Assembly: GCA_021773835.1 (NCBI GenBank) | Contig: JAJFJQ010000032.1 | Span: forward strand, 1-64,000 | DNA from: Gammaproteobacteria bacterium | Lineage (GTDB): Bacteria > Pseudomonadota > Gammaproteobacteria > Ga0077536 | Reading direction: 5' to 3' | Length of the DNA: 64,000 bases | Part shown: positions 1 to 64,000 of the stretch, piece after piece | Position numbering within the stretch: position 1 is the stretch's first letter | Layout: each line of letters begins with the position of its first letter | The notes under the pieces: model-generated | Seen by the model: the letters and a program-made list of their open reading frames with translations, nothing else | The model's database searches: none | Told to the model about the DNA's origin: nothing | Position numbers and translations under genes: made by a program

Positions 1-3000
1 TCGGGTGGTGTGTTGAGTTTCACGGCGGGTCAGGACTTCGAGGCGATGTCGGATGCGGATGGTGACAACGTCTACGACGTCGATGTTCGGGTGTTCGATG
101 GATTGACGAACGTCGATCAGAGTGTGGCGGTGACCTTAACGGGCGTGAACGATAACGCACCGTTTTTCACCTCAGGTACGGCATTCAATGTGGCGGAGAA
201 CACGACCGCGATTACAACGGTGACGGCGACGGATGCAGATATTCCCGCAGACACCGTAACCTTCACGATCGCGGGTACGGGTGCGGACGATGGATTTTTT
301 AATATAACCAGTGGTGGGGTATTGACCTTTGCGGCGGCGCCCGACTTCGAGGCATCGCTCGATACCGACACCAATAACGTCTACGACGTCGATGTCCGGG
401 CATTTGATGGCGTCAATGCCACCGTACAGAGCATCGCCGTAACTGTAGATCCGATCAACGAAGCTCCTGATGTTACTGCCCCTGCGTCCATTGGCGCGGT
501 CACCACTACGGTAAACCTAAACGGGCAGATCTCTGTCAGTGATCCCGACGCGGAAACGGTCGATTTGACCTTCACCATTACCTCTGATGAAGCCGGTTCG
601 ACCATAACGTTTTCGGATACGACTGGTCTGGTTGTGAGCGGTAACGGTGGTAATGCCGTGACCCTCGCCGGCACCCTGGCGGAGCTTACCAACGCGCTAA
701 CGAACGACATTACTTACAACTTCACTCTCGACAGTACCTTAACCGTTACCATCAACGACGGCGGCAGCTCCGGTGCCGGCGGCCCGCTGATGGACATGGA
801 GACGATCAACGTCAATTTCAACGCGCCACCCGTTATCGCCAATATTAGCGGCGACACGCTGGCCTATGTGGAAGACGATGGCCCGCGGATCATCGATCAA
901 GGAACCGTAGCGACATTGACGGACGCGGATACCCCAAGTCTCGACTCCGGCTCCCTGAACGTCACGATCTCAAGCGGAACGCCGGGCGAGGACGTATTGG
1001 GCATCGTCACTAGCGGCACCCCGCTGTCACTTAGCGCCGGAATGAGCGCGGGCAGTGTCGTCAGCGTCAGCGGCACTGCCATCGGCACGGTACAGGCCGG
1101 CGGTACCGGCGCTGGCGAAGATCTCCTCATCGTTTTTGACCAGGCCGTGGGTAACGCGACCTTAAGCCGCGTACAGACCTTAATGCAGTTTATTAGCTAC
1201 GAAAATACGAACACCGCAGATCCGAACAATGTGAGTCGCAATATTTCTTTTGTCGTGACTGACGGCGCGGGCGGGACGAGCAACACGGAAATCGCAACGG
1301 TAACGATCGCCGATTTGAACGATGCGCCTGTGATTCCGGGCGCCGCATTCGGCAATCTACCGAGCATCGACGAAGACGCTACGACCGCGCCACTGGATGG
1401 CAACACGTCGATCGGCACACTGGTCTCATCGATCGTCTCGTTCGGCACGAACATCACGGATGTCGACGACACCACGGTTGGCATCGCGGTCACCGGGGCT
1501 GACACGGCGCTTGGCGATTGGTACTTTACTACCGACGGTGGCCTAGATTGGAATCTGCTTGCCAATGCCGGCAGTGGACCAAGCGATACCAGTGCGCGCC
1601 TGCTGGCAGCGGACGGCAACAACAAGGTTTACTTCGCCCCGCGCGACGTCGGCTCGGGTAACGCAACCATTACCTTCCATGCTTGGGATCTCGATAACGT
1701 CGGTAGCGATCCGGACGGCACGACCGGCGACTTGAGTGTCGCAACCGGCACCGGCACGGGGGGCTCCACCCCCTACAGTACAGCGACCGGCACATCGACG
1801 ATCACCGTTGATGCCGTCGGTGGCGGCATTGTAAACGTCATCGACGTTACCACGCTCAACGGTACCGACGGTTTTAAAATCAGCGGTAACAACGGCAGTC
1901 TGACCATATCACTCGGCGATCAATTAGGCACGGCGATCGCCGGTATCGGCGACGTCAACGGCGATACCATCGCAGATTTCTTCGTCGGCGCGGGACGTGC
2001 GGAGCGGCCGGCCGAAGCGCCTACCGGAGGCCGGGGCTTGGGTTACGTCATCTATGGCTCGACGACCATCGGCGCGGATTTGGCCAATGGACTCGCCGGG
2101 TTCGGGGTCGAGACGCTCGATGGAACGGACGGCATCATCATCGGTGGGCCCGGACCTGGATCCCTAGCGCAGTTCGGCTTCACTGCTGACGGTGGTGGCG
2201 ACTTCAATGGTGATGGGATCGGTGATTTCATCGTTGGCACCAATGCTCAAGGCACACAAGGCAACGGCGGTTACGTCATATACGGCGACAACAACGGGAC
2301 ACATTTCAGTAATCTCGACGGGATCAACGCCGATGCGCTAAATGGCTTCGGGGATTTCAACGGTGACGGGGTCGACGACGGCGTTGAGTTCAGCGGGATC
2401 CCGACCTTTGGCGGGGTCGGGATTGAAACTGCGGTCGGTAACGCCGGCGATATCGACAACGACGGTATCGACGACATGTTGGTTGCAAACATACGTCTTG
2501 ACACCAACGGTAGCGACTCGGGTGACGCGTTTCTCATATTTGGCAACAACGCCACAGCGCTTGATGCGCTTAATCCCTTAGGCGGCGCCAACGGCACGGC
2601 CGTGTTGAGCTTCCCCGGCGATAGCGCGAACTCCTTCGTTGGCCGGTCGATTACCGGGATCGGCGATATCAACATGGATGGTTTCGATGACTTTCTTATT
2701 GGTGCGACCAGTGGTAACAACGATGGTAATGCCTATGTCATCTTCGGCGCTAGTCGAGCCAGTCTGGCGACACTTTCAACCAACATCAGCACCGGTAGCG
2801 GTGGTTTCACCAGCGGGTTGGATTCCCTCAATGGCTCGAACGGCGGCTTTGTCATCTCAGATGCCATTGCCAGCTCGATTTTGATCACAAAACTCGGTTT
2901 CTCGGCAGCTGGTATCGGTGATTTCAATGGCGATGGGATCGACGACTTTGCCGTCGGCTCGCTGACCCTCGGCTCGGTCCACGTCATTTATGGCAAGACC

Positions 3001-4086
3001 GGCGCGTGGAGCAATATAAACTTAACGACCGATCTTACCGGCACGACCGCGTCCTCGTTCGTTGCCAACGGTTTTACTATGATAGGTGGTCTCGGCCTCG
3101 GCGACGCTATCGACAACGCAGGCGACGTCAACGGCGACGGGCGTGACGATATTATCGTCGGTGCACCGGGTGAATCGAATGCGTACATCATTTTCGGTGT
3201 TGACGACGTTACCCCGTTATTGAGTACACCCAACATCCTACCGTTGTTAGGTCAACCAAATTACCTCACGCTTGACTTAACCAACAACAATGCAGCGAGC
3301 GGCACCAACGAGGGGTTTCAATTTATGTCCGGCGGTACGCTGTTCGGCGCCGGGGTGATGCTCGACGGTGGCGCTCTAGATACCAATGTAGGCGATTCCG
3401 TAGCCGGCATCGGCGACGTGAACAACGATGGCTTTGATGACGTTGCGGTTGGCGCGCCGTTCGCAGATCCTGACTTCGGGCTCAACCCGAACGCTGGGCA
3501 GGCCTACGTCGTCTTTGGCCAGGCTGGCTTTGCCGGCGGGCCGGGCGCTGCAGCACTGCCGCAAACCGCGAGTGCGGCCAGCGACATCCTGATTGGTTCC
3601 TCGGACCCTGATGATCTCAGCAGCGGGGGCTTCGCCGGCGTTGTCCAGCGTGCCGGCGCTGGCAACGACGTCCTGCGAGTTAATGGGACCGAGTTCCGGG
3701 TAGACGCTGGCAACGGCAACGACATCCTCACCCCCGACAGCCTCGACATTGATCTCGATTTTGCGAGCTTGACGAACAAACATACCTACAGCGACTTTGA
3801 GCAGATCCAACTGAACGGCTTCGGCGCGAATATGTTGTCGATCGACCTACGGGATGTCCTTGAGATGACTGGCGATACGTTCAACGAACTACTCGTCACT
3901 GGTGACGCCGGTATCGATGTTGTCACATCGATAGGTCAAGGTTGGGTCAATACCGGCACCGATTCGCGCAGCGTTGCTATCGACGACACCGGCGCCAGCG
4001 AGGCTGTAGATTTCGATATCTACGAAATAGCTGGTGTTGGCGCCACGCTTCTGATTGAGCAGGACTTGACCGCCACCATTAGCTGA
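1..4086 (+). CDS. Large cadherin/FG-GAP repeat adhesin, 5' end outside the window
   Basis: The reading frame is open from the first base, and the residues before the GTG at 10 match an internal repeat, so the true start lies upstream. About 1360 residues are visible. The first 145 are two cadherin-like repeats sharing a DxDxNNVYDVDVR-type motif. Ig/cadherin-like modules follow to about residue 620. Residues 640-1160 carry about eight FG-GAP (integrin alpha-like) repeats of the form GIGDxNGDGxDDFxVGA, which usually bind calcium and form a beta-propeller. The C-terminus has two weak RTX-like GxGND motifs (near GAGNDVLRV and GNGNDIL) and a tail typical of type I secreted giant adhesins. This points to a secreted or surface protein that could bind the matrix made by the neighbouring locus. 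No secretion genes are visible here. The repeat families are clear; substrate and partner are unknown. Confidence 0.85.
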   Translation, partial: SGGVLSFTAGQDFEAMSDADGDNVYDVDVRVFDGLTNVDQSVAVTLTGVNDNAPFFTSGTAFNVAENTTAITTVTATDADIPADTVTFTIAGTGADDGFFNITSGGVLTFAAAPDFEASLDTDTNNVYDVDVRAFDGVNATVQSIAVTVDPINEAPDVTAPASIGAVTTTVNLNGQISVSDPDAETVDLTFTITSDEAGSTITFSDTTGLVVSGNGGNAVTLAGTLAELTNALTNDITYNFTLDSTLTVTINDGGSSGAGGPLMDMETINVNFNAPPVIANISGDTLAYVEDDGPRIIDQGTVATLTDADTPSLDSGSLNVTISSGTPGEDVLGIVTSGTPLSLSAGMSAGSVVSVSGTAIGTVQAGGTGAGEDLLIVFDQAVGNATLSRVQTLMQFISYENTNTADPNNVSRNISFVVTDGAGGTSNTEIATVTIADLNDAPVIPGAAFGNLPSIDEDATTAPLDGNTSIGTLVSSIVSFGTNITDVDDTTVGIAVTGADTALGDWYFTTDGGLDWNLLANAGSGPSDTSARLLAADGNNKVYFAPRDVGSGNATITFHAWDLDNVGSDPDGTTGDLSVATGTGTGGSTPYSTATGTSTITVDAVGGGIVNVIDVTTLNGTDGFKISGNNGSLTISLGDQLGTAIAGIGDVNGDTIADFFVGAGRAERPAEAPTGGRGLGYVIYGSTTIGADLANGLAGFGVETLDGTDGIIIGGPGPGSLAQFGFTADGGGDFNGDGIGDFIVGTNAQGTQGNGGYVIYGDNNGTHFSNLDGINADALNGFGDFNGDGVDDGVEFSGIPTFGGVGIETAVGNAGDIDNDGIDDMLVANIRLDTNGSDSGDAFLIFGNNATALDALNPLGGANGTAVLSFPGDSANSFVGRSITGIGDINMDGFDDFLIGATSGNNDGNAYVIFGASRASLATLSTNISTGSGGFTSGLDSLNGSNGGFVISDAIASSILITKLGFSAAGIGDFNGDGIDDFAVGSLTLGSVHVIYGKTGAWSNINLTTDLTGTTASSFVANGFTMIGGLGLGDAIDNAGDVNGDGRDDIIVGAPGESNAYIIFGVDDVTPLLSTPNILPLLGQPNYLTLDLTNNNAASGTNEGFQFMSGGTLFGAGVMLDGGALDTNVGDSVAGIGDVNNDGFDDVAVGAPFADPDFGLNPNAGQAYVVFGQAGFAGGPGAAALPQTASAASDILIGSSDPDDLSSGGFAGVVQRAGAGNDVLRVNGTEFRVDAGNGNDILTPDSLDIDLDFASLTNKHTYSDFEQIQLNGFGANMLSIDLRDVLEMTGDTFNELLVTGDAGIDVVTSIGQGWVNTGTDSRSVAIDDTGASEAVDFDIYEIAGVGATLLIEQDLTATIS

Positions 4087-4681
4087 GTCGATTGTGAATA
4101 TCGCAGCGGGTTGTTTAATGACCGCGCTCGATTTGACAAAAGCGCAGCGCCGATGTGAGAAGGCGATGCCCGCTTACATTCTTGAATGGCGGTATCACCT
4201 ACCTGCGCAACGGTGGTGAGGCGATGTACCTAGATGTCTAGGCATCGAATCGAGCGGTAAACCAATCTGGCACGACAATCATTGCTGTCGAAATCCGATA
4301 CCAATATTGGCGCTATTACGTACTATTAGCAGCTAGTGGGATCGTTCGCCGACGGCCTCGCACTGACACGATGGCGTCGCCGCACCGAACGGTCCGTAAG
4401 AATTCTCAACGCTGTAGCAGCCTATACCCGAAATGCAGATACCGTCTATGCACGGTGTTCTCGGTGCTGAAGTTGCGGTCGATGAATTAGAGTGTTGTCG
4501 ACCGCGTCTAAAGTTCAACCAGCAGACCTCTAGCGGCGACAAATGCGAATACGTGGCGCGCGACTAAGCGTGCACGAGCGGCGTGGCACAAGGGTGTCGT
4601 TTGGGCAGGTAACGGCCCTTCTTGACAGGTCGGTTTCAGAATACCGAGCACATACCTTACACAATTCAGCATTTGGGGAAC
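4087..4681. other. Gap without a recognised gene
   Basis: No convincing gene was found in these roughly 600 bases. The only structure seen is a hairpin at about 4223-4246: arms CCTAGA and TCTAGG around a 2-base loop, with GATG/CATC outside. It has no T-run, so it is not called a terminator. The short ORFs here resemble no family known to me. Confidence 0.4.
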
Positions 4682-5361
4682 GCTTTTGAGGAATGTAATC
4701 GTATGGATGACCGTCTTCGCTTTATGGCTTGTCTATTCGATGGCAAAAAATGACCAGCGTGTGCCGTGAGTTCGGGATCGCCGGTAAACCGAATACAAGA
4801 TCTTTAATCATTATAAAGGCGCGGGCTCAGCGGGCTTGAAGGTAAACCCACCATCCCTATCGGTACCCCAATAAACTGCCTTGCCAAATCGATAGGGCGA
4901 TCATTAAGGATCATGCGTGAACATTGCACTTTGGGCACACCGAAGATCCGAGATTATTTGCGCAAGGAATACTTGCTGATCTGCACCAGATCCGCCGTGT
5001 GGTGGTTAACTCTCGGCATTGCTATCGAAAGCATAACGCCCGGCAATCCACAACCGAACTGGCGCGACGAGTGCGTGTACTTCACGCTGAAGTAAGAAAC
5101 AACCTGACGGTGCAGTGGCGGTGTTCTACGGTAGCTGCATCGATTCGACGAGCTCATTGAGATCTACAATAACGACCGTACACACCAGGCCTTGTTCGGA
5201 CGATATCCTGGCGACGTCTACAGACCGTTTTCGCGCGAATACTATTTGCCGGGTCCGTGCCACAATACACCTTCCATAAGCGCGGCCTGCGGGTTACACA
5301 ATGCGGGCCTTGTATCGGGTGGCGGCAACTTAACCGTGCCGCAGCGTTGAGTGGGCAGTAG
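4682..5361 (+). pseudogene. Decayed IS481-type transposase with internal deletion
   Basis: Pieces of one transposase appear in the right order but in changing frames. The N-terminus has FEECNRMDDRLRF and LFDGKK from 4685, then a stop at 4751. VCREFGI follows in another frame, then YKIFNHYK from 4794, RYPNKLPCQID from 4861, and LGTPKIRDYLRK after 4916. The text then jumps to AVWWLTLGI, PGNPQPN and YFTLK (to 5091), a stop, RFDELIEIYNNDRTHQAL from 5141, and in a shifted frame FHKRGLRVTQCG to a stop at 5359. This order matches IS481-family (integrase-core, DDE) transposases. About 130 residues between the helix-turn-helix part and the last catalytic segment are missing, so most of the catalytic core is gone. 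At least four frameshifts and two stops make it inactive. No terminal inverted repeats were identified. Confidence 0.85.
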
Positions 5362-5386
5362 GTAGATATAAGCGGGGCGCGCTGGT

Positions 5387-6352
5387 TTACCTTACCAGGG
5401 CTTGATAAGACCTTGCTTCTTCTTGTGGCACCGCGAGGAAGTTCAGGTCGTGTCGGTCACTTTGGTGTTCTTCAGCCAAAGTATCGGTTGCGCTCAAGGT
5501 TCCCGTCTGATGCATCCGGAAAAACGAATACTGTTTGGTGTCGAAGTATTGCTCGATTTCCCGCGCTCGTCGACGGCGCTCGGTTAAGATCTTCTCCAGT
5601 TCCGATCCGATAGAATTTTCCAGCCCATGCGCCGCGTCGAGTGGCCACAGCTCGAATATGATGACCGGACGATACTGGTCCACGACCTTGCTCAATCCTT
5701 GTAACACCTCAAGTTCCGCACCCTCGACGTCGATTTTGACTAAGGCTATCGGCGTATTGTCCGGCAAAAGAGTGGGTACGATTTCATCCCCGGTGGTGAC
5801 CGGTACTTGTAGCGAATTACTGAACCAGTTGTCGCCATAAACGCCGGACGCGATGGTCGCCGAGACATCTGTTGCCCCATTCAACATCAGCTCAGCGATG
5901 CCGCGATAATTTGATAGCGCAAACGGGACGACGCTGTGATGCTCAAGTTTATTCGCGCTGATGAGCCGTTGGAGATAGGCGCAGGCGAGCAGATTGGGCT
6001 CGAAGGCAACGTAGCGTCGAGTCCTGTCGATCGCGTCGAGAAGATACATGAACATCCCAATATTTGCCCCAATATCGAGTACCGCACCGCTTCGTTGCGG
6101 CAGTATCTGAGACAAAAGACTGAAAATGTCGGAGCCACGTTCGCTTAGGTATTGCTGGTCGGCGAAGTGGGTCCCGTTGTGGAGCCCAAGTGGAATTTTG
6201 AACGGCGTTCCATTGAAGCACGCGGTTATTTCTAGGTTCAATAACGACGACAAGCGCCAACTACGCCTCACAAGTGCCAACTTCGCGGCATCGATCTTCG
6301 AGGTTGTGATGTTAATTTTCATCGGCAGCGTCAATTTGCCATAGTTTCTCAC
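5387..6352 (-). CDS. FkbM-family methyltransferase
   Basis: This is a 321-residue SAM-dependent methyltransferase of the FkbM family. The SAM-binding loop VLDIGANIGMF lies at about residues 91-101, the acidic AFEPN motif at 116-120, and the family hallmark VKIDVEGAELEVLQGL at 205-220. Members usually O-methylate sugars or small molecules, and in polysaccharide loci they often methylate glycans. The listed start is a GTG; an in-frame ATG at 6322 (MKINITTSK) would remove 10 residues, and neither has a strong Shine-Dalgarno sequence. The gene is isolated, pointing toward the transposase relic, with about 380 empty bases upstream. The family is secure; the substrate is unknown. A role in modifying the exopolysaccharide is inference from position. 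Confidence 0.88.
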   Translation of the reverse strand: MRNYGKLTLPMKINITTSKIDAAKLALVRRSWRLSSLLNLEITACFNGTPFKIPLGLHNGTHFADQQYLSERGSDIFSLLSQILPQRSGAVLDIGANIGMFMYLLDAIDRTRRYVAFEPNLLACAYLQRLISANKLEHHSVVPFALSNYRGIAELMLNGATDVSATIASGVYGDNWFSNSLQVPVTTGDEIVPTLLPDNTPIALVKIDVEGAELEVLQGLSKVVDQYRPVIIFELWPLDAAHGLENSIGSELEKILTERRRRAREIEQYFDTKQYSFFRMHQTGTLSATDTLAEEHQSDRHDLNFLAVPQEEARSYQALVR

Positions 6353-6736
6353 GCTAGAGAATCGGTACGTCAGCCGATGCGGGGATGGAGTCGATAGTAC
6401 TCACGAGATAGCGCGATTGTCGGACGCATTGATGTCCGACGGCAAGATCCATAGGCCACTATAGCGCCAGCGGACCGACTGCAGTGCCAATATTTACCCC
6501 CACTGTGTGATGCATCGTCCAGGAAGGGTGGATGGGACATAGTGAAAATCGGCGCCGACGCTTCGTCGTCGTATAAGTGCCTCAAGTGATTGCTCGCTTG
6601 CTTCACGCCTACTCGAAGGAGCCGGCCGTATACGATTGTTGTGTGTGCAGAGTCGGACCAGATTGGGAATGGGATCGGGACGTTCGGCAAATCATCTACT
6701 GTGCAACCGGGATCTCACCTGAATTAAAGACAAAAA
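6353..6736. other. Gap without a recognised gene
   Basis: I see no supported gene between the methyltransferase and the PEP-CTERM terminator. The short ORFs on both strands look like chance frames. The promoter of the minus-strand methyltransferase should lie in the first part of this stretch, but no clear motif was found. Confidence 0.4.
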
Positions 6737-6760
6737 AAAGGCCCCCAGTTGGGGGCCTTT
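6737..6760 (-). terminator. Rho-independent terminator of the PEP-CTERM gene
   Basis: A perfect hairpin (AAAGGCCCCC, loop of 4, GGGGGCCTTT) is flanked by a run of eight A at 6732-6739. Read on the minus strand it is a GC-rich stem followed by eight T, 33 bases past the stop codon of the PEP-CTERM gene. Confidence 0.93.
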
Positions 6761-6792
6761 AATTTCGGTAGGGTTTCGCTTAGAGCGTCTTA

Positions 6793-7737
6793 CTACGCGC
6801 GGCGTCCACGGAAGCCGAGGAGACCAAGGCCAGCACCAAGCAGCGCGAGGGTCGCCGGTTCCGGGATACGGGTTGCCGAGAACTCAAGCGTCGCGTTCGC
6901 CTGTACCTGAACGCTACATGTTCCGACCCCCGGTGCAGCCGCGATACAGCTCGAGTCGTTCGTGCCGGTACCCGTTTCACCGAGGATTGTGTCGCCGACA
7001 TTGCCGGAAGCAGAATCCGCCCCAACATGATCCGATGCGGCGGCGACGATGTAGGGCGCTGCCAGCGTATCACTGATGAACAGATCGATGGTGGCAACGG
7101 TAAGGTCGTTCACCACATAATCTGTGTTGGTCAATGCGTCGATGAACTCAATATCCAAGGTCGCGTTACCACTCATCCGAGCGGTGGATAAGAGAGATGC
7201 CGCATTGCCAAATCCCGGTGACAGCGGGCCAACTGCGCCAGGTGAGGTCTGCAGTAGGTTCGCGCCCTGCGTGGGGTTAATGTCCACGGTACCGCCAGCG
7301 AGGAAGATGCCGTCATCGTAACCGGTGCCGGTCGCGTGATCGGCGCGTGTGCCGGTACCGTCCGGATCCGGATCCCAGTACAAGCTGAAGAAGGAATCGA
7401 CGTTGTATCCGGTTCCGACCGCTGCCGAGTCGACGTAATCGACCGAGCCCGCGACGAATCCGGGTAAGCTGTCGACAAAATTACCGAACACGAAGGTTAA
7501 TTCACCGCCGATGGTGCTAGTCAGGTCAATGACGTTGTGGCCCCACATAATGCCGGTATTACCGGGCGCCGTGGTGTCAGAGAATAAGATGTCGCCGGTT
7601 GTATTACCGAGACCCGTGAGAAAAGCCGAACCGCCGACGCTACCAGTACCGGTAGTATCGATTTGGATACCGCCGGCCCAGGCTGTCGAGCCTATCATTG
7701 CAGCGCTTAGAACGACTGCTAGTGTTAATTTTTTCAT
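6793..7737 (-). CDS. PEP-CTERM sorting-domain protein
   Basis: This 314-residue secreted protein is the visible substrate of the exosortase. It has a clear N-terminal signal peptide (MKKLTLAVVLSAAMIG, cleavage near AWA-GG). The last 23 residues form a classic PEP-CTERM tail: the PEP motif at 292-294, a hydrophobic stretch (LALLGAGLGLLG), then the basic FRGRR end. The middle is rich in Gly, Thr, Asp and Ser, typical of low-complexity surface proteins of this class, and names no function. A Shine-Dalgarno AGAGG sits just before the ATG. It is a single-gene unit with its own sigma-54-type promoter (7816-7831) and terminator. Exosortase A at 19404 presumably cleaves after the PEP motif and delivers the protein to the surface or matrix. 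The class is certain; the specific role is unknown. Confidence 0.95.
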   Translation of the reverse strand: MKKLTLAVVLSAAMIGSTAWAGGIQIDTTGTGSVGGSAFLTGLGNTTGDILFSDTTAPGNTGIMWGHNVIDLTSTIGGELTFVFGNFVDSLPGFVAGSVDYVDSAAVGTGYNVDSFFSLYWDPDPDGTGTRADHATGTGYDDGIFLAGGTVDINPTQGANLLQTSPGAVGPLSPGFGNAASLLSTARMSGNATLDIEFIDALTNTDYVVNDLTVATIDLFISDTLAAPYIVAAASDHVGADSASGNVGDTILGETGTGTNDSSCIAAAPGVGTCSVQVQANATLEFSATRIPEPATLALLGAGLGLLGFRGRRA

Positions 7738-7815
7738 TTCATAAACCTCTTTTGTGACGTTTTAGCTTGGGTATCCGACGTTGGATGCTCGATTACCCTA
7801 CCTGCCGTGATCATA

Positions 7816-7831
7816 AGCAAGCACCGTGCCA
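7816..7831 (-). promoter_or_regulatory. Sigma-54 promoter of the PEP-CTERM gene
   Basis: Read on the minus strand the sequence is TGGCACGGTGCTTGCT. It matches the RpoN consensus TGGCACG-N4-TTGCW, with the required ten bases between the GG and GC. It lies about 80 bases before the ATG of the PEP-CTERM gene, giving an inferred leader of about 65 bases. PrsK/PrsR with RpoN are known to control PEP-CTERM genes in other bacteria; those regulators are not in this window. Confidence 0.9.
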
Positions 7832-8169
7832 AAAAATATAATATTATTTATAATCAAATAGTTATGGAATTTTCGTTGGGCCGATGCTCGATTCTGACCG
7901 CGTAGTTGTAAAGTTTATTGACAGATTTTTGGACGCTTTTCCGGCAAAACGCGTGCGAAATCGGTGTGTTTTGCCAGGGTGGCATTATAACCGCATGATT
8001 TTTAAACATATTTTTTAATTTGCCGACAAAACATCGAGTGTAAAAATCATTAGAATCCTGCCTAAACCGCGGCCAACGGTTGTTTGCAGTTGAATGTCGC
8101 GCCCGTAAACGTTTCATCCATCGCTACCGCTATACTAGCGCACCTCTGTATTTCCGAAGAGTTATCTAC
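7832..8169. promoter_or_regulatory. AT-rich divergent promoter region before prsT
   Basis: This is the region between the sigma-54 promoter and the plus-strand prsT start. It is AT-rich near 7832-7860, where an RpoN activator or IHF could bind (inference). A -10-like TATACT is at 8131-8136 without a good -35 at the right distance. GAAGAG at 8156-8161 is the likely ribosome binding site for the ATG at 8170. Confidence 0.4.
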
Positions 8170-10986
8170 ATGATGTTTAAGCTAGGACCTTTCTCACTAC
8201 CATGCCGGCCGCTGCATGCGCTCGCCATGATATTGCTGGTGGCTGGCTGTAGCAGCCCGGAGTCGGTGGAGCAACGGCTTGCCCGTGCCGAGCAGCTCCA
8301 GGCCGCTGGTGACTTGCGCGCCGCACTGCTCGAGCTCAAGAGCGTCGCCCAAGACGTACCCGAATCGCTGCCGGCCCGGCGCATGTTAGCGGAGCTCTAT
8401 GTACTGGTCGGCGACGGCGCGTCAGGCCAAAAAGAGGTAGAGCGGGCGATCGACCTTGGCTTGGAACCCGGCTTGGCAAGGCGGCTATTGGCCAAAAGCC
8501 TCATATTAAGACGTGAGATGCAATTAGCGATCGATGGTATTGAAGCCGTCGACGGGTGGGAGCAGCAGGCCGCCCTGGTCGCCCTATATGGGGAGGCGCG
8601 CTTAAACATGGGCGAGCTTGCCCGGGCCAAAATCTACTTTGAGGACGCGCTCAAGCTCGACAACGCGCAACCGGATGCCTTGCTTGGCATGGCCAGAGTT
8701 GCTGCGATCGAAGGTGAGTTCGATAAGGCGGCAGAGTATGTCGCATCGACCTTGGCGGTGGTGCCGAGCGACGGCGAAGTTCATCTTCTCAAGGGCTATA
8801 TTGCGGAGCGTCAAAAGGAGTGGAGCGCCGCGCAAGAGGCCTATCAAGAGGCCGCGAAGCTTAACCCGTTCAAGCTCGATGGGACGCTTGGCTACGTGCG
8901 CGGCGCCTTGGAACTCAAACAATTTACCGAAGCCGACGCGGCGCTTAATAGCGCCGCGAACAGATTCGCGAATGACGCCCGTCTCATTTACCTGCGCGCG
9001 CTTTCCCGTTATCTACAACGAGATGCCGATGCCGCCATCGACCTGTTTCAGCAGGTCTTGAGCCTGGAACAGCAGCATGCGATGAGCCAATATTATCTCG
9101 GCATACTGCTCTATGATAAAGGCGACCTAGAGCAAGCCGAGCGTCTGCTGCATGGGTTTTTGGCTCGCTACCCGAACCAACTTGGGGCCATCCGTATCCT
9201 GGCATCAATCCAATTGCGTCGTCACGAGCCTGAAGCAGTTTTGGAATTGCTCAGTAACACAACGGTTGAGCAAGATAACGATCCACAAGTCGCGTCGCTG
9301 CGGGCATCCGCACTGATGGCCATGGGCAAAATCGACGACGGGATCGCGGAGTTGCAGCGCGCCGTGGAATTCGCGCCACAGGACAAGCTTGCCCAGGCAA
9401 ACTTGACCCTGGCGCAGGCTCAAACGGGTAAGCTCGATGACCTCGTCGGTCGTCTACAAGCAGAATCGGATAGGGAGGTTGACACCGCGGAATCGGCGCT
9501 GTGGCTGGTGTCGGTCTATCTAAGCAAGGAACAATGGGACAAGGCGGTAGGGTTAATCGAGTCGCTACCGCCGGCGAAGCAAAACAACGTCTTAGTGCAT
9601 AACGCGCTCGGCATGGCGCACGCAGGCAAGGAGAATTGGGCGCAAGCGCGTGCGGCTTTCAACGCCGGCTTGGCATTGGCACCTGAATCAACCCTGATCG
9701 AACAAAACCTGGCGAGCCTGGAACTCTCCACCGGCGATCTTGAGGCCGCTGCCAAGCGCATCGATCGCCTACAGGCCTCAGCCTCAGAAAAGGACACAAG
9801 GGTACTCACGCTTGCGGCTCGTCTGGCAACCATTCGCGGGGAGCACGATGACGCGGTGCTGTTGTTGGAGAAGGTGCGCCTTCGTGATCCGAGCGATTTT
9901 TCCAGCCGGCGAACCCTCGCCGCGATGTACTTGGAACGCGGCCGCAACGAAAAGGCGTTGGACGCTGCGCGGGAAGCGGTACAGCTTCGACCAAGCGACG
10001 GCCCAACGTTGGTCTATGTGACCGAAGCACTCAATAAACTCGGACGACTCGAAGAAGCCGATGTTGTCGCCACCCAAGCAACGGCGATCGCGCCTGATCT
10101 ATTCCTCGCGCAGTATTTTGCAGGCACCATAAAGATGCGCCTAGGGCGCTTTGCCGACGCGCAACCATACATCGAGCGGGCACTGAAAACCGCCGATCCT
10201 ACGAATACCGATGTGCTGGCGACCGCGGCCTTCAACGCCATGCAACTCGGCGACACCGAGCAAGCGCGGACGTATCTATCGCGCTTGCAGGAGCTCGAGG
10301 GTGATACGACACGCACCTTGGATTTACTCGGAGATTTAGCGGTTCGTGATGGTGAGTTTGATACCGCGATCCAACATTTTTCCGGCGCCGAAGCACGGGA
10401 ACCGTCCGCGGCGACAGCGGCGAAACTCAATCAAACTCAAATGCGGGCAGGCAAAATCGATGAGGCCTTAGCTGGCCTGAAAGCAGCCCATGAGAACTAC
10501 CCCCGCGACGTCACCATATTGATTTTGCTGGCGACGCTCTATGAGAGTCGGGGTGATACCGTCGACGCGCTGGCGAGCTATGAAAAGGCCATCGCCATCG
10601 ATGCAAATTCTACTGTGGCGTTGAATAATGCCGCGTTATTAAAGATAAGTACGGGCCAAATTGGTGCGCTAGCGATGGCGCGGCAGGCATACGAACTCGC
10701 GCCCGAAGATGCCAATGTCATCGATACCTATGCATGGGTGATGGCGAAATCCGGCCAACCGGCGGACAGTCTGCGATTTTTTGCCGAGGCTGAGGGACTC
10801 AGCAAGGATATGGAGCAGCCGGCTGAGGCGAGTTTTCAATATCATTATGCGATTGCCGAAATTCTCGCTGGTGAGCGTCAAAGCGGCGTCGACCGGTTGC
10901 GGCAACTTGTGGGCTCGGGGGCGCCATTTCCGGAACGCGCCGATGCCGAAAAACAGCTTCCACGCTTTGAGGCGGCATTGAAATAG
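8170..10986 (+). CDS. prsT: XrtA/PEP-CTERM system TPR-repeat lipoprotein PrsT
   Basis: This is a 938-residue lipoprotein. The frame is open from 8080, but the ATG at 8170 is chosen because GAAGAG stands 8 bases before it and a lipoprotein signal follows directly (ALAMILLVAGC, with the lipobox LVAGC and a Ser after the Cys). The rest is a long array of tetratricopeptide repeats, seen as recurrent A-x3-Y/F ... AL.L.P motifs such as LGMARVAAIEGEFDKA and LATLYESRGDTVDAL. The length fits PrsT, the TPR lipoprotein always found beside exosortase A. It probably acts in the periplasm or at a membrane as a scaffold for polysaccharide assembly or export. It opens the core XrtA block, 480 bases before the export gene and divergent from the PEP-CTERM gene. 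Confidence 0.92.
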   Translation: MMFKLGPFSLPCRPLHALAMILLVAGCSSPESVEQRLARAEQLQAAGDLRAALLELKSVAQDVPESLPARRMLAELYVLVGDGASGQKEVERAIDLGLEPGLARRLLAKSLILRREMQLAIDGIEAVDGWEQQAALVALYGEARLNMGELARAKIYFEDALKLDNAQPDALLGMARVAAIEGEFDKAAEYVASTLAVVPSDGEVHLLKGYIAERQKEWSAAQEAYQEAAKLNPFKLDGTLGYVRGALELKQFTEADAALNSAANRFANDARLIYLRALSRYLQRDADAAIDLFQQVLSLEQQHAMSQYYLGILLYDKGDLEQAERLLHGFLARYPNQLGAIRILASIQLRRHEPEAVLELLSNTTVEQDNDPQVASLRASALMAMGKIDDGIAELQRAVEFAPQDKLAQANLTLAQAQTGKLDDLVGRLQAESDREVDTAESALWLVSVYLSKEQWDKAVGLIESLPPAKQNNVLVHNALGMAHAGKENWAQARAAFNAGLALAPESTLIEQNLASLELSTGDLEAAAKRIDRLQASASEKDTRVLTLAARLATIRGEHDDAVLLLEKVRLRDPSDFSSRRTLAAMYLERGRNEKALDAAREAVQLRPSDGPTLVYVTEALNKLGRLEEADVVATQATAIAPDLFLAQYFAGTIKMRLGRFADAQPYIERALKTADPTNTDVLATAAFNAMQLGDTEQARTYLSRLQELEGDTTRTLDLLGDLAVRDGEFDTAIQHFSGAEAREPSAATAAKLNQTQMRAGKIDEALAGLKAAHENYPRDVTILILLATLYESRGDTVDALASYEKAIAIDANSTVALNNAALLKISTGQIGALAMARQAYELAPEDANVIDTYAWVMAKSGQPADSLRFFAEAEGLSKDMEQPAEASFQYHYAIAEILAGERQSGVDRLRQLVGSGAPFPERADAEKQLPRFEAALK

Positions 10987-11111
10987 TGCCGAAAATGGCT
11001 TGGTGCGGACGGGTAGCCTGCGACCGACGCATGCGTCCGCCACGTCATCATACGGGCAAATCCGTGCCGGCCATCTATCGGCCGCTCGGCTGAATGGAAT
11101 TAATGCTTATA

Positions 11112-11378
11112 AGTCAATAAGTTATATTATTCGGCGCGTTTTCTGTTGTTTCTTCGACCAAAATTCAGCAGCGACTTAAGCTCGGTCCGAGTAGTGGCGC
11201 ATCGCGCCTATTTCCATTCGCGCGTTGTATTTTGCTGATAAATCGCCGTTAACCACATCATCGAACTGTGCGGAATAGCGTAGAATTCCATATCTCGCCG
11301 TTATGCTTGGCGGGGCTCGTTTCGGCAGATTTCATTAGAAGAAATATTAGGTTAATATTGTGCGATAACTTATTGACT
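11112..11378. repeat. Separated 14-bp inverted repeat upstream of the export operon
   Basis: AGTCAATAAGTTAT at 11112-11125 is the exact reverse complement of ATAACTTATTGACT at 11365-11378, with 239 bases between. The second copy overlaps the proposed -35 element. It could be a pair of regulator sites (inference). Confidence 0.6.
11343..11359. promoter_or_regulatory. Palindrome AATATTA-GGT-TAATATT, possible operator
   Basis: A perfect 7-bp inverted repeat with a 3-base centre lies just upstream of the candidate promoter. Its size and symmetry fit a dimeric regulator site. No regulator gene is nearby to assign it to. Confidence 0.45.
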
Positions 11379-11400
11379 ACAATGAACTAAATTATATACC
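11373..11400 (+). promoter_or_regulatory. Candidate sigma-70-type promoter of the export operon
   Basis: TTGACT at 11373-11378 and TATACC at 11395-11400 are 16 bases apart. They lie about 65 bases before the ATG of the export lipoprotein. The -35 hexamer sits inside one arm of the 14-bp inverted repeat, so binding there could block transcription. Confidence 0.45.
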
Positions 11401-11463
11401 TGTTAGTCGTCGCTTTGGCTCGATGGCGCAAGTAATCGAATCTCGATCTAGGAGGAAATCACA

Positions 11464-12132
11464 ATGGATCAACATCCCAGCGAACATGGCGCAAGGCGCC
11501 GACTGCTTTTTGTCGCGGGAGCGATCGTATTGTTCGGCATTACCGGTTGTAGCAGGCTGAGCGACGTCCACTGGAACCCGTTCACTAGCCGTTATCCCGC
11601 GCCCACGGACGCGCCTCGGGCCGATAATTATTCTTACATCATTGGGCCGGGCGATACCTTAAACATTTTCGTTTGGCGCAATCCGGAATTGTCGACGAGT
11701 ACGCCTGTGCGACCGGATGGGAAATTCTCGACGAACCTAGTTGAGGATCTCCAAGCGAGCGGAAAGACACCGACCGAACTTGCACGTGAGATAGAGACGG
11801 CGCTTAGCGAATATATTCGAGATCCGCTTGTCACCGTTACCGTTGGCGGGTTCGTCGGCGAATATTACGAACAGGTGCGAGTCGTCGGAGAGGCATCGCA
11901 ACCGCAGGCGATCCCTTACCGAAAGAACATGACGGTGTTGGACCTTATGATTACGGTAGGCGGCCTAACGGAGTTTGCAGCCGGCAACAAGGCAACAATT
12001 GTAAGAACGTCCGGTAACGGTCAACAACAATACAACGTGCGTTTGGAGGATCTTGTAAAAGATGGTGACATCACGGCCAATGTCGCGATGCAACCTGGCG
12101 ACATCCTGATAATACCCGAGGCGTGGTTTTAA
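11464..12132 (+). CDS. Polysaccharide export lipoprotein (Wza/EpsA type, XrtA-associated)
   Basis: This 222-residue lipoprotein belongs to the polysaccharide biosynthesis/export family and is short, as usual for XrtA loci. A strong AGGAGG at 11450-11455 stands 8 bases before the ATG. Arginines 11-13 precede a hydrophobic signal with the lipobox ITGC (Cys29). The export domain starts at YIIGPGDTLNIFVW (about 60-73) and continues through VRPDGKFS. A SLBB-type segment (VVGEASQPQAIPY, then LMITVGGLTEFA) follows. Wza-type proteins form the outer-membrane or periplasmic channel for the polymer, working with the chain-length protein just downstream. It is the first gene of a tightly packed run to 20936. 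Confidence 0.93.
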   Translation: MDQHPSEHGARRRLLFVAGAIVLFGITGCSRLSDVHWNPFTSRYPAPTDAPRADNYSYIIGPGDTLNIFVWRNPELSTSTPVRPDGKFSTNLVEDLQASGKTPTELAREIETALSEYIRDPLVTVTVGGFVGEYYEQVRVVGEASQPQAIPYRKNMTVLDLMITVGGLTEFAAGNKATIVRTSGNGQQQYNVRLEDLVKDGDITANVAMQPGDILIIPEAWF

Positions 12133-12180
12133 TAAAGAAGCCATTCGATACTTGTGCCCATCGGCGAAGGATAGTTTCCA

Positions 12181-13773
12181 TTGATTGAACAACTACAGCT
12201 GGCGCGTAGGTCCGCTCGCATTGTCTGGCCATTTAGATGGTGGGGACTTGTGTGCATGGTGCTTATCTGTGTGCCCGGGTGGATCTATGTTTTCTACATG
12301 CCGAACGTGTACGAGGTAAACGCGAAAATCTTTGTCGATACGCGTTCAATGTTAAGGCCGCTGCTAAAGGGCCTCGCTGTCAATACCGATTCTCTAGCGT
12401 CCTCAGCTGCACTCATGCAACGAACACTGTTGACCCGTCCGAATCTTGAAGAAGTTGCACGGCGTACGGATCTCGATCTCACCGCCAAGACCGAGGAGGG
12501 GTTCGAAAATCTGATCTCAGGTTTAGCGGAGCGCATCCAGCTCGCGGGCACAAACAGAGACAACATCTACGAAATTAAATTTTCCGATAGAGATCCCCTT
12601 AAGGCGAAACAAATCGTTGATGAATTACTGAATACGTTTCTTGAGAATGCGCTCGGTAGTAACCGTACCGATTCCGCAGCGACCAAGAAATTTATCGACG
12701 AACAGATCGCAGAATACGAAAAACGATTAATCGAAGCCGAAGATCGATTGAAAGAATTTAAGCAGCGCAACGTCGGCCGAATGCCTAATGAAGGCGGTAA
12801 TTACTTTACTCGCTTGCAGTCCCAGAAGACCCAACTCAAGCAGGCAAAGCTAGAACTAACCGAGGCGGTGCGCAGGCGCGACGAATTGAATAAACAACTC
12901 AAGGGTAATGCGAACACCGAAAGCGATTATGTCCCGCCGGGTGCACCGACTGAGACCGAATACTCTGAGCGAATATCTGCACTTGAATCGAGCTTGGACT
13001 CGCTGCTGCTCCAATACACCGAAAAACATCCCGACGTCGTTGGAACCCGAGCGACATTGGAGCGGCTGCGCTTAAAACACGACGAAGAGTTGAAGACTTT
13101 GATCGAACAATTCAAAGAGCAGCCGTTAATCTCGGAAGCCGGTAGCGGCAGCGAAGCATACAACAATATCCGCCTGGCTCTGGCGCAAACCGAGGCTGCC
13201 GCGGCAGCACTGGAATCCCGGGTCAAAGAGTATCAAGAGAGAGCGGAAGAGTTGGAAAAACTTGTCGATACGATCCCGGAAGTCGAAGCCGAGTTATTGC
13301 GACTAGACCGAGACTACGACCTCAATTCGGAGCGCTATCATGAACTCCTCGCTCGTCGCGAGTCCGCGCGCATGGGGCAAGACGTCGACCAGAAAGCGGA
13401 CGACATTAAATTGAAGGTTATTGAACCTCCACGTGTACCACTCATTCCAACTGGACCGAATCGGCCGCGATTTTTGAGTATGGTGCTGCTTGGTGCGCTC
13501 GGGGTCGGCCTCGCCTTACCATTTCTCTTGTCTCAGCTAAACCCGCGGTTTCATACCGAGGACGACCTAAAAGAGTTCGCACTATTGCCGATTTTAGGAA
13601 CGATCTCTCTCGTATCAAACCGGCGACAAAAAGCAGAGAGGAGAATGGAGATGGCGGTATTTGGTACCGTATTTGCCGGGATCGTATTTGTCTACGTCGG
13701 ATTAATATCGCTCGACGTCGGCAATTATGATTTGCATGCAAAGTTAGTAGAGTTCGTCGGTAAAAGCTCATGA
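12181..13773 (+). CDS. XrtA system chain-length determinant (Wzz/GNVR family)
   Basis: This 530-residue inner-membrane protein starts at TTG with GAAGGA upstream. A first membrane helix lies near residues 20-40 (GLVCMVLICVPGWIYVFY), directly followed by the Wzz-type segment (IFVDTRSMLRPLLKGLAV). Long coiled-coil regions fill about 150-240 and 310-400. A proline-rich turn (EPPRVPLIPTGPNRP) precedes the second helix (about 427-450). An extra hydrophobic segment lies near 483-508. Proteins of this kind set polymer length and connect the cytoplasmic autokinase to the outer-membrane export protein. The kinase is a separate gene downstream, overlapping by 4 bases (ATGA), as usual for XrtA loci. Confidence 0.93.
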   Translation: MIEQLQLARRSARIVWPFRWWGLVCMVLICVPGWIYVFYMPNVYEVNAKIFVDTRSMLRPLLKGLAVNTDSLASSAALMQRTLLTRPNLEEVARRTDLDLTAKTEEGFENLISGLAERIQLAGTNRDNIYEIKFSDRDPLKAKQIVDELLNTFLENALGSNRTDSAATKKFIDEQIAEYEKRLIEAEDRLKEFKQRNVGRMPNEGGNYFTRLQSQKTQLKQAKLELTEAVRRRDELNKQLKGNANTESDYVPPGAPTETEYSERISALESSLDSLLLQYTEKHPDVVGTRATLERLRLKHDEELKTLIEQFKEQPLISEAGSGSEAYNNIRLALAQTEAAAAALESRVKEYQERAEELEKLVDTIPEVEAELLRLDRDYDLNSERYHELLARRESARMGQDVDQKADDIKLKVIEPPRVPLIPTGPNRPRFLSMVLLGALGVGLALPFLLSQLNPRFHTEDDLKEFALLPILGTISLVSNRRQKAERRMEMAVFGTVFAGIVFVYVGLISLDVGNYDLHAKLVEFVGKSS

Positions 13774-14759
13774 GCATTATTGAGCGCGCAATAAACAAAC
13801 TGGACGGTAAGGATGTTGTCGACGAGGGCGAGCGCACCGAGGATCACGACGTCTCGAAGAAGCAAAATATTGGTCCTGTAGAAACCACCATAGAGCCGGT
13901 AACAAAGGTAAAGACGGTAGAGAGTTCCGAGCCACCGCCTAGTACAACCGCGGATCCCAAGTCAGATGTCGGTAGCCGTGCATCAAGTGGAATTGAAGGC
14001 CGAAAAAAATCTGCTGCTCCCGAAATTGTTAGAATTGATTTGGAGCGCTTAGCAGCCGCCGGGTTTTTGAGCTTCGATGGAACCAATTCGCGTCAAGACG
14101 AGGACTACCAGAAAATAAAGCGGCGGGTGCTGGCCAATACCGTCCCCGGTGTGAGTTCTTCGGATAAACCGGCGAATCTGATCATGATTACGAGTTCGGT
14201 GCCGGGCGAGGGCAAGACGTTTACCTCAGTCAATATGGCGCTCAGTCTCACTAGAGAAGTCGACCACACGATATTGGCTGTAGATACCGATATTGTGAAA
14301 CGAGACATGTCGCGCATGTTCGGCGCGCTTGACCGAAGGGGGCTGTACGACGTCTTGAACGATCCGAACCTGCCACTTGCCGATGTGATGTACCGTACGA
14401 ACATTCCCAATCTCGTTATCCTTCCTGCCGGGCTGAATCAAGCGGTTAGAACCGAAGTCTTAGCGAGCGCACGCATGCGAGCGATTACGGAGGAGTTATC
14501 GACCCGGTATAGCGATCGCTTAGTGATTTTTGATACCTCGCCGATATTGGCGACGAGTACGGCGATGGCATTGGCCCCTCAAGTTGGACAATTTATTCTC
14601 GTGGTAGAAGCGAACAAGACGAAGCACGAAACCCTAAGTGCGGCGCTTAATTTAATAGACGACACGCCGGTGACAGGCTTGATACTCAATAAATCGAAGC
14701 AACAAACGAGAAACACGTACGATTACTACGGCTATTACACAAAGGGCAGCGACTCCTAG
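13770..14759 (+). CDS. XrtA-associated bacterial tyrosine autokinase
   Basis: This 329-residue cytoplasmic BY-kinase (Wzc/CpsD type) has a disordered N-terminus rich in E, D, K and P to about residue 85. The kinase domain then shows the Walker A motif SSVPGEGKT (142-150), the A' motif LAVDTDIVKRDM (about 169-180), and the Walker B-like LVIFDTSP (about 250-257). The C-terminus has a tyrosine cluster (TYDYYGYY), the expected autophosphorylation tail. The ATG overlaps the stop of the chain-length gene, so the two are translationally coupled. Phosphorylation cycles of this kinase would control polymer length and export. No stand-alone phosphatase is next to it; the only tyrosine phosphatase domain in the window is fused to an ATP-grasp protein at 49470-51209. 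Confidence 0.94.
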   Translation: MSIIERAINKLDGKDVVDEGERTEDHDVSKKQNIGPVETTIEPVTKVKTVESSEPPPSTTADPKSDVGSRASSGIEGRKKSAAPEIVRIDLERLAAAGFLSFDGTNSRQDEDYQKIKRRVLANTVPGVSSSDKPANLIMITSSVPGEGKTFTSVNMALSLTREVDHTILAVDTDIVKRDMSRMFGALDRRGLYDVLNDPNLPLADVMYRTNIPNLVILPAGLNQAVRTEVLASARMRAITEELSTRYSDRLVIFDTSPILATSTAMALAPQVGQFILVVEANKTKHETLSAALNLIDDTPVTGLILNKSKQQTRNTYDYYGYYTKGSDS

Positions 14760-14764
14760 AACAT

Positions 14765-16222
14765 ATGGCTTGTCAACGTCATTGCCGTTTTGCGAAGGGT
14801 TTAGGCATCGGCGCCGCAATAACTGTGGGCGCCATTTCAGGCGCTAGCGCTGGCGACTGGACGTTCGTACCTCATTTAAGCATTGATGAGGAATATTCGG
14901 ACAATGTCACGACAAGTGGGCAAAACACGCTGCAGGATTTTATCACTACGATTAACAGTGGGCTTTCGTTACGCGGCACCAGCGCTCGCTTGAATTCGAA
15001 CGTCGATTACAATTTGCAAAAACTAATTTACGACGCCGAAGATAATTTCAGCGGGTTGAATCACCAACTTCAGGGGACGACGGAGTTCACTATCGTAGAT
15101 CAGCTGTTTTATTTTGAGGCGAACAGCAGCATTTCGCAGCAGGCTATCGATAACTCTGGTGCTTTCGGCAGAAACAATCGCACGCAGGCCGGCAACCGTA
15201 CTGACATAATATTTACTCAACTTCGGCCGATAGTCCGCCATCATTTTGGAAAATATGGCGATTTCGAGGGATCGTTTACACAAGGGATGACGACATCATC
15301 GGGCGGCAATATCAATACCCGCGGTTCGGGTGACAATGACGCCGTTAATTTGCGATTTTCCACAGGGCGCATCTTACCGGTAATGCCCATCACCATTTCA
15401 TTTGATCGAAATACGGAAGACTTCGATTCTGGTCGAAATAATCAGCAAGAACGTCTGAATGCGGAGATCTCATATATTTTTGATCGCAGACTCAGAGCCA
15501 TTTTCGAAATCGGTGATGAAGATAATACATCGAGTAATTCGACTGGAAGCACCGGCAACGGCATGACATGGTCTGTAGGAGGGCGATGGAATCCAGGACC
15601 GCGCACCGAGATCAATGGGAATTTTGGTGAGCGCGCATTCGGTAGCTCAACGAATTACTCGATATCTCATCGCCATAGACGATGGGTTTTTGGTCTCGAC
15701 TATAGCGAAGACATCCGGACGCGAAGCCAAGAATTACGAGATTTGGTGCTCGTGCCACTCACCGATGCATTCGGCAACCCGTTCTTTGATCCAACAGCAA
15801 ACTCCAACATCCTAAATCCTGAAGATCTTTCAACGATAAACGAGGATGTCTCGACAACAGAAAGACTCTCTGCGAGCTTGGATTACCAAGGCAGGTTAAC
15901 GTCTTTTTCGTTTGATTTTTATGACACCCAGCGAACGCGGCAAAGCGGCGGCGAAGAAAGTACAACTCGTGGATGGAATACTGCGCTAAATCGCTCACTT
16001 TCCCGTCGCTTGCGACTCGGAATGAGTATTTTTTACCGTGAAACTGAAACGGGCAACGTGCGGAACAATAAGATTATTATTTATAACCCGTTTGTTGCCT
16101 ATACCTTAGGCCCACACACGGAGCTCAATTTCGCCTATAGCTACCGCGATGGCGGTGGGCCGTCGATTAATGACAACCACATCGAAAATTCATTGACCGC
16201 GACTGTAACTCTGCATTACTGA
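14765..16222 (+). CDS. XrtA/PEP-CTERM-associated outer-membrane beta-barrel protein
   Basis: This 485-residue protein has an N-terminal signal peptide (GIGAAITVGAISGASAG). The mature part has alternating aromatic and polar residues, typical of beta-strands, and ends in VTLHY with the terminal aromatic residue expected of an outer-membrane barrel. The early motif PHLSIDEEYSDNV and the position between autokinase and ATPase match the TIGR03016-type barrel of exosortase A loci. It probably helps the polymer cross, or anchor at, the outer membrane. It begins 5 bases after the kinase stop and ends 9 bases before the ATPase start, so it belongs to the same operon. Confidence 0.88.
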   Translation: MACQRHCRFAKGLGIGAAITVGAISGASAGDWTFVPHLSIDEEYSDNVTTSGQNTLQDFITTINSGLSLRGTSARLNSNVDYNLQKLIYDAEDNFSGLNHQLQGTTEFTIVDQLFYFEANSSISQQAIDNSGAFGRNNRTQAGNRTDIIFTQLRPIVRHHFGKYGDFEGSFTQGMTTSSGGNINTRGSGDNDAVNLRFSTGRILPVMPITISFDRNTEDFDSGRNNQQERLNAEISYIFDRRLRAIFEIGDEDNTSSNSTGSTGNGMTWSVGGRWNPGPRTEINGNFGERAFGSSTNYSISHRHRRWVFGLDYSEDIRTRSQELRDLVLVPLTDAFGNPFFDPTANSNILNPEDLSTINEDVSTTERLSASLDYQGRLTSFSFDFYDTQRTRQSGGEESTTRGWNTALNRSLSRRLRLGMSIFYRETETGNVRNNKIIIYNPFVAYTLGPHTELNFAYSYRDGGGPSINDNHIENSLTATVTLHY

Positions 16223-16231
16223 TTAAATAAT

Positions 16232-17392
16232 ATGTACGAAGCGTTTTATGGGCTTAGCGGAAAGCCGTTTCAGCTAAATCCCGATCCGAAGTTTTTCTAT
16301 CGCAGCACCGGCCATAAACGAGCAATGGCCTACATGCGTTACGGGATCCAACAAGAGCAAGGATTTATCGTCGTTACCGGCGACGTCGGTACTGGGAAGT
16401 CTATGTTGGTAAGTAACCTTTTCAAGGAGATCGAAGGGCAGAACCTTATCGCCGCTAAAATTGTTTCGACGAATATCAAGGACATCGATCTACTACGTCT
16501 ATTAAGCGTAGAGTTCTCGTTACCCTATGAGCGAAAATCGAAGGCTGCGCTGCTTTCTGGTCTAGAGGCCTTCTTCCGCGCAGCGGTCGAAGAGGGTAAG
16601 CGAATTCTGTTAGTCGTCGACGAGGCACAAAATCTTCCGCGTAGTGCTTTGGAAGAATTGCGAATGCTTTCCAATTTCGAGCATGAAGGTAAGCCTCTGG
16701 CGCAGAGTTTTTTGCTCGGACAACGAGAATTTCGCGTCGTCATGCGGGCGCCCGGATTAGAGCAGTTACGTCAAAGAGTGATTGCCGCATACCATTTGAA
16801 GCCACTTTCCCTGCCAGAGGTAAAGCACTACATCAAGCACCGACTACAAACGGTGGGTTGGAAAGACGATCCACAGATCGCCGACGAGGTTTATGAAAAA
16901 ACTTATACGATAACCTCGGGTGTGCCACGGAGAATCAATACGCTCTTCGATCGACTATTGCTGAATGGCTTTCTTGACGAAGTGCATGAAATTGGCTTGA
17001 ACCACCTTGATGTTGTACGGGAAGAGCTTGAACTCGAACAGGGTGACGACATCAACGACGAAGACCAAGTTGCCTATCAGCACAGTATGCAGGCATCTCC
17101 AGATACAGTGGGCCTTAGCGCCCCTACGTCGTCGACGGGCGCCGGGGAAAACGACCCTAACGCGTCAAAACTAGAAGAAAAAATACAGCATATGCAGCAC
17201 ACCATCGATCATCTTTCTCAACTCGTGGCGCAATCGCAATCGCAATCGCACTCGAATAGTCGTCAACCAGAACCAATTCCAGATCCAATCGGGGAACAGT
17301 CGAAATTTCCGCTGTGGACCTCTGCATTCATTGGTATCTGTATCGTAGTAGTCCTAGCGGGCTCTGTCCTCGGATATTTCGTGCTTGGCTAG
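16232..17392 (+). CDS. XrtA-associated ExeA-like ATPase
   Basis: This 386-residue AAA ATPase of the ExeA/GspA type starts with the typical MYEAFYGLSGKPFQLNPDP. Walker A is GDVGTGKS (50-57) and Walker B is LLVVDEAQNL (about 126-135). The ATPase part ends near residue 270. A linker follows with a coiled-coil segment and a Gln-Ser run encoded by a hexanucleotide repeat at 17231-17254. A C-terminal membrane helix (FIGICIVVVLAGSVLGYFVL) anchors it in the inner membrane. In XrtA loci this ATPase always neighbours the barrel protein and is thought to power or order assembly of the export machine; the exact role is not established. Confidence 0.92.
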   Translation: MYEAFYGLSGKPFQLNPDPKFFYRSTGHKRAMAYMRYGIQQEQGFIVVTGDVGTGKSMLVSNLFKEIEGQNLIAAKIVSTNIKDIDLLRLLSVEFSLPYERKSKAALLSGLEAFFRAAVEEGKRILLVVDEAQNLPRSALEELRMLSNFEHEGKPLAQSFLLGQREFRVVMRAPGLEQLRQRVIAAYHLKPLSLPEVKHYIKHRLQTVGWKDDPQIADEVYEKTYTITSGVPRRINTLFDRLLLNGFLDEVHEIGLNHLDVVREELELEQGDDINDEDQVAYQHSMQASPDTVGLSAPTSSTGAGENDPNASKLEEKIQHMQHTIDHLSQLVAQSQSQSHSNSRQPEPIPDPIGEQSKFPLWTSAFIGICIVVVLAGSVLGYFVLG

Positions 17393-17487
17393 CCTGGCGT
17401 TTGACCTAGGGCATAATCGGTTGAGCGGATACATCCATCATTGCAAATTCGATAGTTGCGTCTGTGAGGTAGGGTAGGTACCAGTGC

Positions 17488-18351
17488 ATGAATGCAGCAG
17501 GCACAATGAGAAATGCACTGACGTTTGACGTGGAAGAGTACTTCCAAGTGTCGGCCTTCGAAAAGCAAATCTCACCTTCGGACTGGGACAAATGGCCGTC
17601 TAGGGTTGAGGCGACGACGAACGGGCTGCTCGATCTGCTAGCTCAGTTTAATGTCAAAGCGACATTTTTCACGCTCGGCTACATCGCACAGAATCATCCC
17701 ATGCTGGTACGACGAATTGTAAGTGACGGACATGAGCTGGGCTGTCACGGCATGCAGCATGTGCGGATCTCTGAGCAGACTCAGGTTGAATTTCGAGAGG
17801 ATATCTCGCGCGCAAAACAAATCCTTGAGGACTGTGTTGGGACTGCCATACAAGGTTATCGTGCGGCGAGCTTTTCCATCAACCGCGCGAATTTTTGGGC
17901 GTTCAAGGAAATGGAAGAGGCTGGATTTATCTATAGTTCCAGCATCTATCCAGTACAGCGAGATTTGTACGGCATCCCGGATGCCCCGCGGGTACCATTT
18001 AACCCACACGAATCTAACCCGGGCTTTATCGAGATTCCGATCTCAACAACTCGGATTATCGGACGCAATTATCCGGTCGGCGGTGGGGGGTTCTTCCGTC
18101 TGTATCCGTATTCATTCTCAAAGTTTCTTGTTCGTCGCGTGAATAATGCGGAGAAGATGAAGGTAAATATGTACTTTCACCCATGGGAGTTCGACCCGGA
18201 GCAGCCGCGGATTGAAAACTTGCCGGCGAAAACAAAATTTCGGCATTACCTAAATTTAACCCGATCGATCGAACGTATGAAGCGCCTCTTGAGTGATTTT
18301 TCTTGGTCCTCGATGAACGACGTTTACGCTGAAGAAATTGGTCTAAGTTAG
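17488..18351 (+). CDS. XrtA system polysaccharide deacetylase (NodB fold, DUF3473)
   Basis: This 287-residue protein has the signature start of XrtA deacetylases (ALTFDVEEYFQVSAF), where the DVE acidic residues belong to the NodB active site. The metal-binding histidines are seen in LGCHGMQH. The C-terminal part (YFHPWEFDPEQPR) is the DUF3473 segment typical of this subfamily. It lacks a signal peptide. It likely removes N-acetyl groups from the growing glycan or its lipid-linked intermediate. The start ATG at 17488 could also be the ATG 18 bases further in (MRNALTFDVEE). Its stop overlaps the start of the FemAB-like gene by one base. Confidence 0.93.
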   Translation: MNAAGTMRNALTFDVEEYFQVSAFEKQISPSDWDKWPSRVEATTNGLLDLLAQFNVKATFFTLGYIAQNHPMLVRRIVSDGHELGCHGMQHVRISEQTQVEFREDISRAKQILEDCVGTAIQGYRAASFSINRANFWAFKEMEEAGFIYSSSIYPVQRDLYGIPDAPRVPFNPHESNPGFIEIPISTTRIIGRNYPVGGGGFFRLYPYSFSKFLVRRVNNAEKMKVNMYFHPWEFDPEQPRIENLPAKTKFRHYLNLTRSIERMKRLLSDFSWSSMNDVYAEEIGLS

Positions 18352-19400
18352 TGGACCACGGCAGCGAAATGAAATTGAGCTATTCAATCAGTCGGCTCAA
18401 ATCAGAGGACTCTGCAGCATGGGACAACTACGTCGCCAATAACCCAGGTGGAAGTTTTTTCCATCTAAGTGGTTGGCGGACAGTACTTGAAGCGGCGCTT
18501 GGCCATCAAACCCATTACGTTATTGCAAAAGGAGAATCCGAAATCGTTGGGGTGTTGCCCCTTGTACACGTAAAAAGTTTTCTATCCGGTAGCAACCTCA
18601 GTTCCCTCGCGTTCGGTTCGTACGGCGGGGCAATTGCCGATAATGACGATATTCGTGATGCTCTCGAGCGGTACGCGGTAGAACTTGGCCACGAGCTTAA
18701 TGTCGGTAGCGTTGAATTTCGCTATCTTGAAAGTACCGGAAAGGCTAGGCCAATAAAGAATTTATACGAACGATTTGTAAAACCGATTTGCGCTGACGAA
18801 GAGGAGAATATGCAAGCTATCCGCGGCAAGCAGCGTAACGTTATACGTAAAGGGATTAAGAACGGACTTGAGTTGCACGTCGATACTTGTACCTCGTTTT
18901 ATGAAACTTATGCGGAAAGTGTTCGGAATCTGGGGACGCCAGTATTTCCCCGCAAACTATTCGAATCGCTAACGGAGGTCTTTTCCGATTCGACGGAAGT
19001 ACTAACAGTATCTTTAGACGGTACGGCCATAAGTAGTGCGATTGTGTACTACCACGGAAACGAGGTGTGCCCATATTATTGGGGTGGAAAGTTCGCGGCA
19101 AGGTCCCTAAAAGCAAACGATGTCCTTGCCTGGAAGATAATGTGTCGCGCTGCGGAACGAGGTTGCACGAGTTTCGACTTTGGACGCAGCAAACGCGACA
19201 CGGGGTCATATCAATGGAAGCTTAACCTCGGTTTTGAACCGATACCGTTATCGTACGAATACGAATTGATCAACGACGGTCAAATTCCTGAGGTCAATCC
19301 ATCAAATCCAAAATATAAACTATTTATCGACGTGTGGAAGCGATTGCCGTTAAGCGTTTCGAAAATTGTTGGTCCGGTAGTTTCTCGAGGTCTCGGATAA
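18351..19400 (+). CDS. FemAB-like XrtA/PEP-CTERM-associated protein
   Basis: This 349-residue protein belongs to the FemAB/GNAT superfamily group always found next to exosortase A (TIGR03019 type). Visible features are the N-terminal DNYVANNPGGSFFHLSGW, the central basic KQRNVIRKGIKNGLEL, and the C-terminal FDFGRSKRDTGSYQWKLNLGFEP, a GNAT-type acceptor region. FemAB enzymes move amino acids from aminoacyl-tRNA onto cell-wall precursors; here the donor and acceptor are unknown, and modification of glycan or lipid intermediate is inference. The GTG overlaps the previous stop (TAGTG); an ATG at 18369 (MKLSYS) is an alternative start. Confidence 0.88.
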   Translation: MDHGSEMKLSYSISRLKSEDSAAWDNYVANNPGGSFFHLSGWRTVLEAALGHQTHYVIAKGESEIVGVLPLVHVKSFLSGSNLSSLAFGSYGGAIADNDDIRDALERYAVELGHELNVGSVEFRYLESTGKARPIKNLYERFVKPICADEEENMQAIRGKQRNVIRKGIKNGLELHVDTCTSFYETYAESVRNLGTPVFPRKLFESLTEVFSDSTEVLTVSLDGTAISSAIVYYHGNEVCPYYWGGKFAARSLKANDVLAWKIMCRAAERGCTSFDFGRSKRDTGSYQWKLNLGFEPIPLSYEYELINDGQIPEVNPSNPKYKLFIDVWKRLPLSVSKIVGPVVSRGLG

Positions 19401-19403
19401 CCG

Positions 19404-20936
19404 ATGGCTTCAACGAGTTCGCCAGATGCGCTAGCGTTACGGACCTGGCGAGTACACGGAGTAGCGATAGGGTTTGGGGTCCTTTGTACGATATACCTGT
19501 TCTTTGCGACCTATGCCAATGTGTTCGAGCTCTGGTGGAACACAAGTAGCTATAACCACTGCCTTCTCATAGTTCCAATTTCGTGCTACCTCATTTGGCT
19601 CAAACGTGTTCCGCTTTTTGCGACGGCACCAGGAACTTCGATGCTTGGCGTGGCCTTTATCGCATTGAACGCTGTTGTTTGGCTCACTGGCGAATTGATG
19701 TCAATCAATCTGTTGAGTCACCTTGGGTCCTTCGGATTTATCATCGGAATGCTTTGGGCTTTGATCGGAACCCAAAAGTTTCGGCTTCTCCTGTTTCCGT
19801 TGCTTTATTTGTACTTCGGAATCCCGGAAGGGGATTTTCTCGTGCCGTATTTGCAAGACTTGACCGCGAAGGTTGTTGTCTTCCTGCTACGTGCAAGTGA
19901 TATACCAGTCTTTCTTGAAGGCCGGTACCTGGCAATTCCGTCGGGAAATTTTCACGTTGCGAAAGCGTGTAGCGGAATCAATTATCTAATTGCGACCTTA
20001 GCGGTCGGTACAATGTTCGCTTACTTGAGATTTCGAAGCGGCACACGTCGTGCGCTATTTATGCTTCTCGCAATATTCGTCCCTTTAGCCGCAAATGGCG
20101 TACGAGCGTACGGGATCGTAATGATCGCACATCTGTCTGAATATAAGTATGCAATGGGGGTTGACCATTTTATTTATGGTTGGTTGTTTTTCGGGGTTGT
20201 TATTTTTGCGCTATTTTCAATTGGAAATTTATTCAGTGACGAGGACGATAGTTCTCAACCGGCTGAACCCAAGTTGATACACGATTCGCCGAGATATTCA
20301 TTGTCCACGGTTTTTATATGTGGGATCGCATTGGTGGTTGGTACTCGGGCCTTTGCAATAAATGTTTCGGACATTGGTCACTCCAGTTTGGCATTTCAAC
20401 TACCCGAGTCGACTAGTGGTTGGCAGTTAATTGTCGTGCCTAAAAGCCCTCTTGGTAGTAACTTTGTCGGTGCAGCAGTATCTCAAAGCGGCTCATATGC
20501 CGTCCCGGGAGATGAGCAAACGGCGGTCGATATCGAGGCCCATTATTATCGGCACCAGGCGCGTGACGCCGAGATCATCAACTTCAGCAATGAGATTTAT
20601 GATGACAAAATTTGGCGACGAATGGATGGACCAACTGTACATTCGACTGGCACAGAAGTTGTAGGCAACGTCAATCAATTCATATTGAAGTCGGGGGTCG
20701 ACTTCGAACGAGTGGTCTGGGCTTGGTACGATATAAGCGGATCACCGACGCTGAACCAATTCACCGCCAAAGCGCTGAGCATAAAAGGCGCACTTTCAGA
20801 TAACTATCTAGGAGAGGTGGCGATCATCATTTCGACACTAACCGACGGCGATTTAGAGGCTTCAACGGATAGACTGAGACGGTTTCTACGGGAAGTGGAG
20901 CCGACTATCGCCCACATGACCAGCGTTCGGGATTAA
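19404..20936 (+). CDS. xrtA: Exosortase A with fused EpsI domain
   Basis: This 510-residue protein is the sorting enzyme of the locus. Residues 1-275 form a multi-pass membrane domain with the exosortase catalytic residues: Cys in AKACSGINY (about 188), Arg in ANGVRAYG (about 233) and His in VDHFIYGW (about 254). The rest, after a short acidic linker and one more membrane segment near 300, is a periplasmic EpsI-type (DUF3485) domain with the motifs VDIEAHYYRHQ and FERVVWAWYDI. Fusion of exosortase A and EpsI is common in this family. It is predicted to cut PEP-CTERM proteins at the inner membrane and pass them on; the PEP-CTERM gene at 6793 is a substrate. It begins 4 bases after the FemAB-like gene and is the last gene of the core run. 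Confidence 0.96.
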   Translation: MASTSSPDALALRTWRVHGVAIGFGVLCTIYLFFATYANVFELWWNTSSYNHCLLIVPISCYLIWLKRVPLFATAPGTSMLGVAFIALNAVVWLTGELMSINLLSHLGSFGFIIGMLWALIGTQKFRLLLFPLLYLYFGIPEGDFLVPYLQDLTAKVVVFLLRASDIPVFLEGRYLAIPSGNFHVAKACSGINYLIATLAVGTMFAYLRFRSGTRRALFMLLAIFVPLAANGVRAYGIVMIAHLSEYKYAMGVDHFIYGWLFFGVVIFALFSIGNLFSDEDDSSQPAEPKLIHDSPRYSLSTVFICGIALVVGTRAFAINVSDIGHSSLAFQLPESTSGWQLIVVPKSPLGSNFVGAAVSQSGSYAVPGDEQTAVDIEAHYYRHQARDAEIINFSNEIYDDKIWRRMDGPTVHSTGTEVVGNVNQFILKSGVDFERVVWAWYDISGSPTLNQFTAKALSIKGALSDNYLGEVAIIISTLTDGDLEASTDRLRRFLREVEPTIAHMTSVRD

Positions 20937-21073
20937 TATGCTATGCAGGTGCGTCACCGCGCCTACGACCGGTTGTGTGCGGGAAACGGACGATTGCTCG
21001 TGGATTGTTGTCGCAGCGCGATGGAATCAGTAAGAAAAGACTGTAGCGATCAGCTAGCAGCACTGATTGCGTT

Positions 21074-22351
21074 GTGACAGTTACCAAAGAAACGGCGAAA
21101 CCGTCAATCCTAATGATCGCGTTTCACTATCCGCCCTTTCAATCCGGTAGCGGTGTCCTAAGGAGTTTAGCCTTTTCCCGAGATTTAGCTGCAGCGGAAT
21201 GGAATGTAAGCGTACTCACCGCAAAGCTTCCACATGAGCAATCGTCCGATTCTCGAAACGAGCGTCTCGTACCAGATAATTGCAAAGTGATACGGGCGTT
21301 CGCATTGAACGCTGCTAAAAGCTTATCGGTATTTGGCAAATATCCAGGTTTTCTCGATGTACCCGATCGCTTCAGTAGTTGGATAGTGAGCGCATTCGTC
21401 ATGGGGTTTCTGCATATAAGGAAACATCGACCTGATTTTATTTATTCGACCTATCCGATAGCCAGCGCACATCTAATTGGGTGGCTCTTGTGTCGATGGA
21501 CGGGCATCCGATGGATCGCTGATTTTCGAGATCCGATGCTTATGGAGGGACATCCGGATACAGAACCGCGGATCCGGGCGCATCATTGGATAGAGCAGAA
21601 AACCATCGCGAATTGCACAGCCGCAATATTTACAAATCGAGCAGCGAAAACCGCATATGAGGCCAAATATCCCGCAGTTGATAGTTCGAGATTTCACGTA
21701 ATAGAGAACGGATTCGACGAACGGATATTTACGCTTGCCAAGCAAGCTCTAGCGACAAAAAGCGATCCTAAAACGCCGGAAGAAATCGTATTGGTGCACA
21801 GCGGATCGCTATATCCAAATCATCGAGATCCGCAGCCATTTTTTGCAGCGTTAAGCAAATTACACAACGCGAATGCATTCGCAAACCTCGGATTTAGGGT
21901 CGTGCTCCGTGGATGCGGTTACGAAAGCCAATTTCGTGCACTAATTCAGCGATGCCATCCAGAATTATTAAATTTGGTCTTTTTTGAACAGAATATCGAT
22001 TACGTTGCGTCCGTTACGGAAATTTTGAGCAGTGACGGCGTATTATTATTGCAAGGACCGACTTGCAATGCGCAGGTACCAGCAAAGTTGTACGAATATG
22101 CGCGGTCAGGAAAACCGATCTTAGTGCTAACCGATCCGTTCGGTGAGACCGCGAGGGTCTTAGACGATCTTGGTGTCACTGAGCGGGCGAAAATTTCTTC
22201 TGTCGACGACATCGCGGCACTTATAAAACGATTTCTCGACGGCTATCGGCTACGCAATTATCAAGGTTTCGTTGCTGTAGGTGATACCGAACGTCTATCT
22301 CGGTCATTACGTAGCGATGAGTTGAGCGCAATATTGCGGGACACGTTGTAG
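21074..22351 (+). CDS. Glycosyltransferase family 4
   Basis: This 425-residue protein has the GT4 (GT-B fold) layout. The N-terminal domain begins with ILMIAFHYPPFQSGSGVLR, a glycine-rich donor-domain entry. The central part has IYSTYPIASAHLIGW and WIADFRDPMLMEG. The C-terminal nucleotide-sugar domain has LVHSGSLYPNHRDP and VPAKLYEYARSGKPIL, where the acidic residue of the E-x7-E region is retained. It starts at GTG; 137 bases separate it from exosortase A. It resembles the protein at 51437 (IADFRDP, KLYEYARSGKPI versus SDFRDPW, KIYEYIAARRPL), so the two may be paralogues. It probably adds one sugar to the repeat unit; donor and acceptor cannot be read from sequence. Confidence 0.85.
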   Translation: MTVTKETAKPSILMIAFHYPPFQSGSGVLRSLAFSRDLAAAEWNVSVLTAKLPHEQSSDSRNERLVPDNCKVIRAFALNAAKSLSVFGKYPGFLDVPDRFSSWIVSAFVMGFLHIRKHRPDFIYSTYPIASAHLIGWLLCRWTGIRWIADFRDPMLMEGHPDTEPRIRAHHWIEQKTIANCTAAIFTNRAAKTAYEAKYPAVDSSRFHVIENGFDERIFTLAKQALATKSDPKTPEEIVLVHSGSLYPNHRDPQPFFAALSKLHNANAFANLGFRVVLRGCGYESQFRALIQRCHPELLNLVFFEQNIDYVASVTEILSSDGVLLLQGPTCNAQVPAKLYEYARSGKPILVLTDPFGETARVLDDLGVTERAKISSVDDIAALIKRFLDGYRLRNYQGFVAVGDTERLSRSLRSDELSAILRDTL

Positions 22352-22494
22352 ATAGAAATGACTATTAGTGGATCGAGGCATCGCAACCGTTTGCATGTGG
22401 AATGCCAACTGCGTTTAAATTAATAATTAATGGAACATTACGGTAGTGGATCACCGTACGGCAATCGGTTGGCCCCACTCCTGGCTTAATAGAA

Positions 22495-23463
22495 ATGTCA
22501 CTGAAATACCGACGCGATATCGATGGCCTCCGTGCGGTCGCTGTATTGGCTGTTGTTATATACCACCTAGGCTTGCCCTTACAATTCGATGGGTTTGTTG
22601 GTGTCGATGTATTTTTTGTAATTTCAGGGTTCTTAATTAGCGGTATTCTTTATGGTGACGGCCTGAATTCGTACATCACAGATTCGGATTCATAGGCCTT
22701 CGCATTAGCCGCCTGAGATTATTACGCTAATCCCGGCTATCAATACGATTATGCGTGCCCGTCCAACGAACATAGCGCCGCGCCTTTCGACGGTGATCGG
22801 TGCGTGGTGGGAAAGTCCAAAGCACCGCTTCGTGTGCTACTTTGGGGAGATTCTCATGCCGCGCATCACGTGGGTTCTTTGCGGAATTAGGTAAGGCGCA
22901 AAGATTTTCCATTCGGAACCTCGATCTGGGTAGCTGTCCCCAAGTGATCAGAAGCGATATTGACTATGGCCGTGCTGGAAATAAAAAAGGAATGCGCGGA
23001 ATTCCGTGCAAATGTGAAAAGAGAGATATCGAGCTACGAATACGTCATTTTAGGCGGATCCTGGAGTGGGTATTGGGGGTATCCAGCATTCATCGGCGAC
23101 CTTGAGGAAACCGTTGCCTTTTTGATCAATGAGGGACGGAAGGTGGTTATTCTCGGCCAGATCCCTAGATTTGAATTCTACGATAGGAACTGCTCTCTGA
23201 GGAATCAACGCTACTCGCAGGTTGATTGTGAACAACACGCCCAACGCAAGGTAAAACACTGGGATACACCAATTGAATATTTGAAAACCGTCGCAGCTCA
23301 ATACCCTGAAGTATCCTACTTTGGTATCAGTGAATCCATATGCGATCCCGAACGTTCACCCTACCGTGACGCAAATCCGATCTATTTCGACGCGGGACAT
23401 AAATCGATATACGGTTCGGAGCTGCTCGCAAGACGTATGCGCCCGAACTACCGCCGCTATTAA
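22495..23463 (+). pseudogene. Broken acyltransferase-3/SGNH (OafA-type) O-acetyltransferase
   Basis: The first 60 residues (22495-22695) match the start of acyltransferase-3 proteins: [20 protein letters not shown] and [16 protein letters not shown]. The frame then stops. From about 22730 a second frame reads as the C-terminal SGNH esterase domain: LLWGDSHAAHH with the GDSH block at 22846-22857, then after a shift LGSCPQ. A third frame (22960-23463) carries ILGGSWSGYWGY, VVILGQIPRFE and the final DAGHKSIYGSEL with the D-x-x-H block. Nearly all membrane helices of the acyltransferase domain are missing, and at least two frameshifts separate the SGNH parts. The intact enzyme would have O-acetylated the exopolysaccharide. 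The last 167 residues could still be translated but lack the GDSH serine. Confidence 0.85.
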
Positions 23464-24403
23464 TGTCAGAATTAGCGACCGCTAAGTGAACGAGCACACC
23501 TATTTATTTATCGAAGATTCTGTTGATAGTTCTCGTATAAGAATATGTCAATTATTCGTGTACTTAAGAAGCACAAATTGATCGCCATCGTAGAAAGTGA
23601 GCACGCACGGTTGGGACCGACGGGTTTGGTAGTCCGAGATAATTTGGGAAATGAGTAAAGCAGTGTGGGGGAAGCGCTAGGGGCCGATAGTAACTTCTTT
23701 TCGATGGTTGCCGCAGCGGACGGCGCGAATTGCAAAATCCATGGAAATAGCCAGCAGAAGCGCATATTGTTTGGTTCAGTCGTACGGGAGGCGCAGATTG
23801 GCGCTTTGGCTCGCCTTTTAGTTTGTGAAAATTTGTTAGTAGCTTGCGCTACGGGATCTACTCAGTAATCGGCCATTCGACGGCACGATATAATTCGTAG
23901 TTGGAAGTATGACAATCGTATCATTTCGCAAACTGAGTACCTGAGAAAGCTGGAGCTAGAGGAAAGTTTTCCATCGCAACTACGTGGGCGACATGTTGTT
24001 TACTGAGCATTCCGGTCATTTGCTATGGGCCACTGCGATGGCTGGGGAATCTAATATGGCCTTTCGAATTCAAGTTATGGAACGATCGATTCGACGGTAA
24101 TGTTGTTTCTCAGAAGTACCCTGTGGCTTATAGTCGAGAAGACTCTGCAAGGGAATCGGATGGGAAGGCATAATTTCGGTTGGAAGTGGCTATCGGTATC
24201 GTATTGGAGAGAGTTGCGGTATATCTACAAGAAGTACATCCGCACGTTGTTAGAGGCCGAATGGATCAGGAAAAACGAGTGTCATGGACACTGTAGAAAA
24301 ATACAACAGGCGACGAACTAGCGGATGCTAATTCGATAACTAGAGAATCTCACAGGCTCGGTCAACATTTGCCGAAGTATTGCGAACGGATGGGCAGAAA
24401 AAC
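23464..24403. other. Coding-like debris, no gene assigned
   Basis: No intact gene is seen in this 940-base stretch. Several short open stretches have a protein-like look but do not join: 23545-23658 (37 codons, starts MSIIRVLKKHKLIAIVE), about 23920-24000 (SQTEYLRKLELEE), and about 24020-24150 (YGPLRWLGNLIWPFEF). They may be pieces of one decayed gene between the acyltransferase relic and the sulfotransferase. I do not recognise the family. Confidence 0.3.
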
Positions 24404-25177
24404 ATGGTAGTAAGTCATGAACACAAGTATCTATTTATTGAAGTACCGTCAACCGGATCTACTGCAATAAGTGCGGAGCTCGTTAGCAATTACAACGGCG
24501 AAAAAATCATTCGTAAACACGCCAATTTCACCGAATTTAGGGACAAATATCCGCAAGAGGCGAAAGAGTATTTTGTTTTTGCAACGGTTAGAAACCCGCT
24601 GGATATAATCGTTACGGAATACATGAAGTTGAAAGGTAATCATAAGAAACAGTACACCACGCCGAAATTTTATGAACGTAACGGTGGATTCGTATCCGAT
24701 CTACAGCTTGAATGGTTTGAATACATCCGTTCCCGTGAAGCTGAGTTTTCTGATTTTTTCCAACGCTATCGAATGTCGATTTATCACAACTGGTTTCTTG
24801 TCTGTCACTCTCGATTTGATTACATCATGCGGTTCGAAAATCTAACAGAGGAATTTTCTAAGGTATTGGCCATGATCGGCATAGAATCCGCACGACCGCT
24901 ACAACAAGTTAATAAAACAGCACTTAAGGATCGCCAATTTGATCAGTATTATTCTGCGAACGTACACGACCGAGCTTGGCGTTCCTATGGGCCGTTTATG
25001 CGAGAGTGGGGGTATGATCATCCAGAAAGTTGGAATTGCGGAGAAATTGGTAAGGCAAACTTATTTAAATATAAGTTAAAAGAAACGCTGGTTAATAGCG
25101 CCGGTCGGGCGATAACCATAAGCCCATTTTCACCCATGATCCAATCGATAAAAAAAGTCGTAGATTCAATAGCGTAG
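24404..25177 (+). CDS. Sulfotransferase family protein
   Basis: This 257-residue protein looks like a carbohydrate sulfotransferase using PAPS. The 5'-phosphosulfate loop is IEVPSTGSTAIS near the N-terminus, and the 3'-phosphate segment is ATVRNPLDIIVTEYMK. FDYIMRFENLTEEF is the conserved mid-domain motif seen in the heparan-sulfate 2-O-type group. The frame opens at a TTG (24380), but the ATG at 24404 (MVVSHEHKYLFIE) is preferred because it places the PAPS loop at the usual distance from the N-terminus. It is cytoplasmic by prediction and stands alone between decayed DNA and the minus-strand operon. It suggests the polymer carries sulfate groups (inference). Confidence 0.75.
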   Translation: MVVSHEHKYLFIEVPSTGSTAISAELVSNYNGEKIIRKHANFTEFRDKYPQEAKEYFVFATVRNPLDIIVTEYMKLKGNHKKQYTTPKFYERNGGFVSDLQLEWFEYIRSREAEFSDFFQRYRMSIYHNWFLVCHSRFDYIMRFENLTEEFSKVLAMIGIESARPLQQVNKTALKDRQFDQYYSANVHDRAWRSYGPFMREWGYDHPESWNCGEIGKANLFKYKLKETLVNSAGRAITISPFSPMIQSIKKVVDSIA

Positions 25178-25531
25178 CGGATTTTCTGTCTATTCCCGGC
25201 AGTCGAGCTCTACTTCGCGAACGACGACCAATCGACTGCAGCAGATAGCGTAACGCAGCGCAGTTCCCGAGAAGTACGCCTTGTTTTCGGACAACCTCGG
25301 CCTATACCGAGTTACGCTGGAGTCTGGTGCATTGTCTGTGTCGCATCCTGGCCGCTACGCGTGATTGAAACGAGCGCTGAGTGCGCAAGCACAACGACGC
25401 CACGACATGACGATAATAGTTGCAAGTAACGCTACAGGGCGTCGTCTGGCAAAGGAGTTGACCGAACACGGGGTTGACTTGTGTGAAGAGCTACGTTTCT
25501 TGGGTAACTCCCGGCCCATGAGGCATTAAGT
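25178..25531. other. Gap with one small unassigned ORF
   Basis: There is no supported gene. A 40-codon ORF at 25407-25529 (starts MTIIVASNATGRRL) reads protein-like but resembles nothing I can name. The gap separates the convergent sulfotransferase and carrier-protein genes; no terminator hairpin was found. Confidence 0.3.
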
Positions 25532-25780
25532 TTAGGGCTTGAGAAGCTTTAACAGACCGCTGACAGAGGTGAATTCATCGGGATCTGCGTCGGAGAAGTC
25601 CATAAGAATCCCAGTTTTCTCTTCGAGCTCGCTGGTCAATTCGAGAAAACCGAATGAATCGATTATTCCTAAGTCTATTAGGCTCGTCTGCTCGTTTAGA
25701 GTTTCGGCCGTCATCTCGGAACTCGCCATGCGGCGATTTAAAATGTCGAAAATGACTTCCCGTATTTCTTGTTCGTTCAT
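25532..25780 (-). CDS. Acyl/peptidyl carrier protein
   Basis: This 82-residue carrier protein has the phosphopantetheine attachment motif LGIIDSFGF, in which the Ser of DS carries the arm. Helical segments around it and the acidic character fit the ACP/PCP/DltC fold. It is the last gene of a five-gene minus-strand operon and starts 3 bases after the adenylation gene stops, so the two are almost certainly a pair, as DltA/DltC or a stand-alone A-domain with its PCP. It probably holds the activated amino or acyl group as a thioester for transfer by another protein, perhaps the GNAT-like protein at 27383. A matching phosphopantetheinyl transferase is not in the window. Confidence 0.9.
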   Translation of the reverse strand: MNEQEIREVIFDILNRRMASSEMTAETLNEQTSLIDLGIIDSFGFLELTSELEEKTGILMDFSDADPDEFTSVSGLLKLLKP

Positions 25781-25783
25781 ATT

Positions 25784-27379
25784 TTATCCTTCAGCCAACC
25801 GTTGTTCGAGTTGGCCACGATCAATTTTCCCGTTGGCATTTAGCGGGAATTGTTCAATTGAGTAAATCATTTTAGGCACCATGTACGGTGGTAAGGATTT
25901 TTCGCAGGCGTTTATGATGGTCGATACGTCTAAATTTGTTCCACAAACGAATGCCACGACTCCACTGGCGCTCGCCCCAACACGTGGCCAAGCGACCGCA
26001 GCTACCAATTCCGATTGGCATACGAGACGGACGACGCGCTCTATTTCTCCCAGCTCTACACGATAACCAAGTATTTTTACTTGGCTATCTACACGGCCGA
26101 TAAATTCGAGGTTTCCTTCATCATTCTGTTTTGCGAGATCTCCGGTTCGGTACCAACGCGAAGAAGTCTTCTCCGGGAATGCTTGATTAATAAACGCCAA
26201 TGCAGATTTTTCTGGTTCTTGCCAATAGCCGGGTGTAAGTTGGTTACCACCAAGGTGGAGCTCACCCGATTCGCCTGGCGGCGCTAACTTATTGTCATCG
26301 TTGATAATAACGGCTTCGAGATCGCCCATTGGTCGACCGATTGGCACGTAACCACCTGCGAGGGACTTGTCTAATTCATCGCCACGCCAGCGGTAATTTG
26401 TAAAGGCGATCGTCGCCTCCGTCGGACCATATAAATTTTCCACGAAAGAGTTTGGCGCGGCCTCACACCAAAGCCGCGCACTTTGTGCGGGTAATGCTTC
26501 GCCACAGAACCAGCTACACCGCAATGTCGGAAAGGAATTGGGTTTTAGGGTGCGAAGCTTGTGCATAAAACCGATTGTCGATGGGACAGAAAACCAAACT
26601 GTGAGATTTTGCTCGCGTATGAACTTGGCGGGGGCCATTACTGCACGGTCTGGGACCACGCAAAGGCATGCACCGACCGCCCAGCAGACAAACATATCAT
26701 GGACCGATAGATCGAATGTGAGGTCGAAGGTCTGTGAGAACCTGTCGTGCTCATCTAGCGGAGCTAACGCCAGCACATTGTTGACATACGCAAGGACATT
26801 ATCATTCGTGATGGGAACACCTTTTGGCTTACCAGTCGTGCCAGAGGTAAACATGATGTAAGCCGGAGCCTCCGATGCAAGTGCCGCCATCTCAAATGGT
26901 TGACCACCGATCGGAGCAGCAACTCGACACGGTATTCCCGCAATCGATTTTTTAAGATCGGCGTCATCGATGGTGATGAATGCTGGTTCATCTTGATTGG
27001 CCTTATAATTATCGAACTCCAGCGCAAGATATTCTGGATCGCAAATGATGTGCTTTAATTCAGCGAATTCCGCGATTGTCTGATTCCGTTCGTGTGGGAA
27101 CTTAGGATTTAAGGCTACGTAAGTTCGTCCGCTTGCGAGTATTCCGAGGATGCCTGCATAGGCTGTAGCGGTTCTATAGGCTATTACGCCAACCTGCTGA
27201 GTGGCGTCGACTTCATCAAGCGTAACCGCGAACCCAGCTGCCATAGATGCGAGGTCGCGATAGCTGAGCGTTTTACCGTCTACGGATAAGGCTGGACGGT
27301 CGGGAAATCTTCTATAGCTGCTCCAAAAAAGTCCCGCGATGCAGCGCATCTCTTTTAAATCGAAGTTTTCGGCACTCAT
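25784..27379 (-). CDS. Amino-acid adenylation enzyme (DltA/A-domain type)
   Basis: This 531-residue AMP-forming enzyme shows the full set of adenylation core motifs: YIMFTSGTTGKPKG (A3), FDLTFDLSVHDMF (A4 region), NLYGPTEATI (A5), WYRTGDL (A7), GRVDSQVKILGYRVE (A8) and LNANGKIDR with the catalytic Lys (A10). These are closer to amino-acid A-domains and DltA than to acyl-CoA ligases. It would activate an amino acid (or related acid) with ATP and load it on the carrier protein encoded immediately downstream. The substrate cannot be read without aligning the binding pocket. The next upstream gene ends 3 bases before its start, showing tight operon packing. The locus thus seems able to add an aminoacyl or acyl group to a sugar or lipid intermediate. 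Confidence 0.9.
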   Translation of the reverse strand: MSAENFDLKEMRCIAGLFWSSYRRFPDRPALSVDGKTLSYRDLASMAAGFAVTLDEVDATQQVGVIAYRTATAYAGILGILASGRTYVALNPKFPHERNQTIAEFAELKHIICDPEYLALEFDNYKANQDEPAFITIDDADLKKSIAGIPCRVAAPIGGQPFEMAALASEAPAYIMFTSGTTGKPKGVPITNDNVLAYVNNVLALAPLDEHDRFSQTFDLTFDLSVHDMFVCWAVGACLCVVPDRAVMAPAKFIREQNLTVWFSVPSTIGFMHKLRTLKPNSFPTLRCSWFCGEALPAQSARLWCEAAPNSFVENLYGPTEATIAFTNYRWRGDELDKSLAGGYVPIGRPMGDLEAVIINDDNKLAPPGESGELHLGGNQLTPGYWQEPEKSALAFINQAFPEKTSSRWYRTGDLAKQNDEGNLEFIGRVDSQVKILGYRVELGEIERVVRLVCQSELVAAVAWPRVGASASGVVAFVCGTNLDVSTIINACEKSLPPYMVPKMIYSIEQFPLNANGKIDRGQLEQRLAEG

Positions 27380-27382
27380 CTA

Positions 27383-28399
27383 CTATCGCTCGCGGTCTCT
27401 TGATAAAGGTCGAAACGAATCGTCGCCTCGAAGGTAGGTTAAGTGGCTATCTTTGTCTGGAAATTCGGCATTGCTTTGGCTCCACCAAAAAACGGGCTGA
27501 GGAGAACTCGCACTATAGTCATTATGTATATAGGCGTCGGCGATTTTGGGCGAAGAACACCGTGACAGTATTCTAACGGCAGACCTTTGTGTGAGCTCTT
27601 GCGTTAATAAATCGATCGCGGACTGATACAGCGATAAATCGTCATCTACGCATTCAAGGTGGACTATCTGCGCTCTTCGATACTCCTTGCCCTCATATAA
27701 CCGGCTAATTGAATAGCCAACAAACTCGGTTCCACGCATAAAGCGCAGCCAAACGTATTCCCCAACGTTCTCCGGCGCCGTTGAAAACCACTCGATTTCC
27801 CAAGGATGGAGATTAGGAGCAAGTGCGCTAAATTGGCGAGACCGCAGCTGTTCAAGCTCACTGTTAGACGGTGGACTCTCTATTGCATGCAGATCATATT
27901 GTTCGTTATCTGAACCAAGTTTCCTTCCAATAGAACTAAACCGTTTCAAGGTCGACCGAGCTGTTGAGCGCCAGTTATTCATTTTATTAAACAGTAAAAC
28001 GGGTGACAAATTGTTCCAGCCTAACTTTAAAACGATTTTTTGACTGATTTCGGTGCCGCGCACTGAAAGGATCGGTTGTTCGCGGCGCATTAACGTTTGT
28101 AGTACCCGGATCCCTAGTCCTATCGGCTGATATGCGGGTTGGCAGTACCATTCTGACGTTTCTTGGACAGAGTAATTTTGTCCACTCGATTTATAGTCTC
28201 TTAACTGGCTGTCTATAAACGCAATGCATTCTCCTTTTGCCAAGGCAATTACCGGTTCGGCATTGGTCCGGGAAAAGTACCGCCAGTTGACGAAGTCCTC
28301 CAGTTCAGACTCCGACCAGCTCGAAAATCGAGTCTTTCGCAAATGCGCGATAACAGCTGGGATATGTTGAACACTCAGCGATTCGATTTCGATAGCCAT
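27383..28399 (-). CDS. GNAT-fold N-acyltransferase-like protein
   Basis: This 338-residue protein is probably of the GNAT superfamily. The N-terminal 130 residues contain the FVNWRYF segment and YQPIGLGIRVLQTLMRREQPIL, a position where GNATs bind the pantetheine of CoA or a carrier. A second half (LHPWEIEWFSTAPENVG, VWLRFMRGTEFVGYSIS) looks like a second GNAT-like repeat, as in FemAB-type or tandem GNAT enzymes. It sits between a possible deacetylase and the adenylation/carrier pair, which makes it the best candidate for transferring the activated group from carrier protein to an amino sugar (inference). Family assignment is by pattern only. Confidence 0.55.
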   Translation of the reverse strand: MAIEIESLSVQHIPAVIAHLRKTRFSSWSESELEDFVNWRYFSRTNAEPVIALAKGECIAFIDSQLRDYKSSGQNYSVQETSEWYCQPAYQPIGLGIRVLQTLMRREQPILSVRGTEISQKIVLKLGWNNLSPVLLFNKMNNWRSTARSTLKRFSSIGRKLGSDNEQYDLHAIESPPSNSELEQLRSRQFSALAPNLHPWEIEWFSTAPENVGEYVWLRFMRGTEFVGYSISRLYEGKEYRRAQIVHLECVDDDLSLYQSAIDLLTQELTQRSAVRILSRCSSPKIADAYIHNDYSASSPQPVFWWSQSNAEFPDKDSHLTYLRGDDSFRPLSRDRER

Positions 28400-28429
28400 G
28401 AAATACTTACCAAATCCGGATTCAATTAA

Positions 28430-29668
28430 TCATCCGAAGGACAATTTAAATTCTGAAGCCGACGTCGTTTCTTCCAACGTATATGCCGATACTTCGATGT
28501 CATTACATAAAACTCGAATATTACGATTGCGAGTCGCCAACCCAAACTGATGATCTTTGAGGTCATTAATGTCTAGCGAAGGGAATCTGATGTCGTCGGG
28601 ACGAAAATGAATCTCATCATTGACAACAGTCGCGTTGTCGCGCAGCACTAAGTAGTCAAGTAATTTCGACGTGGACGAAAGCTTAATTCTACCGGCGTTA
28701 TGTTCGTTGGCTAGTTGGACAAAAGTATCGCGAGTCGCTTGCGGGATATGTTGCCTATTTTCGTTCAGTTCTCCATGCCGTTTTCCTAAATGCGTATAGA
28801 GGATCATCGTTCCTTCGGATTGAATTAGTTTAGTAATCGTTTCAGGGTTTAGGATCTTGCTAATACCATCGATATCGCCCAATTGCCAACTACCGAACCG
28901 TGGAAAGCAATAGAATTCCGTTCCGTCAGGAAATTTGTGCCGATAATATTGTCTGTTCGCAGCGCGCGAATATGTGAATACCGTCGGATTGCGAAATTGC
29001 TGAAGTCCCGCTGTGAGGTTATCTAGGACGGAGATTGCGGTTCGTGTCGTTTTACTGAATCGCAATCCGGACTCCTGATACCATCGATGGCGACTGAGCG
29101 TGCGATCTTGGCCTATGGGCGCCCGTACCAAATTTCCGTTCCAGATATAGCGAATGCCGGCGGATTTAACTAAATCTAATGTATACAGATCGTTCTCGTA
29201 AACGTATCCAGCAGTGTCCTTAATGGTCGGTGTAGACGTTACATGCGGTCTGTGCAGTAGGTTCCCGATAAAATTCGAATGATCGGTCCAAACTTTAGGA
29301 ACGATCGAGTACTTCAGTAGTAAATCAATTCCTGCGAGAGCATCTGATCTTGTAAAGCGATAGTTGCCAGAAAAAATAAAGTCGCCCCACGTGTGCAATG
29401 TGTCGTGCATGTGGGCGCCAATACACTCGGGACGATCTCCTAAAGACACCTGCTCGGTGGCCTGTAAATTTTTATTCGTAATAAAAAAGGAATCGGCAAA
29501 GGGGAGCGCCAATTCCTCCCAAATAAAAGTGTGAACCTCTTGCCAGTTATCTAATGCTGTGAAATCGGGATCGCTAGATAGAGCGAACCAACATTGGTAC
29601 GGAGGAGGGTAGGCGAGAAGCCCGAGTTCCTTTGATTGTTGTACGATGCGACTCATCGATTGATGCAA
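28430..29668 (-). CDS. Possible carbohydrate deacetylase-like protein, unassigned
   Basis: This 412-residue protein has no family I can name firmly. It has features reminiscent of NodB-fold deacetylases: an early acidic pair in ALSSDPDFTALD, a central His-rich stretch (GAHMHDTLHTWGDF), the segment TSTPTIKDTAGYVYEND, and later ILYTHLGKRHGEL with another conserved-looking His. There is no signal peptide. It lies in the operon between the carbamoyltransferase and the GNAT-like gene. If it is a deacetylase it could expose an amine that the GNAT-like protein then acylates (inference). It could equally be a different metal-dependent hydrolase. Confidence 0.45.
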   Translation of the reverse strand: MHQSMSRIVQQSKELGLLAYPPPYQCWFALSSDPDFTALDNWQEVHTFIWEELALPFADSFFITNKNLQATEQVSLGDRPECIGAHMHDTLHTWGDFIFSGNYRFTRSDALAGIDLLLKYSIVPKVWTDHSNFIGNLLHRPHVTSTPTIKDTAGYVYENDLYTLDLVKSAGIRYIWNGNLVRAPIGQDRTLSRHRWYQESGLRFSKTTRTAISVLDNLTAGLQQFRNPTVFTYSRAANRQYYRHKFPDGTEFYCFPRFGSWQLGDIDGISKILNPETITKLIQSEGTMILYTHLGKRHGELNENRQHIPQATRDTFVQLANEHNAGRIKLSSTSKLLDYLVLRDNATVVNDEIHFRPDDIRFPSLDINDLKDHQFGLATRNRNIRVLCNDIEVSAYTLEETTSASEFKLSFG

Positions 29669-29748
29669 ACAGTCCTAGTTCCTAAGTGCGTTAGTCGCTT
29701 TCAAGATCCGCAACTATTTGAATTATTGCGCAGGGAGCTGCTTGTCAC

Positions 29749-31503
29749 CTATGGCTTCGATAACCTAATGTTTCCAAGATAAAGGCGATCAATTTTGACA
29801 CGCATAAACGTTTCAATGGCGATCGACGGCGTGGCAATCATTGGTTGGGAGCGAACGTTGAAGGAGGTATTCAGCGTGCAATATATACCGGTACGCTTAC
29901 CTATCTCTTCGATTAAGTAGTGAAACATTGGGTTTTTTGCTCTATCTACGGTTTGAACCCTCGCGGATCCATCTACGTGAGTTATTCCTGGCAGTTTAGA
30001 TTGCCAGTCGGGAGCAACTTGACAAGTCGCCAGCATATACTCGAACGGAGCTGCACTGGTATCAATTTCAAAATAGTCACGAGCGTGCTCCATCGTTACC
30101 GCAGGAGCGAACGGACGGAACCCTTCACGTAGTTTTATTATCATGTTCACCCGTGATTTGATGTCCGGGGAGGCTGGGTTCGCAATTATTGTTCGGTTGC
30201 CGAGCGCGCGCGGGCCAAACTCCATGCGACCCTGGAACCATGCCTGGACGAGGTCGTCGGCAACACCTTGAGCGGCATCGGCGGCGGCTTCCTCAACGCT
30301 ACCGAATTCTTCGACGATGAAATCACCTTCGGCGCTATCTATCGCTCGTGAAATTTCATCCTGGGTCGCTTTGGGCCCGTAGAACGGCATCTCCTGGTGA
30401 CGGCTTTTGGCAAGATCTTCACCGCTTTTGTGGGCAGCGAAGAGTGCTGCGCCGAGAGACGTCCCGTCGTCGCCAGCGGCTGGCTGGATATAGAAATCGG
30501 AGAATATGTTTTGCTCAATTAGTTTGCCGTTGAATGTGCAGTTCAGAGCCACACCACCAGCCATACACAGATTATTTAGACCGGTAGCTTTTTGCCAATG
30601 GGAAATATTGTGCAATAGTGCTCGCTCTAAACATTCCTGTGCGGCAGCGGCAAAATCGTAGTGCTTCTGCTCCATGGTTTCGACGTCGTCGGGTGTTTGT
30701 ATGATCCGACCAAAACTTTCAAGGACGTCTCGATAAAGCGGGTCTCGGGATTTAGTACCGGTAAGGTTTTGGTATTGTATTTCGAATTTGCCGTTATCTC
30801 GCAAATCCACAAAATCATCGAAAAATTGTCTAAAAGAACTTGGCTCCCCATAGGGAGCCAATCCCATTAGCTTGTATTCGTCGGCATTGAACTTAAAGCC
30901 TAAATGGCGAGTTACAAGGCTATACAATATGCCAATTGAATTCGGAATAGAGATCTGGTCCAGTCGATTGAAGGTGCCGTCGTTAACCTCGTATATCGTG
31001 AGTGATTCGAGTTCGCCCATTCCATCACAAACGACGCACAATGATTGTTCGAAATTGCTCGGGAAATAGGCGCTTGCGGCATGCGCGAGATGATGATTTA
31101 TCGACTGGAATTTCGTCTCCGCGGCTTGTAACCCTAGCTTGTCTTCACACAATCTAACCTGTAGATCTGGATTGAGAACCTGCTCATAAAGGTCGGGTTC
31201 GAATTTTTGATAAAAAGCCGCAGCCGTACGATAGTTGAAGCCATGAGCAACTATGTCGACATCATTTATAGAAATGCCGGCTTCGTCTAAGCAAAATTCA
31301 ATCGAAAGTTGAGGAAATCGGTTAGTGTGCTTTTCGTCACAAAATCGCTCTTCCGCCGCCGCCGCAATTACCTTCCCGTCCACAAGTAATGTGGCTGCAC
31401 TATCCAATCCTTGCACCATTCGTTCTTCGCCCGGTAACAGATCTGGATTGCGGGCTGCGAACGCGGTAGACGCGTTTAAACCGCTGTATCCAAGTACAAT
31501 CAT
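29749..31503 (-). CDS. Carbamoyltransferase (NodU/CmcH/TobZ family)
   Basis: This 584-residue enzyme is a clear O-carbamoyltransferase. The frame is open to 31554, but the ATG at 31503 (MIVLGYSGLN) is preferred, with AAGAGGAA upstream and the family's usual N-terminal GYSGLN start. The N-terminal YrdC/Kae1-like half carries NHHLAHAASAYF, the metal/nucleotide histidines, and CDGMGE. The C-terminal half has AGGVALNC and the hallmark EFGPRALGNR. Such enzymes make carbamoyl-adenylate from carbamoyl phosphate and ATP and pass it to a sugar hydroxyl. It is the first gene of the minus-strand operon, with a possible operator at 31611-31631 upstream. It indicates that the polymer or an attached small molecule carries carbamoyl groups. 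Confidence 0.93.
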   Translation of the reverse strand: MIVLGYSGLNASTAFAARNPDLLPGEERMVQGLDSAATLLVDGKVIAAAAEERFCDEKHTNRFPQLSIEFCLDEAGISINDVDIVAHGFNYRTAAAFYQKFEPDLYEQVLNPDLQVRLCEDKLGLQAAETKFQSINHHLAHAASAYFPSNFEQSLCVVCDGMGELESLTIYEVNDGTFNRLDQISIPNSIGILYSLVTRHLGFKFNADEYKLMGLAPYGEPSSFRQFFDDFVDLRDNGKFEIQYQNLTGTKSRDPLYRDVLESFGRIIQTPDDVETMEQKHYDFAAAAQECLERALLHNISHWQKATGLNNLCMAGGVALNCTFNGKLIEQNIFSDFYIQPAAGDDGTSLGAALFAAHKSGEDLAKSRHQEMPFYGPKATQDEISRAIDSAEGDFIVEEFGSVEEAAADAAQGVADDLVQAWFQGRMEFGPRALGNRTIIANPASPDIKSRVNMIIKLREGFRPFAPAVTMEHARDYFEIDTSAAPFEYMLATCQVAPDWQSKLPGITHVDGSARVQTVDRAKNPMFHYLIEEIGKRTGIYCTLNTSFNVRSQPMIATPSIAIETFMRVKIDRLYLGNIRLSKP

Positions 31504-31610
31504 GCTGTTGTTCCTCTTAAACCACGTGTGCAAAGCTGCTGGCCGTGGCACCAAAAATGCCTTACTTCGTTAGTCAAATAGCGTCCACGAATGATAGACT
31601 AGTGTTTGCT

Positions 31611-31631
31611 ATTGTCCAGTGCGTGGACAAT
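31611..31631. promoter_or_regulatory. Perfect palindrome, possible operator of the carbamoyltransferase operon
   Basis: ATTGTCCA and TGGACAAT (8-bp arms, 5-base centre GTGCG) lie 108 bases before the carbamoyltransferase start and 270 bases before the methyltransferase start, in the only intergenic region shared by the two divergent genes. It is a good candidate for a dimeric regulator site. No core promoter was identified with confidence in the surrounding 31504-31902. Confidence 0.5.
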
Positions 31632-31902
31632 GCTTGATGCAATTCGACACAGTACTGATTCACGTTTTACTAGTTACAATTTTTAGCAAATCCTAGTTGA
31701 AATTGCGGGCGCGAATTCCTATAAATCATTACTGCAGGATATCTACTGTCGATTTCAAGGATTGATCGGAAGCTAATTATCTTTCCGAATTAGTACACCA
31801 GGCTTTGAAGGTGCGATACCATCCTTGTCCTTATAAATCACGCAAATTATCGTCTGGATCTCCGTTGATATCGGTATGTCGTACGGCGAGAGGAAGCCTC
31901 AT

Positions 31903-32643
31903 ATGAGCAATGAGACTGGCGACAGCCACGACATCGATGCACAAAAGGAATTCTATGATGCAAGGTGGGCTGCGGAGCAATATGCTGGTCGATTAAAGCT
32001 TCGTCGAAGCGCTGTCATTCTCGAGTTACTGGGACAGATAAAAATTGAGCGACCCAAAATACTTGAGCTAGGTAGTGGCAGCGGTTGGTTAACTTCTATA
32101 TTGGGACAATTTGGCCCAACTACCGGTGTTGAATTATCGCCGGCGGCGATCGAAGAAGCATCAAAACGATATAGTCACGTTGAATTCGCTCAAGTCGATC
32201 TCGCGCATTGGGATCCGGCGGCAAATACACACGACGTTGTCGTCAGCCACGAAGTTTTGGAACATCTAGAAAATCAAGACCAACACCTTCAGCAGGCCTG
32301 GAAGGTGCTGCGTCCCGGCGGTTACTTGATCCTAACTACGCCGAATTACAAAACGATGCATGCATTAGAACGTGATCGTAGGGATACATGGACCACGCAG
32401 CCGATCGAAAATTGGGTTACCCGAAAAAAACTACGAATGCTTCTGCGTAGTTGCGACTTCAAAATTGAACAGGAGACGACGTGCATTCTGGGGCACGGCA
32501 ACCGCGGGATCCGCAAAGTTGTAAATTCCTTTCATGTCAACAAGATCATGAAGAATTTAGGATTAGACCAACACTTTGACTGGCTGCGCAAGCAGTGGGG
32601 TTTCGGCCTACACTTAGTCGTACTTGCTGCGAAACCTAAATAG
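31903..32643 (+). CDS. Class I SAM-dependent methyltransferase
   Basis: This 246-residue protein has the SAM motif ILELGSGSGWLTSIL, the second acidic motif GVELSPAAIEEA, and HEVLEHLENQDQ followed by VLRPGGYLILTTPN, typical of class I methyltransferases of the UbiE/COQ5-like group. The ATG at 31903 is preferred over 31876 because GAGAGGAAG stands just before it. It is divergent from the carbamoyltransferase and convergent with the next methyltransferase. The C-terminal part (LGHGNRGIRKVVNSF) is characteristic of methyltransferases in polysaccharide or lipid loci, but the substrate is unknown. Confidence 0.85.
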   Translation: MSNETGDSHDIDAQKEFYDARWAAEQYAGRLKLRRSAVILELLGQIKIERPKILELGSGSGWLTSILGQFGPTTGVELSPAAIEEASKRYSHVEFAQVDLAHWDPAANTHDVVVSHEVLEHLENQDQHLQQAWKVLRPGGYLILTTPNYKTMHALERDRRDTWTTQPIENWVTRKKLRMLLRSCDFKIEQETTCILGHGNRGIRKVVNSFHVNKIMKNLGLDQHFDWLRKQWGFGLHLVVLAAKPK

Positions 32644-32724
32644 GACGGGTCCGACTGAGATGAATTCCAAAGGCGTAAGTATTTTTGAATTTTGGATTTT
32701 ATTGCACGAAGCCGTCAAACGTCG

Positions 32725-33720
32725 CTACCTAGAGGGTAGCGCAATCGCACCTCGCGCTAACCGGCTATCGTGTGGCATTTGTGCGAAGGCTTCTCGACCC
32801 CATAGTACAACGGTATAGGCTTCTGGCTGGTAGACTTGTTCGAGTAATCGCAAACGCTCGAGAATGTCTAGCTCCACGAAACGGTCGCTTACGATTCTGT
32901 CTTCACTTAATGGTTTAAGGGTTGTTGACGCGATCGGAAGTCGGCTCTGCCGAGCATCGATATCGACTAACCATCCTTTTCCTTCTGAGATCCAACCTTG
33001 AAGTGCCGCAGCGCGCCATCCCCCGCCTGCATAGTCAAGCAACGCCAATATATCGCTTAAATCGAACAATCTTTCGCGGGGATTTTTATAGGCATCCAAA
33101 TACAACGGTAGGCCGTCTCCAAGCCCGCGCCATCCGTAAGCTAAATCGACAAAATTACATGCACGTACCCACTCGAACCATTCGAGATCTTGGGTCTCCT
33201 TCGCAAGGATCTCCAAAATGCTCTTGCGCCTGATGCGCTCCACACTTCCTAGTCGACCATAGACGTAAAAGAAACCAATGCTATTTTCATGGCTCAATTG
33301 GGAAATGTTGCGCCAAGCAACATTCGGATCCCGTAAATGATGTAGTACGCCCATGCAGGTGATAACGTCGAATTTTCCGAGTTCGGCGAGATCGTCCTCA
33401 AGATCGACCTGCTTGAATTCGACGTTATCAAAACCTTCTTCACGAAACCGCTCGCGTGCGTGATCGAGAGCAGTTTCGCTATAGTCGATAGCCGTATACG
33501 TATGGCCGGGAAAATCCCTGACGAGTTCCAGCAATCGATTTCCAGAGCCGACCCCAACATCCAATAGGTTTAATCCGGTGTCCGGCAGGGAGTTTTCGAT
33601 TTGGTAAAGTTTTACTAGATTGACTAATTCTCGTGCTGGCGGCATCGGACCAGTCCCCGGATACGGATGGCTCTCGTAAAGTTCTCGAAGTTGGTCATTG
33701 GTTTGATTATCGCTGGCCAC
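32725..33720 (-). CDS. Class I SAM-dependent methyltransferase, larger type
   Basis: This 331-residue protein has the N-terminal motif YESHPYPGTG followed by LLDVGVGSGNRLLEL (SAM site), TAIDYSETALDHAR and CMGVLHHLRDP. These match a group of methyltransferases with an extended C-terminal domain of about 130 residues (ILALLDYAGGGWRAAALQGW). It stands alone on the minus strand, with about 400 bases without a recognised gene before the next one. It may methylate the glycan or a lipid-linked intermediate; this is inference from context. Confidence 0.82.
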   Translation of the reverse strand: MASDNQTNDQLRELYESHPYPGTGPMPPARELVNLVKLYQIENSLPDTGLNLLDVGVGSGNRLLELVRDFPGHTYTAIDYSETALDHARERFREEGFDNVEFKQVDLEDDLAELGKFDVITCMGVLHHLRDPNVAWRNISQLSHENSIGFFYVYGRLGSVERIRRKSILEILAKETQDLEWFEWVRACNFVDLAYGWRGLGDGLPLYLDAYKNPRERLFDLSDILALLDYAGGGWRAAALQGWISEGKGWLVDIDARQSRLPIASTTLKPLSEDRIVSDRFVELDILERLRLLEQVYQPEAYTVVLWGREAFAQMPHDSRLARGAIALPSR

Positions 33721-34124
33721 TCTCGTCTCCTGATTTCCGGTTTTGTCCGAACTTAAGCTAAGTGTTACTAGGATACTTCATCTTAGATGTGGTACCGATG
33801 CCCAATACGATCAAGTATTTATATTCACCCTAGGTGATGTCGATCCGTATCGGTATTGTCGATCATCGCATGGTGCATGATGTTGCAAGTTACCTGTTCA
33901 AGTGTGCAACGTAAAAGTCGTGAAGCTAGCGTAGTAAAAGACCTCGCGGGCGGCGGATCACCGGGACCGTGCAAGGTAGTTTGTTGTTGGCTATTAGGTG
34001 ACACAGTCTCTCGGCAGGCTAACTCGGCGATATCGGTCGAGCTTATGAAGCCATCCTACGCCGACAGGCATCTGCAAGACGCGTTATTCCCATTGGGTGC
34101 CAGGCGTAAGGATCCATCAAGCTT
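33721..34124. other. Gap without a recognised gene
   Basis: I see no supported gene here; a plus-strand ORF starting at 33856 overlaps the deacetylase gene and has no recognisable content. The promoter of the minus-strand methyltransferase should lie near 33730-33790, which is AT-rich, but no clear -35/-10 pair was found. Confidence 0.4.
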
Positions 34125-35129
34125 CTATTTTACGTTGGCACTACAAGCGCCGTTTTCCGAATACCACTGCGCGAATTCTGACAAGGTCTTGGTTTGCATC
34201 CCTGAATTATGAATGCAATGGCGGAAGGTCTCTTCGATAGTTTTTAGGAATCTCTTCAACTCGGAGGAGTCGGTTACATACGGTGTGAAACCGGGTTGCA
34301 GTGACGAGCTGTGGAACATCATCACAATGCATGGCGCGTCGTTCCGACGATATGCGTCAGCTAGTGCATTTAGCTGACGGCTTGTACTTTTTTCAGGCGA
34401 AAACTTTATCCTTTGAAGTATCTCTAATCGATCGAAGATCCCTCTCAGTCGCAAGCGGTTTAATGGCGGGTACGCTAGAAATTCGTATAGTGCGTATGCT
34501 TGTTCAAAGTTACTCCAGTTGAATCCGAAAGATACAGGTACCTCCAATAAATTGGTCGTGACCGATGAAGGCTGGCAAAGGTTATCGCCAACATAATAAG
34601 GTTTCCACGGCGCCCCTCGAAAATCAGGGCCGCCATCGCCAGAATAATCCATAAACGGACATACACTTGAATCGACAATATAGTTAAGCTCGCTAAGGAT
34701 TGAAGCTCCATCGCTATCCAATCCGTAGCGACCCGCTCTAAATGATGTCGGCGAAAGACCAAACCGCGACTCAATATGCTCAGTGACCGTAGTCAATTTT
34801 TCACGCTGTAAATCTAGTGGAAGATTACACAAGTACGACCGTACGCTATCTATATTGTGCTCTACAGGTGGCGTGTTCCAGGGGTGAATATGGCAACCGA
34901 TTTCACATCCGTTTTGTGCGATTATGCGATCGAGCACGGATGTTGCGCTAGTGTCGTCCAAAATTGGTGTATCAACGAGGTAGGTGGGCTTAATGGCGAA
35001 CGTATCGCAGATCGCTTGAAACGCGGGAACCCCCTTAATGTTTTCTACGGGGTTGTCACGGGCAGAGAACTGCCCCGACCACAGCCCTTCCTCTTCTGTA
35101 TCCACCGTAACGATTAACGTCGGCGTCAT
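34125..35129 (-). CDS. Polysaccharide deacetylase (NodB fold)
   Basis: This 334-residue protein has the NodB-type catalytic start LIVTVDTEEEG with its Asp, the metal-binding EIGCHIHPWNTPP (His-x-His), and SFRAGRYGLD, the later conserved Arg segment. There is no signal peptide. It resembles the WalW-type deacetylases of polysaccharide loci. It differs from the XrtA deacetylase at 17488, which has the DUF3473 tail. It is an isolated minus-strand gene, flanked by long gaps. It probably removes an acetyl group from a sugar in the polymer or its precursor. Confidence 0.88.
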   Translation of the reverse strand: MTPTLIVTVDTEEEGLWSGQFSARDNPVENIKGVPAFQAICDTFAIKPTYLVDTPILDDTSATSVLDRIIAQNGCEIGCHIHPWNTPPVEHNIDSVRSYLCNLPLDLQREKLTTVTEHIESRFGLSPTSFRAGRYGLDSDGASILSELNYIVDSSVCPFMDYSGDGGPDFRGAPWKPYYVGDNLCQPSSVTTNLLEVPVSFGFNWSNFEQAYALYEFLAYPPLNRLRLRGIFDRLEILQRIKFSPEKSTSRQLNALADAYRRNDAPCIVMMFHSSSLQPGFTPYVTDSSELKRFLKTIEETFRHCIHNSGMQTKTLSEFAQWYSENGACSANVK

Positions 35130-36003
35130 AGTTGCAGCAACCGGCTATATTTCAAACGTAGTAGTTTAGGTGTTTTAGATCGAAGGTCCACCAGTGCACG
35201 TTGGTAAGTCACCCTATTTCGGTTGGGTTGTGACGTTTTTTTACTGATTCTGCGAATTTGTGCTCAGAACGATCAACTACGCAGACGCTAGCAGACCAAT
35301 CTACAGTTAGGTGAGTCTGAATTGTTCGTTACCTTCATCGTAAGGATCTGAGATCGCGAACTAGGAGCTGTAGAACCGCAAGTGGCACAAGGTCTTTGGC
35401 AGCCAGAACTTCGATTCGGATGCCTCCTGTGCAAATATATAAAAAGTTATTAGATTAAGGCGGCAGTCCAACCAACCAGTAGGAGTAAAAAATCGTTAAG
35501 TTGCGCTCAATTTGGCGCGCGAGCAATGCCCTTCCGAGCATTGAAGTCTTCACTAATATAAGATGACGGCGGTTGATTAATGGTTGAACAAATGCATCTA
35601 TCAGGCGGACCGTACTTATATATGGACTGCCAAATTGACGGTAGTCTTGCAATACCGATTGTGTTGGTTCGGACAGTCGTATCGATTTAATTATGTAAAA
35701 ATAAATGTCGAGTATTACGGACTTCGGATTATATGGTCGCGTCTGTTTTCGGTATTCAACGTGATGAATTTAAATTAAAAGAGCCAACTGATCGCGAATT
35801 GGGCCAATGACGTCATATAAAGAGGTCTTCGTCGGACGACTAATGGAATTCAGTTACTGTGATGTAACAGCCTTTTGTTTTCATGCAATAGCGGTGAACG
35901 CGTTTTGTGTTTGCCGCTCAAACCCACGTCCTTATAGAGAAATTTGGTGATTGAAGAATCTCCGACCAGCTACCTCACTTTTTCCGCGCGCATTATATCC
36001 ACA
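35130..36003. other. Long AT-rich gap without a recognised gene
   Basis: There is no supported gene in about 870 bases; this is one of the most AT-rich parts of the window. Promoters of the deacetylase (minus) and polysaccharide lyase (plus) must lie here. The frame of the lyase is open from a TTG at 35944, but the signal sequence begins at the ATG at 36004. Confidence 0.4.
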
Positions 36004-36822
36004 ATGAACTTACATCATAATTTGGTCAAAGGCAGGGCGACAGCTGAAAGCGTCTCGTTGGTGGTCTTAGTCTTAATCTTGCTATCGTTATCTTCGACGG
36101 CGATTCTCGCTAGCGAGTTTGCCGATTCCTTCGATTCAAGAAACCCATCAACGAGCCGATGGCAATACGACCGTAGTGGTGAATGTGAAATCGATACGGT
36201 TTCCCCGGCAGATTCCGATCGCGGAAGTGTCGTTCGCTTTCAGGCGGGCGTGGGTGCGCGATGCGAACTCGTGCCAAGGGTCTATCGAGGTCTATTGGGT
36301 GACCTGTTGCGTGAACCATTTAAACAAGATCGTTGGTATGGCTTCAAGGTATTTCTGGCCGAACCTTGGATGATTCATGAGAAAAATGAAGTTATTGCAC
36401 AATGGCACTCGACCCGAGACAAATTTTTCGGAGACACTAATGGGCGTGGACCACCGCTCGCGATGCGAATTATCGATGGATATTTCCGTATCTCTTACGG
36501 GTGGGACGCCAGCATCAGAAGTAAGCAGAAGCATCTTGCGAAGTACACGCTCTGGTACGGGCCGCTGGTCACGGGCCAATGGGTCGATTGGTTATTCCAC
36601 GTTAAATGGTCTTATGGGGACGACGGCGTGATCCAGATCTGGAAGGACGGCGTGATGATCGTTGACCATGCGGGTCCCAACACCTACAACGATATTCGAG
36701 GGAACTATCTAAAGCTTGGCTCCTATCATCCTCCGATCGCGAGAACGGTGTTGTTGGACGATGTGTATATCGGCGGCCGAGATCCGCGTCTAATACGGAA
36801 CAAACCGGTCGAGGGGAATTAG
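36004..36822 (+). CDS. Secreted polysaccharide lyase, heparin-lyase I-like fold
   Basis: This 272-residue protein (from the ATG at 36004) has an N-terminal signal or anchor (VSLVVLVLILLSLSSTAILA) and a mature domain like the PF14099-type polysaccharide lyase/heparin lyase I fold. Visible motifs are WYGFKVFLAEPW, EVIAQWHSTRD, GPLVTGQWVDWLFHVKWS and DGVIQIWKDG, then LKLGSYHP. These jelly-roll lyases cut uronic-acid polymers by beta-elimination. Beside an AlgD-type gene making a uronate donor, it fits trimming or release of the product in the periplasm (inference). A terminator follows immediately, so it is likely a single-gene unit. Confidence 0.75.
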   Translation: MNLHHNLVKGRATAESVSLVVLVLILLSLSSTAILASEFADSFDSRNPSTSRWQYDRSGECEIDTVSPADSDRGSVVRFQAGVGARCELVPRVYRGLLGDLLREPFKQDRWYGFKVFLAEPWMIHEKNEVIAQWHSTRDKFFGDTNGRGPPLAMRIIDGYFRISYGWDASIRSKQKHLAKYTLWYGPLVTGQWVDWLFHVKWSYGDDGVIQIWKDGVMIVDHAGPNTYNDIRGNYLKLGSYHPPIARTVLLDDVYIGGRDPRLIRNKPVEGN

Positions 36823-36845
36823 AGCCACTAAACGGCGGCTCTTTT
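36821..36845 (+). terminator. Rho-independent terminator after the polysaccharide lyase
   Basis: AGAGCC (36821-36826) and GGCTCT (36837-36842) form a stem with a 10-base loop, followed by a short T-run. The stem begins within the stop codon of the lyase gene. Confidence 0.7.
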
Positions 36846-36992
36846 GGATTATTAATGCAATTGAAAACGAGCCGCATTTCTCACTTTCACGGTAAAGTCT
36901 GATTATTCGTATAAACAATCGTTGCTTCAATAGAATTAATCAAACGTGTTTTGCAGAATGCGCAATCCAATACTTCGACTACAAGGAAATTC

Positions 36993-38318
36993 ATGAAAAT
37001 ATCGATATTCGGGCTCGGCTATGTTGGGTGTGTCACGGGCGCGTGTCTGGCTAAGCACGGGCATGATGTGATTGGGGTCGATGTTAATCCAGACAAGGTG
37101 AACCTCATAAATGGCGGGAAATGCCCGATCGTAGAACCGGGCCTTGCTGAGCTTATAGCGGATGTCACGGCGAAAAACCGAAAATCCAAAGGTAGTTTCA
37201 GCGCCACGGACGACAGTGCACTCGCGGTCAAGCAAGCGGACCTAACAATGATTTGTGTAGGTACACCTAGCGACCAATCGGGGAACGTGAATCTCAATGG
37301 CGTGCGGCGATGCATAGCGTCAATTGCCGAAAATCTGACGTCAAAAAGCGATTACCATGTTGTCGTTATCAGGAGTACGGTTCCTCCCGGAACGACAGAT
37401 AGCTTGATCGCCGGTAGCCCGGATATTCAACGAGCAGTGTCGGATGGAACGCTTGGGTTTTCAATGAATCCTGAATTTCTCCGAGAAGGAAGCTCTATCG
37501 AGGATTTCGAAAACCCACCAGTAACAATTATTGGAGAAACTGATCCCAATGCAGGTCAACGCGTCGAAGAATTGTACAATTTTATTGATGCACCTGCGGT
37601 GCACCTGGAATTGCGTGCGGCGGAGATGATTAAGTACGTAAATAACGCGTTTCATGCGCTAAAGGTTACGTTCGCGAATGAAATCGGTTCTATTTGTAAG
37701 GAGCTATCAATAGACAGTCACGATGTGATGAATGTCGTCTGTATGGACGATAAGCTCAATATCTCAAAAAAATATTTAATACCCGGCTTTGCCTTCGGAG
37801 GTTCCTGTCTACCAAAAGACTTGCGGGCGCTAAACTACATTGCTCGTCACGAAGACATTCAGTTGCCACTTCTCGATAGCATGCTGCTAAGTAACAGAAC
37901 GCTCATAGAACGAACGGCACAGCGTGTTCGTGATCTTGGCAAACGACGTATTAGCTTGCTGGGTTTGTCGTTTAAAAAAGATACCGATGACTTGCGAGAA
38001 TCGCCTTTTGTGACCCTGGCCGAAGAGCTCATCGGCAAGGGTTATGAACTACAAGTCTTCGATAATAACGTTTCGCTTTCGAAGCTCATCGGCGCCAATG
38101 CCGCCTATATTAAAGAGCACCTGCCGCATATTGATAGTGTTATAAATTCTGATTTAGCATCGGTAATCGACCACGGCGAGGTAATCGTCGTGTGCAACTT
38201 CGAATCAAGTTACGCGGAACATCTCTGTCAGCTGGAATCCGATAAGGTGGTCGTTGACCTTGCACGTTTACCGGAAGAAGCCCGAGGCGCATACCAATAC
38301 GAAGGACTGGCTTGGTAG
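36993..38318 (+). CDS. algD: GDP-mannose 6-dehydrogenase (AlgD-like) / UDP-glucose dehydrogenase family
   Basis: This 441-residue NAD-dependent dehydrogenase starts at the ATG at 36993, with AAGGAA upstream, just as AlgD proteins start (MKISIFGLGYVGCVTGAC). It has the NAD-binding GLGYVG, the conserved KCPIVEPGL, and the catalytic Cys272 in FGGSCLPKDLRAL. The C-terminal SFKKDTDDLRESP is the UDP-binding-type domain. These segments are more like GDP-mannose than UDP-glucose dehydrogenases, so the product is most likely GDP-mannuronate. This would give the polymer a uronic acid, in line with the adjacent lyase. A shortened, decayed copy lies at 53098-53478. The gene is followed by glycosyltransferases on the same strand. 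Confidence 0.88.
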   Translation: MKISIFGLGYVGCVTGACLAKHGHDVIGVDVNPDKVNLINGGKCPIVEPGLAELIADVTAKNRKSKGSFSATDDSALAVKQADLTMICVGTPSDQSGNVNLNGVRRCIASIAENLTSKSDYHVVVIRSTVPPGTTDSLIAGSPDIQRAVSDGTLGFSMNPEFLREGSSIEDFENPPVTIIGETDPNAGQRVEELYNFIDAPAVHLELRAAEMIKYVNNAFHALKVTFANEIGSICKELSIDSHDVMNVVCMDDKLNISKKYLIPGFAFGGSCLPKDLRALNYIARHEDIQLPLLDSMLLSNRTLIERTAQRVRDLGKRRISLLGLSFKKDTDDLRESPFVTLAEELIGKGYELQVFDNNVSLSKLIGANAAYIKEHLPHIDSVINSDLASVIDHGEVIVVCNFESSYAEHLCQLESDKVVVDLARLPEEARGAYQYEGLAW

Positions 38319-38500
38319 GAAAGTGTGTCGCTAGTTAATTTAGAGTTGTCAGCCTTTTGAAAGACGAACGGCCGGTTTGTCACTAAATTTGACAGATATG
38401 CGATGTTGCGAACCGTTGAAATTATTATGTTGCAGGTCGCATTTGAGAGCGACGTATTTCGATGTCGCACCGTTACAGCTTCCGAGCTTACGGTACTACC

Positions 38501-39685
38501 ATGATAACGATTTTTGAAGTTCTGTTTTGGGTTTTCGCAATGACTGCGATTTATCCTTACGTTCTGTATCCCATCCTTCTAACCATATTGTCTCGACTGT
38601 CATCCGTACGCCGAGAAGAGACCAACATGGAACCGCCTGCAATACCCCGCGTAACGATTATCGTTTCTGCACGTGACGAAGAAGTTGTAATAGAAGATAA
38701 AATACGAACTTCGCTTGCAATCGACTACCCTGCGGAAAGTTTGGAAGTCGTAATCGTGTCAGATGCGAGCACCGATCGAACTAACGAAATCGTTGAGAAG
38801 CTCTCAAATACCGACGCAAGAGTAAAACTAGTCGCAATCAAAGAGCATCTCGGCAAGACGGCCGGGTTGAACCAAGCGATGACTACAATTGAAAGCGATA
38901 TTGTAGTTTTCACTGATGCGAACGCAATATTCGATAAGAATGCGGTCAATTACTTGGTCGACGAGCTTCGACGACCAGGCGTGGGCTACGTCGTGGGGTC
39001 CGCCTTATATACCCGCAGTAAGGATATGGGGGCTGGCGAAAACGAGGGACTCTATTGGCGCTACGAACTTGCGATTAAGCGCAAAGAGTCTGAATTTGAG
39101 TCTGTAGTAGGGGGAGATGGAGCGATTTACGCGATCTGGCGGCACTTGTACCAGCCGCTTGCTCCAGAAGATATCAACGATTTTATGAACCCATTGCAAA
39201 TTGTGGTAGCCGGCTACCGTGGCGTATTTAGCCCGGAAGCAAAAGCCTATGAGGACCCAGCCGACGATTACGATAAAGAATTTCGCAGAAAGCGCCGAAT
39301 TGTGTGCCGTACATGGGGTGCGATCCTAAGATTTGGTTTTCGCCGAATCGTGCGCGCGAATCTTCGATTTGGCTTTATGTTGGTATCTCACAAGATCGTG
39401 AGGTGGTTTACCATGGCGTCGATTGCACTGGCAATTATTTTTAACGCGTTAATTCTAATTCGTGGCGGTCCTGGGTTATACGTACTGACGGCTGGCCTTA
39501 TAGTTGGCTCAATCGTACTAGCAATAGTAGGTTGGAGGCGAACTATGTCCGGACGGGACGCGCCGTTCTATTGCGAAATTCTGTACTATTTTTATTTGTC
39601 TAATCTTGCGGCAATTTTGGGTATATTCGATTATTGGACGGGCAATCGATATGTGACGTGGGAGCACGTTCGAACGCAAACATAA
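38501..39685 (+). CDS. Membrane glycosyltransferase family 2
   Basis: This 394-residue protein has one N-terminal membrane helix (EVLFWVFAMTAIYPYVLYPI), a GT2 catalytic domain and C-terminal membrane helices. The catalytic part shows VTIIVSARDEE, VIVSDASTDRT, VFTDANAIFD (metal-binding acidic motif), VVGGDGAIYAI and RRKRRIVCRTW, the layout of processive or cellulose-synthase-like enzymes. The frame is open from 38462, but the ATG at 38501 fits better. It follows algD by about 180 bases, so it may use the uronate donor (inference). A short relic similar to its N-terminal third lies at about 54770-54960, following an algD relic. Confidence 0.88.
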   Translation: MITIFEVLFWVFAMTAIYPYVLYPILLTILSRLSSVRREETNMEPPAIPRVTIIVSARDEEVVIEDKIRTSLAIDYPAESLEVVIVSDASTDRTNEIVEKLSNTDARVKLVAIKEHLGKTAGLNQAMTTIESDIVVFTDANAIFDKNAVNYLVDELRRPGVGYVVGSALYTRSKDMGAGENEGLYWRYELAIKRKESEFESVVGGDGAIYAIWRHLYQPLAPEDINDFMNPLQIVVAGYRGVFSPEAKAYEDPADDYDKEFRRKRRIVCRTWGAILRFGFRRIVRANLRFGFMLVSHKIVRWFTMASIALAIIFNALILIRGGPGLYVLTAGLIVGSIVLAIVGWRRTMSGRDAPFYCEILYYFYLSNLAAILGIFDYWTGNRYVTWEHVRTQT

Positions 39686-39770
39686 AGAGTGATACTTGGT
39701 GAGTTGATCGTGGACCGTCGTTGACGATGCGAAGGGGTTGAATCGTTGCGGATTTGCTAATGCTTTAATA

Positions 39771-40934
39771 ATGAAAATATTGCTTTTCACCACGCTCTAT
39801 CCCAACGCAGAGCAGACTCACCATGGAATATTTATCGAAAAACGATTATTGGAATTGCGTAAGCGATACGAATTAGACGTTGAAGTCGTGGCGCCGGTGC
39901 CATGGTTTCCTTTCAATTACCATTGGGCAGGTTCCTATCGGAAGTATTCACGAATTGCCAAGTCAGAGACCCGATCTGGCGTTCTGATTCATCACCCGAG
40001 GTATTTGGTCATTCCTATACTGGGTTGGCGTTTTGCTCCAATATCGTTGTTCATCTTTTCGCTAATAACGATTCGACGGGTGAGAAAATCTGGGTTTCGC
40101 TTCCAGCTTTTAGACGCTCATTTCATGTTTCCAGATGGTGTTGCAGCGCAAATGCTTGGCGCGGTACTAAATGTACCAGTGTGTATTACAGCGCGGGGTT
40201 CAGATATTTATGATTCGCTGCAGTATTCGATTCCAAGGAAGCTAATTAAATGGGCCATAAGTCGGGCTCAATTTGTTGTGGCTGTATCCCAAGATCTGGC
40301 CCGAAATTTATTGCAACTCGGAGGCGATGGTATCGACGTTGAAGTGCTGCCAAACGGTGTTGATAACACTGTGTTTTACCCACGCGACCGGTCATTGGTG
40401 AGAACCGAACTGGGTCTGAAAAAGCGAGTTGTATTGAGTGTCGGTAATCTTCGTCGACTCAAGGGACACGACATTCTAATTCGCGCAATGGAGAACATAG
40501 ACGACGCGACGTTATTGATCATTGGCGTTGGCGAGGAATTAGAAAACCTCAAACAAATTACCGAGAGCTACGGAAACAAAATCGAAGTTCGATTTCTTGG
40601 CGATATTCCCAACGATGACCTGCCCGCATATTACAGTACGGCAGACGTTTTTGCGTTGGCGTCGAGCAGCGAAGGTTGCCCTAACGTCGTTTTAGAAGCG
40701 ATTGCATGCGGGACTCCGGTGGTAGCGACCGCGGTCGGTGCTATTCCCGAATTGTTGCCCGCTTCTTGTCACGAATTCCTCGTTCGAGAACGGAATGTAG
40801 CGGGATTCAGCAGTGCAATAAAACGCTGCCTTGAGAACCCGCCAGATCAGGCAACGATATTAGCTCGAGCGAAGGAGTTAGGTTGGGATCACACGTGTGA
40901 AAGATTGTTTACCAAGATGATGCAGGTAACTTAA
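39771..40934 (+). CDS. Glycosyltransferase family 4
   Basis: This 387-residue GT-B enzyme begins MKILLFTTLYPNAEQTHHGIF, typical of GT4. It has LLDAHFMFPDGVAA, VCITARGSDIYD, VEVLPNGVDNTVFYP, VLSVGNLRRLKGHD, and the donor-site region SSSEGCPNVVLEAIACGTPVV with its E-x7-E. The ATG at 39771 is preferred over the upstream frame start at 39738. It is one of two plus-strand GT4 genes followed by a flippase, and probably builds the repeat unit. Confidence 0.9.
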   Translation: MKILLFTTLYPNAEQTHHGIFIEKRLLELRKRYELDVEVVAPVPWFPFNYHWAGSYRKYSRIAKSETRSGVLIHHPRYLVIPILGWRFAPISLFIFSLITIRRVRKSGFRFQLLDAHFMFPDGVAAQMLGAVLNVPVCITARGSDIYDSLQYSIPRKLIKWAISRAQFVVAVSQDLARNLLQLGGDGIDVEVLPNGVDNTVFYPRDRSLVRTELGLKKRVVLSVGNLRRLKGHDILIRAMENIDDATLLIIGVGEELENLKQITESYGNKIEVRFLGDIPNDDLPAYYSTADVFALASSSEGCPNVVLEAIACGTPVVATAVGAIPELLPASCHEFLVRERNVAGFSSAIKRCLENPPDQATILARAKELGWDHTCERLFTKMMQVT

Positions 40935-41195
40935 TTCATGATGGAGCAATGCAAATTAACTCGTCATCAATCCGATCTCCGTCAATTAAACGTAGGTGAA
41001 TTACACATTGACGATAACTCCGTCCATATTATTAGGATTGCATTGCGCAGAATTAACGTTTCCGAGGAGCATAGTTCACTTTAAGTGGATGTCATTTATG
41101 TGTATTCCTCTCAATATGAATACCGTCGGTCAAATGGGCCGTAGAAAGGGCGTTTTTAGATTAGCGACAGACGTCGCAGAATCGGTTTTTGTTCG

Positions 41196-42434
41196 ATGAA
41201 GGTGTTATTTCTCGGGATCAGTGCGTCGATTAAGGGGCCTCGAGATGGGATCACCTATCCATTCATAGCAAAAGAAATGCGTGCATTGGTGGAGCGTGGA
41301 TTCGATGTACTTTTCCTTTGTCGTCATCTGCCGGCCCACCGGGAGATTGACGGGGTCACCTATCTGTCAATGGATCAACTATTGGAGCGCCATAAGTGGC
41401 AAAGGGTTTGTCGCGCCGTTGTTTTTTTCGTCAAACACTTTCGGGCATTAAGAACGTTAGCTCAGTGCGATTTAACCCGCACATTTACTGTGATTGCAGC
41501 TGAGCGTTGTATAGGGAAAATAATTGACGAGTTTGGCGTCGACATCGTACACACACACTTTTTATGGCCGACAGGGGAGGCGGGGATCCTGTGCTCACAA
41601 GAGCGTGCAGTTCCCGTCGTTGCGACCTTACGCGGAGCAGAGTTAGTGAATCGTCCAGATCTAAATTATGGATCCTTACGCAACCCGTTCTTTAGGTTAG
41701 CGACAGAACTTTCGTTCCCTTTGATTTCACGATTTACGGTTCCAAATCATCAACTCTCCGATCGACTTACGGAGGAATTCGGCGTGTTGGAAGAACGCGT
41801 GATGTACCTACCGAACGGTGTTGAAAAATTTGAGGTGCCCGATTTGCAAAACCCGCCGAGCGAACGCATACGTTTTATCGCTGTTGGAAGGTTGACCGAG
41901 TTGAAGAACATTGGCGTTTTGATCGAGGCGGCGCGGAGTTGCGTCAAACACGACATCGATATCGTAATCGTTGGGGAAGGAAATCTCAAAGATGAGTTAC
42001 ACGACAGTATCAACCGCTATGGTCTTAAAAACGTTGTGTTGCATCCCGAGGTAAGTAAGGAAGAACTCTATAATATGATGGCCAATGCCGATTGCTTAAT
42101 TCATCCTTCGTTTTTAGAGGGTATGCCGAACGTAGTCCTTGAGAGTCTAGCAATGGGACGGCCATGTTTAGTCTCCGACATTCCTGTACACCGTGAAATC
42201 ATCAATGAGGGAGTTAACGGATGGCTATTCGACCCAACACAAGCAGACGAACTGAGCGAGAGGATGATCAAGGTTGCGACTGACAGAGGTGCCCTCGATC
42301 GTATGAGCGAACAATGTCGAAACACAGCACGACATTTTACGCTCGACCGAAAAATTGACGGGTACGCTATGCTATACGCCGAACTGGGAGAGTTGCGTAG
42401 CGGGCCTCATAACGGGCCAGCTTCGGGTATTTGA
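41196..42434 (+). CDS. Glycosyltransferase family 4
   Basis: This 412-residue GT-B enzyme begins MKVLFLGISASIKGPRDGI. It has DIVHTHFLWPTGE, VVATLRGAEL, YLPNGVEKFEV, RFIAVGRLTELKN, and the donor motif PSFLEGMPNVVLESLAMGRP. It starts about 260 bases after the previous GT4; a 67-codon ORF in between (40996-41199) is not supported. Together with the flippase 100 bases downstream it looks like a repeat-unit assembly module on the plus strand. The sugar is unknown. Confidence 0.9.
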   Translation: MKVLFLGISASIKGPRDGITYPFIAKEMRALVERGFDVLFLCRHLPAHREIDGVTYLSMDQLLERHKWQRVCRAVVFFVKHFRALRTLAQCDLTRTFTVIAAERCIGKIIDEFGVDIVHTHFLWPTGEAGILCSQERAVPVVATLRGAELVNRPDLNYGSLRNPFFRLATELSFPLISRFTVPNHQLSDRLTEEFGVLEERVMYLPNGVEKFEVPDLQNPPSERIRFIAVGRLTELKNIGVLIEAARSCVKHDIDIVIVGEGNLKDELHDSINRYGLKNVVLHPEVSKEELYNMMANADCLIHPSFLEGMPNVVLESLAMGRPCLVSDIPVHREIINEGVNGWLFDPTQADELSERMIKVATDRGALDRMSEQCRNTARHFTLDRKIDGYAMLYAELGELRSGPHNGPASGI

Positions 42435-42542
42435 CGGCTTCCCTGATCGTTCGTTCATCTCTTCGCCATGTGGACGCCTAAGTGGCTGAAATAACTATAT
42501 CGAGCTATATCAGGTCGATTCGTACATCGTAAGCTCAAAATT

Positions 42543-44030
42543 ATGGACAAGGTCAATCTCGAAATCGCGAAAGCCGGCGGATGGATGGTCGGCTTAAAGT
42601 GGTTCGTAAAATTACTAGGCATTCTAAGTACGTTGATTTTGGCGCGCGTGCTACTGCCAGAGGATTTCGGTCTCGTAGCGACCGCAATGATTTTTGTCTC
42701 TCTTCTTACATATATGGGCGAGTTCGGCTTGGATTCCGCATTAATTCAAAACTCGGACCGAAGTGCGGAAATTTATAATACGGCCTGGACGTTTAATCTG
42801 ATTATGGGAATTGGCCAGGCTGTGCTCTCTATAATCTTTGCGGGTTCCATCGCCGTCTACTTTAACGATGAACGACTCGTCGACATTATCTATTTATTGG
42901 CGTTTACATTCGTTCTTAAAGGTGCAAAAAACATCGGGATCGTAGAATTTCGCAAGGACATGCAGTTTCATAATGAATTTATCCTGATGGCCGTTGCCAA
43001 GTTATTTTCGTTCGTGGTTACTGTCGGTATAGCGCTCTATTATCAAACATATTGGGCATTAATTTTCGGCGTTGTCGTGAGTTATTTAACCGAGTTTATC
43101 CTTAGCTATACGATGCATCCATTTCGACCGAATCTTACGCTTAGGAAATTACGAAAGCTCTTCTCTTTTTCGCAATGGTTGTACCTTGCCGGTCTTACGC
43201 GTTATTTGGCTATAAAAGGACCGAACTTCATGCTGGCGAAATACGCAGGGCCGGCACAGCTGGGTATATTCACAATCGGGTACGAAATAGGTTCATTGCC
43301 CACCGTTGAGTTAATGTCGCCGATAAACCGAGCGTTGTTTCCGGCATTCTCTAAGCTAATCGGTGATAAGAAACTTTTACGCTCCACCTACCTCGATTCA
43401 TCGTCTGTTCTCGCGCTACTGATCATTCCTGCCGGTCTCGGCATGTCTGCAATCGCGGACATTTTGATCCCAACCGCGATTGGTGAACAATGGATGGAAG
43501 CTATACCAGTTGTAATTCTGATAGGGGCATTGGGCGCATTTCGTGGTATGTACGCAAACACAAGTGCCGTTTACCTGGCTTTAGGCAAGCCCAATATCCT
43601 CGTGTATCAATCGGTGTTGTGGCTGGCAATGCTTTTACCTGCTTGTTATTTTATGTCGATCCACTTTGGCAGCCTCGGTGTCGCGTTTGCTTTTTTAGTT
43701 ACCGATCTAATTATGCTGCCAGTGAGACTTTCAATCATTGTCCGCCTTTTGCAATTTCGACCAAATGAGTGGGCTTCAACCGTGGTTCGACCATTGTACG
43801 CTGCGCTTTTTATGTACCTTGCAATTTACGGCATGTGCCATACATTTGCGATAAGGTATACAGAATCAATGACAACAAACATTATGTATGTTGTGTTGCT
43901 CGTGGCAATTGGAGCGGTAGTGTACAGCGCCTTCATTTATATTCTTTGGGTAGCATCCAAGAAACCCTATTGTGCGGAAAAACGAATTTTTGATTTATTG
44001 CTGGGTTTAGCAAGGAAACGGGAAACATAA
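42543..44030 (+). CDS. Oligosaccharide flippase (Wzx/MOP family)
   Basis: This 495-residue polytopic membrane protein has the polysaccharide-synthesis (MOP) signature LILARVLLPEDFGLVATAMIFVS near the N-terminus, EFGLDSALIQ, then many hydrophobic helices to the end. Such proteins turn lipid-linked repeat units from the cytoplasmic to the periplasmic face. It is related to the flippase at 44280-45761 (both have WMV..KW/RW, LARxLxPEDFG, SF/VSFRKDLEF-like motifs). It directly follows the two GT4 genes. Confidence 0.92.
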   Translation: MDKVNLEIAKAGGWMVGLKWFVKLLGILSTLILARVLLPEDFGLVATAMIFVSLLTYMGEFGLDSALIQNSDRSAEIYNTAWTFNLIMGIGQAVLSIIFAGSIAVYFNDERLVDIIYLLAFTFVLKGAKNIGIVEFRKDMQFHNEFILMAVAKLFSFVVTVGIALYYQTYWALIFGVVVSYLTEFILSYTMHPFRPNLTLRKLRKLFSFSQWLYLAGLTRYLAIKGPNFMLAKYAGPAQLGIFTIGYEIGSLPTVELMSPINRALFPAFSKLIGDKKLLRSTYLDSSSVLALLIIPAGLGMSAIADILIPTAIGEQWMEAIPVVILIGALGAFRGMYANTSAVYLALGKPNILVYQSVLWLAMLLPACYFMSIHFGSLGVAFAFLVTDLIMLPVRLSIIVRLLQFRPNEWASTVVRPLYAALFMYLAIYGMCHTFAIRYTESMTTNIMYVVLLVAIGAVVYSAFIYILWVASKKPYCAEKRIFDLLLGLARKRET

Positions 44031-44279
44031 CGGAATATTCTCGTTCCTTTGCGCTTAGGGAGATAGTCTTATATTTGACATTCGATTCCGGAACCCGTTA
44101 TCGAGATGTGTCCATAACTAACCGGTGATTGTTGCTTAAATTCTAGAGGCAGATAGTTCCGTACGGTTTAGGATATTTCGTTAAGTGCTAGCGACAGTCC
44201 GTCAGCAGCTCTTTCTCACCGCCCGCTCTAGATACGCTGTAGGACGCGGGGCGAAGCAAGCCCAGACATGCGGACTACT

Positions 44280-45761
44280 TCAATAAACTAGTTTCTTAAG
44301 AAGTTTCAATATTTCATTTTCTATATCATCTTGATGGCCGAACATCCGCCATAACGTAACATTCGTGACAATGTATATGGCGGCACCGAAAACAATCTTT
44401 ATTCCAAGGATAGACATCGGCGTCCCGTCGATGTTTGTCGTGAAAGCCAAGATACAGAACGCCATCGTTGCAGAACTGGTAAGCGGCCGCCAGATTTGTG
44501 AAACGATCGCTCGTGGTGGAACGTGATGAGTCCTTGATATCATGCCTAAAATAGCAATCGACAGAGCCGCCGCGAGTGCAATTTTTATATAAAGGATCCC
44601 GAGGACTCCGGCCCAATCGAATGCGATATAAAACAACGAAAGGAATATCGCGGTTCGAACAACTGATAGTGTGGCCAGAGTTGATATGTGACCGGTGACT
44701 AACGAAATGTTTGAGGCAACAGTTCCAAGTGTCGTGAACATAAGATGTACGCTGGCAACTTGAACTATTGCGATAGCGGGAGTCCATTGGGCGCCTAGTA
44801 CGATGGGTACAAACTCCTTTGCAACAAGCGCAAAACCGATCGATACTGGTACCGTTACGATGGCGGTCGCACCAAGGGATTTTAAAAACGCCGTACGTAG
44901 TCTTTTCGGGTCGGTTTGCAGCTTAGCCAACCCGGGGACGATTGCCCGAGAAATAGGTGCGGTTATTTCGGTCGCAGCCATCTGAGACAGCTCAACACCT
45001 ACTGTGTAGTGTCCCAGGCGGCCCGGTGCTAGTAGTCCGCCTAGAAGCAGTCGGTCGAAATTGGCAGACAAGTAATTCGCTGTTTGGAGGACGGCTACCC
45101 ACTTTGAAAACGACCAGATAGCACGAGCACCGGTAAACCTCAGTTTTGGACGAAACGGGTGAAAAAAATAACTCAAGACGCATTCGACGACATAGGCAGC
45201 CAAGATGCCTAGCACCAACGCCCAATAGGAACGCAAAACGAGCGCCAATGAAATTGTAATACCGATGCTGAGGACTTTCGCGACTACGAGGTATTTGAAT
45301 TCTTTATCGAATTCGAGATCCTTTCGAAACGAAACTATTCCAATATTTGTGAGACCTTGAATTATTACGCTGACCGCCAGTACCCAAAGGAGAGGCGCAA
45401 CCCTGTGGTCGTCGTAATACAACACCGCATATGGCGCGACCAAAACAAGTACGGCAGCGACCGCAATCGACTGTAAAAGCCGAATACTCCATGCGGCATG
45501 AAAGTCAGAATCGGTTGCGTCTGCATTTCTTATTAACGCGTAATCGACGCCTAACTCGAAAAATACCCTAGATAATCCAACTACTGCAGTTGCCATAGCG
45601 ACAACACCAAAATCTTCTGGCGTCAGAAGTCGTGCTAGGACCACGACGTTTACCGCACCAAGACCGCGGACCACCCAGCGCACAGCAACCATCCATGCCG
45701 AACCGGATAACAGAATATTTCGTAGAGGCGGTGTCGTTTCGGGCTTCTTAGCTATCGACAT
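44280..45761 (-). CDS. Second oligosaccharide flippase (Wzx/MOP family)
   Basis: This polytopic protein (493 residues from the ATG at 45761; the frame is open to 45875) has NVVVLARLLTPEDFGVVAMATAVVG, ELGVDYALIRN, SFRKDLEF and FFHPFRPKLR. The last two nearly match the plus-strand flippase (FRKDMQF, MHPFRPNLT), so the two are paralogues or relatives of the same subfamily. It is oriented toward the other flippase with 249 bases between and no obvious terminator. Two flippases suggest either two polymers or a recently acquired replacement. The start is uncertain because neither candidate has a clear ribosome binding site. Confidence 0.88.
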   Translation of the reverse strand: MSIAKKPETTPPLRNILLSGSAWMVAVRWVVRGLGAVNVVVLARLLTPEDFGVVAMATAVVGLSRVFFELGVDYALIRNADATDSDFHAAWSIRLLQSIAVAAVLVLVAPYAVLYYDDHRVAPLLWVLAVSVIIQGLTNIGIVSFRKDLEFDKEFKYLVVAKVLSIGITISLALVLRSYWALVLGILAAYVVECVLSYFFHPFRPKLRFTGARAIWSFSKWVAVLQTANYLSANFDRLLLGGLLAPGRLGHYTVGVELSQMAATEITAPISRAIVPGLAKLQTDPKRLRTAFLKSLGATAIVTVPVSIGFALVAKEFVPIVLGAQWTPAIAIVQVASVHLMFTTLGTVASNISLVTGHISTLATLSVVRTAIFLSLFYIAFDWAGVLGILYIKIALAAALSIAILGMISRTHHVPPRAIVSQIWRPLTSSATMAFCILAFTTNIDGTPMSILGIKIVFGAAIYIVTNVTLWRMFGHQDDIENEILKLLKKLVY

Positions 45762-46480
45762 TGTAAAAGAGATCCACGGTCTTTGGGTCGCAAAATCAGT
45801 TATCGATAGCGCCATTATTTGGTGCTGTGCACGCAGAGTCGATAGATCGGATTCGCTCGACGGCGAGTTTAGCACGGGGTAGTGGCATCACTATCGTCAA
45901 ACGGCGATGTGGTATTGAGGCCGATGCGGCGCATTGCGCACCGAGCATCTAGGAGAACACTTGGTATGTTTGAATCGATTGGCGGGGCCACACTGGGAGC
46001 GTCTGGCTATAAACTGCGCTAAACGAGTTACCGTTTTTTCGATGCCTTTCACTACGGTCGCTTGTTATTCCGAAAAATACTCTCGCAGCGTCGACGAGCC
46101 GCGAGCTATTTTCCGAAATTGCATTGGCGCGTATGAATTAAGTACATTCGGCGCTTGCGCAAGCGCAGCAACCCTACGACAGCAGAGCGATATGCGGAAA
46201 AGCAGAGATCTCGATTGAGTTATTTCGGTCTTTGCGCTTTAGCTAACTGTTGGAGTAACTTTTGCAATTTGGCAACAGAAATTCAAGCGATGGAGCACTC
46301 GACGATGGATGGCTGGATGCGTAATAACAGCCATTGTAATTTCATTGGTCGCCGCGACTGGAAGACTCATTCTCACTCGCTATTTCGCAGACATTACAAA
46401 TAGTCTAATTGCAGGTGGCTCTGCGTTAGTTGCATATACGGTGACTCGCTAACTATTTTCGCTACCGGGCCATATTGAAG
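45762..46480. other. Gap without a recognised gene
   Basis: I found no supported gene. Plus-strand ORFs at 45934 and 46155 carry no motif I know. Part of this DNA (to 45875) may be translated if the flippase starts further upstream. Confidence 0.35.
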
Positions 46481-46549
46481 GCTCTCCTTCAGATGAAAAA
46501 CTGACCAGGGCCGAAAAAGCCGTTGAATAACGCACTAATGAAGGAGAGC
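46481..46549. repeat. 11-bp inverted repeat at the end of the DUF4091-like gene
   Basis: GCTCTCCTTCA (46481-46491) and TGAAGGAGAGC (46539-46549) are perfect reverse complements with 47 bases between. The second arm lies inside the last codons of the minus-strand gene. In the transcript it would form a long-loop stem. No T-run follows, so a protective or attenuating 3' structure is more likely than a classic terminator (inference). Confidence 0.5.
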
Positions 46550-48508
46550 GGTGATGCGATTTTGAATTTCCGTACGGATTTCGTCCATTTCCGATTCACG
46601 ATTTGTTACTATTTCTGAGTTGTTGATTCCTCCAACTGTATTTGGATTCGAAATTAGATTTCGTGCGCGTTTTTCCAGGTTTTTTAAATAATCTAGATCC
46701 TTTTGGGAGCCGCCGATTGTAGCGAAGTACCGCAGCGTCTCGATATATCTGCGGTCGTCGATACCCTCTCGAACTGCTACGGCGCGGACGCTGGGAACAA
46801 TTGGTCCTCGAGTGTTTCTGTTTCGGCGGCCGTGAGGATCAAGCGGCATGGCAAAGTGCAGCGTCCAGCCTTTACCGTTCAGATCTCCTTTATAATTCGC
46901 CCACATTAACGCCGCTTCAGCTCTAATCGCCCAAGGAATAACGCCAAAAGTTAGGCGCGCCTGTGCGTTTAGATTATTTGCACCGCCGTAGTGCCATAGT
47001 TCCCCGCCCAGAGAGTCCTGCAGGATCCGTGCCGAATCATCGAGAGTGTTGGATCCGATGACGTCGAAGTTTAACCGCGCCGTCTCTCGCGACAGAAACA
47101 AAGCGATTTGCTCCAACTTGCGTGGCCTTTTATTACCACGCAGAAAATGACCGCTGCTTTGATACAAACGGGAGTATCCGGGGCGCCATTCCGTCATGTA
47201 GAGTCTTGTAGATGGACTACCAACGCGTACGTATGGAACTGCGGCAATTATTTCCCGCACCGCGTCTTGATCTTTTAACGCCTCGTCAAAGGGATTTATT
47301 ACAAATTCTGGCCACCCATGTTCACGCTCTGCGGCTTTCAAAGCTGCACAAATCGCGGCAAATCCTTTCTTTCCGTCGATGGTTTCGATTCCGGAAAACC
47401 CAGCACTTTTTAGTACGTTATTAAATTGAAATACTTTACCGCTGGCACCCCAATTCCAAAATGCCACATCTCCCATCCCGTAGCGCCGCATTGTTCGCAT
47501 TGTGGTATTAAATTTTCGAAACTTCGGATCTTTGGTGTCTATTATGACCTCATAATCGCCTCGTCGTCGGAACGGAATTTCGTTTCCTTTATTAAAAAAA
47601 CCGCCAGCGAGATTAAAACCGTAGCGGCTGTCCATCTCCATCATCTCGGTTGTGTATCCCGAGAAACCACCCTCCCAAATGTTAAAAGTCGTACCGAATG
47701 CTCCGGCGTGAAAGTTGTTCGTTTTCAATCTAAACGGTAGCACCTGTAGGGTTGTGGCAATGTCTTTTAAAACAATGCCGTCGGCAAGAACGGACACATT
47801 CCCCTGATATATTCCTGCCGGTAACGCGCTTGGAACGTGGAAATCGACAACATAGGTCATTGAATGATCGGCCGGAAATAACCATTGGTTGTTAGGCGTC
47901 TTAAGCAGGACCATCGGCCGAACCTCTGTTCCATAAGGGGTATGCCGTGAGGAGATTTCGGCACGATACGCCAGCATTAGGCGGTTCGTTACATGTTTTG
48001 CGGATAACGTTCCAGTCGGTCCGGTGAAATCGCTATGAATTATCGATATTGTGTGTGGCCGATTATTTGACCGCACTCCGATCGCGATCGGCTCGCTTTC
48101 TCCTTGCGCGGCGACCATCTTGACGGGATCTGCATGCCGCAGATCTGATGGCGGGATGTAGTCAGTTGATACTGTTTTCCAATACTTAGTTGGGAAGATG
48201 TGTACGTCTTGATGCGCATAATGTTCAGATTTCGGATTCGCCTCAGCAGTGTCAGATCCCGAAAAATTAGGCCAATATTCAGTTAGGAAATGGGTGCTTG
48301 CGAGTAAATCGATCTCGTCTCCCTGGATCCAGTCCGGCTCAAATACATCACGTCCCCAGAAGCGACCGTATACAGGGGTGCTCGGGACCGTACGTGATTC
48401 TGCTGCGCGGTAAGGTAGTGAGACGTTTAGTGAAGAAACGTAGTCAACGCTGATATATATAGTGAGCGCGACTGTTGCGGTAGCGACTACATGACTAGCT
48501 TTAAGCAC
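46535..48508 (-). CDS. Secreted glycoside-hydrolase-like protein (DUF4091-type C-terminus)
   Basis: This 657-residue protein has an N-terminal hydrophobic signal or anchor (VVATATVALTIYISVDYV). The middle resembles a TIM-barrel glycoside hydrolase: VTNRLMLAYRAE and LPAGIYQGNVSVLADG (a beta-sandwich before the barrel), then FVINPFDEALKD with possible catalytic acidic residues. The C-terminus has SVRAVAVREGIDDRRYIETL, the DUF4091-like motif (REGIDDYRY). It would act outside the cytoplasm on a glycan. It lies 165 bases downstream of the kinase-like gene on the same strand and may be part of that operon. The assignment rests on the C-terminal motif and overall layout. Confidence 0.65.
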   Translation of the reverse strand: MLKASHVVATATVALTIYISVDYVSSLNVSLPYRAAESRTVPSTPVYGRFWGRDVFEPDWIQGDEIDLLASTHFLTEYWPNFSGSDTAEANPKSEHYAHQDVHIFPTKYWKTVSTDYIPPSDLRHADPVKMVAAQGESEPIAIGVRSNNRPHTISIIHSDFTGPTGTLSAKHVTNRLMLAYRAEISSRHTPYGTEVRPMVLLKTPNNQWLFPADHSMTYVVDFHVPSALPAGIYQGNVSVLADGIVLKDIATTLQVLPFRLKTNNFHAGAFGTTFNIWEGGFSGYTTEMMEMDSRYGFNLAGGFFNKGNEIPFRRRGDYEVIIDTKDPKFRKFNTTMRTMRRYGMGDVAFWNWGASGKVFQFNNVLKSAGFSGIETIDGKKGFAAICAALKAAEREHGWPEFVINPFDEALKDQDAVREIIAAVPYVRVGSPSTRLYMTEWRPGYSRLYQSSGHFLRGNKRPRKLEQIALFLSRETARLNFDVIGSNTLDDSARILQDSLGGELWHYGGANNLNAQARLTFGVIPWAIRAEAALMWANYKGDLNGKGWTLHFAMPLDPHGRRNRNTRGPIVPSVRAVAVREGIDDRRYIETLRYFATIGGSQKDLDYLKNLEKRARNLISNPNTVGGINNSEIVTNRESEMDEIRTEIQNRITALLH

Positions 48509-48673
48509 TTTAAGAAACTAGGACGAGGAAACGTGGTACACGCTATGTGCTCAAACACATTCGTCGCAGCGAGGAATTAAGCGATCCGGGATACGAAACA
48601 TAGACGATGGTAGTCCAAATCAACTCAATCTGGAGCGGCACGGTCCTCGCTCGGTTGAAGTGCATAGAATTCT

Positions 48674-49477
48674 CTAATTGGAAAAATAATGTTGCATTGC
48701 GTCAGCTAGGAACCGTCGAGCAAAGGTCAATTTAACCGCCGCAACAATCCGTGGTAGATGCTGCATACGGATCCGAAAAATTTCTTGGGCGGCTTCTGAA
48801 ACCTGGACCGCAGCGTCGCGTTCGAGGTATTGAAAGCAAACCGGGGTAATTTTTTCCGACGAGACCATGAGGTTTTTGGGCTGGAACGATGCCGCAATTT
48901 CGCAATACATGATTAGTTCGCTGAGTCCGAGAGGTTCTAGTGCGGCAGAATCAAGGTCGGCAAGAATTAACTTTCGACCCGCTAAGGTTAAGTTTTGCCA
49001 CAAATCTCCTTTTAACCCGAGCGAAATAGGGAAGCCAGTATTCAACATGGTTTGAATTGGTTCTACGAAATAGACCGAATCACTTATGCTACGCAGGAAT
49101 CCTTGGTCATCGCGGATCGAATAGCATTTCTTGAAAAACGACTCGGCATGTCCAAGCGTTCGCTTGTTCAATAATTTCGCTGTTGGGAGGATGTTTATGT
49201 ATTCCATAAACACGGTGTGTTTTTCAACGTCGATACCATAGGGCGTAGGGACTACGAGAATTCCAGCAAATTCGCGATGAAAAAATGAGAGCGTTTCATG
49301 CACGTACTGCGTATTTATTTTTGAGTATTTTTCTGGGTGCCCGCTGTAACTTTTTGTAATGAATTTTCGCCCATCCCGATCTTCGCCTAAGCACACCCGC
49401 TTATATTTATTCAACTTGAGAGTCGTTTGGCGAACGATTGTTTCGGGCGCTCCGACATAGTCCGGGGAACTAGTCAT
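48674..49477 (-). CDS. Kinase-fold (aminoglycoside-phosphotransferase-like) protein
   Basis: This 267-residue protein looks like a small-molecule or protein kinase fold. The ATG at 49477 is chosen because it overlaps the stop of the fusion gene by 8 bases (ATGACTAG), giving translational coupling; the frame itself is open to 49552. Kinase-like features are a Lys in RKFITKSYSG, the hinge-like VFMEYINIL, the catalytic-loop-like LGLKGDLWQNL and the metal-binding ILADLDSAAL. The usual His or Tyr before GD is Lys here, so activity is uncertain. A predicted role is phosphorylation of a sugar, lipid or protein linked to the adjacent ATP-grasp/phosphatase fusion. Confidence 0.6.
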   Translation of the reverse strand: MTSSPDYVGAPETIVRQTTLKLNKYKRVCLGEDRDGRKFITKSYSGHPEKYSKINTQYVHETLSFFHREFAGILVVPTPYGIDVEKHTVFMEYINILPTAKLLNKRTLGHAESFFKKCYSIRDDQGFLRSISDSVYFVEPIQTMLNTGFPISLGLKGDLWQNLTLAGRKLILADLDSAALEPLGLSELIMYCEIAASFQPKNLMVSSEKITPVCFQYLERDAAVQVSEAAQEIFRIRMQHLPRIVAAVKLTFARRFLADAMQHYFSN

Positions 49478-51209
49478 AGCGAGAGTCCAAATAATCAAGA
49501 GCCTGAACAATCGAGAGGTAGATCTCACGAAATCGATCGTTTCCGCCGCCATATGGATCAGCTATTTCGAATTCGCTCCCAGGGATCATATCGCCAAGAT
49601 AGAATATCTCGCCGCTAAAAAAAGGGAATTTTTGATGGAATGCCACCATATGTTTTTCTTCGAATACGAATATTAAATCCGAGGAGCGAACGGCGAGATC
49701 ATCAATTAGCATCGAACGGTGAGAAGATAGATCCACGCCAAGTTCTGCCGCAGATTGCACTGCTTGCGCAGGTGGGGCGCGGTTAGTTACTTCATGAAAT
49801 CCCGTAGAGGTTATGACAGTGTTTGTTGGTAGTACTTCGGCTGCATATCCAGCAGCAAATGGGCTCCTGCAAATATTACCTGAGCATACAAAGTTAATAT
49901 TATTTGCCGATTTGCTTAGCCGTCGAATTAGCTTTTGACGTCGTTTGTGAATGGGACCAAATGATCGAATATTTCTTCGCGCGATCGAAAGACTCTTTGC
50001 GGCCATCATGCTCGCAACTTCACGAAATTCCGTTAATGCAGGAGCGGGGTCGTCTAGGGTGAAGCTGTCGACGTGCTCTCGAAAGGTTAACAAGCGAAAA
50101 TATTCAGAGGCCATCGATGGTAGTGAAACCGAGTATTTCGACGGTTGTTCCGAAAAGCGGTCTTTGAGATTATCGATGGCCCAATACAGATCGCGCTTAA
50201 TATTTCTGCAGTAGACCTCGCTGCGAGCCGGGGGAATTGATGGCAAAGTATCGTTAACGATGAGATCGTAGAGTAGCTTCGGAAAATCGGCGCCGCTCGC
50301 GAGCGCTAACGGAAGTGATCCCCAAAACCGACCGTTAATTTCGATAAATATCCAATCGCCGGTTAATGGATTAATTTTGTACTCAACCATTGCGACGCCG
50401 GTATATCCGATTTCAGCCATTAGTGTCTTTGTTGCGCTAATTAGCTCAGGATTCATCGGAACTACGCTTTTTCGATATGAACTCGCTCCGCCGGTTCGGG
50501 GTTCATGAACACGTAAATGCTGAAAGGCGTAAAGAACTTCTCCGTCTTTGACCAACACCTCGATCCCGGTTCCTACACCAGCGAAATGCTCTTGAATTAA
50601 TGCGGTCTTCCAACCATGCAATTTTGGTAAAATATCGTTTAGTTGAGCTCGATTGGACGCTACCATTACCTCTCGACGTACGCTCAGATCTTCACTCACA
50701 TAAGACGATGGTGGTTTAATGACAATCGGAAAGTTGAATCCTTCCGGTAGGCCGGTTTCTAATACCGAAAGTTCAATAGAAAGTTGCTTAGCGACTCGAA
50801 TTCCAAGTTTATCGACGAGAAGCGATGATTTTATTTTGTCAAACGCGATTTCAAATACAGAAGGATCGAGAGAATACACGCCAGCGTACTTACCCAGCTC
50901 CTCTTGGTGTAGTTGTACAGGAATTGTTGATTCGTCGTGCGTTGGCACGATGAGATCGAAATTATATGACTTAGCTAGTTCAATGATTACGTCTAGCCAT
51001 TCCGATGATGCATCGTTGTAGTCTGGAATGTCATGGACGTGGCTGACGTAACGAGATTTAAGCGCAAGATCGTCAAGTGGGCACATGCCGACGTGTATTG
51101 TTAACGAAGCTCGACCAAGCGAACGAATTACGGACAAAAATGCGCGAATGTCTCGACCAAGTACGAGGACGTGCCCCGATTGACGTGCGCAAGCCTTAGA
51201 TTCAACCAT
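49470..51209 (-). CDS. ATP-grasp enzyme fused to a low-molecular-weight tyrosine phosphatase
   Basis: This 579-residue protein has two domains. Residues 1-400 form an ATP-grasp ligase: HVLVLGRDIRAFLS (N-terminal Rossmann-like), DLIVPTHDEST, FPIVIKPPSSYV (ATP-binding Lys), LIQEHFAGVGTGIEVLV, MVEYKINPLTGDWIFIEINGRFWGS (metal-binding E-x-N). Residues 437-579 form a LMW-PTP: the P-loop CSGNICRS with Cys442 and Arg448 (C-x5-R), and DPYGG with the general acid Asp551. All key residues are present in both domains. ATP-grasp enzymes join a carboxylate to an amine or thiol; LMW-PTPs (Wzb type) dephosphorylate BY-kinases. The window has an autokinase without its own phosphatase, so this domain could serve it (inference). 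A divergent glycosyltransferase starts 227 bases upstream. Confidence 0.92.
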   Translation of the reverse strand: MVESKACARQSGHVLVLGRDIRAFLSVIRSLGRASLTIHVGMCPLDDLALKSRYVSHVHDIPDYNDASSEWLDVIIELAKSYNFDLIVPTHDESTIPVQLHQEELGKYAGVYSLDPSVFEIAFDKIKSSLLVDKLGIRVAKQLSIELSVLETGLPEGFNFPIVIKPPSSYVSEDLSVRREVMVASNRAQLNDILPKLHGWKTALIQEHFAGVGTGIEVLVKDGEVLYAFQHLRVHEPRTGGASSYRKSVVPMNPELISATKTLMAEIGYTGVAMVEYKINPLTGDWIFIEINGRFWGSLPLALASGADFPKLLYDLIVNDTLPSIPPARSEVYCRNIKRDLYWAIDNLKDRFSEQPSKYSVSLPSMASEYFRLLTFREHVDSFTLDDPAPALTEFREVASMMAAKSLSIARRNIRSFGPIHKRRQKLIRRLSKSANNINFVCSGNICRSPFAAGYAAEVLPTNTVITSTGFHEVTNRAPPAQAVQSAAELGVDLSSHRSMLIDDLAVRSSDLIFVFEEKHMVAFHQKFPFFSGEIFYLGDMIPGSEFEIADPYGGGNDRFREIYLSIVQALDYLDSRYD

Positions 51210-51436
51210 TAAATTTATCTAGATGTTTCTGCCGGTTATCGGCGCGATGAGAACTTTTGTTTACGCTAAGATAGGATAGCAAAATGAGTAGCATTGACAC
51301 GACTCGAAATGGTGTTTTGCGAACAGAACACGATAGATTATCTATAGTCTGCCAAGATTGAGAACTGAATTGTCAAATATTCCAGCGAAAGGGTATTTCG
51401 GCGAATAGGTGAGTAAGTAATCAAAACGCATCCGTA

Positions 51437-52798
51437 ATGAAGAAAGTCCTAATTTTAGCGTATTACTTCCCACCGATGGCAGTTAGTGGGTCGATGAGGC
51501 CTACCGGATTTTGCTCGCATCTCGAGGAATATGGCTTCGATCCTTATGTAATTTCCAATGCGATTCCAAAAAGTCCGTCTGGGCCGATACCGCTCGATTA
51601 TTCGCTACTTAAGCTCCTTCCACCTGACATCAAGGTAGATCGTGTTGGACATATGGATTGGATGCAGGTGTTACTCGATGCTCGCACCACTGCTCGCCAA
51701 TTGCTACCGGACTACGGAGCCAATACGGATGCGAAGACAGCGGTTACCGATCGCGCTGAAGAAGCTGTACTGAAACGGAGTGGAATGCTCCGGCGCGCTT
51801 CAAATCGCCTGCAAGACCGCTTTTTGTTGTTCCCAGATAAGCAAAAAGGCTGGATAAATTCAGTCTACCGACATACAAAAGGGTTCCCATCTGATAAACG
51901 GCCGGACGTCGTTTTTGCCACCGGTAACCCATGGTCGGCATTGCTGGCAGGCGTGCGTGTCGCGAATCTATTCGATGTCCCGTTGGTATCAGATTTTCGA
52001 GATCCGTGGACGCAAAACCCAAGTCCACCGAGTCCAGAATCCGCAACTAGCGCGGAAAAGTGTGAAAGGCTGATTCTCGAACGCTCGTCCCGCGTCATTA
52101 CAAATACAGATGCGCTAAAGGTGTCATTTTCTACGTTGTATCCGAAGTCTGCCGATAAGTTGGTCACAATTACCAACGGCTACCACGAAAGTTTAATCGA
52201 CAATTCGGTCAGGGACTTTGAAGGAATTCGTGCATCCTCAAAGGTGGAGCTAAACTACTTCGGGTCTGTATACGAACTCAGGAGGCCTACGACCCTTCTT
52301 AAAGTACTGGCAGATCTGACGGAAACTGAAGGGGTCACAAGCAATGATATTGTGGTTCGGTTTACCGGTAATTGGGGTGTTAAGGACACGGAATGCAATT
52401 TTCTAGCGAATCGATTGGAAGAAATTGGGGTCGTGATTCGTGGCAGGGCATTGACGCACGGGGTTTATCTTGAACAACTACGGCGATCCCAGCATTTGCT
52501 TGTACTCCAGCAAGGATTTCCATTGCAAATTCCAGGTAAAATTTACGAGTACATCGCCGCGAGACGACCTCTGATTGTTATTGGCGGCGACGGTGCAACT
52601 GCCGATCTTGTCCGTGAACAACGGTTGGGCCTTGTTTGCGCAAACGAATATGAACTGATTAAAGATACGATTCTTGGAATGATTCGGGACGAGATAATCG
52701 TAGATCCTCCAGCGCCGGAAACAATAACTAGATTTGGTTACCGTTCAATAACTTCCGAACTTTCGACGGTATTAGCCGAGGCATTATCCACATATTAA
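51437..52798 (+). CDS. Glycosyltransferase family 4-like
   Basis: This 453-residue GT-B protein begins VLILAYYFPPMAVSGSMRP, with VVFATGNPWSALLAGVRVA, PLVSDFRDPWTQNPSPP, VTITNGYHESLID, ELNYFGSVYELRRP and PGKIYEYIAARRPLIVIGG. It resembles the GT4 at 21074 in the same motifs. It diverges from the ATP-grasp/phosphatase gene. It is followed by an elaborate inverted repeat and by the algD relic. It likely adds one sugar to the repeat unit; the donor is unknown. Confidence 0.85.
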   Translation: MKKVLILAYYFPPMAVSGSMRPTGFCSHLEEYGFDPYVISNAIPKSPSGPIPLDYSLLKLLPPDIKVDRVGHMDWMQVLLDARTTARQLLPDYGANTDAKTAVTDRAEEAVLKRSGMLRRASNRLQDRFLLFPDKQKGWINSVYRHTKGFPSDKRPDVVFATGNPWSALLAGVRVANLFDVPLVSDFRDPWTQNPSPPSPESATSAEKCERLILERSSRVITNTDALKVSFSTLYPKSADKLVTITNGYHESLIDNSVRDFEGIRASSKVELNYFGSVYELRRPTTLLKVLADLTETEGVTSNDIVVRFTGNWGVKDTECNFLANRLEEIGVVIRGRALTHGVYLEQLRRSQHLLVLQQGFPLQIPGKIYEYIAARRPLIVIGGDGATADLVREQRLGLVCANEYELIKDTILGMIRDEIIVDPPAPETITRFGYRSITSELSTVLAEALSTY

Positions 52799-52825
52799 TA
52801 TATCGAGATATAGTCGAGAACCTCA

Positions 52826-52892
52826 ATATATGAAGTCGAGCTCGAATTACCCTGGATCGGCGAAAGTGATGATGATGGGTAATTTCATATAT
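52826..52892. repeat. Nested inverted repeats downstream of the glycosyltransferase
   Basis: ATATATGA (52826-52833) pairs with TCATATAT (52885-52892), and AATTACCC (52845-52852) pairs with GGGTAATT (52877-52884). The left side between the two arms holds the palindrome CGAGCTCG (52837-52844). The RNA could form a 16-bp stem with a side hairpin. It starts 28 bases after the stop codon at 52798. No T-run follows; it may be a 3' structure or a regulator site. Confidence 0.5.
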
Positions 52893-53097
52893 GAGCGGGA
52901 TCCACTAGCTGTGGGGACTGAAAGATGTGCCGATGAAGTCGACTAGAACGGGTATATTGCCATTTCAAAACTTGCTCGAATTCTCAAAGTGAGTCGATAG
53001 AAGCGAAGTTTCCGATAACAAACGTTGCAACAATAGTATTTTTCAAATCCGCTCCGCATGATCGGGTTAACCTTTAAGCAATCACGCAAGGATTTAC

Positions 53098-53478
53098 ATG
53101 AGAATGTCCGTGTCCGGACTTGGGTACGTTAGATGCACGACAGGTGCGTGCTTGCCAGAGCATGGCTATGGAGTGATAGGCGTCGACGTAGAGTCCGATA
53201 AAATGAAGTTCGTAGGTAGTGGTAATTGCCCGGGTGCCGGTCACAGACCGGCTGAGCCGATTGCTGCTGTAGGGCAGCATTTGCTGCAGCTCGATGAGGT
53301 GGTGACAGTTGAATTAAGCGCGCTAGTCGAATTCGATGACGCAATGATCGTCCATAACTATGAGGCTAAATACGAGGCACGATTGCCCAATTTAGGTCCC
53401 GATAAGTTTATTGTCGTTCTGACTCGGATCCCGAAATCAGGTCGCGGGGCCTGCCAATCTGACGTCTTATCCTGGTAA
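53098..53478 (+). pseudogene. Internally deleted algD relic
   Basis: This open frame of 126 residues joins the two ends of an AlgD-type dehydrogenase. Residues 1-45 (MRMSVSGLGYVRCTTGAC, GVIGVDVESDK, GNCPGAG) match the intact protein at 36993 (MKISIFGLGYVGCVTGAC, DVIGVDVNPDK, GKCPIVE). Residues 70-126 (LVEFDDAMIVHNYEAKYE, PDKFIVVLTRIP, VLSW) match its C-terminus (VIDHGEVIVVCNFESSYA, SDKVVVDLARLP, GLAW). About 310 residues with the catalytic Cys are missing, and GLGYVG has changed to GLGYVR. The DNA upstream also resembles that before the intact gene (ACGTTGC..CAATAG and a GGA-TTTAC/GGAAATTC site before ATG). It ends 6 bases before the next glycosyltransferase. Confidence 0.9.
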
Positions 53479-53484
53479 CAAGGC

Positions 53485-54702
53485 GTGCGGATACTATTTC
53501 TTTCTCAGCGGTTTTTATTGCCAATGGACACGGGCGGCAAGATCCGGACGGGAAATATACTTGAACTACTCAGTCGAGATCACGAGGTCGTTTTAGTCGG
53601 AAATTACGATCCGCGAACCGACGCTGACCATCTTCGCGATATGTCTCGATTTTGTTCGCAATTTGTACCTGTCCAATGGCGAGAGCCAAAACGCGGGAGC
53701 ATCGGTTTTTACTTGCGAATGGCGAAGCATTTTCTATCTACTTACCCAATAACGGCCCTTAATGACTATTCGCGCCCGTTGGAAGACGCACTACTCAATA
53801 CGCTCGGTCAGGGGGCTTTCGACGTGGCAATCTGTGACTTCGTACAATCGGCTTTGTTATTTCAAAGGGTTACAGGAATACCGACTGTCCTTTTCCAACA
53901 CAATGTTGAAGCGAAGATTTTTCTGCGCCATTTAGAGGCCGCTGAGCACGTGTTTGCTCGAATCCTTTGGAGAACCCAGCACCGGCGTATGGTGACCTAT
54001 GAATCCAAGGCAGTTTCGAATTTCGACAAAGTCATTGCAGTATCTGACAACGACGCGGAAATATTCAATAAAGAATACGGCGCTAAGAATGTTGTCAGTA
54101 TTCCAACTGGGGTTGACATCGATTTTTATACGCCCGGTACCAGCAGCGAAGTGGTTCGCAACGAGGTTGTATTTTGCGGCTCCATGGATTGGCTGCCGAA
54201 TGAAGATGGGATCAGGTATTTTCTTTCCGATATTGCTAGGTACCTTAACGACGTAGTCGAAGATTGGCGGTTAGTGGTTGTCGGCCGCAACCCGTCCGAG
54301 TCTCTGCGTAATGAGGCCGAGAAGCTCGGGAATATCAAACTTACAGGTTGGGTGGATGACGTCCGGCCGTATCTTCGAAAGGCGGCCGTTTGCATCGTGC
54401 CTCTTAGGATTGGCGGGGGAACGCGAATGAAGATATACGAAGCAATGGCAATGAGCAAAGCTGTCGTGTCTACGACGATAGGGGCCGAAGGCTTGGAGGT
54501 AACAGATGGAATTAATATTCGTTTAGTGGACGATCCGAAACAATTCGCCCAGGCAACCGCCGAGCTAATCGTTGATGAAAATAAGCGTGATGCAATTGGG
54601 AATGCCGCACGTAATTTGGTGGTGGAAAATTTCGGTTGGCGTGCGGTCGCAGAGCATTTCGCAAATATTTGTACTGACGTCGTCAATAGCGCGGCTAAAT
54701 AG
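53485..54702 (+). CDS. XrtA system glycosyltransferase (GT4, TIGR03087-like)
   Basis: This 405-residue GT-B enzyme starts at GTG with MRILFLSQRFLLPMDTGGKIRT, typical of the sugar transferase found in exosortase A loci. It has TVLFQHNVEAKIF, VSIPTGVDIDFYTP, EVVFCGSMDWLPNEDGI, and the donor segment PLRIGGGTRMKIYEAMAMSKAVV. It opens the second conserved XrtA block, directly after the algD relic. It is presumed to add a core sugar of the polymer. A relic of a GT2 gene follows it. Confidence 0.9.
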   Translation: MRILFLSQRFLLPMDTGGKIRTGNILELLSRDHEVVLVGNYDPRTDADHLRDMSRFCSQFVPVQWREPKRGSIGFYLRMAKHFLSTYPITALNDYSRPLEDALLNTLGQGAFDVAICDFVQSALLFQRVTGIPTVLFQHNVEAKIFLRHLEAAEHVFARILWRTQHRRMVTYESKAVSNFDKVIAVSDNDAEIFNKEYGAKNVVSIPTGVDIDFYTPGTSSEVVRNEVVFCGSMDWLPNEDGIRYFLSDIARYLNDVVEDWRLVVVGRNPSESLRNEAEKLGNIKLTGWVDDVRPYLRKAAVCIVPLRIGGGTRMKIYEAMAMSKAVVSTTIGAEGLEVTDGINIRLVDDPKQFAQATAELIVDENKRDAIGNAARNLVVENFGWRAVAEHFANICTDVVNSAAK

Positions 54703-54769
54703 GAACGTATGCTGCGCCGCAGATATAAAACAATCGGTGGAATTGGGTGATGTTGATCATATCGAAGGC

Positions 54770-54960
54770 CCCATAGCTTTGCTTTATTCAATTGACCATA
54801 TCCCCACAACTTGCATACTCGGAAACGCTACTTGTCCCGATACGTGTCCGCGGCAATCGCCAGATTGCTTATTGATTCTGCTCGTGACGAAGAGGTAGTA
54901 ATTGAACACTAATCTCGCCGTACATTTGATGTTGAATGTCAGCAAGATCTTCTCAGTATT
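54770..54960 (+). pseudogene. Short relic of a family-2 glycosyltransferase
   Basis: The frame after 54855 reads AIARLLIDSARDEEVVIEH, then a stop, then RRTFDVECQQDLLS. The intact GT2 at 38501 has AIPRVTIIVSARDEEVVIEDKIRTSLAIDYPAESLE, split here as AIPRVTIIVSARDEEVV and IEDKIRTSLAIDYPAESLE. The DNA at 54877-54906 (TCTGCTCGTGACGAAGAGG then TAGTAATTGAA) differs from the intact copy by only a few bases. Upstream residues (YLSRY against ILSRL) align less well. Only the first third of the gene is recognisable, with at least one in-frame stop. This is a non-functional remnant between two XrtA-block genes. Confidence 0.75.
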
Positions 54961-54981
54961 GTTAGGAGCTAGTTAAACACT

Positions 54982-56883
54982 ATGTGCGGAATCGTGGGTG
55001 CATACCATTTCGATAGCCAGCGAGCGGTAAGCCGCTTTGACTTAGAGTCGATGGCCGACGCTATTGTGCATCGTGGTCCCGACGATTCCGGGTACTACGT
55101 CGAACGTAACGTCGGTCTTGCTATGCGTCGTCTTAGCATTATTGACCTTGAAGGTGGTCGACAGCCAATTTTCAGTGCCGACAATACTAAAGCCATCGTA
55201 TTTAATGGAGAGCTATATAACTACAGAGAGGAAGCGATAAATTTGGATGCGCGCAACTATCCGAGAACGACAAAGTCGGATACGGAAGTTGTCATGGGAC
55301 TGTATTCTGAATATGGCATCGAATGTCTGCAACGGTTAAACGGTATGTTCGGATTTGCAATCCATGACCAGGCCACGCGTCAGCTACACCTTGTTCGTGA
55401 CCGGATTGGCATTAAGCCGGTTTACTACTACTTGGACAACGAAAAATTAGTTTTCGCATCTGAAATAAAAGCAATCCTTCGCTACCCGGGTGTTACTGCA
55501 GAGCTAGATGTGGAAGCACTCCCTGTTTACATGAAGTACGGTTTCCTGCCCGCACCGAAAACTTTGTTCAAACGCATATCTAAGCTTCCGCCAGCACATA
55601 GATTGATGATTAAAGGGAACGCGGTTTCGATTGAACGATATTGGGAAGTTTCTTACGCCGATAAGTTCACCGCGAACGAGCACGAGCTACTCGAGCAGTT
55701 GGATGAAATCCTTAAAAGTGCCGTTGAACTGCAGTTGATAGCGGACGTCCCGCTCGGCGCATTTCTTAGCGGCGGCTTAGATTCTAGCGGGATCGTACAC
55801 CTGATGCGGGAACACAATGTTAACCCGATCAGCACGTACTCGATTGGGTTTGGCCCAGAATATGGCATGCACGACGAGTCTAAAGATGCGGCATTGTTCG
55901 CAGCAGAATATGAAACCGACCACCATTCGATTATCGCGACACCAAATATCGAATCGTTGATCCCAAACCTTGTTCGAATGCTCGATGAGCCGTTGGCAGA
56001 TTCATCGTTTGTCGTCACCTATCTTGTGTCGGAACTTGCATCGGAATCGGTAAAAGTAATTCTGTCCGGTGTCGGTGGAGACGAGATCTTTGGTGGTTAT
56101 CGTCGATATCTTTTCACTACGTTGGATAAATACTATTCTCGGTTTCCATCGTCGCTCACAGCTGGAATTCTGCCTCGCCTTGCAGAACGGATTCCAGCCG
56201 ATCGAAACAATTGGCTTCTGAATAATTTGCGCCTAATCAAGAGCTATGTGACAAATTCGACTCAGGATCCGATGCAGCAGTACGTAGGTTATGTTTCCCT
56301 ATTGAAGGAAGATCAGATTGATGCGTATATGAAAAACCATGTGGCAGGTGCAACCGGAACATTAAACTCGGATTTGAATCGCAGCGATGCGCGCGACGTT
56401 TTAGACATGGTGATGGATTTCGACCTGAAGCACTCATTGCCTGAGCAGTTACTTATGCTCACCGACAAAATGACGATGGCAAAGTCTATAGAAGCACGAG
56501 TTCCATATTTGGACCATCGCTTAGTAGAGTTTATGGCGCGAACACCGACCGAGATGCGTGTAAAAGGTTTCAAGCTACGCCACCTGCAAAAACAATACCT
56601 AAAGTCAAGGATCCCAAGTTACGTTATAGATCGTAAGAAAAAGGGATTCGGAGCACCCTTTGGAGGTTGGATTCGACGGGATTTGGCGGACATGGTGCAT
56701 GATTATTTAAACGCCGATCGACTAACCAGGCAGGCGTTGTTCGATCCTCGAATAATGACTCATGCGATTGACGAACACATGTCAAAAAAACAAGATCACA
56801 CGGACTTTATTTTGGCGAATTTATCGTTACAGATCTGGATTGACGAATATCTTGGGCCGAGTGCGAGCCCAACCGTAAACTAA
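54982..56883 (+). CDS. XrtA system amidotransferase (asparagine synthase B family)
   Basis: This 633-residue enzyme has the class II glutamine amidotransferase domain with Cys2 as nucleophile (MCGIVGAYHF), VHRGPDDSGYY and FNGELYNYRE. The synthetase domain has the pyrophosphate loop SGGLDSSGIV and VILSGVGGDEIFGGY. It is full length. In exosortase A loci this enzyme (TIGR03108-like) is a constant member, thought to form an amide on a uronic acid or other carboxylate of the polymer. With an AlgD-type uronate producer in the window that would make a uronamide (inference). An AGGAG sequence sits about 14 bases before the ATG. The next gene begins 2 bases after its stop. Confidence 0.93.
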   Translation: MCGIVGAYHFDSQRAVSRFDLESMADAIVHRGPDDSGYYVERNVGLAMRRLSIIDLEGGRQPIFSADNTKAIVFNGELYNYREEAINLDARNYPRTTKSDTEVVMGLYSEYGIECLQRLNGMFGFAIHDQATRQLHLVRDRIGIKPVYYYLDNEKLVFASEIKAILRYPGVTAELDVEALPVYMKYGFLPAPKTLFKRISKLPPAHRLMIKGNAVSIERYWEVSYADKFTANEHELLEQLDEILKSAVELQLIADVPLGAFLSGGLDSSGIVHLMREHNVNPISTYSIGFGPEYGMHDESKDAALFAAEYETDHHSIIATPNIESLIPNLVRMLDEPLADSSFVVTYLVSELASESVKVILSGVGGDEIFGGYRRYLFTTLDKYYSRFPSSLTAGILPRLAERIPADRNNWLLNNLRLIKSYVTNSTQDPMQQYVGYVSLLKEDQIDAYMKNHVAGATGTLNSDLNRSDARDVLDMVMDFDLKHSLPEQLLMLTDKMTMAKSIEARVPYLDHRLVEFMARTPTEMRVKGFKLRHLQKQYLKSRIPSYVIDRKKKGFGAPFGGWIRRDLADMVHDYLNADRLTRQALFDPRIMTHAIDEHMSKKQDHTDFILANLSLQIWIDEYLGPSASPTVN

Positions 56884-56885
56884 CT

Positions 56886-58208
56886 GTGTCACTCACTCCG
56901 ATAATATTTATAAGCTTGTTTACGATCGGTTTAATAGCCGCAGTTGCCGTGCACCCCAGATACGGCTTGTATACATATTTTCTCTCCTTCTTCATGTCAC
57001 CCGGGGATACTTGGTGGGGCAATCTTGTTCCGGATATACGCTATATGTTGATAGCAGGAACGGTGGCTGTAATTTCGTTATTTATTCATGGTGCTTCGAA
57101 TGACGGAATAAAATTTAGCAAAATAGGTTTTTCGAGAATACTTATCGCATTCATCATAAACCTAGCGTTCATTAATATGTGGGCAGTCGAGCCAGAGGAG
57201 CATCTAGAAGGTTTTATTTTGTACGCGAAGCATTTTGTTGTGATGTATTTGATTTACCGGATTTCGATCAATACAGAAATGATCAAAATGATATTGTTAG
57301 TGACAGTCGTGGGCTGTCTTTGGTTTGGTTTCCAAGCCTATGGCAAGTCAGGTAGGTTAGAGGGAGTTGCAGGCGCGATTAATAATGCGAATACCTTAGG
57401 CATGCAAATGTCAACCGGAGTATTGGTGGCAGGTATGATGTTTATGGGATTCAAAGGTCATTTTAAGTGGATTCCATTTTTCAGTATTCCCTTGATCCTA
57501 AACACAGTCGTATTGAGTGGGAGTCGCGGAGCGTTCCTGGGTTTGGTAACCGGGGGCCTGGCCGCAGCTTATTTCTGTCCGCCTCGCTTCCGCGCGCAGT
57601 TTGGAGTTCTGTCAGTGCTCGCGGTCGTGTTGTTCTTTATGGTTGCACATGAGCAGTTTCTCGAGCGGATTGCGTCGATATTTCTTATCAAGGAAGGGAC
57701 CGAGGCCGCCGATACCAGCGCCGGAGGTAGACTAGAGATAGCAGGATATGGTTGGGAAATGGCGAAGGACTATCCACTAGGTGCGGGGCACAAGGGGACC
57801 CGGTCGTTAAGCCCAGGATATATCCCTGCGCATTTGCTAAGTAAAGGTCGACGATCTGCGCATAATTCAGTAATGGCGGCGTTAGTTTCTTATGGATTTA
57901 TTGGTGCGGCACTTTACTTAGCACTATACGCATGGGCAGCAAAGCAGTTGTTTCGTCTAAGACGATTTGCGGTTCGAACGGACGATTCAGATTTACACAT
58001 TCTCGTAGCAATTTACGGATCGGTATTAGGGATAGTATTCGTTTCTGGTATGTTTTCAAATTATGTTTTCGCAGAAGTGCAATTTTGGATCTTTGCTCTG
58101 CTTGGAGCGACGCTTAATGTACCTGAAGTCCGCGAACGAGTAGTCCAGCAGTCGACAAATACCAGGTCTCGGCAAAAGTCTTACAATGGCGGCCGCAGAA
58201 CCGTTTGA
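56886..58208 (+). CDS. O-antigen ligase/polymerase family, XrtA-associated
   Basis: This 440-residue polytopic membrane protein starts at GTG, 2 bases after the amidotransferase stop. It has about ten hydrophobic helices. The Wzy/WaaL-type central loop reads GGRLEIAGYGWEMAKDYPLGAGHKGTR split as GGRLEIAGYGWEM and DYPLGAGHKG, with the conserved Arg and the following SAHNSVMAALVSYG. LSGSRGAFLGLV marks the other family motif. It either polymerises the repeat unit or attaches a glycan to a protein or lipid; XrtA loci always carry such a gene. No Wzy polymerase is otherwise visible, so it is the best candidate for the polymerase. Confidence 0.9.
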   Translation: MSLTPIIFISLFTIGLIAAVAVHPRYGLYTYFLSFFMSPGDTWWGNLVPDIRYMLIAGTVAVISLFIHGASNDGIKFSKIGFSRILIAFIINLAFINMWAVEPEEHLEGFILYAKHFVVMYLIYRISINTEMIKMILLVTVVGCLWFGFQAYGKSGRLEGVAGAINNANTLGMQMSTGVLVAGMMFMGFKGHFKWIPFFSIPLILNTVVLSGSRGAFLGLVTGGLAAAYFCPPRFRAQFGVLSVLAVVLFFMVAHEQFLERIASIFLIKEGTEAADTSAGGRLEIAGYGWEMAKDYPLGAGHKGTRSLSPGYIPAHLLSKGRRSAHNSVMAALVSYGFIGAALYLALYAWAAKQLFRLRRFAVRTDDSDLHILVAIYGSVLGIVFVSGMFSNYVFAEVQFWIFALLGATLNVPEVRERVVQQSTNTRSRQKSYNGGRRTV

Positions 58209-58241
58209 AAATCGATGCCCGCCTGTCGCAGGGACGTTGAT

Positions 58242-59360
58242 ATGAGATTTCGTCTCAAATACGTAATGATTGCAATTGCAATCTTTGCTATTGGCGTGGC
58301 CGTCCTGACATTGAATCGGCGTGAGGCAGCCCCGCGGCTTGCCGTGCCATTTGATATATCCGAAGTGGGCTTTATTCATTCTGACGCGCGCTCGAGTGCG
58401 CCACCAATTGCGCCGGTCGAGGATTCAACGGCTTTTGATATGTGGCAGCGAAACTTGCGCAGTCGGCTAGTATCGATTTTTGATGTGGAGAATGCGATTT
58501 CAACGGAGTCCTCGTTCGAGGTGACGAACGTTCAACATCTTGACGATGGTTTGACCCGCACAATGATGGCTTTCGAAAGTTTCGATGGATCGATGATTCC
58601 TGCTGTTCTGCAACGCCGCGAGGGCAGCTTGCCTCGCGCGGCGATCCTTTTGATCTCGGGTCACACCAAGCCGGACGAATCCGGTCTGGCGCAGCTCGTG
58701 GTGGGCGAGAGTTCGTACCAGCACGCGGCGGCAACTAAACTTGCTCACGCGGGCTATGTCACGCTTGCATTCGAACTACGCGGGTTCGGTGAATTAGGCA
58801 AGTTACAAAATACCGATCATAGGCTAGTTGCCTACAATGCGCTGCTGGAAGGGGAGTTCTATAAAAAGATCGTAATAGCTGATGCGTACTATGCACTTCG
58901 TGTACTGATGCGGTCAGAGGGGGTTGACACCAATCGTATCGGGGTTGCCGGTGTTTCGTTTGGAGGCGAACTGGCAGTAGCATTCGCCGCACTGAGCGAA
59001 AACGTACAAGCTGTGTATTTCGCTGGATATGGCGGCCGCACCGGCGCGTTCGGTTACGCCACTGGGACTGCGGATGACCAACCACACTATTGTCATATCA
59101 TACCGGGTCATCGACGCTTAATGCGGCGCGAGGACATCATTCTGCTGCTCGCCCCGCGTTCAGTCCTCGGGATGCGTGGAGAGCGTGAAGGACCGGTGAG
59201 TGACGAGTTTCGCTCACGAACCCAACAGGCCTGGTCTTCAAGTGGTGCGCCGGATAATTACTCCTTTGAGGTTGCGAAAGGTGGCGGGCATGAATTCTTT
59301 GTGTCACGTTCGATTGCATTTTTTGATGATGCATTTAAGCCTGTTTTGAGTACGCATTGA
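58242..59360 (+). CDS. Membrane-anchored alpha/beta hydrolase
   Basis: This 372-residue protein (ATG at 58242; the frame is open from 58215) has an N-terminal membrane helix (YVMIAIAIFAIGVAVLTL) and a periplasmic alpha/beta hydrolase domain of the acetyl-xylan esterase/dienelactone-hydrolase type. The nucleophile Ser lies in IGVAGVSFGGE, the catalytic His in GGGHEFF, and VTLAFELRGFGE is the oxyanion-side strand. It could deacylate or otherwise process the polymer at the membrane (inference). It follows the polymerase gene by about 30 bases on the same strand. Confidence 0.82.
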   Translation: MRFRLKYVMIAIAIFAIGVAVLTLNRREAAPRLAVPFDISEVGFIHSDARSSAPPIAPVEDSTAFDMWQRNLRSRLVSIFDVENAISTESSFEVTNVQHLDDGLTRTMMAFESFDGSMIPAVLQRREGSLPRAAILLISGHTKPDESGLAQLVVGESSYQHAAATKLAHAGYVTLAFELRGFGELGKLQNTDHRLVAYNALLEGEFYKKIVIADAYYALRVLMRSEGVDTNRIGVAGVSFGGELAVAFAALSENVQAVYFAGYGGRTGAFGYATGTADDQPHYCHIIPGHRRLMRREDIILLLAPRSVLGMRGEREGPVSDEFRSRTQQAWSSSGAPDNYSFEVAKGGGHEFFVSRSIAFFDDAFKPVLSTH

Positions 59361-59416
59361 TGAATATTCTGATCGACGCTTGGTCTGAATCGCAAAAGCG
59401 GTTCCTCCGTTAGTGC

Positions 59417-60544
59417 TCAGGAAAGCTGGAACGAAAGCCTTTTTAAATCCAGCAGACGTTGGTATAGCTGGCGGTAACGGTTGACGAATTGCTGTTGATT
59501 ATAAAACTGCGTCACCTTCTCTCGGTTTGTGATGCCCATTGATGCGCGCGTTTGCCCATCGAGAGTACCTATAGCATTTTTCAATGCGGTGACGTCGTCT
59601 GATTGAAAAAAGACCGCATTTTCATGTTCGACTAACCACTCCCGGTGTCCAGCAACATCCGATGCCACCACCGGTAACCCGCACGCCATTGCCTCAAGCA
59701 CGGTATTGCTCATGCCTTCAGATGTCGAGCAATTCACGTATATGTCGAAAGTCGAATACCAATCCTCCGGGTTCTCTGTTGGCCCCACGAGTTCGATGAA
59801 ACTCTGAGCATTGAGTTCCTTAATTAAATTAGACAGTGGTTCGTGTTCTTTGCCACCACCGACAATAATCAATCGATATGAATTTTCCGCCTGCTGAGCA
59901 TTGAGTAAGGCTACTGCTCTTATGAGACAAGGAAAGTTTTTGATCGGATCGAGCCTGCTAATGCTGCCAATCACAATTTCGTTAGTGGCGGCATGTGGCG
60001 TTGGAGAATATCGGTTGATGTCAACACCATTCGGGATGGGCGTAATCGATTCGTCGTCGAGAGCCCAAAGATCTTGAATCCGATGAGCAATTGCTTCATT
60101 TACCGGAATAAAGTGATCGATAAATTTAGACAAAAAACGTTGTGTAATCGTGCGTCGCCAACGCAACTGCTCTGGTGCAAACCGGCTGGCACCATGTTCC
60201 CCGTGCACGGTAATAGGTGTATTTGCGATCTGGGCGCTCATCGCTCCTTCTAGCATTGATACCCAGTTGTGCGAATGGACAATATGAATGTCGTTATCTC
60301 GTAAGTAGCGTGCGAGTCGAACAATTGCCGGAATATCAATTCCTGGTTTTGCATTCAATACGTAATGCTCAACTGGGCTACTTGGGGTTAGGAAGTTGCC
60401 TGCCGAATGTCGTAGCGAAATTACATGGAAACGCACGCCGAGCGGAGACATACCGTCAATCAATCGCAGAATTCGACGTTCTAAACCACCATAGTCGAAG
60501 GAGTAAACGACGTGGGCAATGTTGAGGTTCTCGATAATTTTCAC
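59417..60544 (-). CDS. XrtA system glycosyltransferase (GT4, TIGR03088-like)
   Basis: This 375-residue GT-B enzyme has HVVYSFDYGGLERRIL at the start, VHSHNWVSMLEGA, ITVHGEHGASR, ITPIPNGVDINRYSP, IGSISRLDPIKNFPCL and the donor motif CSTSEGMSNTVLEAMACGLPVV. These match the PEP-CTERM/EpsH1-associated transferase. It is the only minus-strand gene in this block, convergent with the hydrolase and divergent from the ligase. It likely adds a core sugar. Confidence 0.9.
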   Translation of the reverse strand: MKIIENLNIAHVVYSFDYGGLERRILRLIDGMSPLGVRFHVISLRHSAGNFLTPSSPVEHYVLNAKPGIDIPAIVRLARYLRDNDIHIVHSHNWVSMLEGAMSAQIANTPITVHGEHGASRFAPEQLRWRRTITQRFLSKFIDHFIPVNEAIAHRIQDLWALDDESITPIPNGVDINRYSPTPHAATNEIVIGSISRLDPIKNFPCLIRAVALLNAQQAENSYRLIIVGGGKEHEPLSNLIKELNAQSFIELVGPTENPEDWYSTFDIYVNCSTSEGMSNTVLEAMACGLPVVASDVAGHREWLVEHENAVFFQSDDVTALKNAIGTLDGQTRASMGITNREKVTQFYNQQQFVNRYRQLYQRLLDLKRLSFQLS

Positions 60545-60761
60545 GGATGTATTTTTAAGGGCTAGAAAGGTGACAATTCGATTCTTTAACCATGAAATTA
60601 ACGATAATTGACGTTGACGAGCGCGGCCTAATGTATCAAGACGACGCCGTCACAACTTGCCGAAGCCAGCCTGTCGTATAATAGCCTCAACTGGTGACTT
60701 GATTATATTTTCGGTGTGTCACAATTAGTACGAATAGGTCGTTATCGACGTCAGACGCAAT

Positions 60762-62378
60762 ATGTCTAAGGCGCATTTTCACGATACGCTGTTAGAAACA
60801 GCGAAACGGATGCCGGCCAAAGAGGCGTTGATATCGACCAATGGCGATATTCTAGATTACCGCACCGTATGCTCGCTGGCATTTACTCTTGCCGCAAATC
60901 TGCAGGGTTTGGGCGTCGGAGTTGGCGATCGGGTCGGAATTTTCCTTCCAAAGACCTTATTGAGTGCCATCGCGCCGTACGCTGTTTCCCTTTGTGGGGC
61001 AACTTTTGTTCCGATCAATCATTTACTAAGGCCAGCGCAAATAGCCCACATCGTGCACGATTGTGGTGTTAAGGCGTTGATTACTAGCGCCGATCGACTC
61101 AGACAAAATGCTGATGGTCTTGCAGATGTCGAATCGCTCGAAATAATAGTATTGAGCGAGGCCATTGATTTCGAAGACCGGTACAAGTTCGATATTCACA
61201 TCTGGGACGGGCTAGCAGCAAAGCCCGATACGGAGGGCTTTCCTATCGCTTCAGTCGCACCGGAGGCCTCGAGCGCGGCGGCATTGCTGTATACATCCGG
61301 ATCGACAGGCAATCCGAAAGGCGTGATCATCTCTCATCAGAATCTGCTCGACGGGATAGTCAGCGTCACCGAATATCTACAATTAACGCAAGAAGACCGA
61401 ATACTTGCGGTTCTACCGTTTAGCTTTGACTATGGCTTGAATCAGTTGACGACTGCGATCGCGGTTGGAGCAACATGTGTGTTGTTCGAATATCTGTTGG
61501 CGAAGGATATTTTAAAAGCGATCATCCGGCACCAAATCACTGGGTTGGCTGGAGTGCCAACGATTTGGCACCAGCTCGCTGGATTAACTTGGCCCGATGG
61601 AAAAGACCAAACTCTGCGGTATCTGACAAATTCCGGAGGGGAGCTGTCAACTGCTGTACTAGCCAAGATCAGAGAATTGTTCGTCGATGCCTCGCCGGTA
61701 ATGATGTACGGCCTGACCGAAGCATTTCGATCTACCTACCTTCCACCCGAAAAGATCGATGAACGTCCAGGGTCGATCGGGATACCGATCCCAGGAGCCA
61801 ATATCCTCGTAATCAACAGTCATGGGAAAGTGGCGGTTCCCAACGAAGAAGGGGAGCTCGTGCACTACGGCAAACACGTGACTGGGGGCTACTGGAATAA
61901 CCCATTGGCGACCGAAGAGCGATTCAAGCCCATATTAGATCTCAAAAATGATGCCGGCGACCCGCAAATCGGGGTATGGTCAGGCGATATAGTAAGATCC
62001 GACGACGATGGATACCTGTACTTCGTGGGTCGCCGAGACGGCTTGATAAAGACCTCGGGCTACCGTGTAAGTCCTGAAGAAATTGAGAACGCAGCGTACC
62101 TTTCGGCGGTGGTAGCGCAAGCGGCCGCATTCGGTGTGGACGACCAACTATACGGTCAGGCAATTATTTTGGCGATAGTGCCCAGCGCAAACTACAACGA
62201 TGAAAATGACGATTTGAGGGAATTTTGCCGTAGGACGCTACCCAGTTATATGGTTCCAAGGGAAGTATTGATTCTTTCAGAAATGCCTGTAAATCCAAAT
62301 GGGAAGATCGACCGAACTCAGGTGGCGCTTCAGTACGAGGCTATCCGATCGGCGGCGGGCGAGCTGAACTTCGAATGA
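60762..62378 (+). CDS. Exosortase A-associated AMP-forming ligase
   Basis: This 538-residue acyl-adenylate enzyme has LLYTSGSTGNPKGV (A3), MYGLTEAFRS (A5), VWSGDIVRSDDDGYLYFVGRRDGLIKTSG in two halves (VWSGDIVR and FVGRRDGLIKTSGYRV, A7/A8), and the A10 Lys in MPVNPNGKIDR. It matches the TIGR03098-type ligase constant in XrtA loci. It overlaps the next gene by 4 bases (ATGA), so the two act together: the decarboxylase probably makes an amine and this enzyme activates a carboxylate. The product is unknown. A -10-like TATAAT is at 60677-60682, without a good -35. Confidence 0.92.
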   Translation: MSKAHFHDTLLETAKRMPAKEALISTNGDILDYRTVCSLAFTLAANLQGLGVGVGDRVGIFLPKTLLSAIAPYAVSLCGATFVPINHLLRPAQIAHIVHDCGVKALITSADRLRQNADGLADVESLEIIVLSEAIDFEDRYKFDIHIWDGLAAKPDTEGFPIASVAPEASSAAALLYTSGSTGNPKGVIISHQNLLDGIVSVTEYLQLTQEDRILAVLPFSFDYGLNQLTTAIAVGATCVLFEYLLAKDILKAIIRHQITGLAGVPTIWHQLAGLTWPDGKDQTLRYLTNSGGELSTAVLAKIRELFVDASPVMMYGLTEAFRSTYLPPEKIDERPGSIGIPIPGANILVINSHGKVAVPNEEGELVHYGKHVTGGYWNNPLATEERFKPILDLKNDAGDPQIGVWSGDIVRSDDDGYLYFVGRRDGLIKTSGYRVSPEEIENAAYLSAVVAQAAAFGVDDQLYGQAIILAIVPSANYNDENDDLREFCRRTLPSYMVPREVLILSEMPVNPNGKIDRTQVALQYEAIRSAAGELNFE

Positions 62379-63619
62379 GAAATGAAAAATTACATAGTCG
62401 CTTGAGCTGGTTAGACGAAAGTAGTAAGGACCTTACCATCGGCGGCATGACTTTACATGAGCTGGCTGAGCGAGCCGGAACAACGCCGTTCTACGTTTAT
62501 GATCGGGGGCTAATTGCGCAGCGCGTGCGTGAACTTCGTACCACGTTGCCACAGGCAGTTAAAATCCATTACGCGATAAAGGCAAATCCTCAGCTTGCGG
62601 TTGTTCAGTATCTTGCTTCCTTGGTCGACGGGTTCGACGTTGCGTCGCACGGAGAATTGCGGATAGCGTTAGACACGGGGATCGATCCGAAGGACATTGG
62701 CTTCGCGGGACCGGGCAAGAGTATTCCTGAGCTGCGTGCGGCAGTCTGCGCAGGAGTGCAAATCTCTATTGAATCGGAGCTCGAACTTGAGCGAGTTAGC
62801 GAAATATCGAAAACCTTAAATCGCATCGCATTAATTGCAATTCGGGTGAATCCAGAATTCGAACTCAAGCGTTCCGGCGCTAAAATGGGCGGGCAAGCCA
62901 GCCCGTTTGGAATCGACGCTGGCGAAGTTCCGAGGCTCGTAGCTAAAGCTCGAGAGAAAGGCCTTGATGTCGCTGGGTTACATATTTATGCCGGATCACA
63001 AAACCTTGACGCGGCATCTATAATTGAAGCCAACCGCCTGACATTTGAACTTGCTGTTGAATTAATTGATAACTGTAAACTCTCCCTGCGGACGGTGAAT
63101 ATTGGTGGTGGATACGGGATTCCGTACTTCGAAAACGAGCAGGCGCTCGATTTACCGAAAATTGGTGCGTCGCTCGACGCACTTCTACAAGAGCATGAAG
63201 AAAGTCTGAAATCGGCCAATATCACCGTCGAACTTGGCCGCTATATTGTTGGCGAAGCAGGGTATTACGTTACACGAGTCACCGATCTAAAAACCTCGCA
63301 AGGAAAATCATTCGCTGTAGTAGATGGAGGTCTGCATCACCATCTCGCCAACTCTGGAAATTTTGGTCAGGTAATCCGGAAGAACTATCCTGTGGTGATT
63401 GGAAATAAGTTAGCGCAGCCAATCAATTCTAATCCGATCTCAGTTGTAGGGCCGTTATGTACGCCGTTGGATATCGTTGCGCACTCGGTGCAGCTCCCAA
63501 CGGTGGAAATTGGCGACTTCGTGGTCGTTTTGCAATCTGGCGCGTATGCTTGTTCCGCTAGCCCCCACCAGTTTCTCGGACACGACCGGCCCGTAGAAAT
63601 GTTGGCCGGTCAACGCTGA
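62375..63619 (+). CDS. Exosortase A-associated PLP-dependent decarboxylase
   Basis: This 414-residue enzyme belongs to the ornithine/diaminopimelate decarboxylase fold (type IV, TIGR03099-like). The PLP-binding Lys is in IHYAIKANPQ, the phosphate-binding glycines in VNIGGGYGIPYF, the dimer-interface ELGRYIVGEAG and GPLCTPLD with the second catalytic Cys. It would decarboxylate an amino acid, perhaps to a diamine, for use by the ligase encoded just upstream, whose stop overlaps its start. The substrate cannot be read from sequence. A GNAT-like gene follows 83 bases downstream. Confidence 0.92.
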   Translation: MRNEKLHSRLSWLDESSKDLTIGGMTLHELAERAGTTPFYVYDRGLIAQRVRELRTTLPQAVKIHYAIKANPQLAVVQYLASLVDGFDVASHGELRIALDTGIDPKDIGFAGPGKSIPELRAAVCAGVQISIESELELERVSEISKTLNRIALIAIRVNPEFELKRSGAKMGGQASPFGIDAGEVPRLVAKAREKGLDVAGLHIYAGSQNLDAASIIEANRLTFELAVELIDNCKLSLRTVNIGGGYGIPYFENEQALDLPKIGASLDALLQEHEESLKSANITVELGRYIVGEAGYYVTRVTDLKTSQGKSFAVVDGGLHHHLANSGNFGQVIRKNYPVVIGNKLAQPINSNPISVVGPLCTPLDIVAHSVQLPTVEIGDFVVVLQSGAYACSASPHQFLGHDRPVEMLAGQR

Positions 63620-63702
63620 TTGCGAAATAGCCAAAAGCGTATCTTGGTACTTGATGGATATCTTGTGTGCTCGGGAAGAAATCACGATGGTGAGAGTACT
63701 TG

Positions 63703-64000
63703 ATGAATTCGATTCACGTTGAGGTACTCAATACGATCGACGATTTTCCAGCTCCGGCCGTAGAGTTGATGGATCAATACGTGGACAAAAATCCATTCGT
63801 GAGCCGTCTGTGGTTACGCGCGTATGAACGTGAGTTGTTGAAGTCGAATGAATCAGCACTATATCTCATCGTAAATCGCGGAACCGTACCGCTGATCGTC
63901 ATGCCACTGATTATTGAGAAACTGAAGATTTTTCGAATAGAAAAATTAAAAGGGATGTCCAATTTCTATACGAATGTCTACTCAGTAATCATGGCACCCC
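63703..64000 (+). CDS. Start of a GNAT/CelD-like acyltransferase gene, 3' end outside the window
   Basis: The open frame of 99 residues runs to the window edge. It begins MNSIHVEVLNTIDDFPAP with NPFVSRLWLRAYERELL and ESALYLIVNRGTVPLIVMPL, the N-terminal pattern of BcsL/CelD- or FemAB-like GNAT proteins. It lies 83 bases after the decarboxylase and may use its product as acceptor (inference). The C-terminal catalytic part is not visible, so family and completeness need the next sequence. Confidence 0.6.
   Translation, partial: MNSIHVEVLNTIDDFPAPAVELMDQYVDKNPFVSRLWLRAYERELLKSNESALYLIVNRGTVPLIVMPLIIEKLKIFRIEKLKGMSNFYTNVYSVIMAP

Follow-up and report, generated by a model that had tools for sequence, protein, structure and literature searches.

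The window analyzed here, a 64,000-nucleotide stretch of a gammaproteobacterial genome, represents a polysaccharide locus of the XrtA (exosortase A) type. Within it lies a five-gene operon that may, with the balance of probability standing near even, serve to transfer an aminoacyl, probably glycyl, group onto a polysaccharide or its precursor and to carbamoylate it, using a Dlt/AlmEFG-like charging pair together with a GNAT-type transferase. A narrower reading, held more tentatively, is that the GNAT-type transferase places carrier-bound glycine on the exopolysaccharide, as a GNAT counterpart of Dlt/Alm aminoacylation, combined with O-carbamoylation. Most of the parts resemble known enzymes; their combination appears undescribed, and a literature search for it, with thin coverage of subscription journals, found nothing.

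Operon structure and genomic setting

The operon occupies the minus strand from position 31503 to 25532. Its five open reading frames encode, in order, an O-carbamoyltransferase of the NodU/NovN/TobZ type (29749–31503); a NodB/ArnD-fold protein, likely a de-N-acylase with a variant metal site (28430–29668); a GNAT-like protein, probably tandem, which is the proposed transferase (27383–28399); a stand-alone amino acid adenylation enzyme (A-domain) predicted to use glycine or some other small amino acid (25784–27379); and a carrier protein with the expected Ppant serine (25532–25780). The intergenic gaps in operon order are 80, 30, 3, and 3 bases, in agreement with the original prediction of five packed minus-strand genes, the last three of them 3 bases apart. 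The genes on either side, for a sulfotransferase (24380–25177) and a methyltransferase (31876–32643), run on the plus strand, hence the operon is considered self-contained. Scans of the operon with promoter and terminator consensus sequences gave no excess over shuffled sequence, and no sharp break in GC content was seen at the operon.

The XrtA genes at 11464–20936 encode an export protein, a chain-length determinant, a tyrosine kinase, a PEP-CTERM-associated ATPase, a deacetylase, a FemAB-like protein, and exosortase A, which bears out the XrtA polysaccharide setting proposed earlier; genes for UDP-glucose dehydrogenase, glycosyltransferases, and flippases are found from 36951 on. The window also contains a polysaccharide lyase gene (PF14099; 35944–36822, plus strand) within the biosynthesis locus, an apparent fusion of ATP-grasp and low-molecular-weight phosphotyrosine phosphatase (49470–51209, minus strand), and a gene for a 657-aa protein with no match in Pfam or NCBIfam (46535–48508, minus strand).

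Adenylation enzyme and carrier

The A-domain scores 341.5 bits with TIGR01733 (cut-off 317.4), matches PF00501 with E 4e-67, and has Lys518 at the position of GrsA 517, which places it among the amino acid adenylation enzymes. Alignment to solved structures yields the specificity pocket D-L-H-S-W-C-L-I-A-K. The AlmE pocket, D-L-H-S-F-C-L-I-A, is the same at eight of the nine positions compared, the tenth lying outside the alignment; the pocket is hence predicted to be of the AlmE glycine type, with Phe to Trp at position 299 as the sole change. Relatives of the A-domain have Leu, Ile, or Val at this position in nine cases out of ten, and Arg in the remaining one. The larger residue at 299 would narrow the pocket and therefore fit glycine. 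The equivalent of Asp235, expected in A-domains with an amino acid substrate, is also present. AlmE itself loads glycine on AlmF (PMC12930378). Pocket prediction, which had been proposed as a check, thus points to a small amino acid as the substrate, with glycine the likeliest.

The carrier scores 27.9 bits with PF00550 (cut-off 20.8) and has the Ppant serine in GIIDSFGF, as expected of a carrier protein; its score with the DltC-like model NF003464, 31 bits, is below the model cut-off. Related charging pairs have other partners, namely, an MBOAT-like membrane gene (read from sequence) in genome G071, and a gene for a 282-aa protein in Pseudochrobactrum. On a Solidesulfovibrio plasmid (L056, 11998–15569), a related A-domain and carrier are followed by a 241-aa protein and an N-acetyltransferase of the AAC(3) family, which may represent a further pairing of carrier and transferase.

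Carbamoyltransferase

The product of the first gene matches PF02543 (E 1.1e-56) and PF16861 (E 5.8e-61); its solved relatives in PDB are NovN (E 1.9e-103), GdmN, and TobZ. The alignment to NovN shows that the HHLAHA, DGxGE, and FGPRALGNR motifs are kept. Given both Pfam domains and the metal and carbamoyl-phosphate motifs, the protein is assigned to the O-carbamoyltransferases, and its family membership suggests the corresponding activity. A 118-aa open reading frame resembling what is left of a further carbamoyltransferase gene was observed about 44 kb from the operon (L078, 14721–15077, minus strand).

Carbamoyltransferase relatives with about 43% identity from Kitasatospora, Streptomyces, a Burkholderia glumae plasmid, and genomes G129 and G677 adjoin NRPS, PKS, carrier, or condensation genes, and relatives of the A-domain on plasmids of Azospirillum and Vibrio tubiashii sit in metabolite-type clusters. 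Such neighbors would be expected under the main alternative, by which the operon makes a small carbamoylated metabolite derived from an amino acid, and its position in the polysaccharide locus is incidental. We consider this possible, but on the unlikely side: the operon lacks genes for condensation, ketosynthase, thioesterase, and exporter proteins, it lies in the midst of polysaccharide genes, and the closest gene set, that of genome G208 (see below), contains a glycosyltransferase.

NodB-fold protein

The second gene has a TTG start at 29668, with ATG at 29656 being the likelier one. Its relatives were sought with an alignment to a protein from an Alicyclobacillus plasmid; 32 were collected, from Alicyclobacillus, Psychromonas, a Phycisphaerales MAG, a Neomarinimicrobiota MAG, and others, and none was found in viral contigs or phages. 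AlphaFold, run on 25 sequences, gave a model with pTM 0.80, whose best Foldseek match is ArnD (probability 1.0). VIA-align superimposes the model on the polysaccharide deacetylase 3s6o with Z 15.0 (rmsd 3.3, 221 residues aligned), on PuuE with Z 14.9, and on ArnD with Z 11.8. The modeled protein hence has the deformed barrel of NodB-fold deacetylases, and the initial concern that it might fold as something else is not borne out.

In comparison with the NodB motifs, the conserved residues are D33-x-D35, H92-(S/T)-x-G-D96 replacing HSxxH, and H293; the protein itself reads H92-TWG-D96. The Asp-His-His metal triad is incomplete, as Asp and the first His are kept and Asp96 stands where HSxxH has its last His. 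Since Asp at this position is kept across the family (30 of 31 members), deacylase activity is plausible and is predicted. The barrel fold, the paired Asp, and the HTxx and LxxH motifs are common to the second gene product and NodB-fold enzymes of the ArnD/WbmS/PuuE type; unlike these, the family has Asp for the final His of HSxxH and no match to a sequence family in Pfam or NCBIfam. Based on the model, we consider the protein a likely de-N-acylase.

The Psychromonas relatives adjoin glycosyltransferases. The fetched neighborhoods of the 32 relatives, a few of which end at contig edges, contain no A-domain, carrier, or carbamoyltransferase genes. Another putative NodB/WbmS-type deacetylase, judged by its sequence (DTEEEG, HIHPW) and without a Pfam or NCBIfam family, is encoded at 34125–35129 of the window (minus strand).

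GNAT-like protein

The match of the third gene product to PF00583 (E 0.003, 18.2 bits) is below the cut-off of 20.7 bits. The QPIGLGI loop in its N-terminal half, as read from the sequence, resembles GNAT motif A (pyrophosphate-binding). The order of elements in a single-sequence AlphaFold model (pLDDT 36) resembles two GNAT-like halves, to which we give little weight. No relatives were found in 369 genomes of the class, in plasmids, or in viral contigs. Comparison with the GNAT-like protein of G208 gives a shuffle z of 3.1, the top value of 21 pairs, the others not exceeding 1.6; the G208 protein has no relatives on plasmids. Two other candidates were rejected: the Solidesulfovibrio gene upstream of the related A-domain shows no similarity and only sub-threshold winged-helix matches, and the 282-aa Pseudochrobactrum gene after the A-domain and carrier, GNAT-like by eye, also shows no similarity (z –0.5). 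Thus, among the enzyme classes named in the original prediction, the carbamoyltransferase, the NodB-type fold, the A-domain, and the carrier stand on profile or fold matches, while the assignment of the third gene as a GNAT is weakly supported.

GNATs usually use acyl-CoA, and deacetylase/acetyltransferase pairs are common in polysaccharide loci. These two points, as well as the likeness of the QPIGLGI loop to the pyrophosphate-binding motif, would agree with the A-domain and carrier forming an aminoacyl system of their own, and the GNAT-like protein being an ordinary acetyl-CoA N-acyltransferase that acts separately, with the deacetylase and the carbamoyltransferase, on the polymer. However, the charging pair would then have no transferase in the operon, though gaps of just 3 bases separate the genes for the GNAT-like protein, A-domain, and carrier, and in G208, too, a GNAT-like gene accompanies the A-domain and carrier; we therefore hold this explanation to be rather improbable.

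Recurrence in another family

In the sample of 369 genomes, relatives of the A-domain (E<1e-60) are found in 12, and of the carbamoyltransferase (E<1e-120) in three, the window's own genome being counted in both cases. The best non-self match is the same for both proteins: G208, a genome from another family, where the genes lie on one 10.5 kb contig (L060). The order there is GNAT-like (3676–4731), carbamoyltransferase, glycosyltransferase, A-domain, and carrier, different from that in the window; identities to the window proteins are 56% for the carbamoyltransferase, 41% for the A-domain, and 32% for the carrier. The glycosyltransferase, of family 2 (6720–7797), has a broken frame, due to an assembly error or a pseudogene.

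In G208, estimated to be 90% complete, neither a copy of the second gene nor an exosortase was detected. By sequence comparison, the recurring unit is hence the carbamoyltransferase, GNAT-like protein, A-domain, and carrier, and it is independent of XrtA and of the deacetylase-like gene. Four genes, including the GNAT-like one, thus co-occur elsewhere; for the deacetylase-like gene, a place in the set is supported neither by G208 nor by the neighborhoods of its 32 relatives, and the specific link to XrtA is likewise not upheld. As G208 is the single independent occurrence of the four-gene set among the sampled genomes, sampling limits how much weight the association can bear.

The same observations bear on a further explanation, that shuffling of genes assembled the operon as a loose decoration cassette whose parts do not form one pathway. 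The differing gene order in G208 and the lack of co-occurrence of the deacetylase-like gene with the others, both in G208 and around its relatives, are in its favor; still, four of the five genes are also grouped in G208, which belongs to another family, despite the carbamoyltransferase clade being present in very few sampled genomes, and we regard this explanation as improbable.

Proposed pathway

In the favored reading, decoration of a polysaccharide, the A-domain would adenylate a small amino acid, glycine being the likeliest, and charge the carrier with it through the Ppant arm, a step strongly indicated by family and pocket. The GNAT-like protein would then take over the carrier-bound aminoacyl group and attach it, at an amine or a hydroxyl, to a sugar in the surface polysaccharide or a lipid-linked precursor, and the carbamoyltransferase would carbamoylate a hydroxyl of the same product. 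The NodB-fold protein, whose link to the set is the loosest, may remove an acyl group and so expose an amine, similar to ArnD. The charging would thus follow the DltA–DltC or AlmE–AlmF style, and a GNAT-type enzyme would serve as the transferase.

This reading is favored by the tight operon being surrounded by export, chain-length, flippase, and glycosyltransferase genes; by the G208 contig, which holds both best relatives, a carrier, and a GNAT-like gene, with a glycosyltransferase between the carbamoyltransferase and the A-domain; by the AlmE-like pocket with Trp299 and the Asp235 equivalent; and by the NodB fold of the second gene product, together with the glycosyltransferases next to its Psychromonas relatives. 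Doubt comes from the weak GNAT assignment and the usual acyl-CoA dependence of GNATs, from the NRPS/PKS-type neighbors of the carbamoyltransferase relatives, from no amino-sugar pathway being recognized among the genes scanned, and from the four-gene set having one independent occurrence, in a genome with no exosortase detected.

Aminoacyl groups alter the charge and protein binding of cell-surface polymers, and the known carrier-based systems, Dlt and Alm, use transferases of non-GNAT types. If the proposed pathway is correct, the pairing of a GNAT-type transferase with carbamoylation would extend what is known of how exopolysaccharides are decorated, and the gene set would provide a sequence signature for searches. 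The A-domain pocket yields a direct biochemical prediction, glycine.

Comparison with known systems

The AlmEFG system of Vibrio cholerae, which attaches glycine to lipid A, similarly has a separate carrier and a stand-alone A-domain, the pocket of which is almost that of the operon enzyme. However, AlmEFG acts on lipid A, while the operon lies within an exopolysaccharide locus and has carbamoyltransferase and NodB-fold genes, both absent from AlmEFG. AlmG is not known to be a GNAT; in the operon, the GNAT-like protein is the only transferase candidate beside the charging pair, and none of the five proteins matches the lipid acyltransferases of Pfam. In DltABCD, responsible for D-alanylation of teichoic acids, charging by a DltA-like ligase and a DltC-like carrier resembles that in the operon; here, the A-domain scores 251 bits against the DltA cut-off of 560, none of the five proteins matches MBOAT (DltB), and the operon has no DltD. 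The carbamoyltransferase shares full-length homology and active-site motifs with NovN, GdmN, TobZ, and NodU, whose targets are antibiotics or Nod factors, whereas its own predicted target is a polysaccharide or a precursor.

A similar setting is that of the XrtA-associated module of ligase, decarboxylase, carrier, and hydrolase (TIGR03098, TIGR03099, TIGR03100, and TIGR03101), in which an XrtA locus likewise carries genes for an AMP-forming ligase, a carrier, and a GNAT-like protein. The standard form is present in the same window: the XrtA AMP ligase at 60762–62378 scores 633 bits with TIGR03098 (cut-off 592), and ligase and PLP decarboxylase together span 60762–63619, with TIGR03098 and TIGR03099 above the cut-offs. 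Directly beyond, on the same contig (L078, 3201–7726), are the PF13480 GNAT-like gene of the module, a carrier, and two hydrolases. Carrier chemistry at XrtA loci is therefore not new, and the original statement that no such system had been described there was too strong, as the NCBI models define both the ligase and the decarboxylase. The operon A-domain scores 194 bits with TIGR03098, far from the cut-off; unlike the XrtA module, the operon has an amino-acid-type A-domain and no decarboxylase or hydrolase, with carbamoyltransferase and NodB-fold genes added. The five-gene operon is a second module, distinct from the standard XrtA one.

Follow-up and report, generated by a model that had tools for sequence, protein, structure and literature searches.

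A conserved ATP-grasp-LMW-PTP fusion in exopolysaccharide loci, with a phosphatase lineage that follows the ligase

Two of the described systems closest to the protein reported here set its background. In the Campylobacter jejuni capsule (PMC11800379, PMC12409886), the TupA-like ATP-grasp ligase Cj1438C couples serinol-phosphate or ethanolamine-phosphate to glucuronate as an amide, after which the HAD phosphatase Cj1435 cleaves off that phosphate. The low-molecular-weight protein tyrosine phosphatases (LMW-PTPs) of capsule loci, exemplified by Wzb and Etp, are usually taken as regulators of tyrosine autokinases. Here we describe a protein that joins an ATP-grasp ligase to an LMW-PTP, encoded in a 64,000-nucleotide stretch of a gammaproteobacterial genome (the window) that also carries a tyrosine autokinase.

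The fusion gene occupies 49470-51209 on the reverse strand and encodes 579 amino acids from an ATG start with no internal stops; its delineation draws on the open reading frame (ORF), Pfam, an alignment of fusions and an AlphaFold model. The ATP-grasp ligase domain covers about residues 11-400 (50010-51179, reverse strand; Pfam, alignment, model and fold match) and the LMW-PTP domain residues 438-573 (49491-49898, reverse strand; Pfam and alignment). Pfam matches are ATPgrasp_Ter (residues 202-335, 31.9 bits against a cut-off of 29.1, E = 1.3e-7), CPSase_L_D2 and LMWPc (PF01451, residues 438-572, 73.6 bits against a cut-off of 23.2, E = 2.5e-20). The PRK12767-type ATP-grasp model of NCBIfam scores far below its equivalog cut-off (65.3 against 390 bits), as do the Wzb/Etp-type phosphatase models. 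An AlphaFold model computed from 11 aligned fusions (mean pLDDT 83.8, pTM 0.70) places a helical linker between the domains, with long helices at residues 389-416 and 419-434. Residues 11-398 of this model superpose on PylC (Z = 27.0, 296 residues aligned, r.m.s.d. 3.1), and the nearest folds to the ligase domain are PylC, 2pn1, PurK and L-amino acid ligases; judged by its modelled fold, the ATP-grasp domain is complete. Because ATP-grasp matches took up the structure-match lists from VIA and Foldseek, the phosphatase fold was judged by sequence alone. Its P-loop is CSGNICRS (C442, R448) and its general acid D551 sits in a DPY motif, giving the C-x5-R-[ST] P-loop, the Asp in DP and the Pfam score above cut-off that characterize the LMW-PTP family. 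Across 13 aligned fusions, the ATP/Mg-binding residues K165, E276, E290, N292 and R294 and the phosphatase residues C442, N445, R448, S449, D551, P552 and Y553 are invariant, and at the sequence level both active sites are intact. An earlier sequence-only reading had proposed a complete ATP-grasp and a complete LMW-PTP in one protein, with Cys442, Arg448 and Asp551 in the phosphatase; the Pfam domains and the PylC-like fold over residues 11-398 agree with the first point, and the three positions were correctly placed.

Fusions of this architecture recur across many marine bacteria. A tblastn search of 72,556 plasmid records matched the protein over its full length in three records of Vibrio alfacsensis (32% identity, 96% coverage), and a degenerate scan of genome_contigs with a two-row alignment, A1, returned 18 loci, 11 of them with full-length fusions; scanning genome_contigs with the window protein alone as query found no relatives. 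These 11 derive from a Manganitrophaceae MAG, Aliivibrio, three Photobacterium, Paraglaciecola, Alteromonas, an Alteromonadaceae isolate, Vibrio, Colwellia and a MAG labelled Rhodospirillaceae. Whole genomes searched with an ATP-grasp profile yielded fusions in 4 of 398 genomes of a phylum sample and 9 of 246 genomes of one family; among the matches listed for a 274-genome class sample, none outside the window's own genome spans both domains. The resulting 20 proteins besides the window's, from Vibrionaceae, Alteromonadaceae, Colwellia and a Nitrospirota MAG, all keep the catalytic residues. The 21 fusion rows comprise the 13 aligned ones (the window's included; 75 invariant residues, pairwise identity 29-62% with one pair at 99%) and eight from whole genomes, and contain the near-duplicates L087/L093 and L156/L161. 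The contig labelled Rhodospirillaceae (L093, PAXN01000053.1) carries a fusion that shares 99% identity with the one from Alteromonas portus (L087), and this contig was probably mis-binned into its MAG. A 174-kb V. alfacsensis plasmid (NZ_CP140104.1, L082) carries the fusion together with XrtA/PEP-CTERM exopolysaccharide genes. The two domains are separate genes in several relatives, as would be expected if a sequencing or assembly error had fused normally separate genes in the window; however, 20 other rows share the architecture, linker region included, full-length fusions came from separate searches, and a relic in the window, described below, itself carries both parts. Such an error is therefore vanishingly improbable and was ruled out: because same-architecture homologues exist, the fusion is not an artefact, and ATP-grasp-LMW-PTP is a conserved fusion.

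Within exopolysaccharide loci, the fusion forms a module together with a protein of the GNAT/FemAB type and either a deacetylase or a WalW-like protein; we use the name 'WalW' for the putative deacetylase genes beside the fusion. The order in other loci is FemAB/GNAT, an optional flippase, fusion and WalW-like gene. Among the 20 non-window fusion loci, a WalW-like or PF01522 gene lies downstream of the fusion, within the stretch fetched, in all 19 testable ones (L086 was left out, its contig stopping at the fusion) and is the immediate next gene in 15 of the 19, and a FemAB/GNAT-type gene (PF13480) is close upstream in 18 of 20, being unlabelled in L083 and L159. A firm tie between WalW-like proteins and PF01522 deacetylases was dropped, as the former have no Pfam match and reach an hhalign probability of just 21% (E = 0.001). 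Deacetylases would free an amine, and proteins of the FemAB/GNAT type transfer acyl or aminoacyl groups. The V. alfacsensis module sits within an annotated XrtA/PEP-CTERM locus, and the recurrence of the architecture in XrtA/PEP-CTERM exopolysaccharide loci bears out the polysaccharide setting proposed in the sequence-only reading.

In non-fused relatives, ligase, phosphatase and deacetylase are three neighbouring separate genes. Twelve non-fused close ATP-grasps (E at most 1e-60) were collected from the 398-genome phylum sample and the 246-genome family sample; eight (L129, L130 and L150-L155) have a separate LMW-PTP within 2.6 kb, and in seven of these a PF01522-type deacetylase lies within 35 bp of an ATP-grasp gene (7.5 kb in L155). 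The fetched stretches of the other four (L128, L131, L132 and L133) contain no such phosphatase, the ORF choice in L133 having missed the ATP-grasp itself. Three genomes (G087, G203 and G075) encode the phosphatase fused to a PF01522 deacetylase, with an ATP-grasp in the same locus. Other combinations also occur: a related ATP-grasp is fused to a HAD phosphatase (PF12710) in G020 (L072:402-2177) and to a GNAT domain (PF13480) in G140 (L075:8148-10565), and in G700 a 751-aa protein with a weak ATP-grasp match and PF13480 adjoins the phosphatase. Family models label gmhA-, hddA- and hddC-like heptose genes in one fusion locus (L085), homologues of its gmhA and hddA occur in L089 and L094, and in L086, L087 and L093 the gene immediately before the fusion encodes a gmhB-like HAD phosphatase. 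A heptose-phosphate substrate, suggested by these genes, was set aside, as they are labelled in just these 6 of the 20 loci.

The window appears to retain a trace of the module order seen elsewhere. A pseudogene at 35298-35865 (reverse strand) is the relic of a second ATP-grasp-LMW-PTP fusion, with pieces in broken frames that match fusion residues 68-128, 137-209, 431-446 and 545-567 in colinear order; its best scores are 130 for the ATP-grasp and 59 for the PTP, and none of 500 randomised sequences scored as high for either. It is closer to the live window copy than to the other fusions tested. Directly downstream lies a gene for a WalW-like protein, a putative deacetylase (34125-35129, reverse strand; matches in 10 loci, best 3e-35), which is homologous to the gene after the fusion elsewhere, and therefore the fusion-WalW order was probably once present in the window. 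We infer that the live copy at 49470 is a relocated or surviving sibling of the relic. The relic is also a sign of gene duplication and decay inside one exopolysaccharide locus.

Further genes of the window include a FemAB family XrtA/PEP-CTERM protein (18351-19400, forward strand; family models), a nucleotide-sugar dehydrogenase (36951-38318, forward strand; TIGR03026, 1.7e-111), which is a possible source of a uronic acid carboxylate, and a flippase (Polysacc_synt_3; 44280-45875, reverse strand) that shares its family with the one found close to the fusion elsewhere. A short ORF at 53098-53478 (forward strand) matches the first 45 positions only of UDPG_MGDP_dh_N and is apparently a broken nucleotide-sugar dehydrogenase. 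The 657-aa product of 46535-48508 (reverse strand) has no Pfam match over cut-off and a weak match to Glyco_hydro_123_N_2 (E = 0.17), and is possibly a glycoside hydrolase. Downstream of the fusion, an orphan gene at 48674-49468 (reverse strand), which would overlap the 3' end of the fusion when read from its first ATG, was picked out by a GDLWQN...DLDSA motif, of which we take GDLWQN...DLD to be kinase-like. It has no Pfam match at E up to 5, no match in the PDB or in the 72,556 plasmid records, and two weak matches besides itself in the 398 genomes (E = 0.003 and 0.0099); its single-sequence model is unusable (mean pLDDT 34). It was rejected as a supplier of a phospho-substrate, since no family could be assigned and sequence searches did not find it in other fusion loci.

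Phylogenies of the two domains place the fusion phosphatase in a lineage of its own, which moves with the ligase even when unfused. On the ATP-grasp tree of 32 rows, 13 fusions fall in one clade (96/91) with two non-fused rows, L090 and L067_part, the latter a partial row whose neighbour is a deacetylase-phosphatase fusion; the fused or non-fused label needs 2 changes on this tree. On the phosphatase tree of 60 rows, the 13 fused domains are one clade (99/90), sister to the deacetylase-fused domain of G087 (98/88), and 43 generic LMW-PTP rows form the opposite side (98/88). In a 76-row quick tree, 21 fused, 8 separate, 3 deacetylase-fused and one further domain fall outside the 43-row generic clade (support 91). 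The generic clade includes the Wza-adjacent L071, Wzb having been assigned in the tree by context, with none experimentally proven. The second P-loop Cys, the redox partner in LMW-PTPs, is lost in 19 of 21 fused rows (the window and L083 keep it) and is present in 55 of 55 other rows. The DPY motif occurs in 21 of 21 fusions, and the P-loop Ile is also invariant in them.

The window's XrtA-type tyrosine autokinase (13770-14759, forward strand; TIGR03018 1.3e-66, just under the cut-off) lies about 35 kb from the fusion in the same locus. In line with the sequence-only reading, it carries a tyrosine-rich C-terminal tail; the fused LMW-PTP is the only such phosphatase inside the window. Another LMW-PTP of the same genome (L168:9356-9841, on C74 of G000) sits ahead of a 544-aa membrane protein, which may be a chain-length determinant, and could be the classical Wzb of another polysaccharide locus. 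With TIGR03018 at E up to 1e-40, 84 of the 398 genomes have an XrtA-type autokinase. The 43 kinase genomes examined are the 54 over the TIGR03018 cut-off plus the window's genome, minus 12 from three over-represented genera; the other 29 of the 84 score below the cut-off. XrtA-type autokinases normally lack a nearby LMW-PTP: a match falls within 60 kb of the kinase in 7 of the 43, and these seven include every one of the five genomes that have a close ATP-grasp (E at most 1e-90; four fused, one separate). Linkage is thus found in 5 of 5 genomes with a close ligase versus 2 of 38 without (Fisher P = 2.2e-5). In this comparison four of the five carry the fusion by definition, four belong to a single family, and fragmentation affects many of the 38 assemblies. 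The remaining two phosphatases (G586 and G321) were set aside for their arsenate-reductase-like P-loops, CTGNSCRS and CTGNSARS as seen across the two genomes, motifs that we take to mark arsenate reductases; the comparison then becomes 5 of 5 versus 0 of 38. Six of the 43 kinase genomes have no LMW-PTP match anywhere. Because linkage is 5 of 5 with a close ligase versus 0 of 38 without, it is the ligase module rather than the kinase that the phosphatase tracks, and, given those 38 and the six genomes lacking any match, the XrtA kinase needs no LMW-PTP. Related ATP-grasps near an XrtA kinase in G107, G420, G612 and G628 have no linked LMW-PTP. Conversely, all 25 tested genomes that encode this ATP-grasp family also have a match to the autokinase family, usually on the same contig and in two cases below the model cut-off, so the autokinase stays available as a substrate.

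These data bear on what the phosphatase acts upon. Tentatively, and with somewhat less than even confidence, we regard the fusion as a two-step exopolysaccharide-modifying enzyme with sequential catalysis. The ATP-grasp domain would link a carboxylate to an amine on a sugar intermediate, and one of its substrates, either a small molecule or a sugar intermediate, would carry a phosphate; the LMW-PTP domain would then strip the phosphate from the ligation product, letting the repeat unit be completed, and the fusion would keep ligation and dephosphorylation together. The conserved architecture and gene order, the kept catalytic residues and the PylC/2pn1/L-amino acid ligase fold are consistent with this scheme, as are the linkage that follows the ligase, the separate LMW-PTP near 8 of 12 non-fused ligases, the deacetylase-PTP fusions in three genomes and the separation of ligase-linked phosphatases from the 43 generic LMW-PTPs. 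Ligase and phosphatase on one chain, with HAD replacing LMW-PTP in G020, fit the Campylobacter logic. It is also conceivable, if a little more speculative, that a tyrosine-phosphatase fold has been turned biosynthetic, dephosphorylating the carbohydrate product of the same-chain ATP-grasp, with the activity shuffled between ligase, deacetylase and free-standing gene. Against sequential catalysis stand the autokinase-family match in all 25 genomes, the ATP-grasp and deacetylase pairs L064, L165 and L166, from which a linked LMW-PTP is absent, and the invariant DPY and P-loop Ile. The last two are features of phosphotyrosine phosphatases, and alkyl phosphates tend to be poor substrates for LMW-PTPs; as a sequence signature, the invariant DPY motif speaks for a phosphotyrosine substrate. 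No gene for phospho-amine synthesis was identified beside the fusions.

The same motifs would suit a Wzb-like regulator that dephosphorylates the XrtA autokinase, the fusion tying polymer length control to a modifying ligase. The sequence-only reading had cast the phosphatase as the autokinase's partner, and the same-locus kinase with its Tyr-rich tail, the kinase match in all 25 ligase genomes and the common partnership of polysaccharide-locus LMW-PTPs with kinases are on its side. We nevertheless consider this partnership doubtful and rather unlikely: linkage follows the ligase, with a bona fide LMW-PTP within 60 kb in none of the 38 kinase genomes without a close ATP-grasp and no match at all in six of the 43, the fused phosphatases do not group within the generic clade to which the Wza-adjacent L071 belongs, and the second P-loop Cys kept in all 55 other rows is lost in nearly all fused ones. 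A phosphotyrosine on another protein of the module (a glycosyltransferase, the nucleotide-sugar dehydrogenase or the ligase itself), whose removal would switch the modification on or off, would reconcile the phosphotyrosine-type motifs with linkage to the ligase module rather than the kinase, but no result suggests a specific substrate, and we hold this reading to be improbable. Sequential ligation and dephosphorylation thus remains the reading that we prefer.

The individual domains are known. A description of an ATP-grasp fused to an LMW or tyrosine phosphatase in polysaccharide loci was not found in the open-licence literature, including the best 15 of 542 matches, and neither the fusion architecture nor the ligase-linked phosphatase lineage was found described there. 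This ligase-following lineage warns against automatically reading capsule-locus LMW-PTPs as autokinase regulators, and points to an unassigned step in the biosynthesis of XrtA/PEP-CTERM exopolysaccharides, which are poorly characterized chemically. Cj1438C/Cj1435 shares with the window an ATP-grasp ligase and a phosphatase in polysaccharide synthesis, but there they are two separate proteins, the ligase being TupA-like and fused to GT2 and the phosphatase a HAD enzyme rather than an LMW-PTP. The window fusion matches ATPgrasp_Ter, CPSase_L_D2 and LMWPc in Pfam rather than a TupA-like ATP-grasp and HAD, and the precedent is analogous, not homologous, because of its TupA-like ligase and HAD phosphatase. 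With Wzb/Etp the window phosphatase shares the Pfam family, C-x5-R-S, DPY and a polysaccharide locus with a tyrosine autokinase; it differs in being fused to a ligase, not kinase-adjacent, on a separate tree branch and in a group of fusions that have mostly lost the second P-loop Cys. Carboxylate-amine ligases of the PRK12767/ATPgrasp_Ter type (2pn1 and, by fold, PylC and L-amino acid ligases) have the same complete fold and catalytic residues, whereas the window protein adds a C-terminal phosphatase and scores far below the equivalog cut-offs. The deacetylase (PF01522)-LMW-PTP fusions of G087, G203 and G075 have a related phosphatase lineage and the same locus partners, with the phosphatase carried on the deacetylase there and on the ligase in the window.
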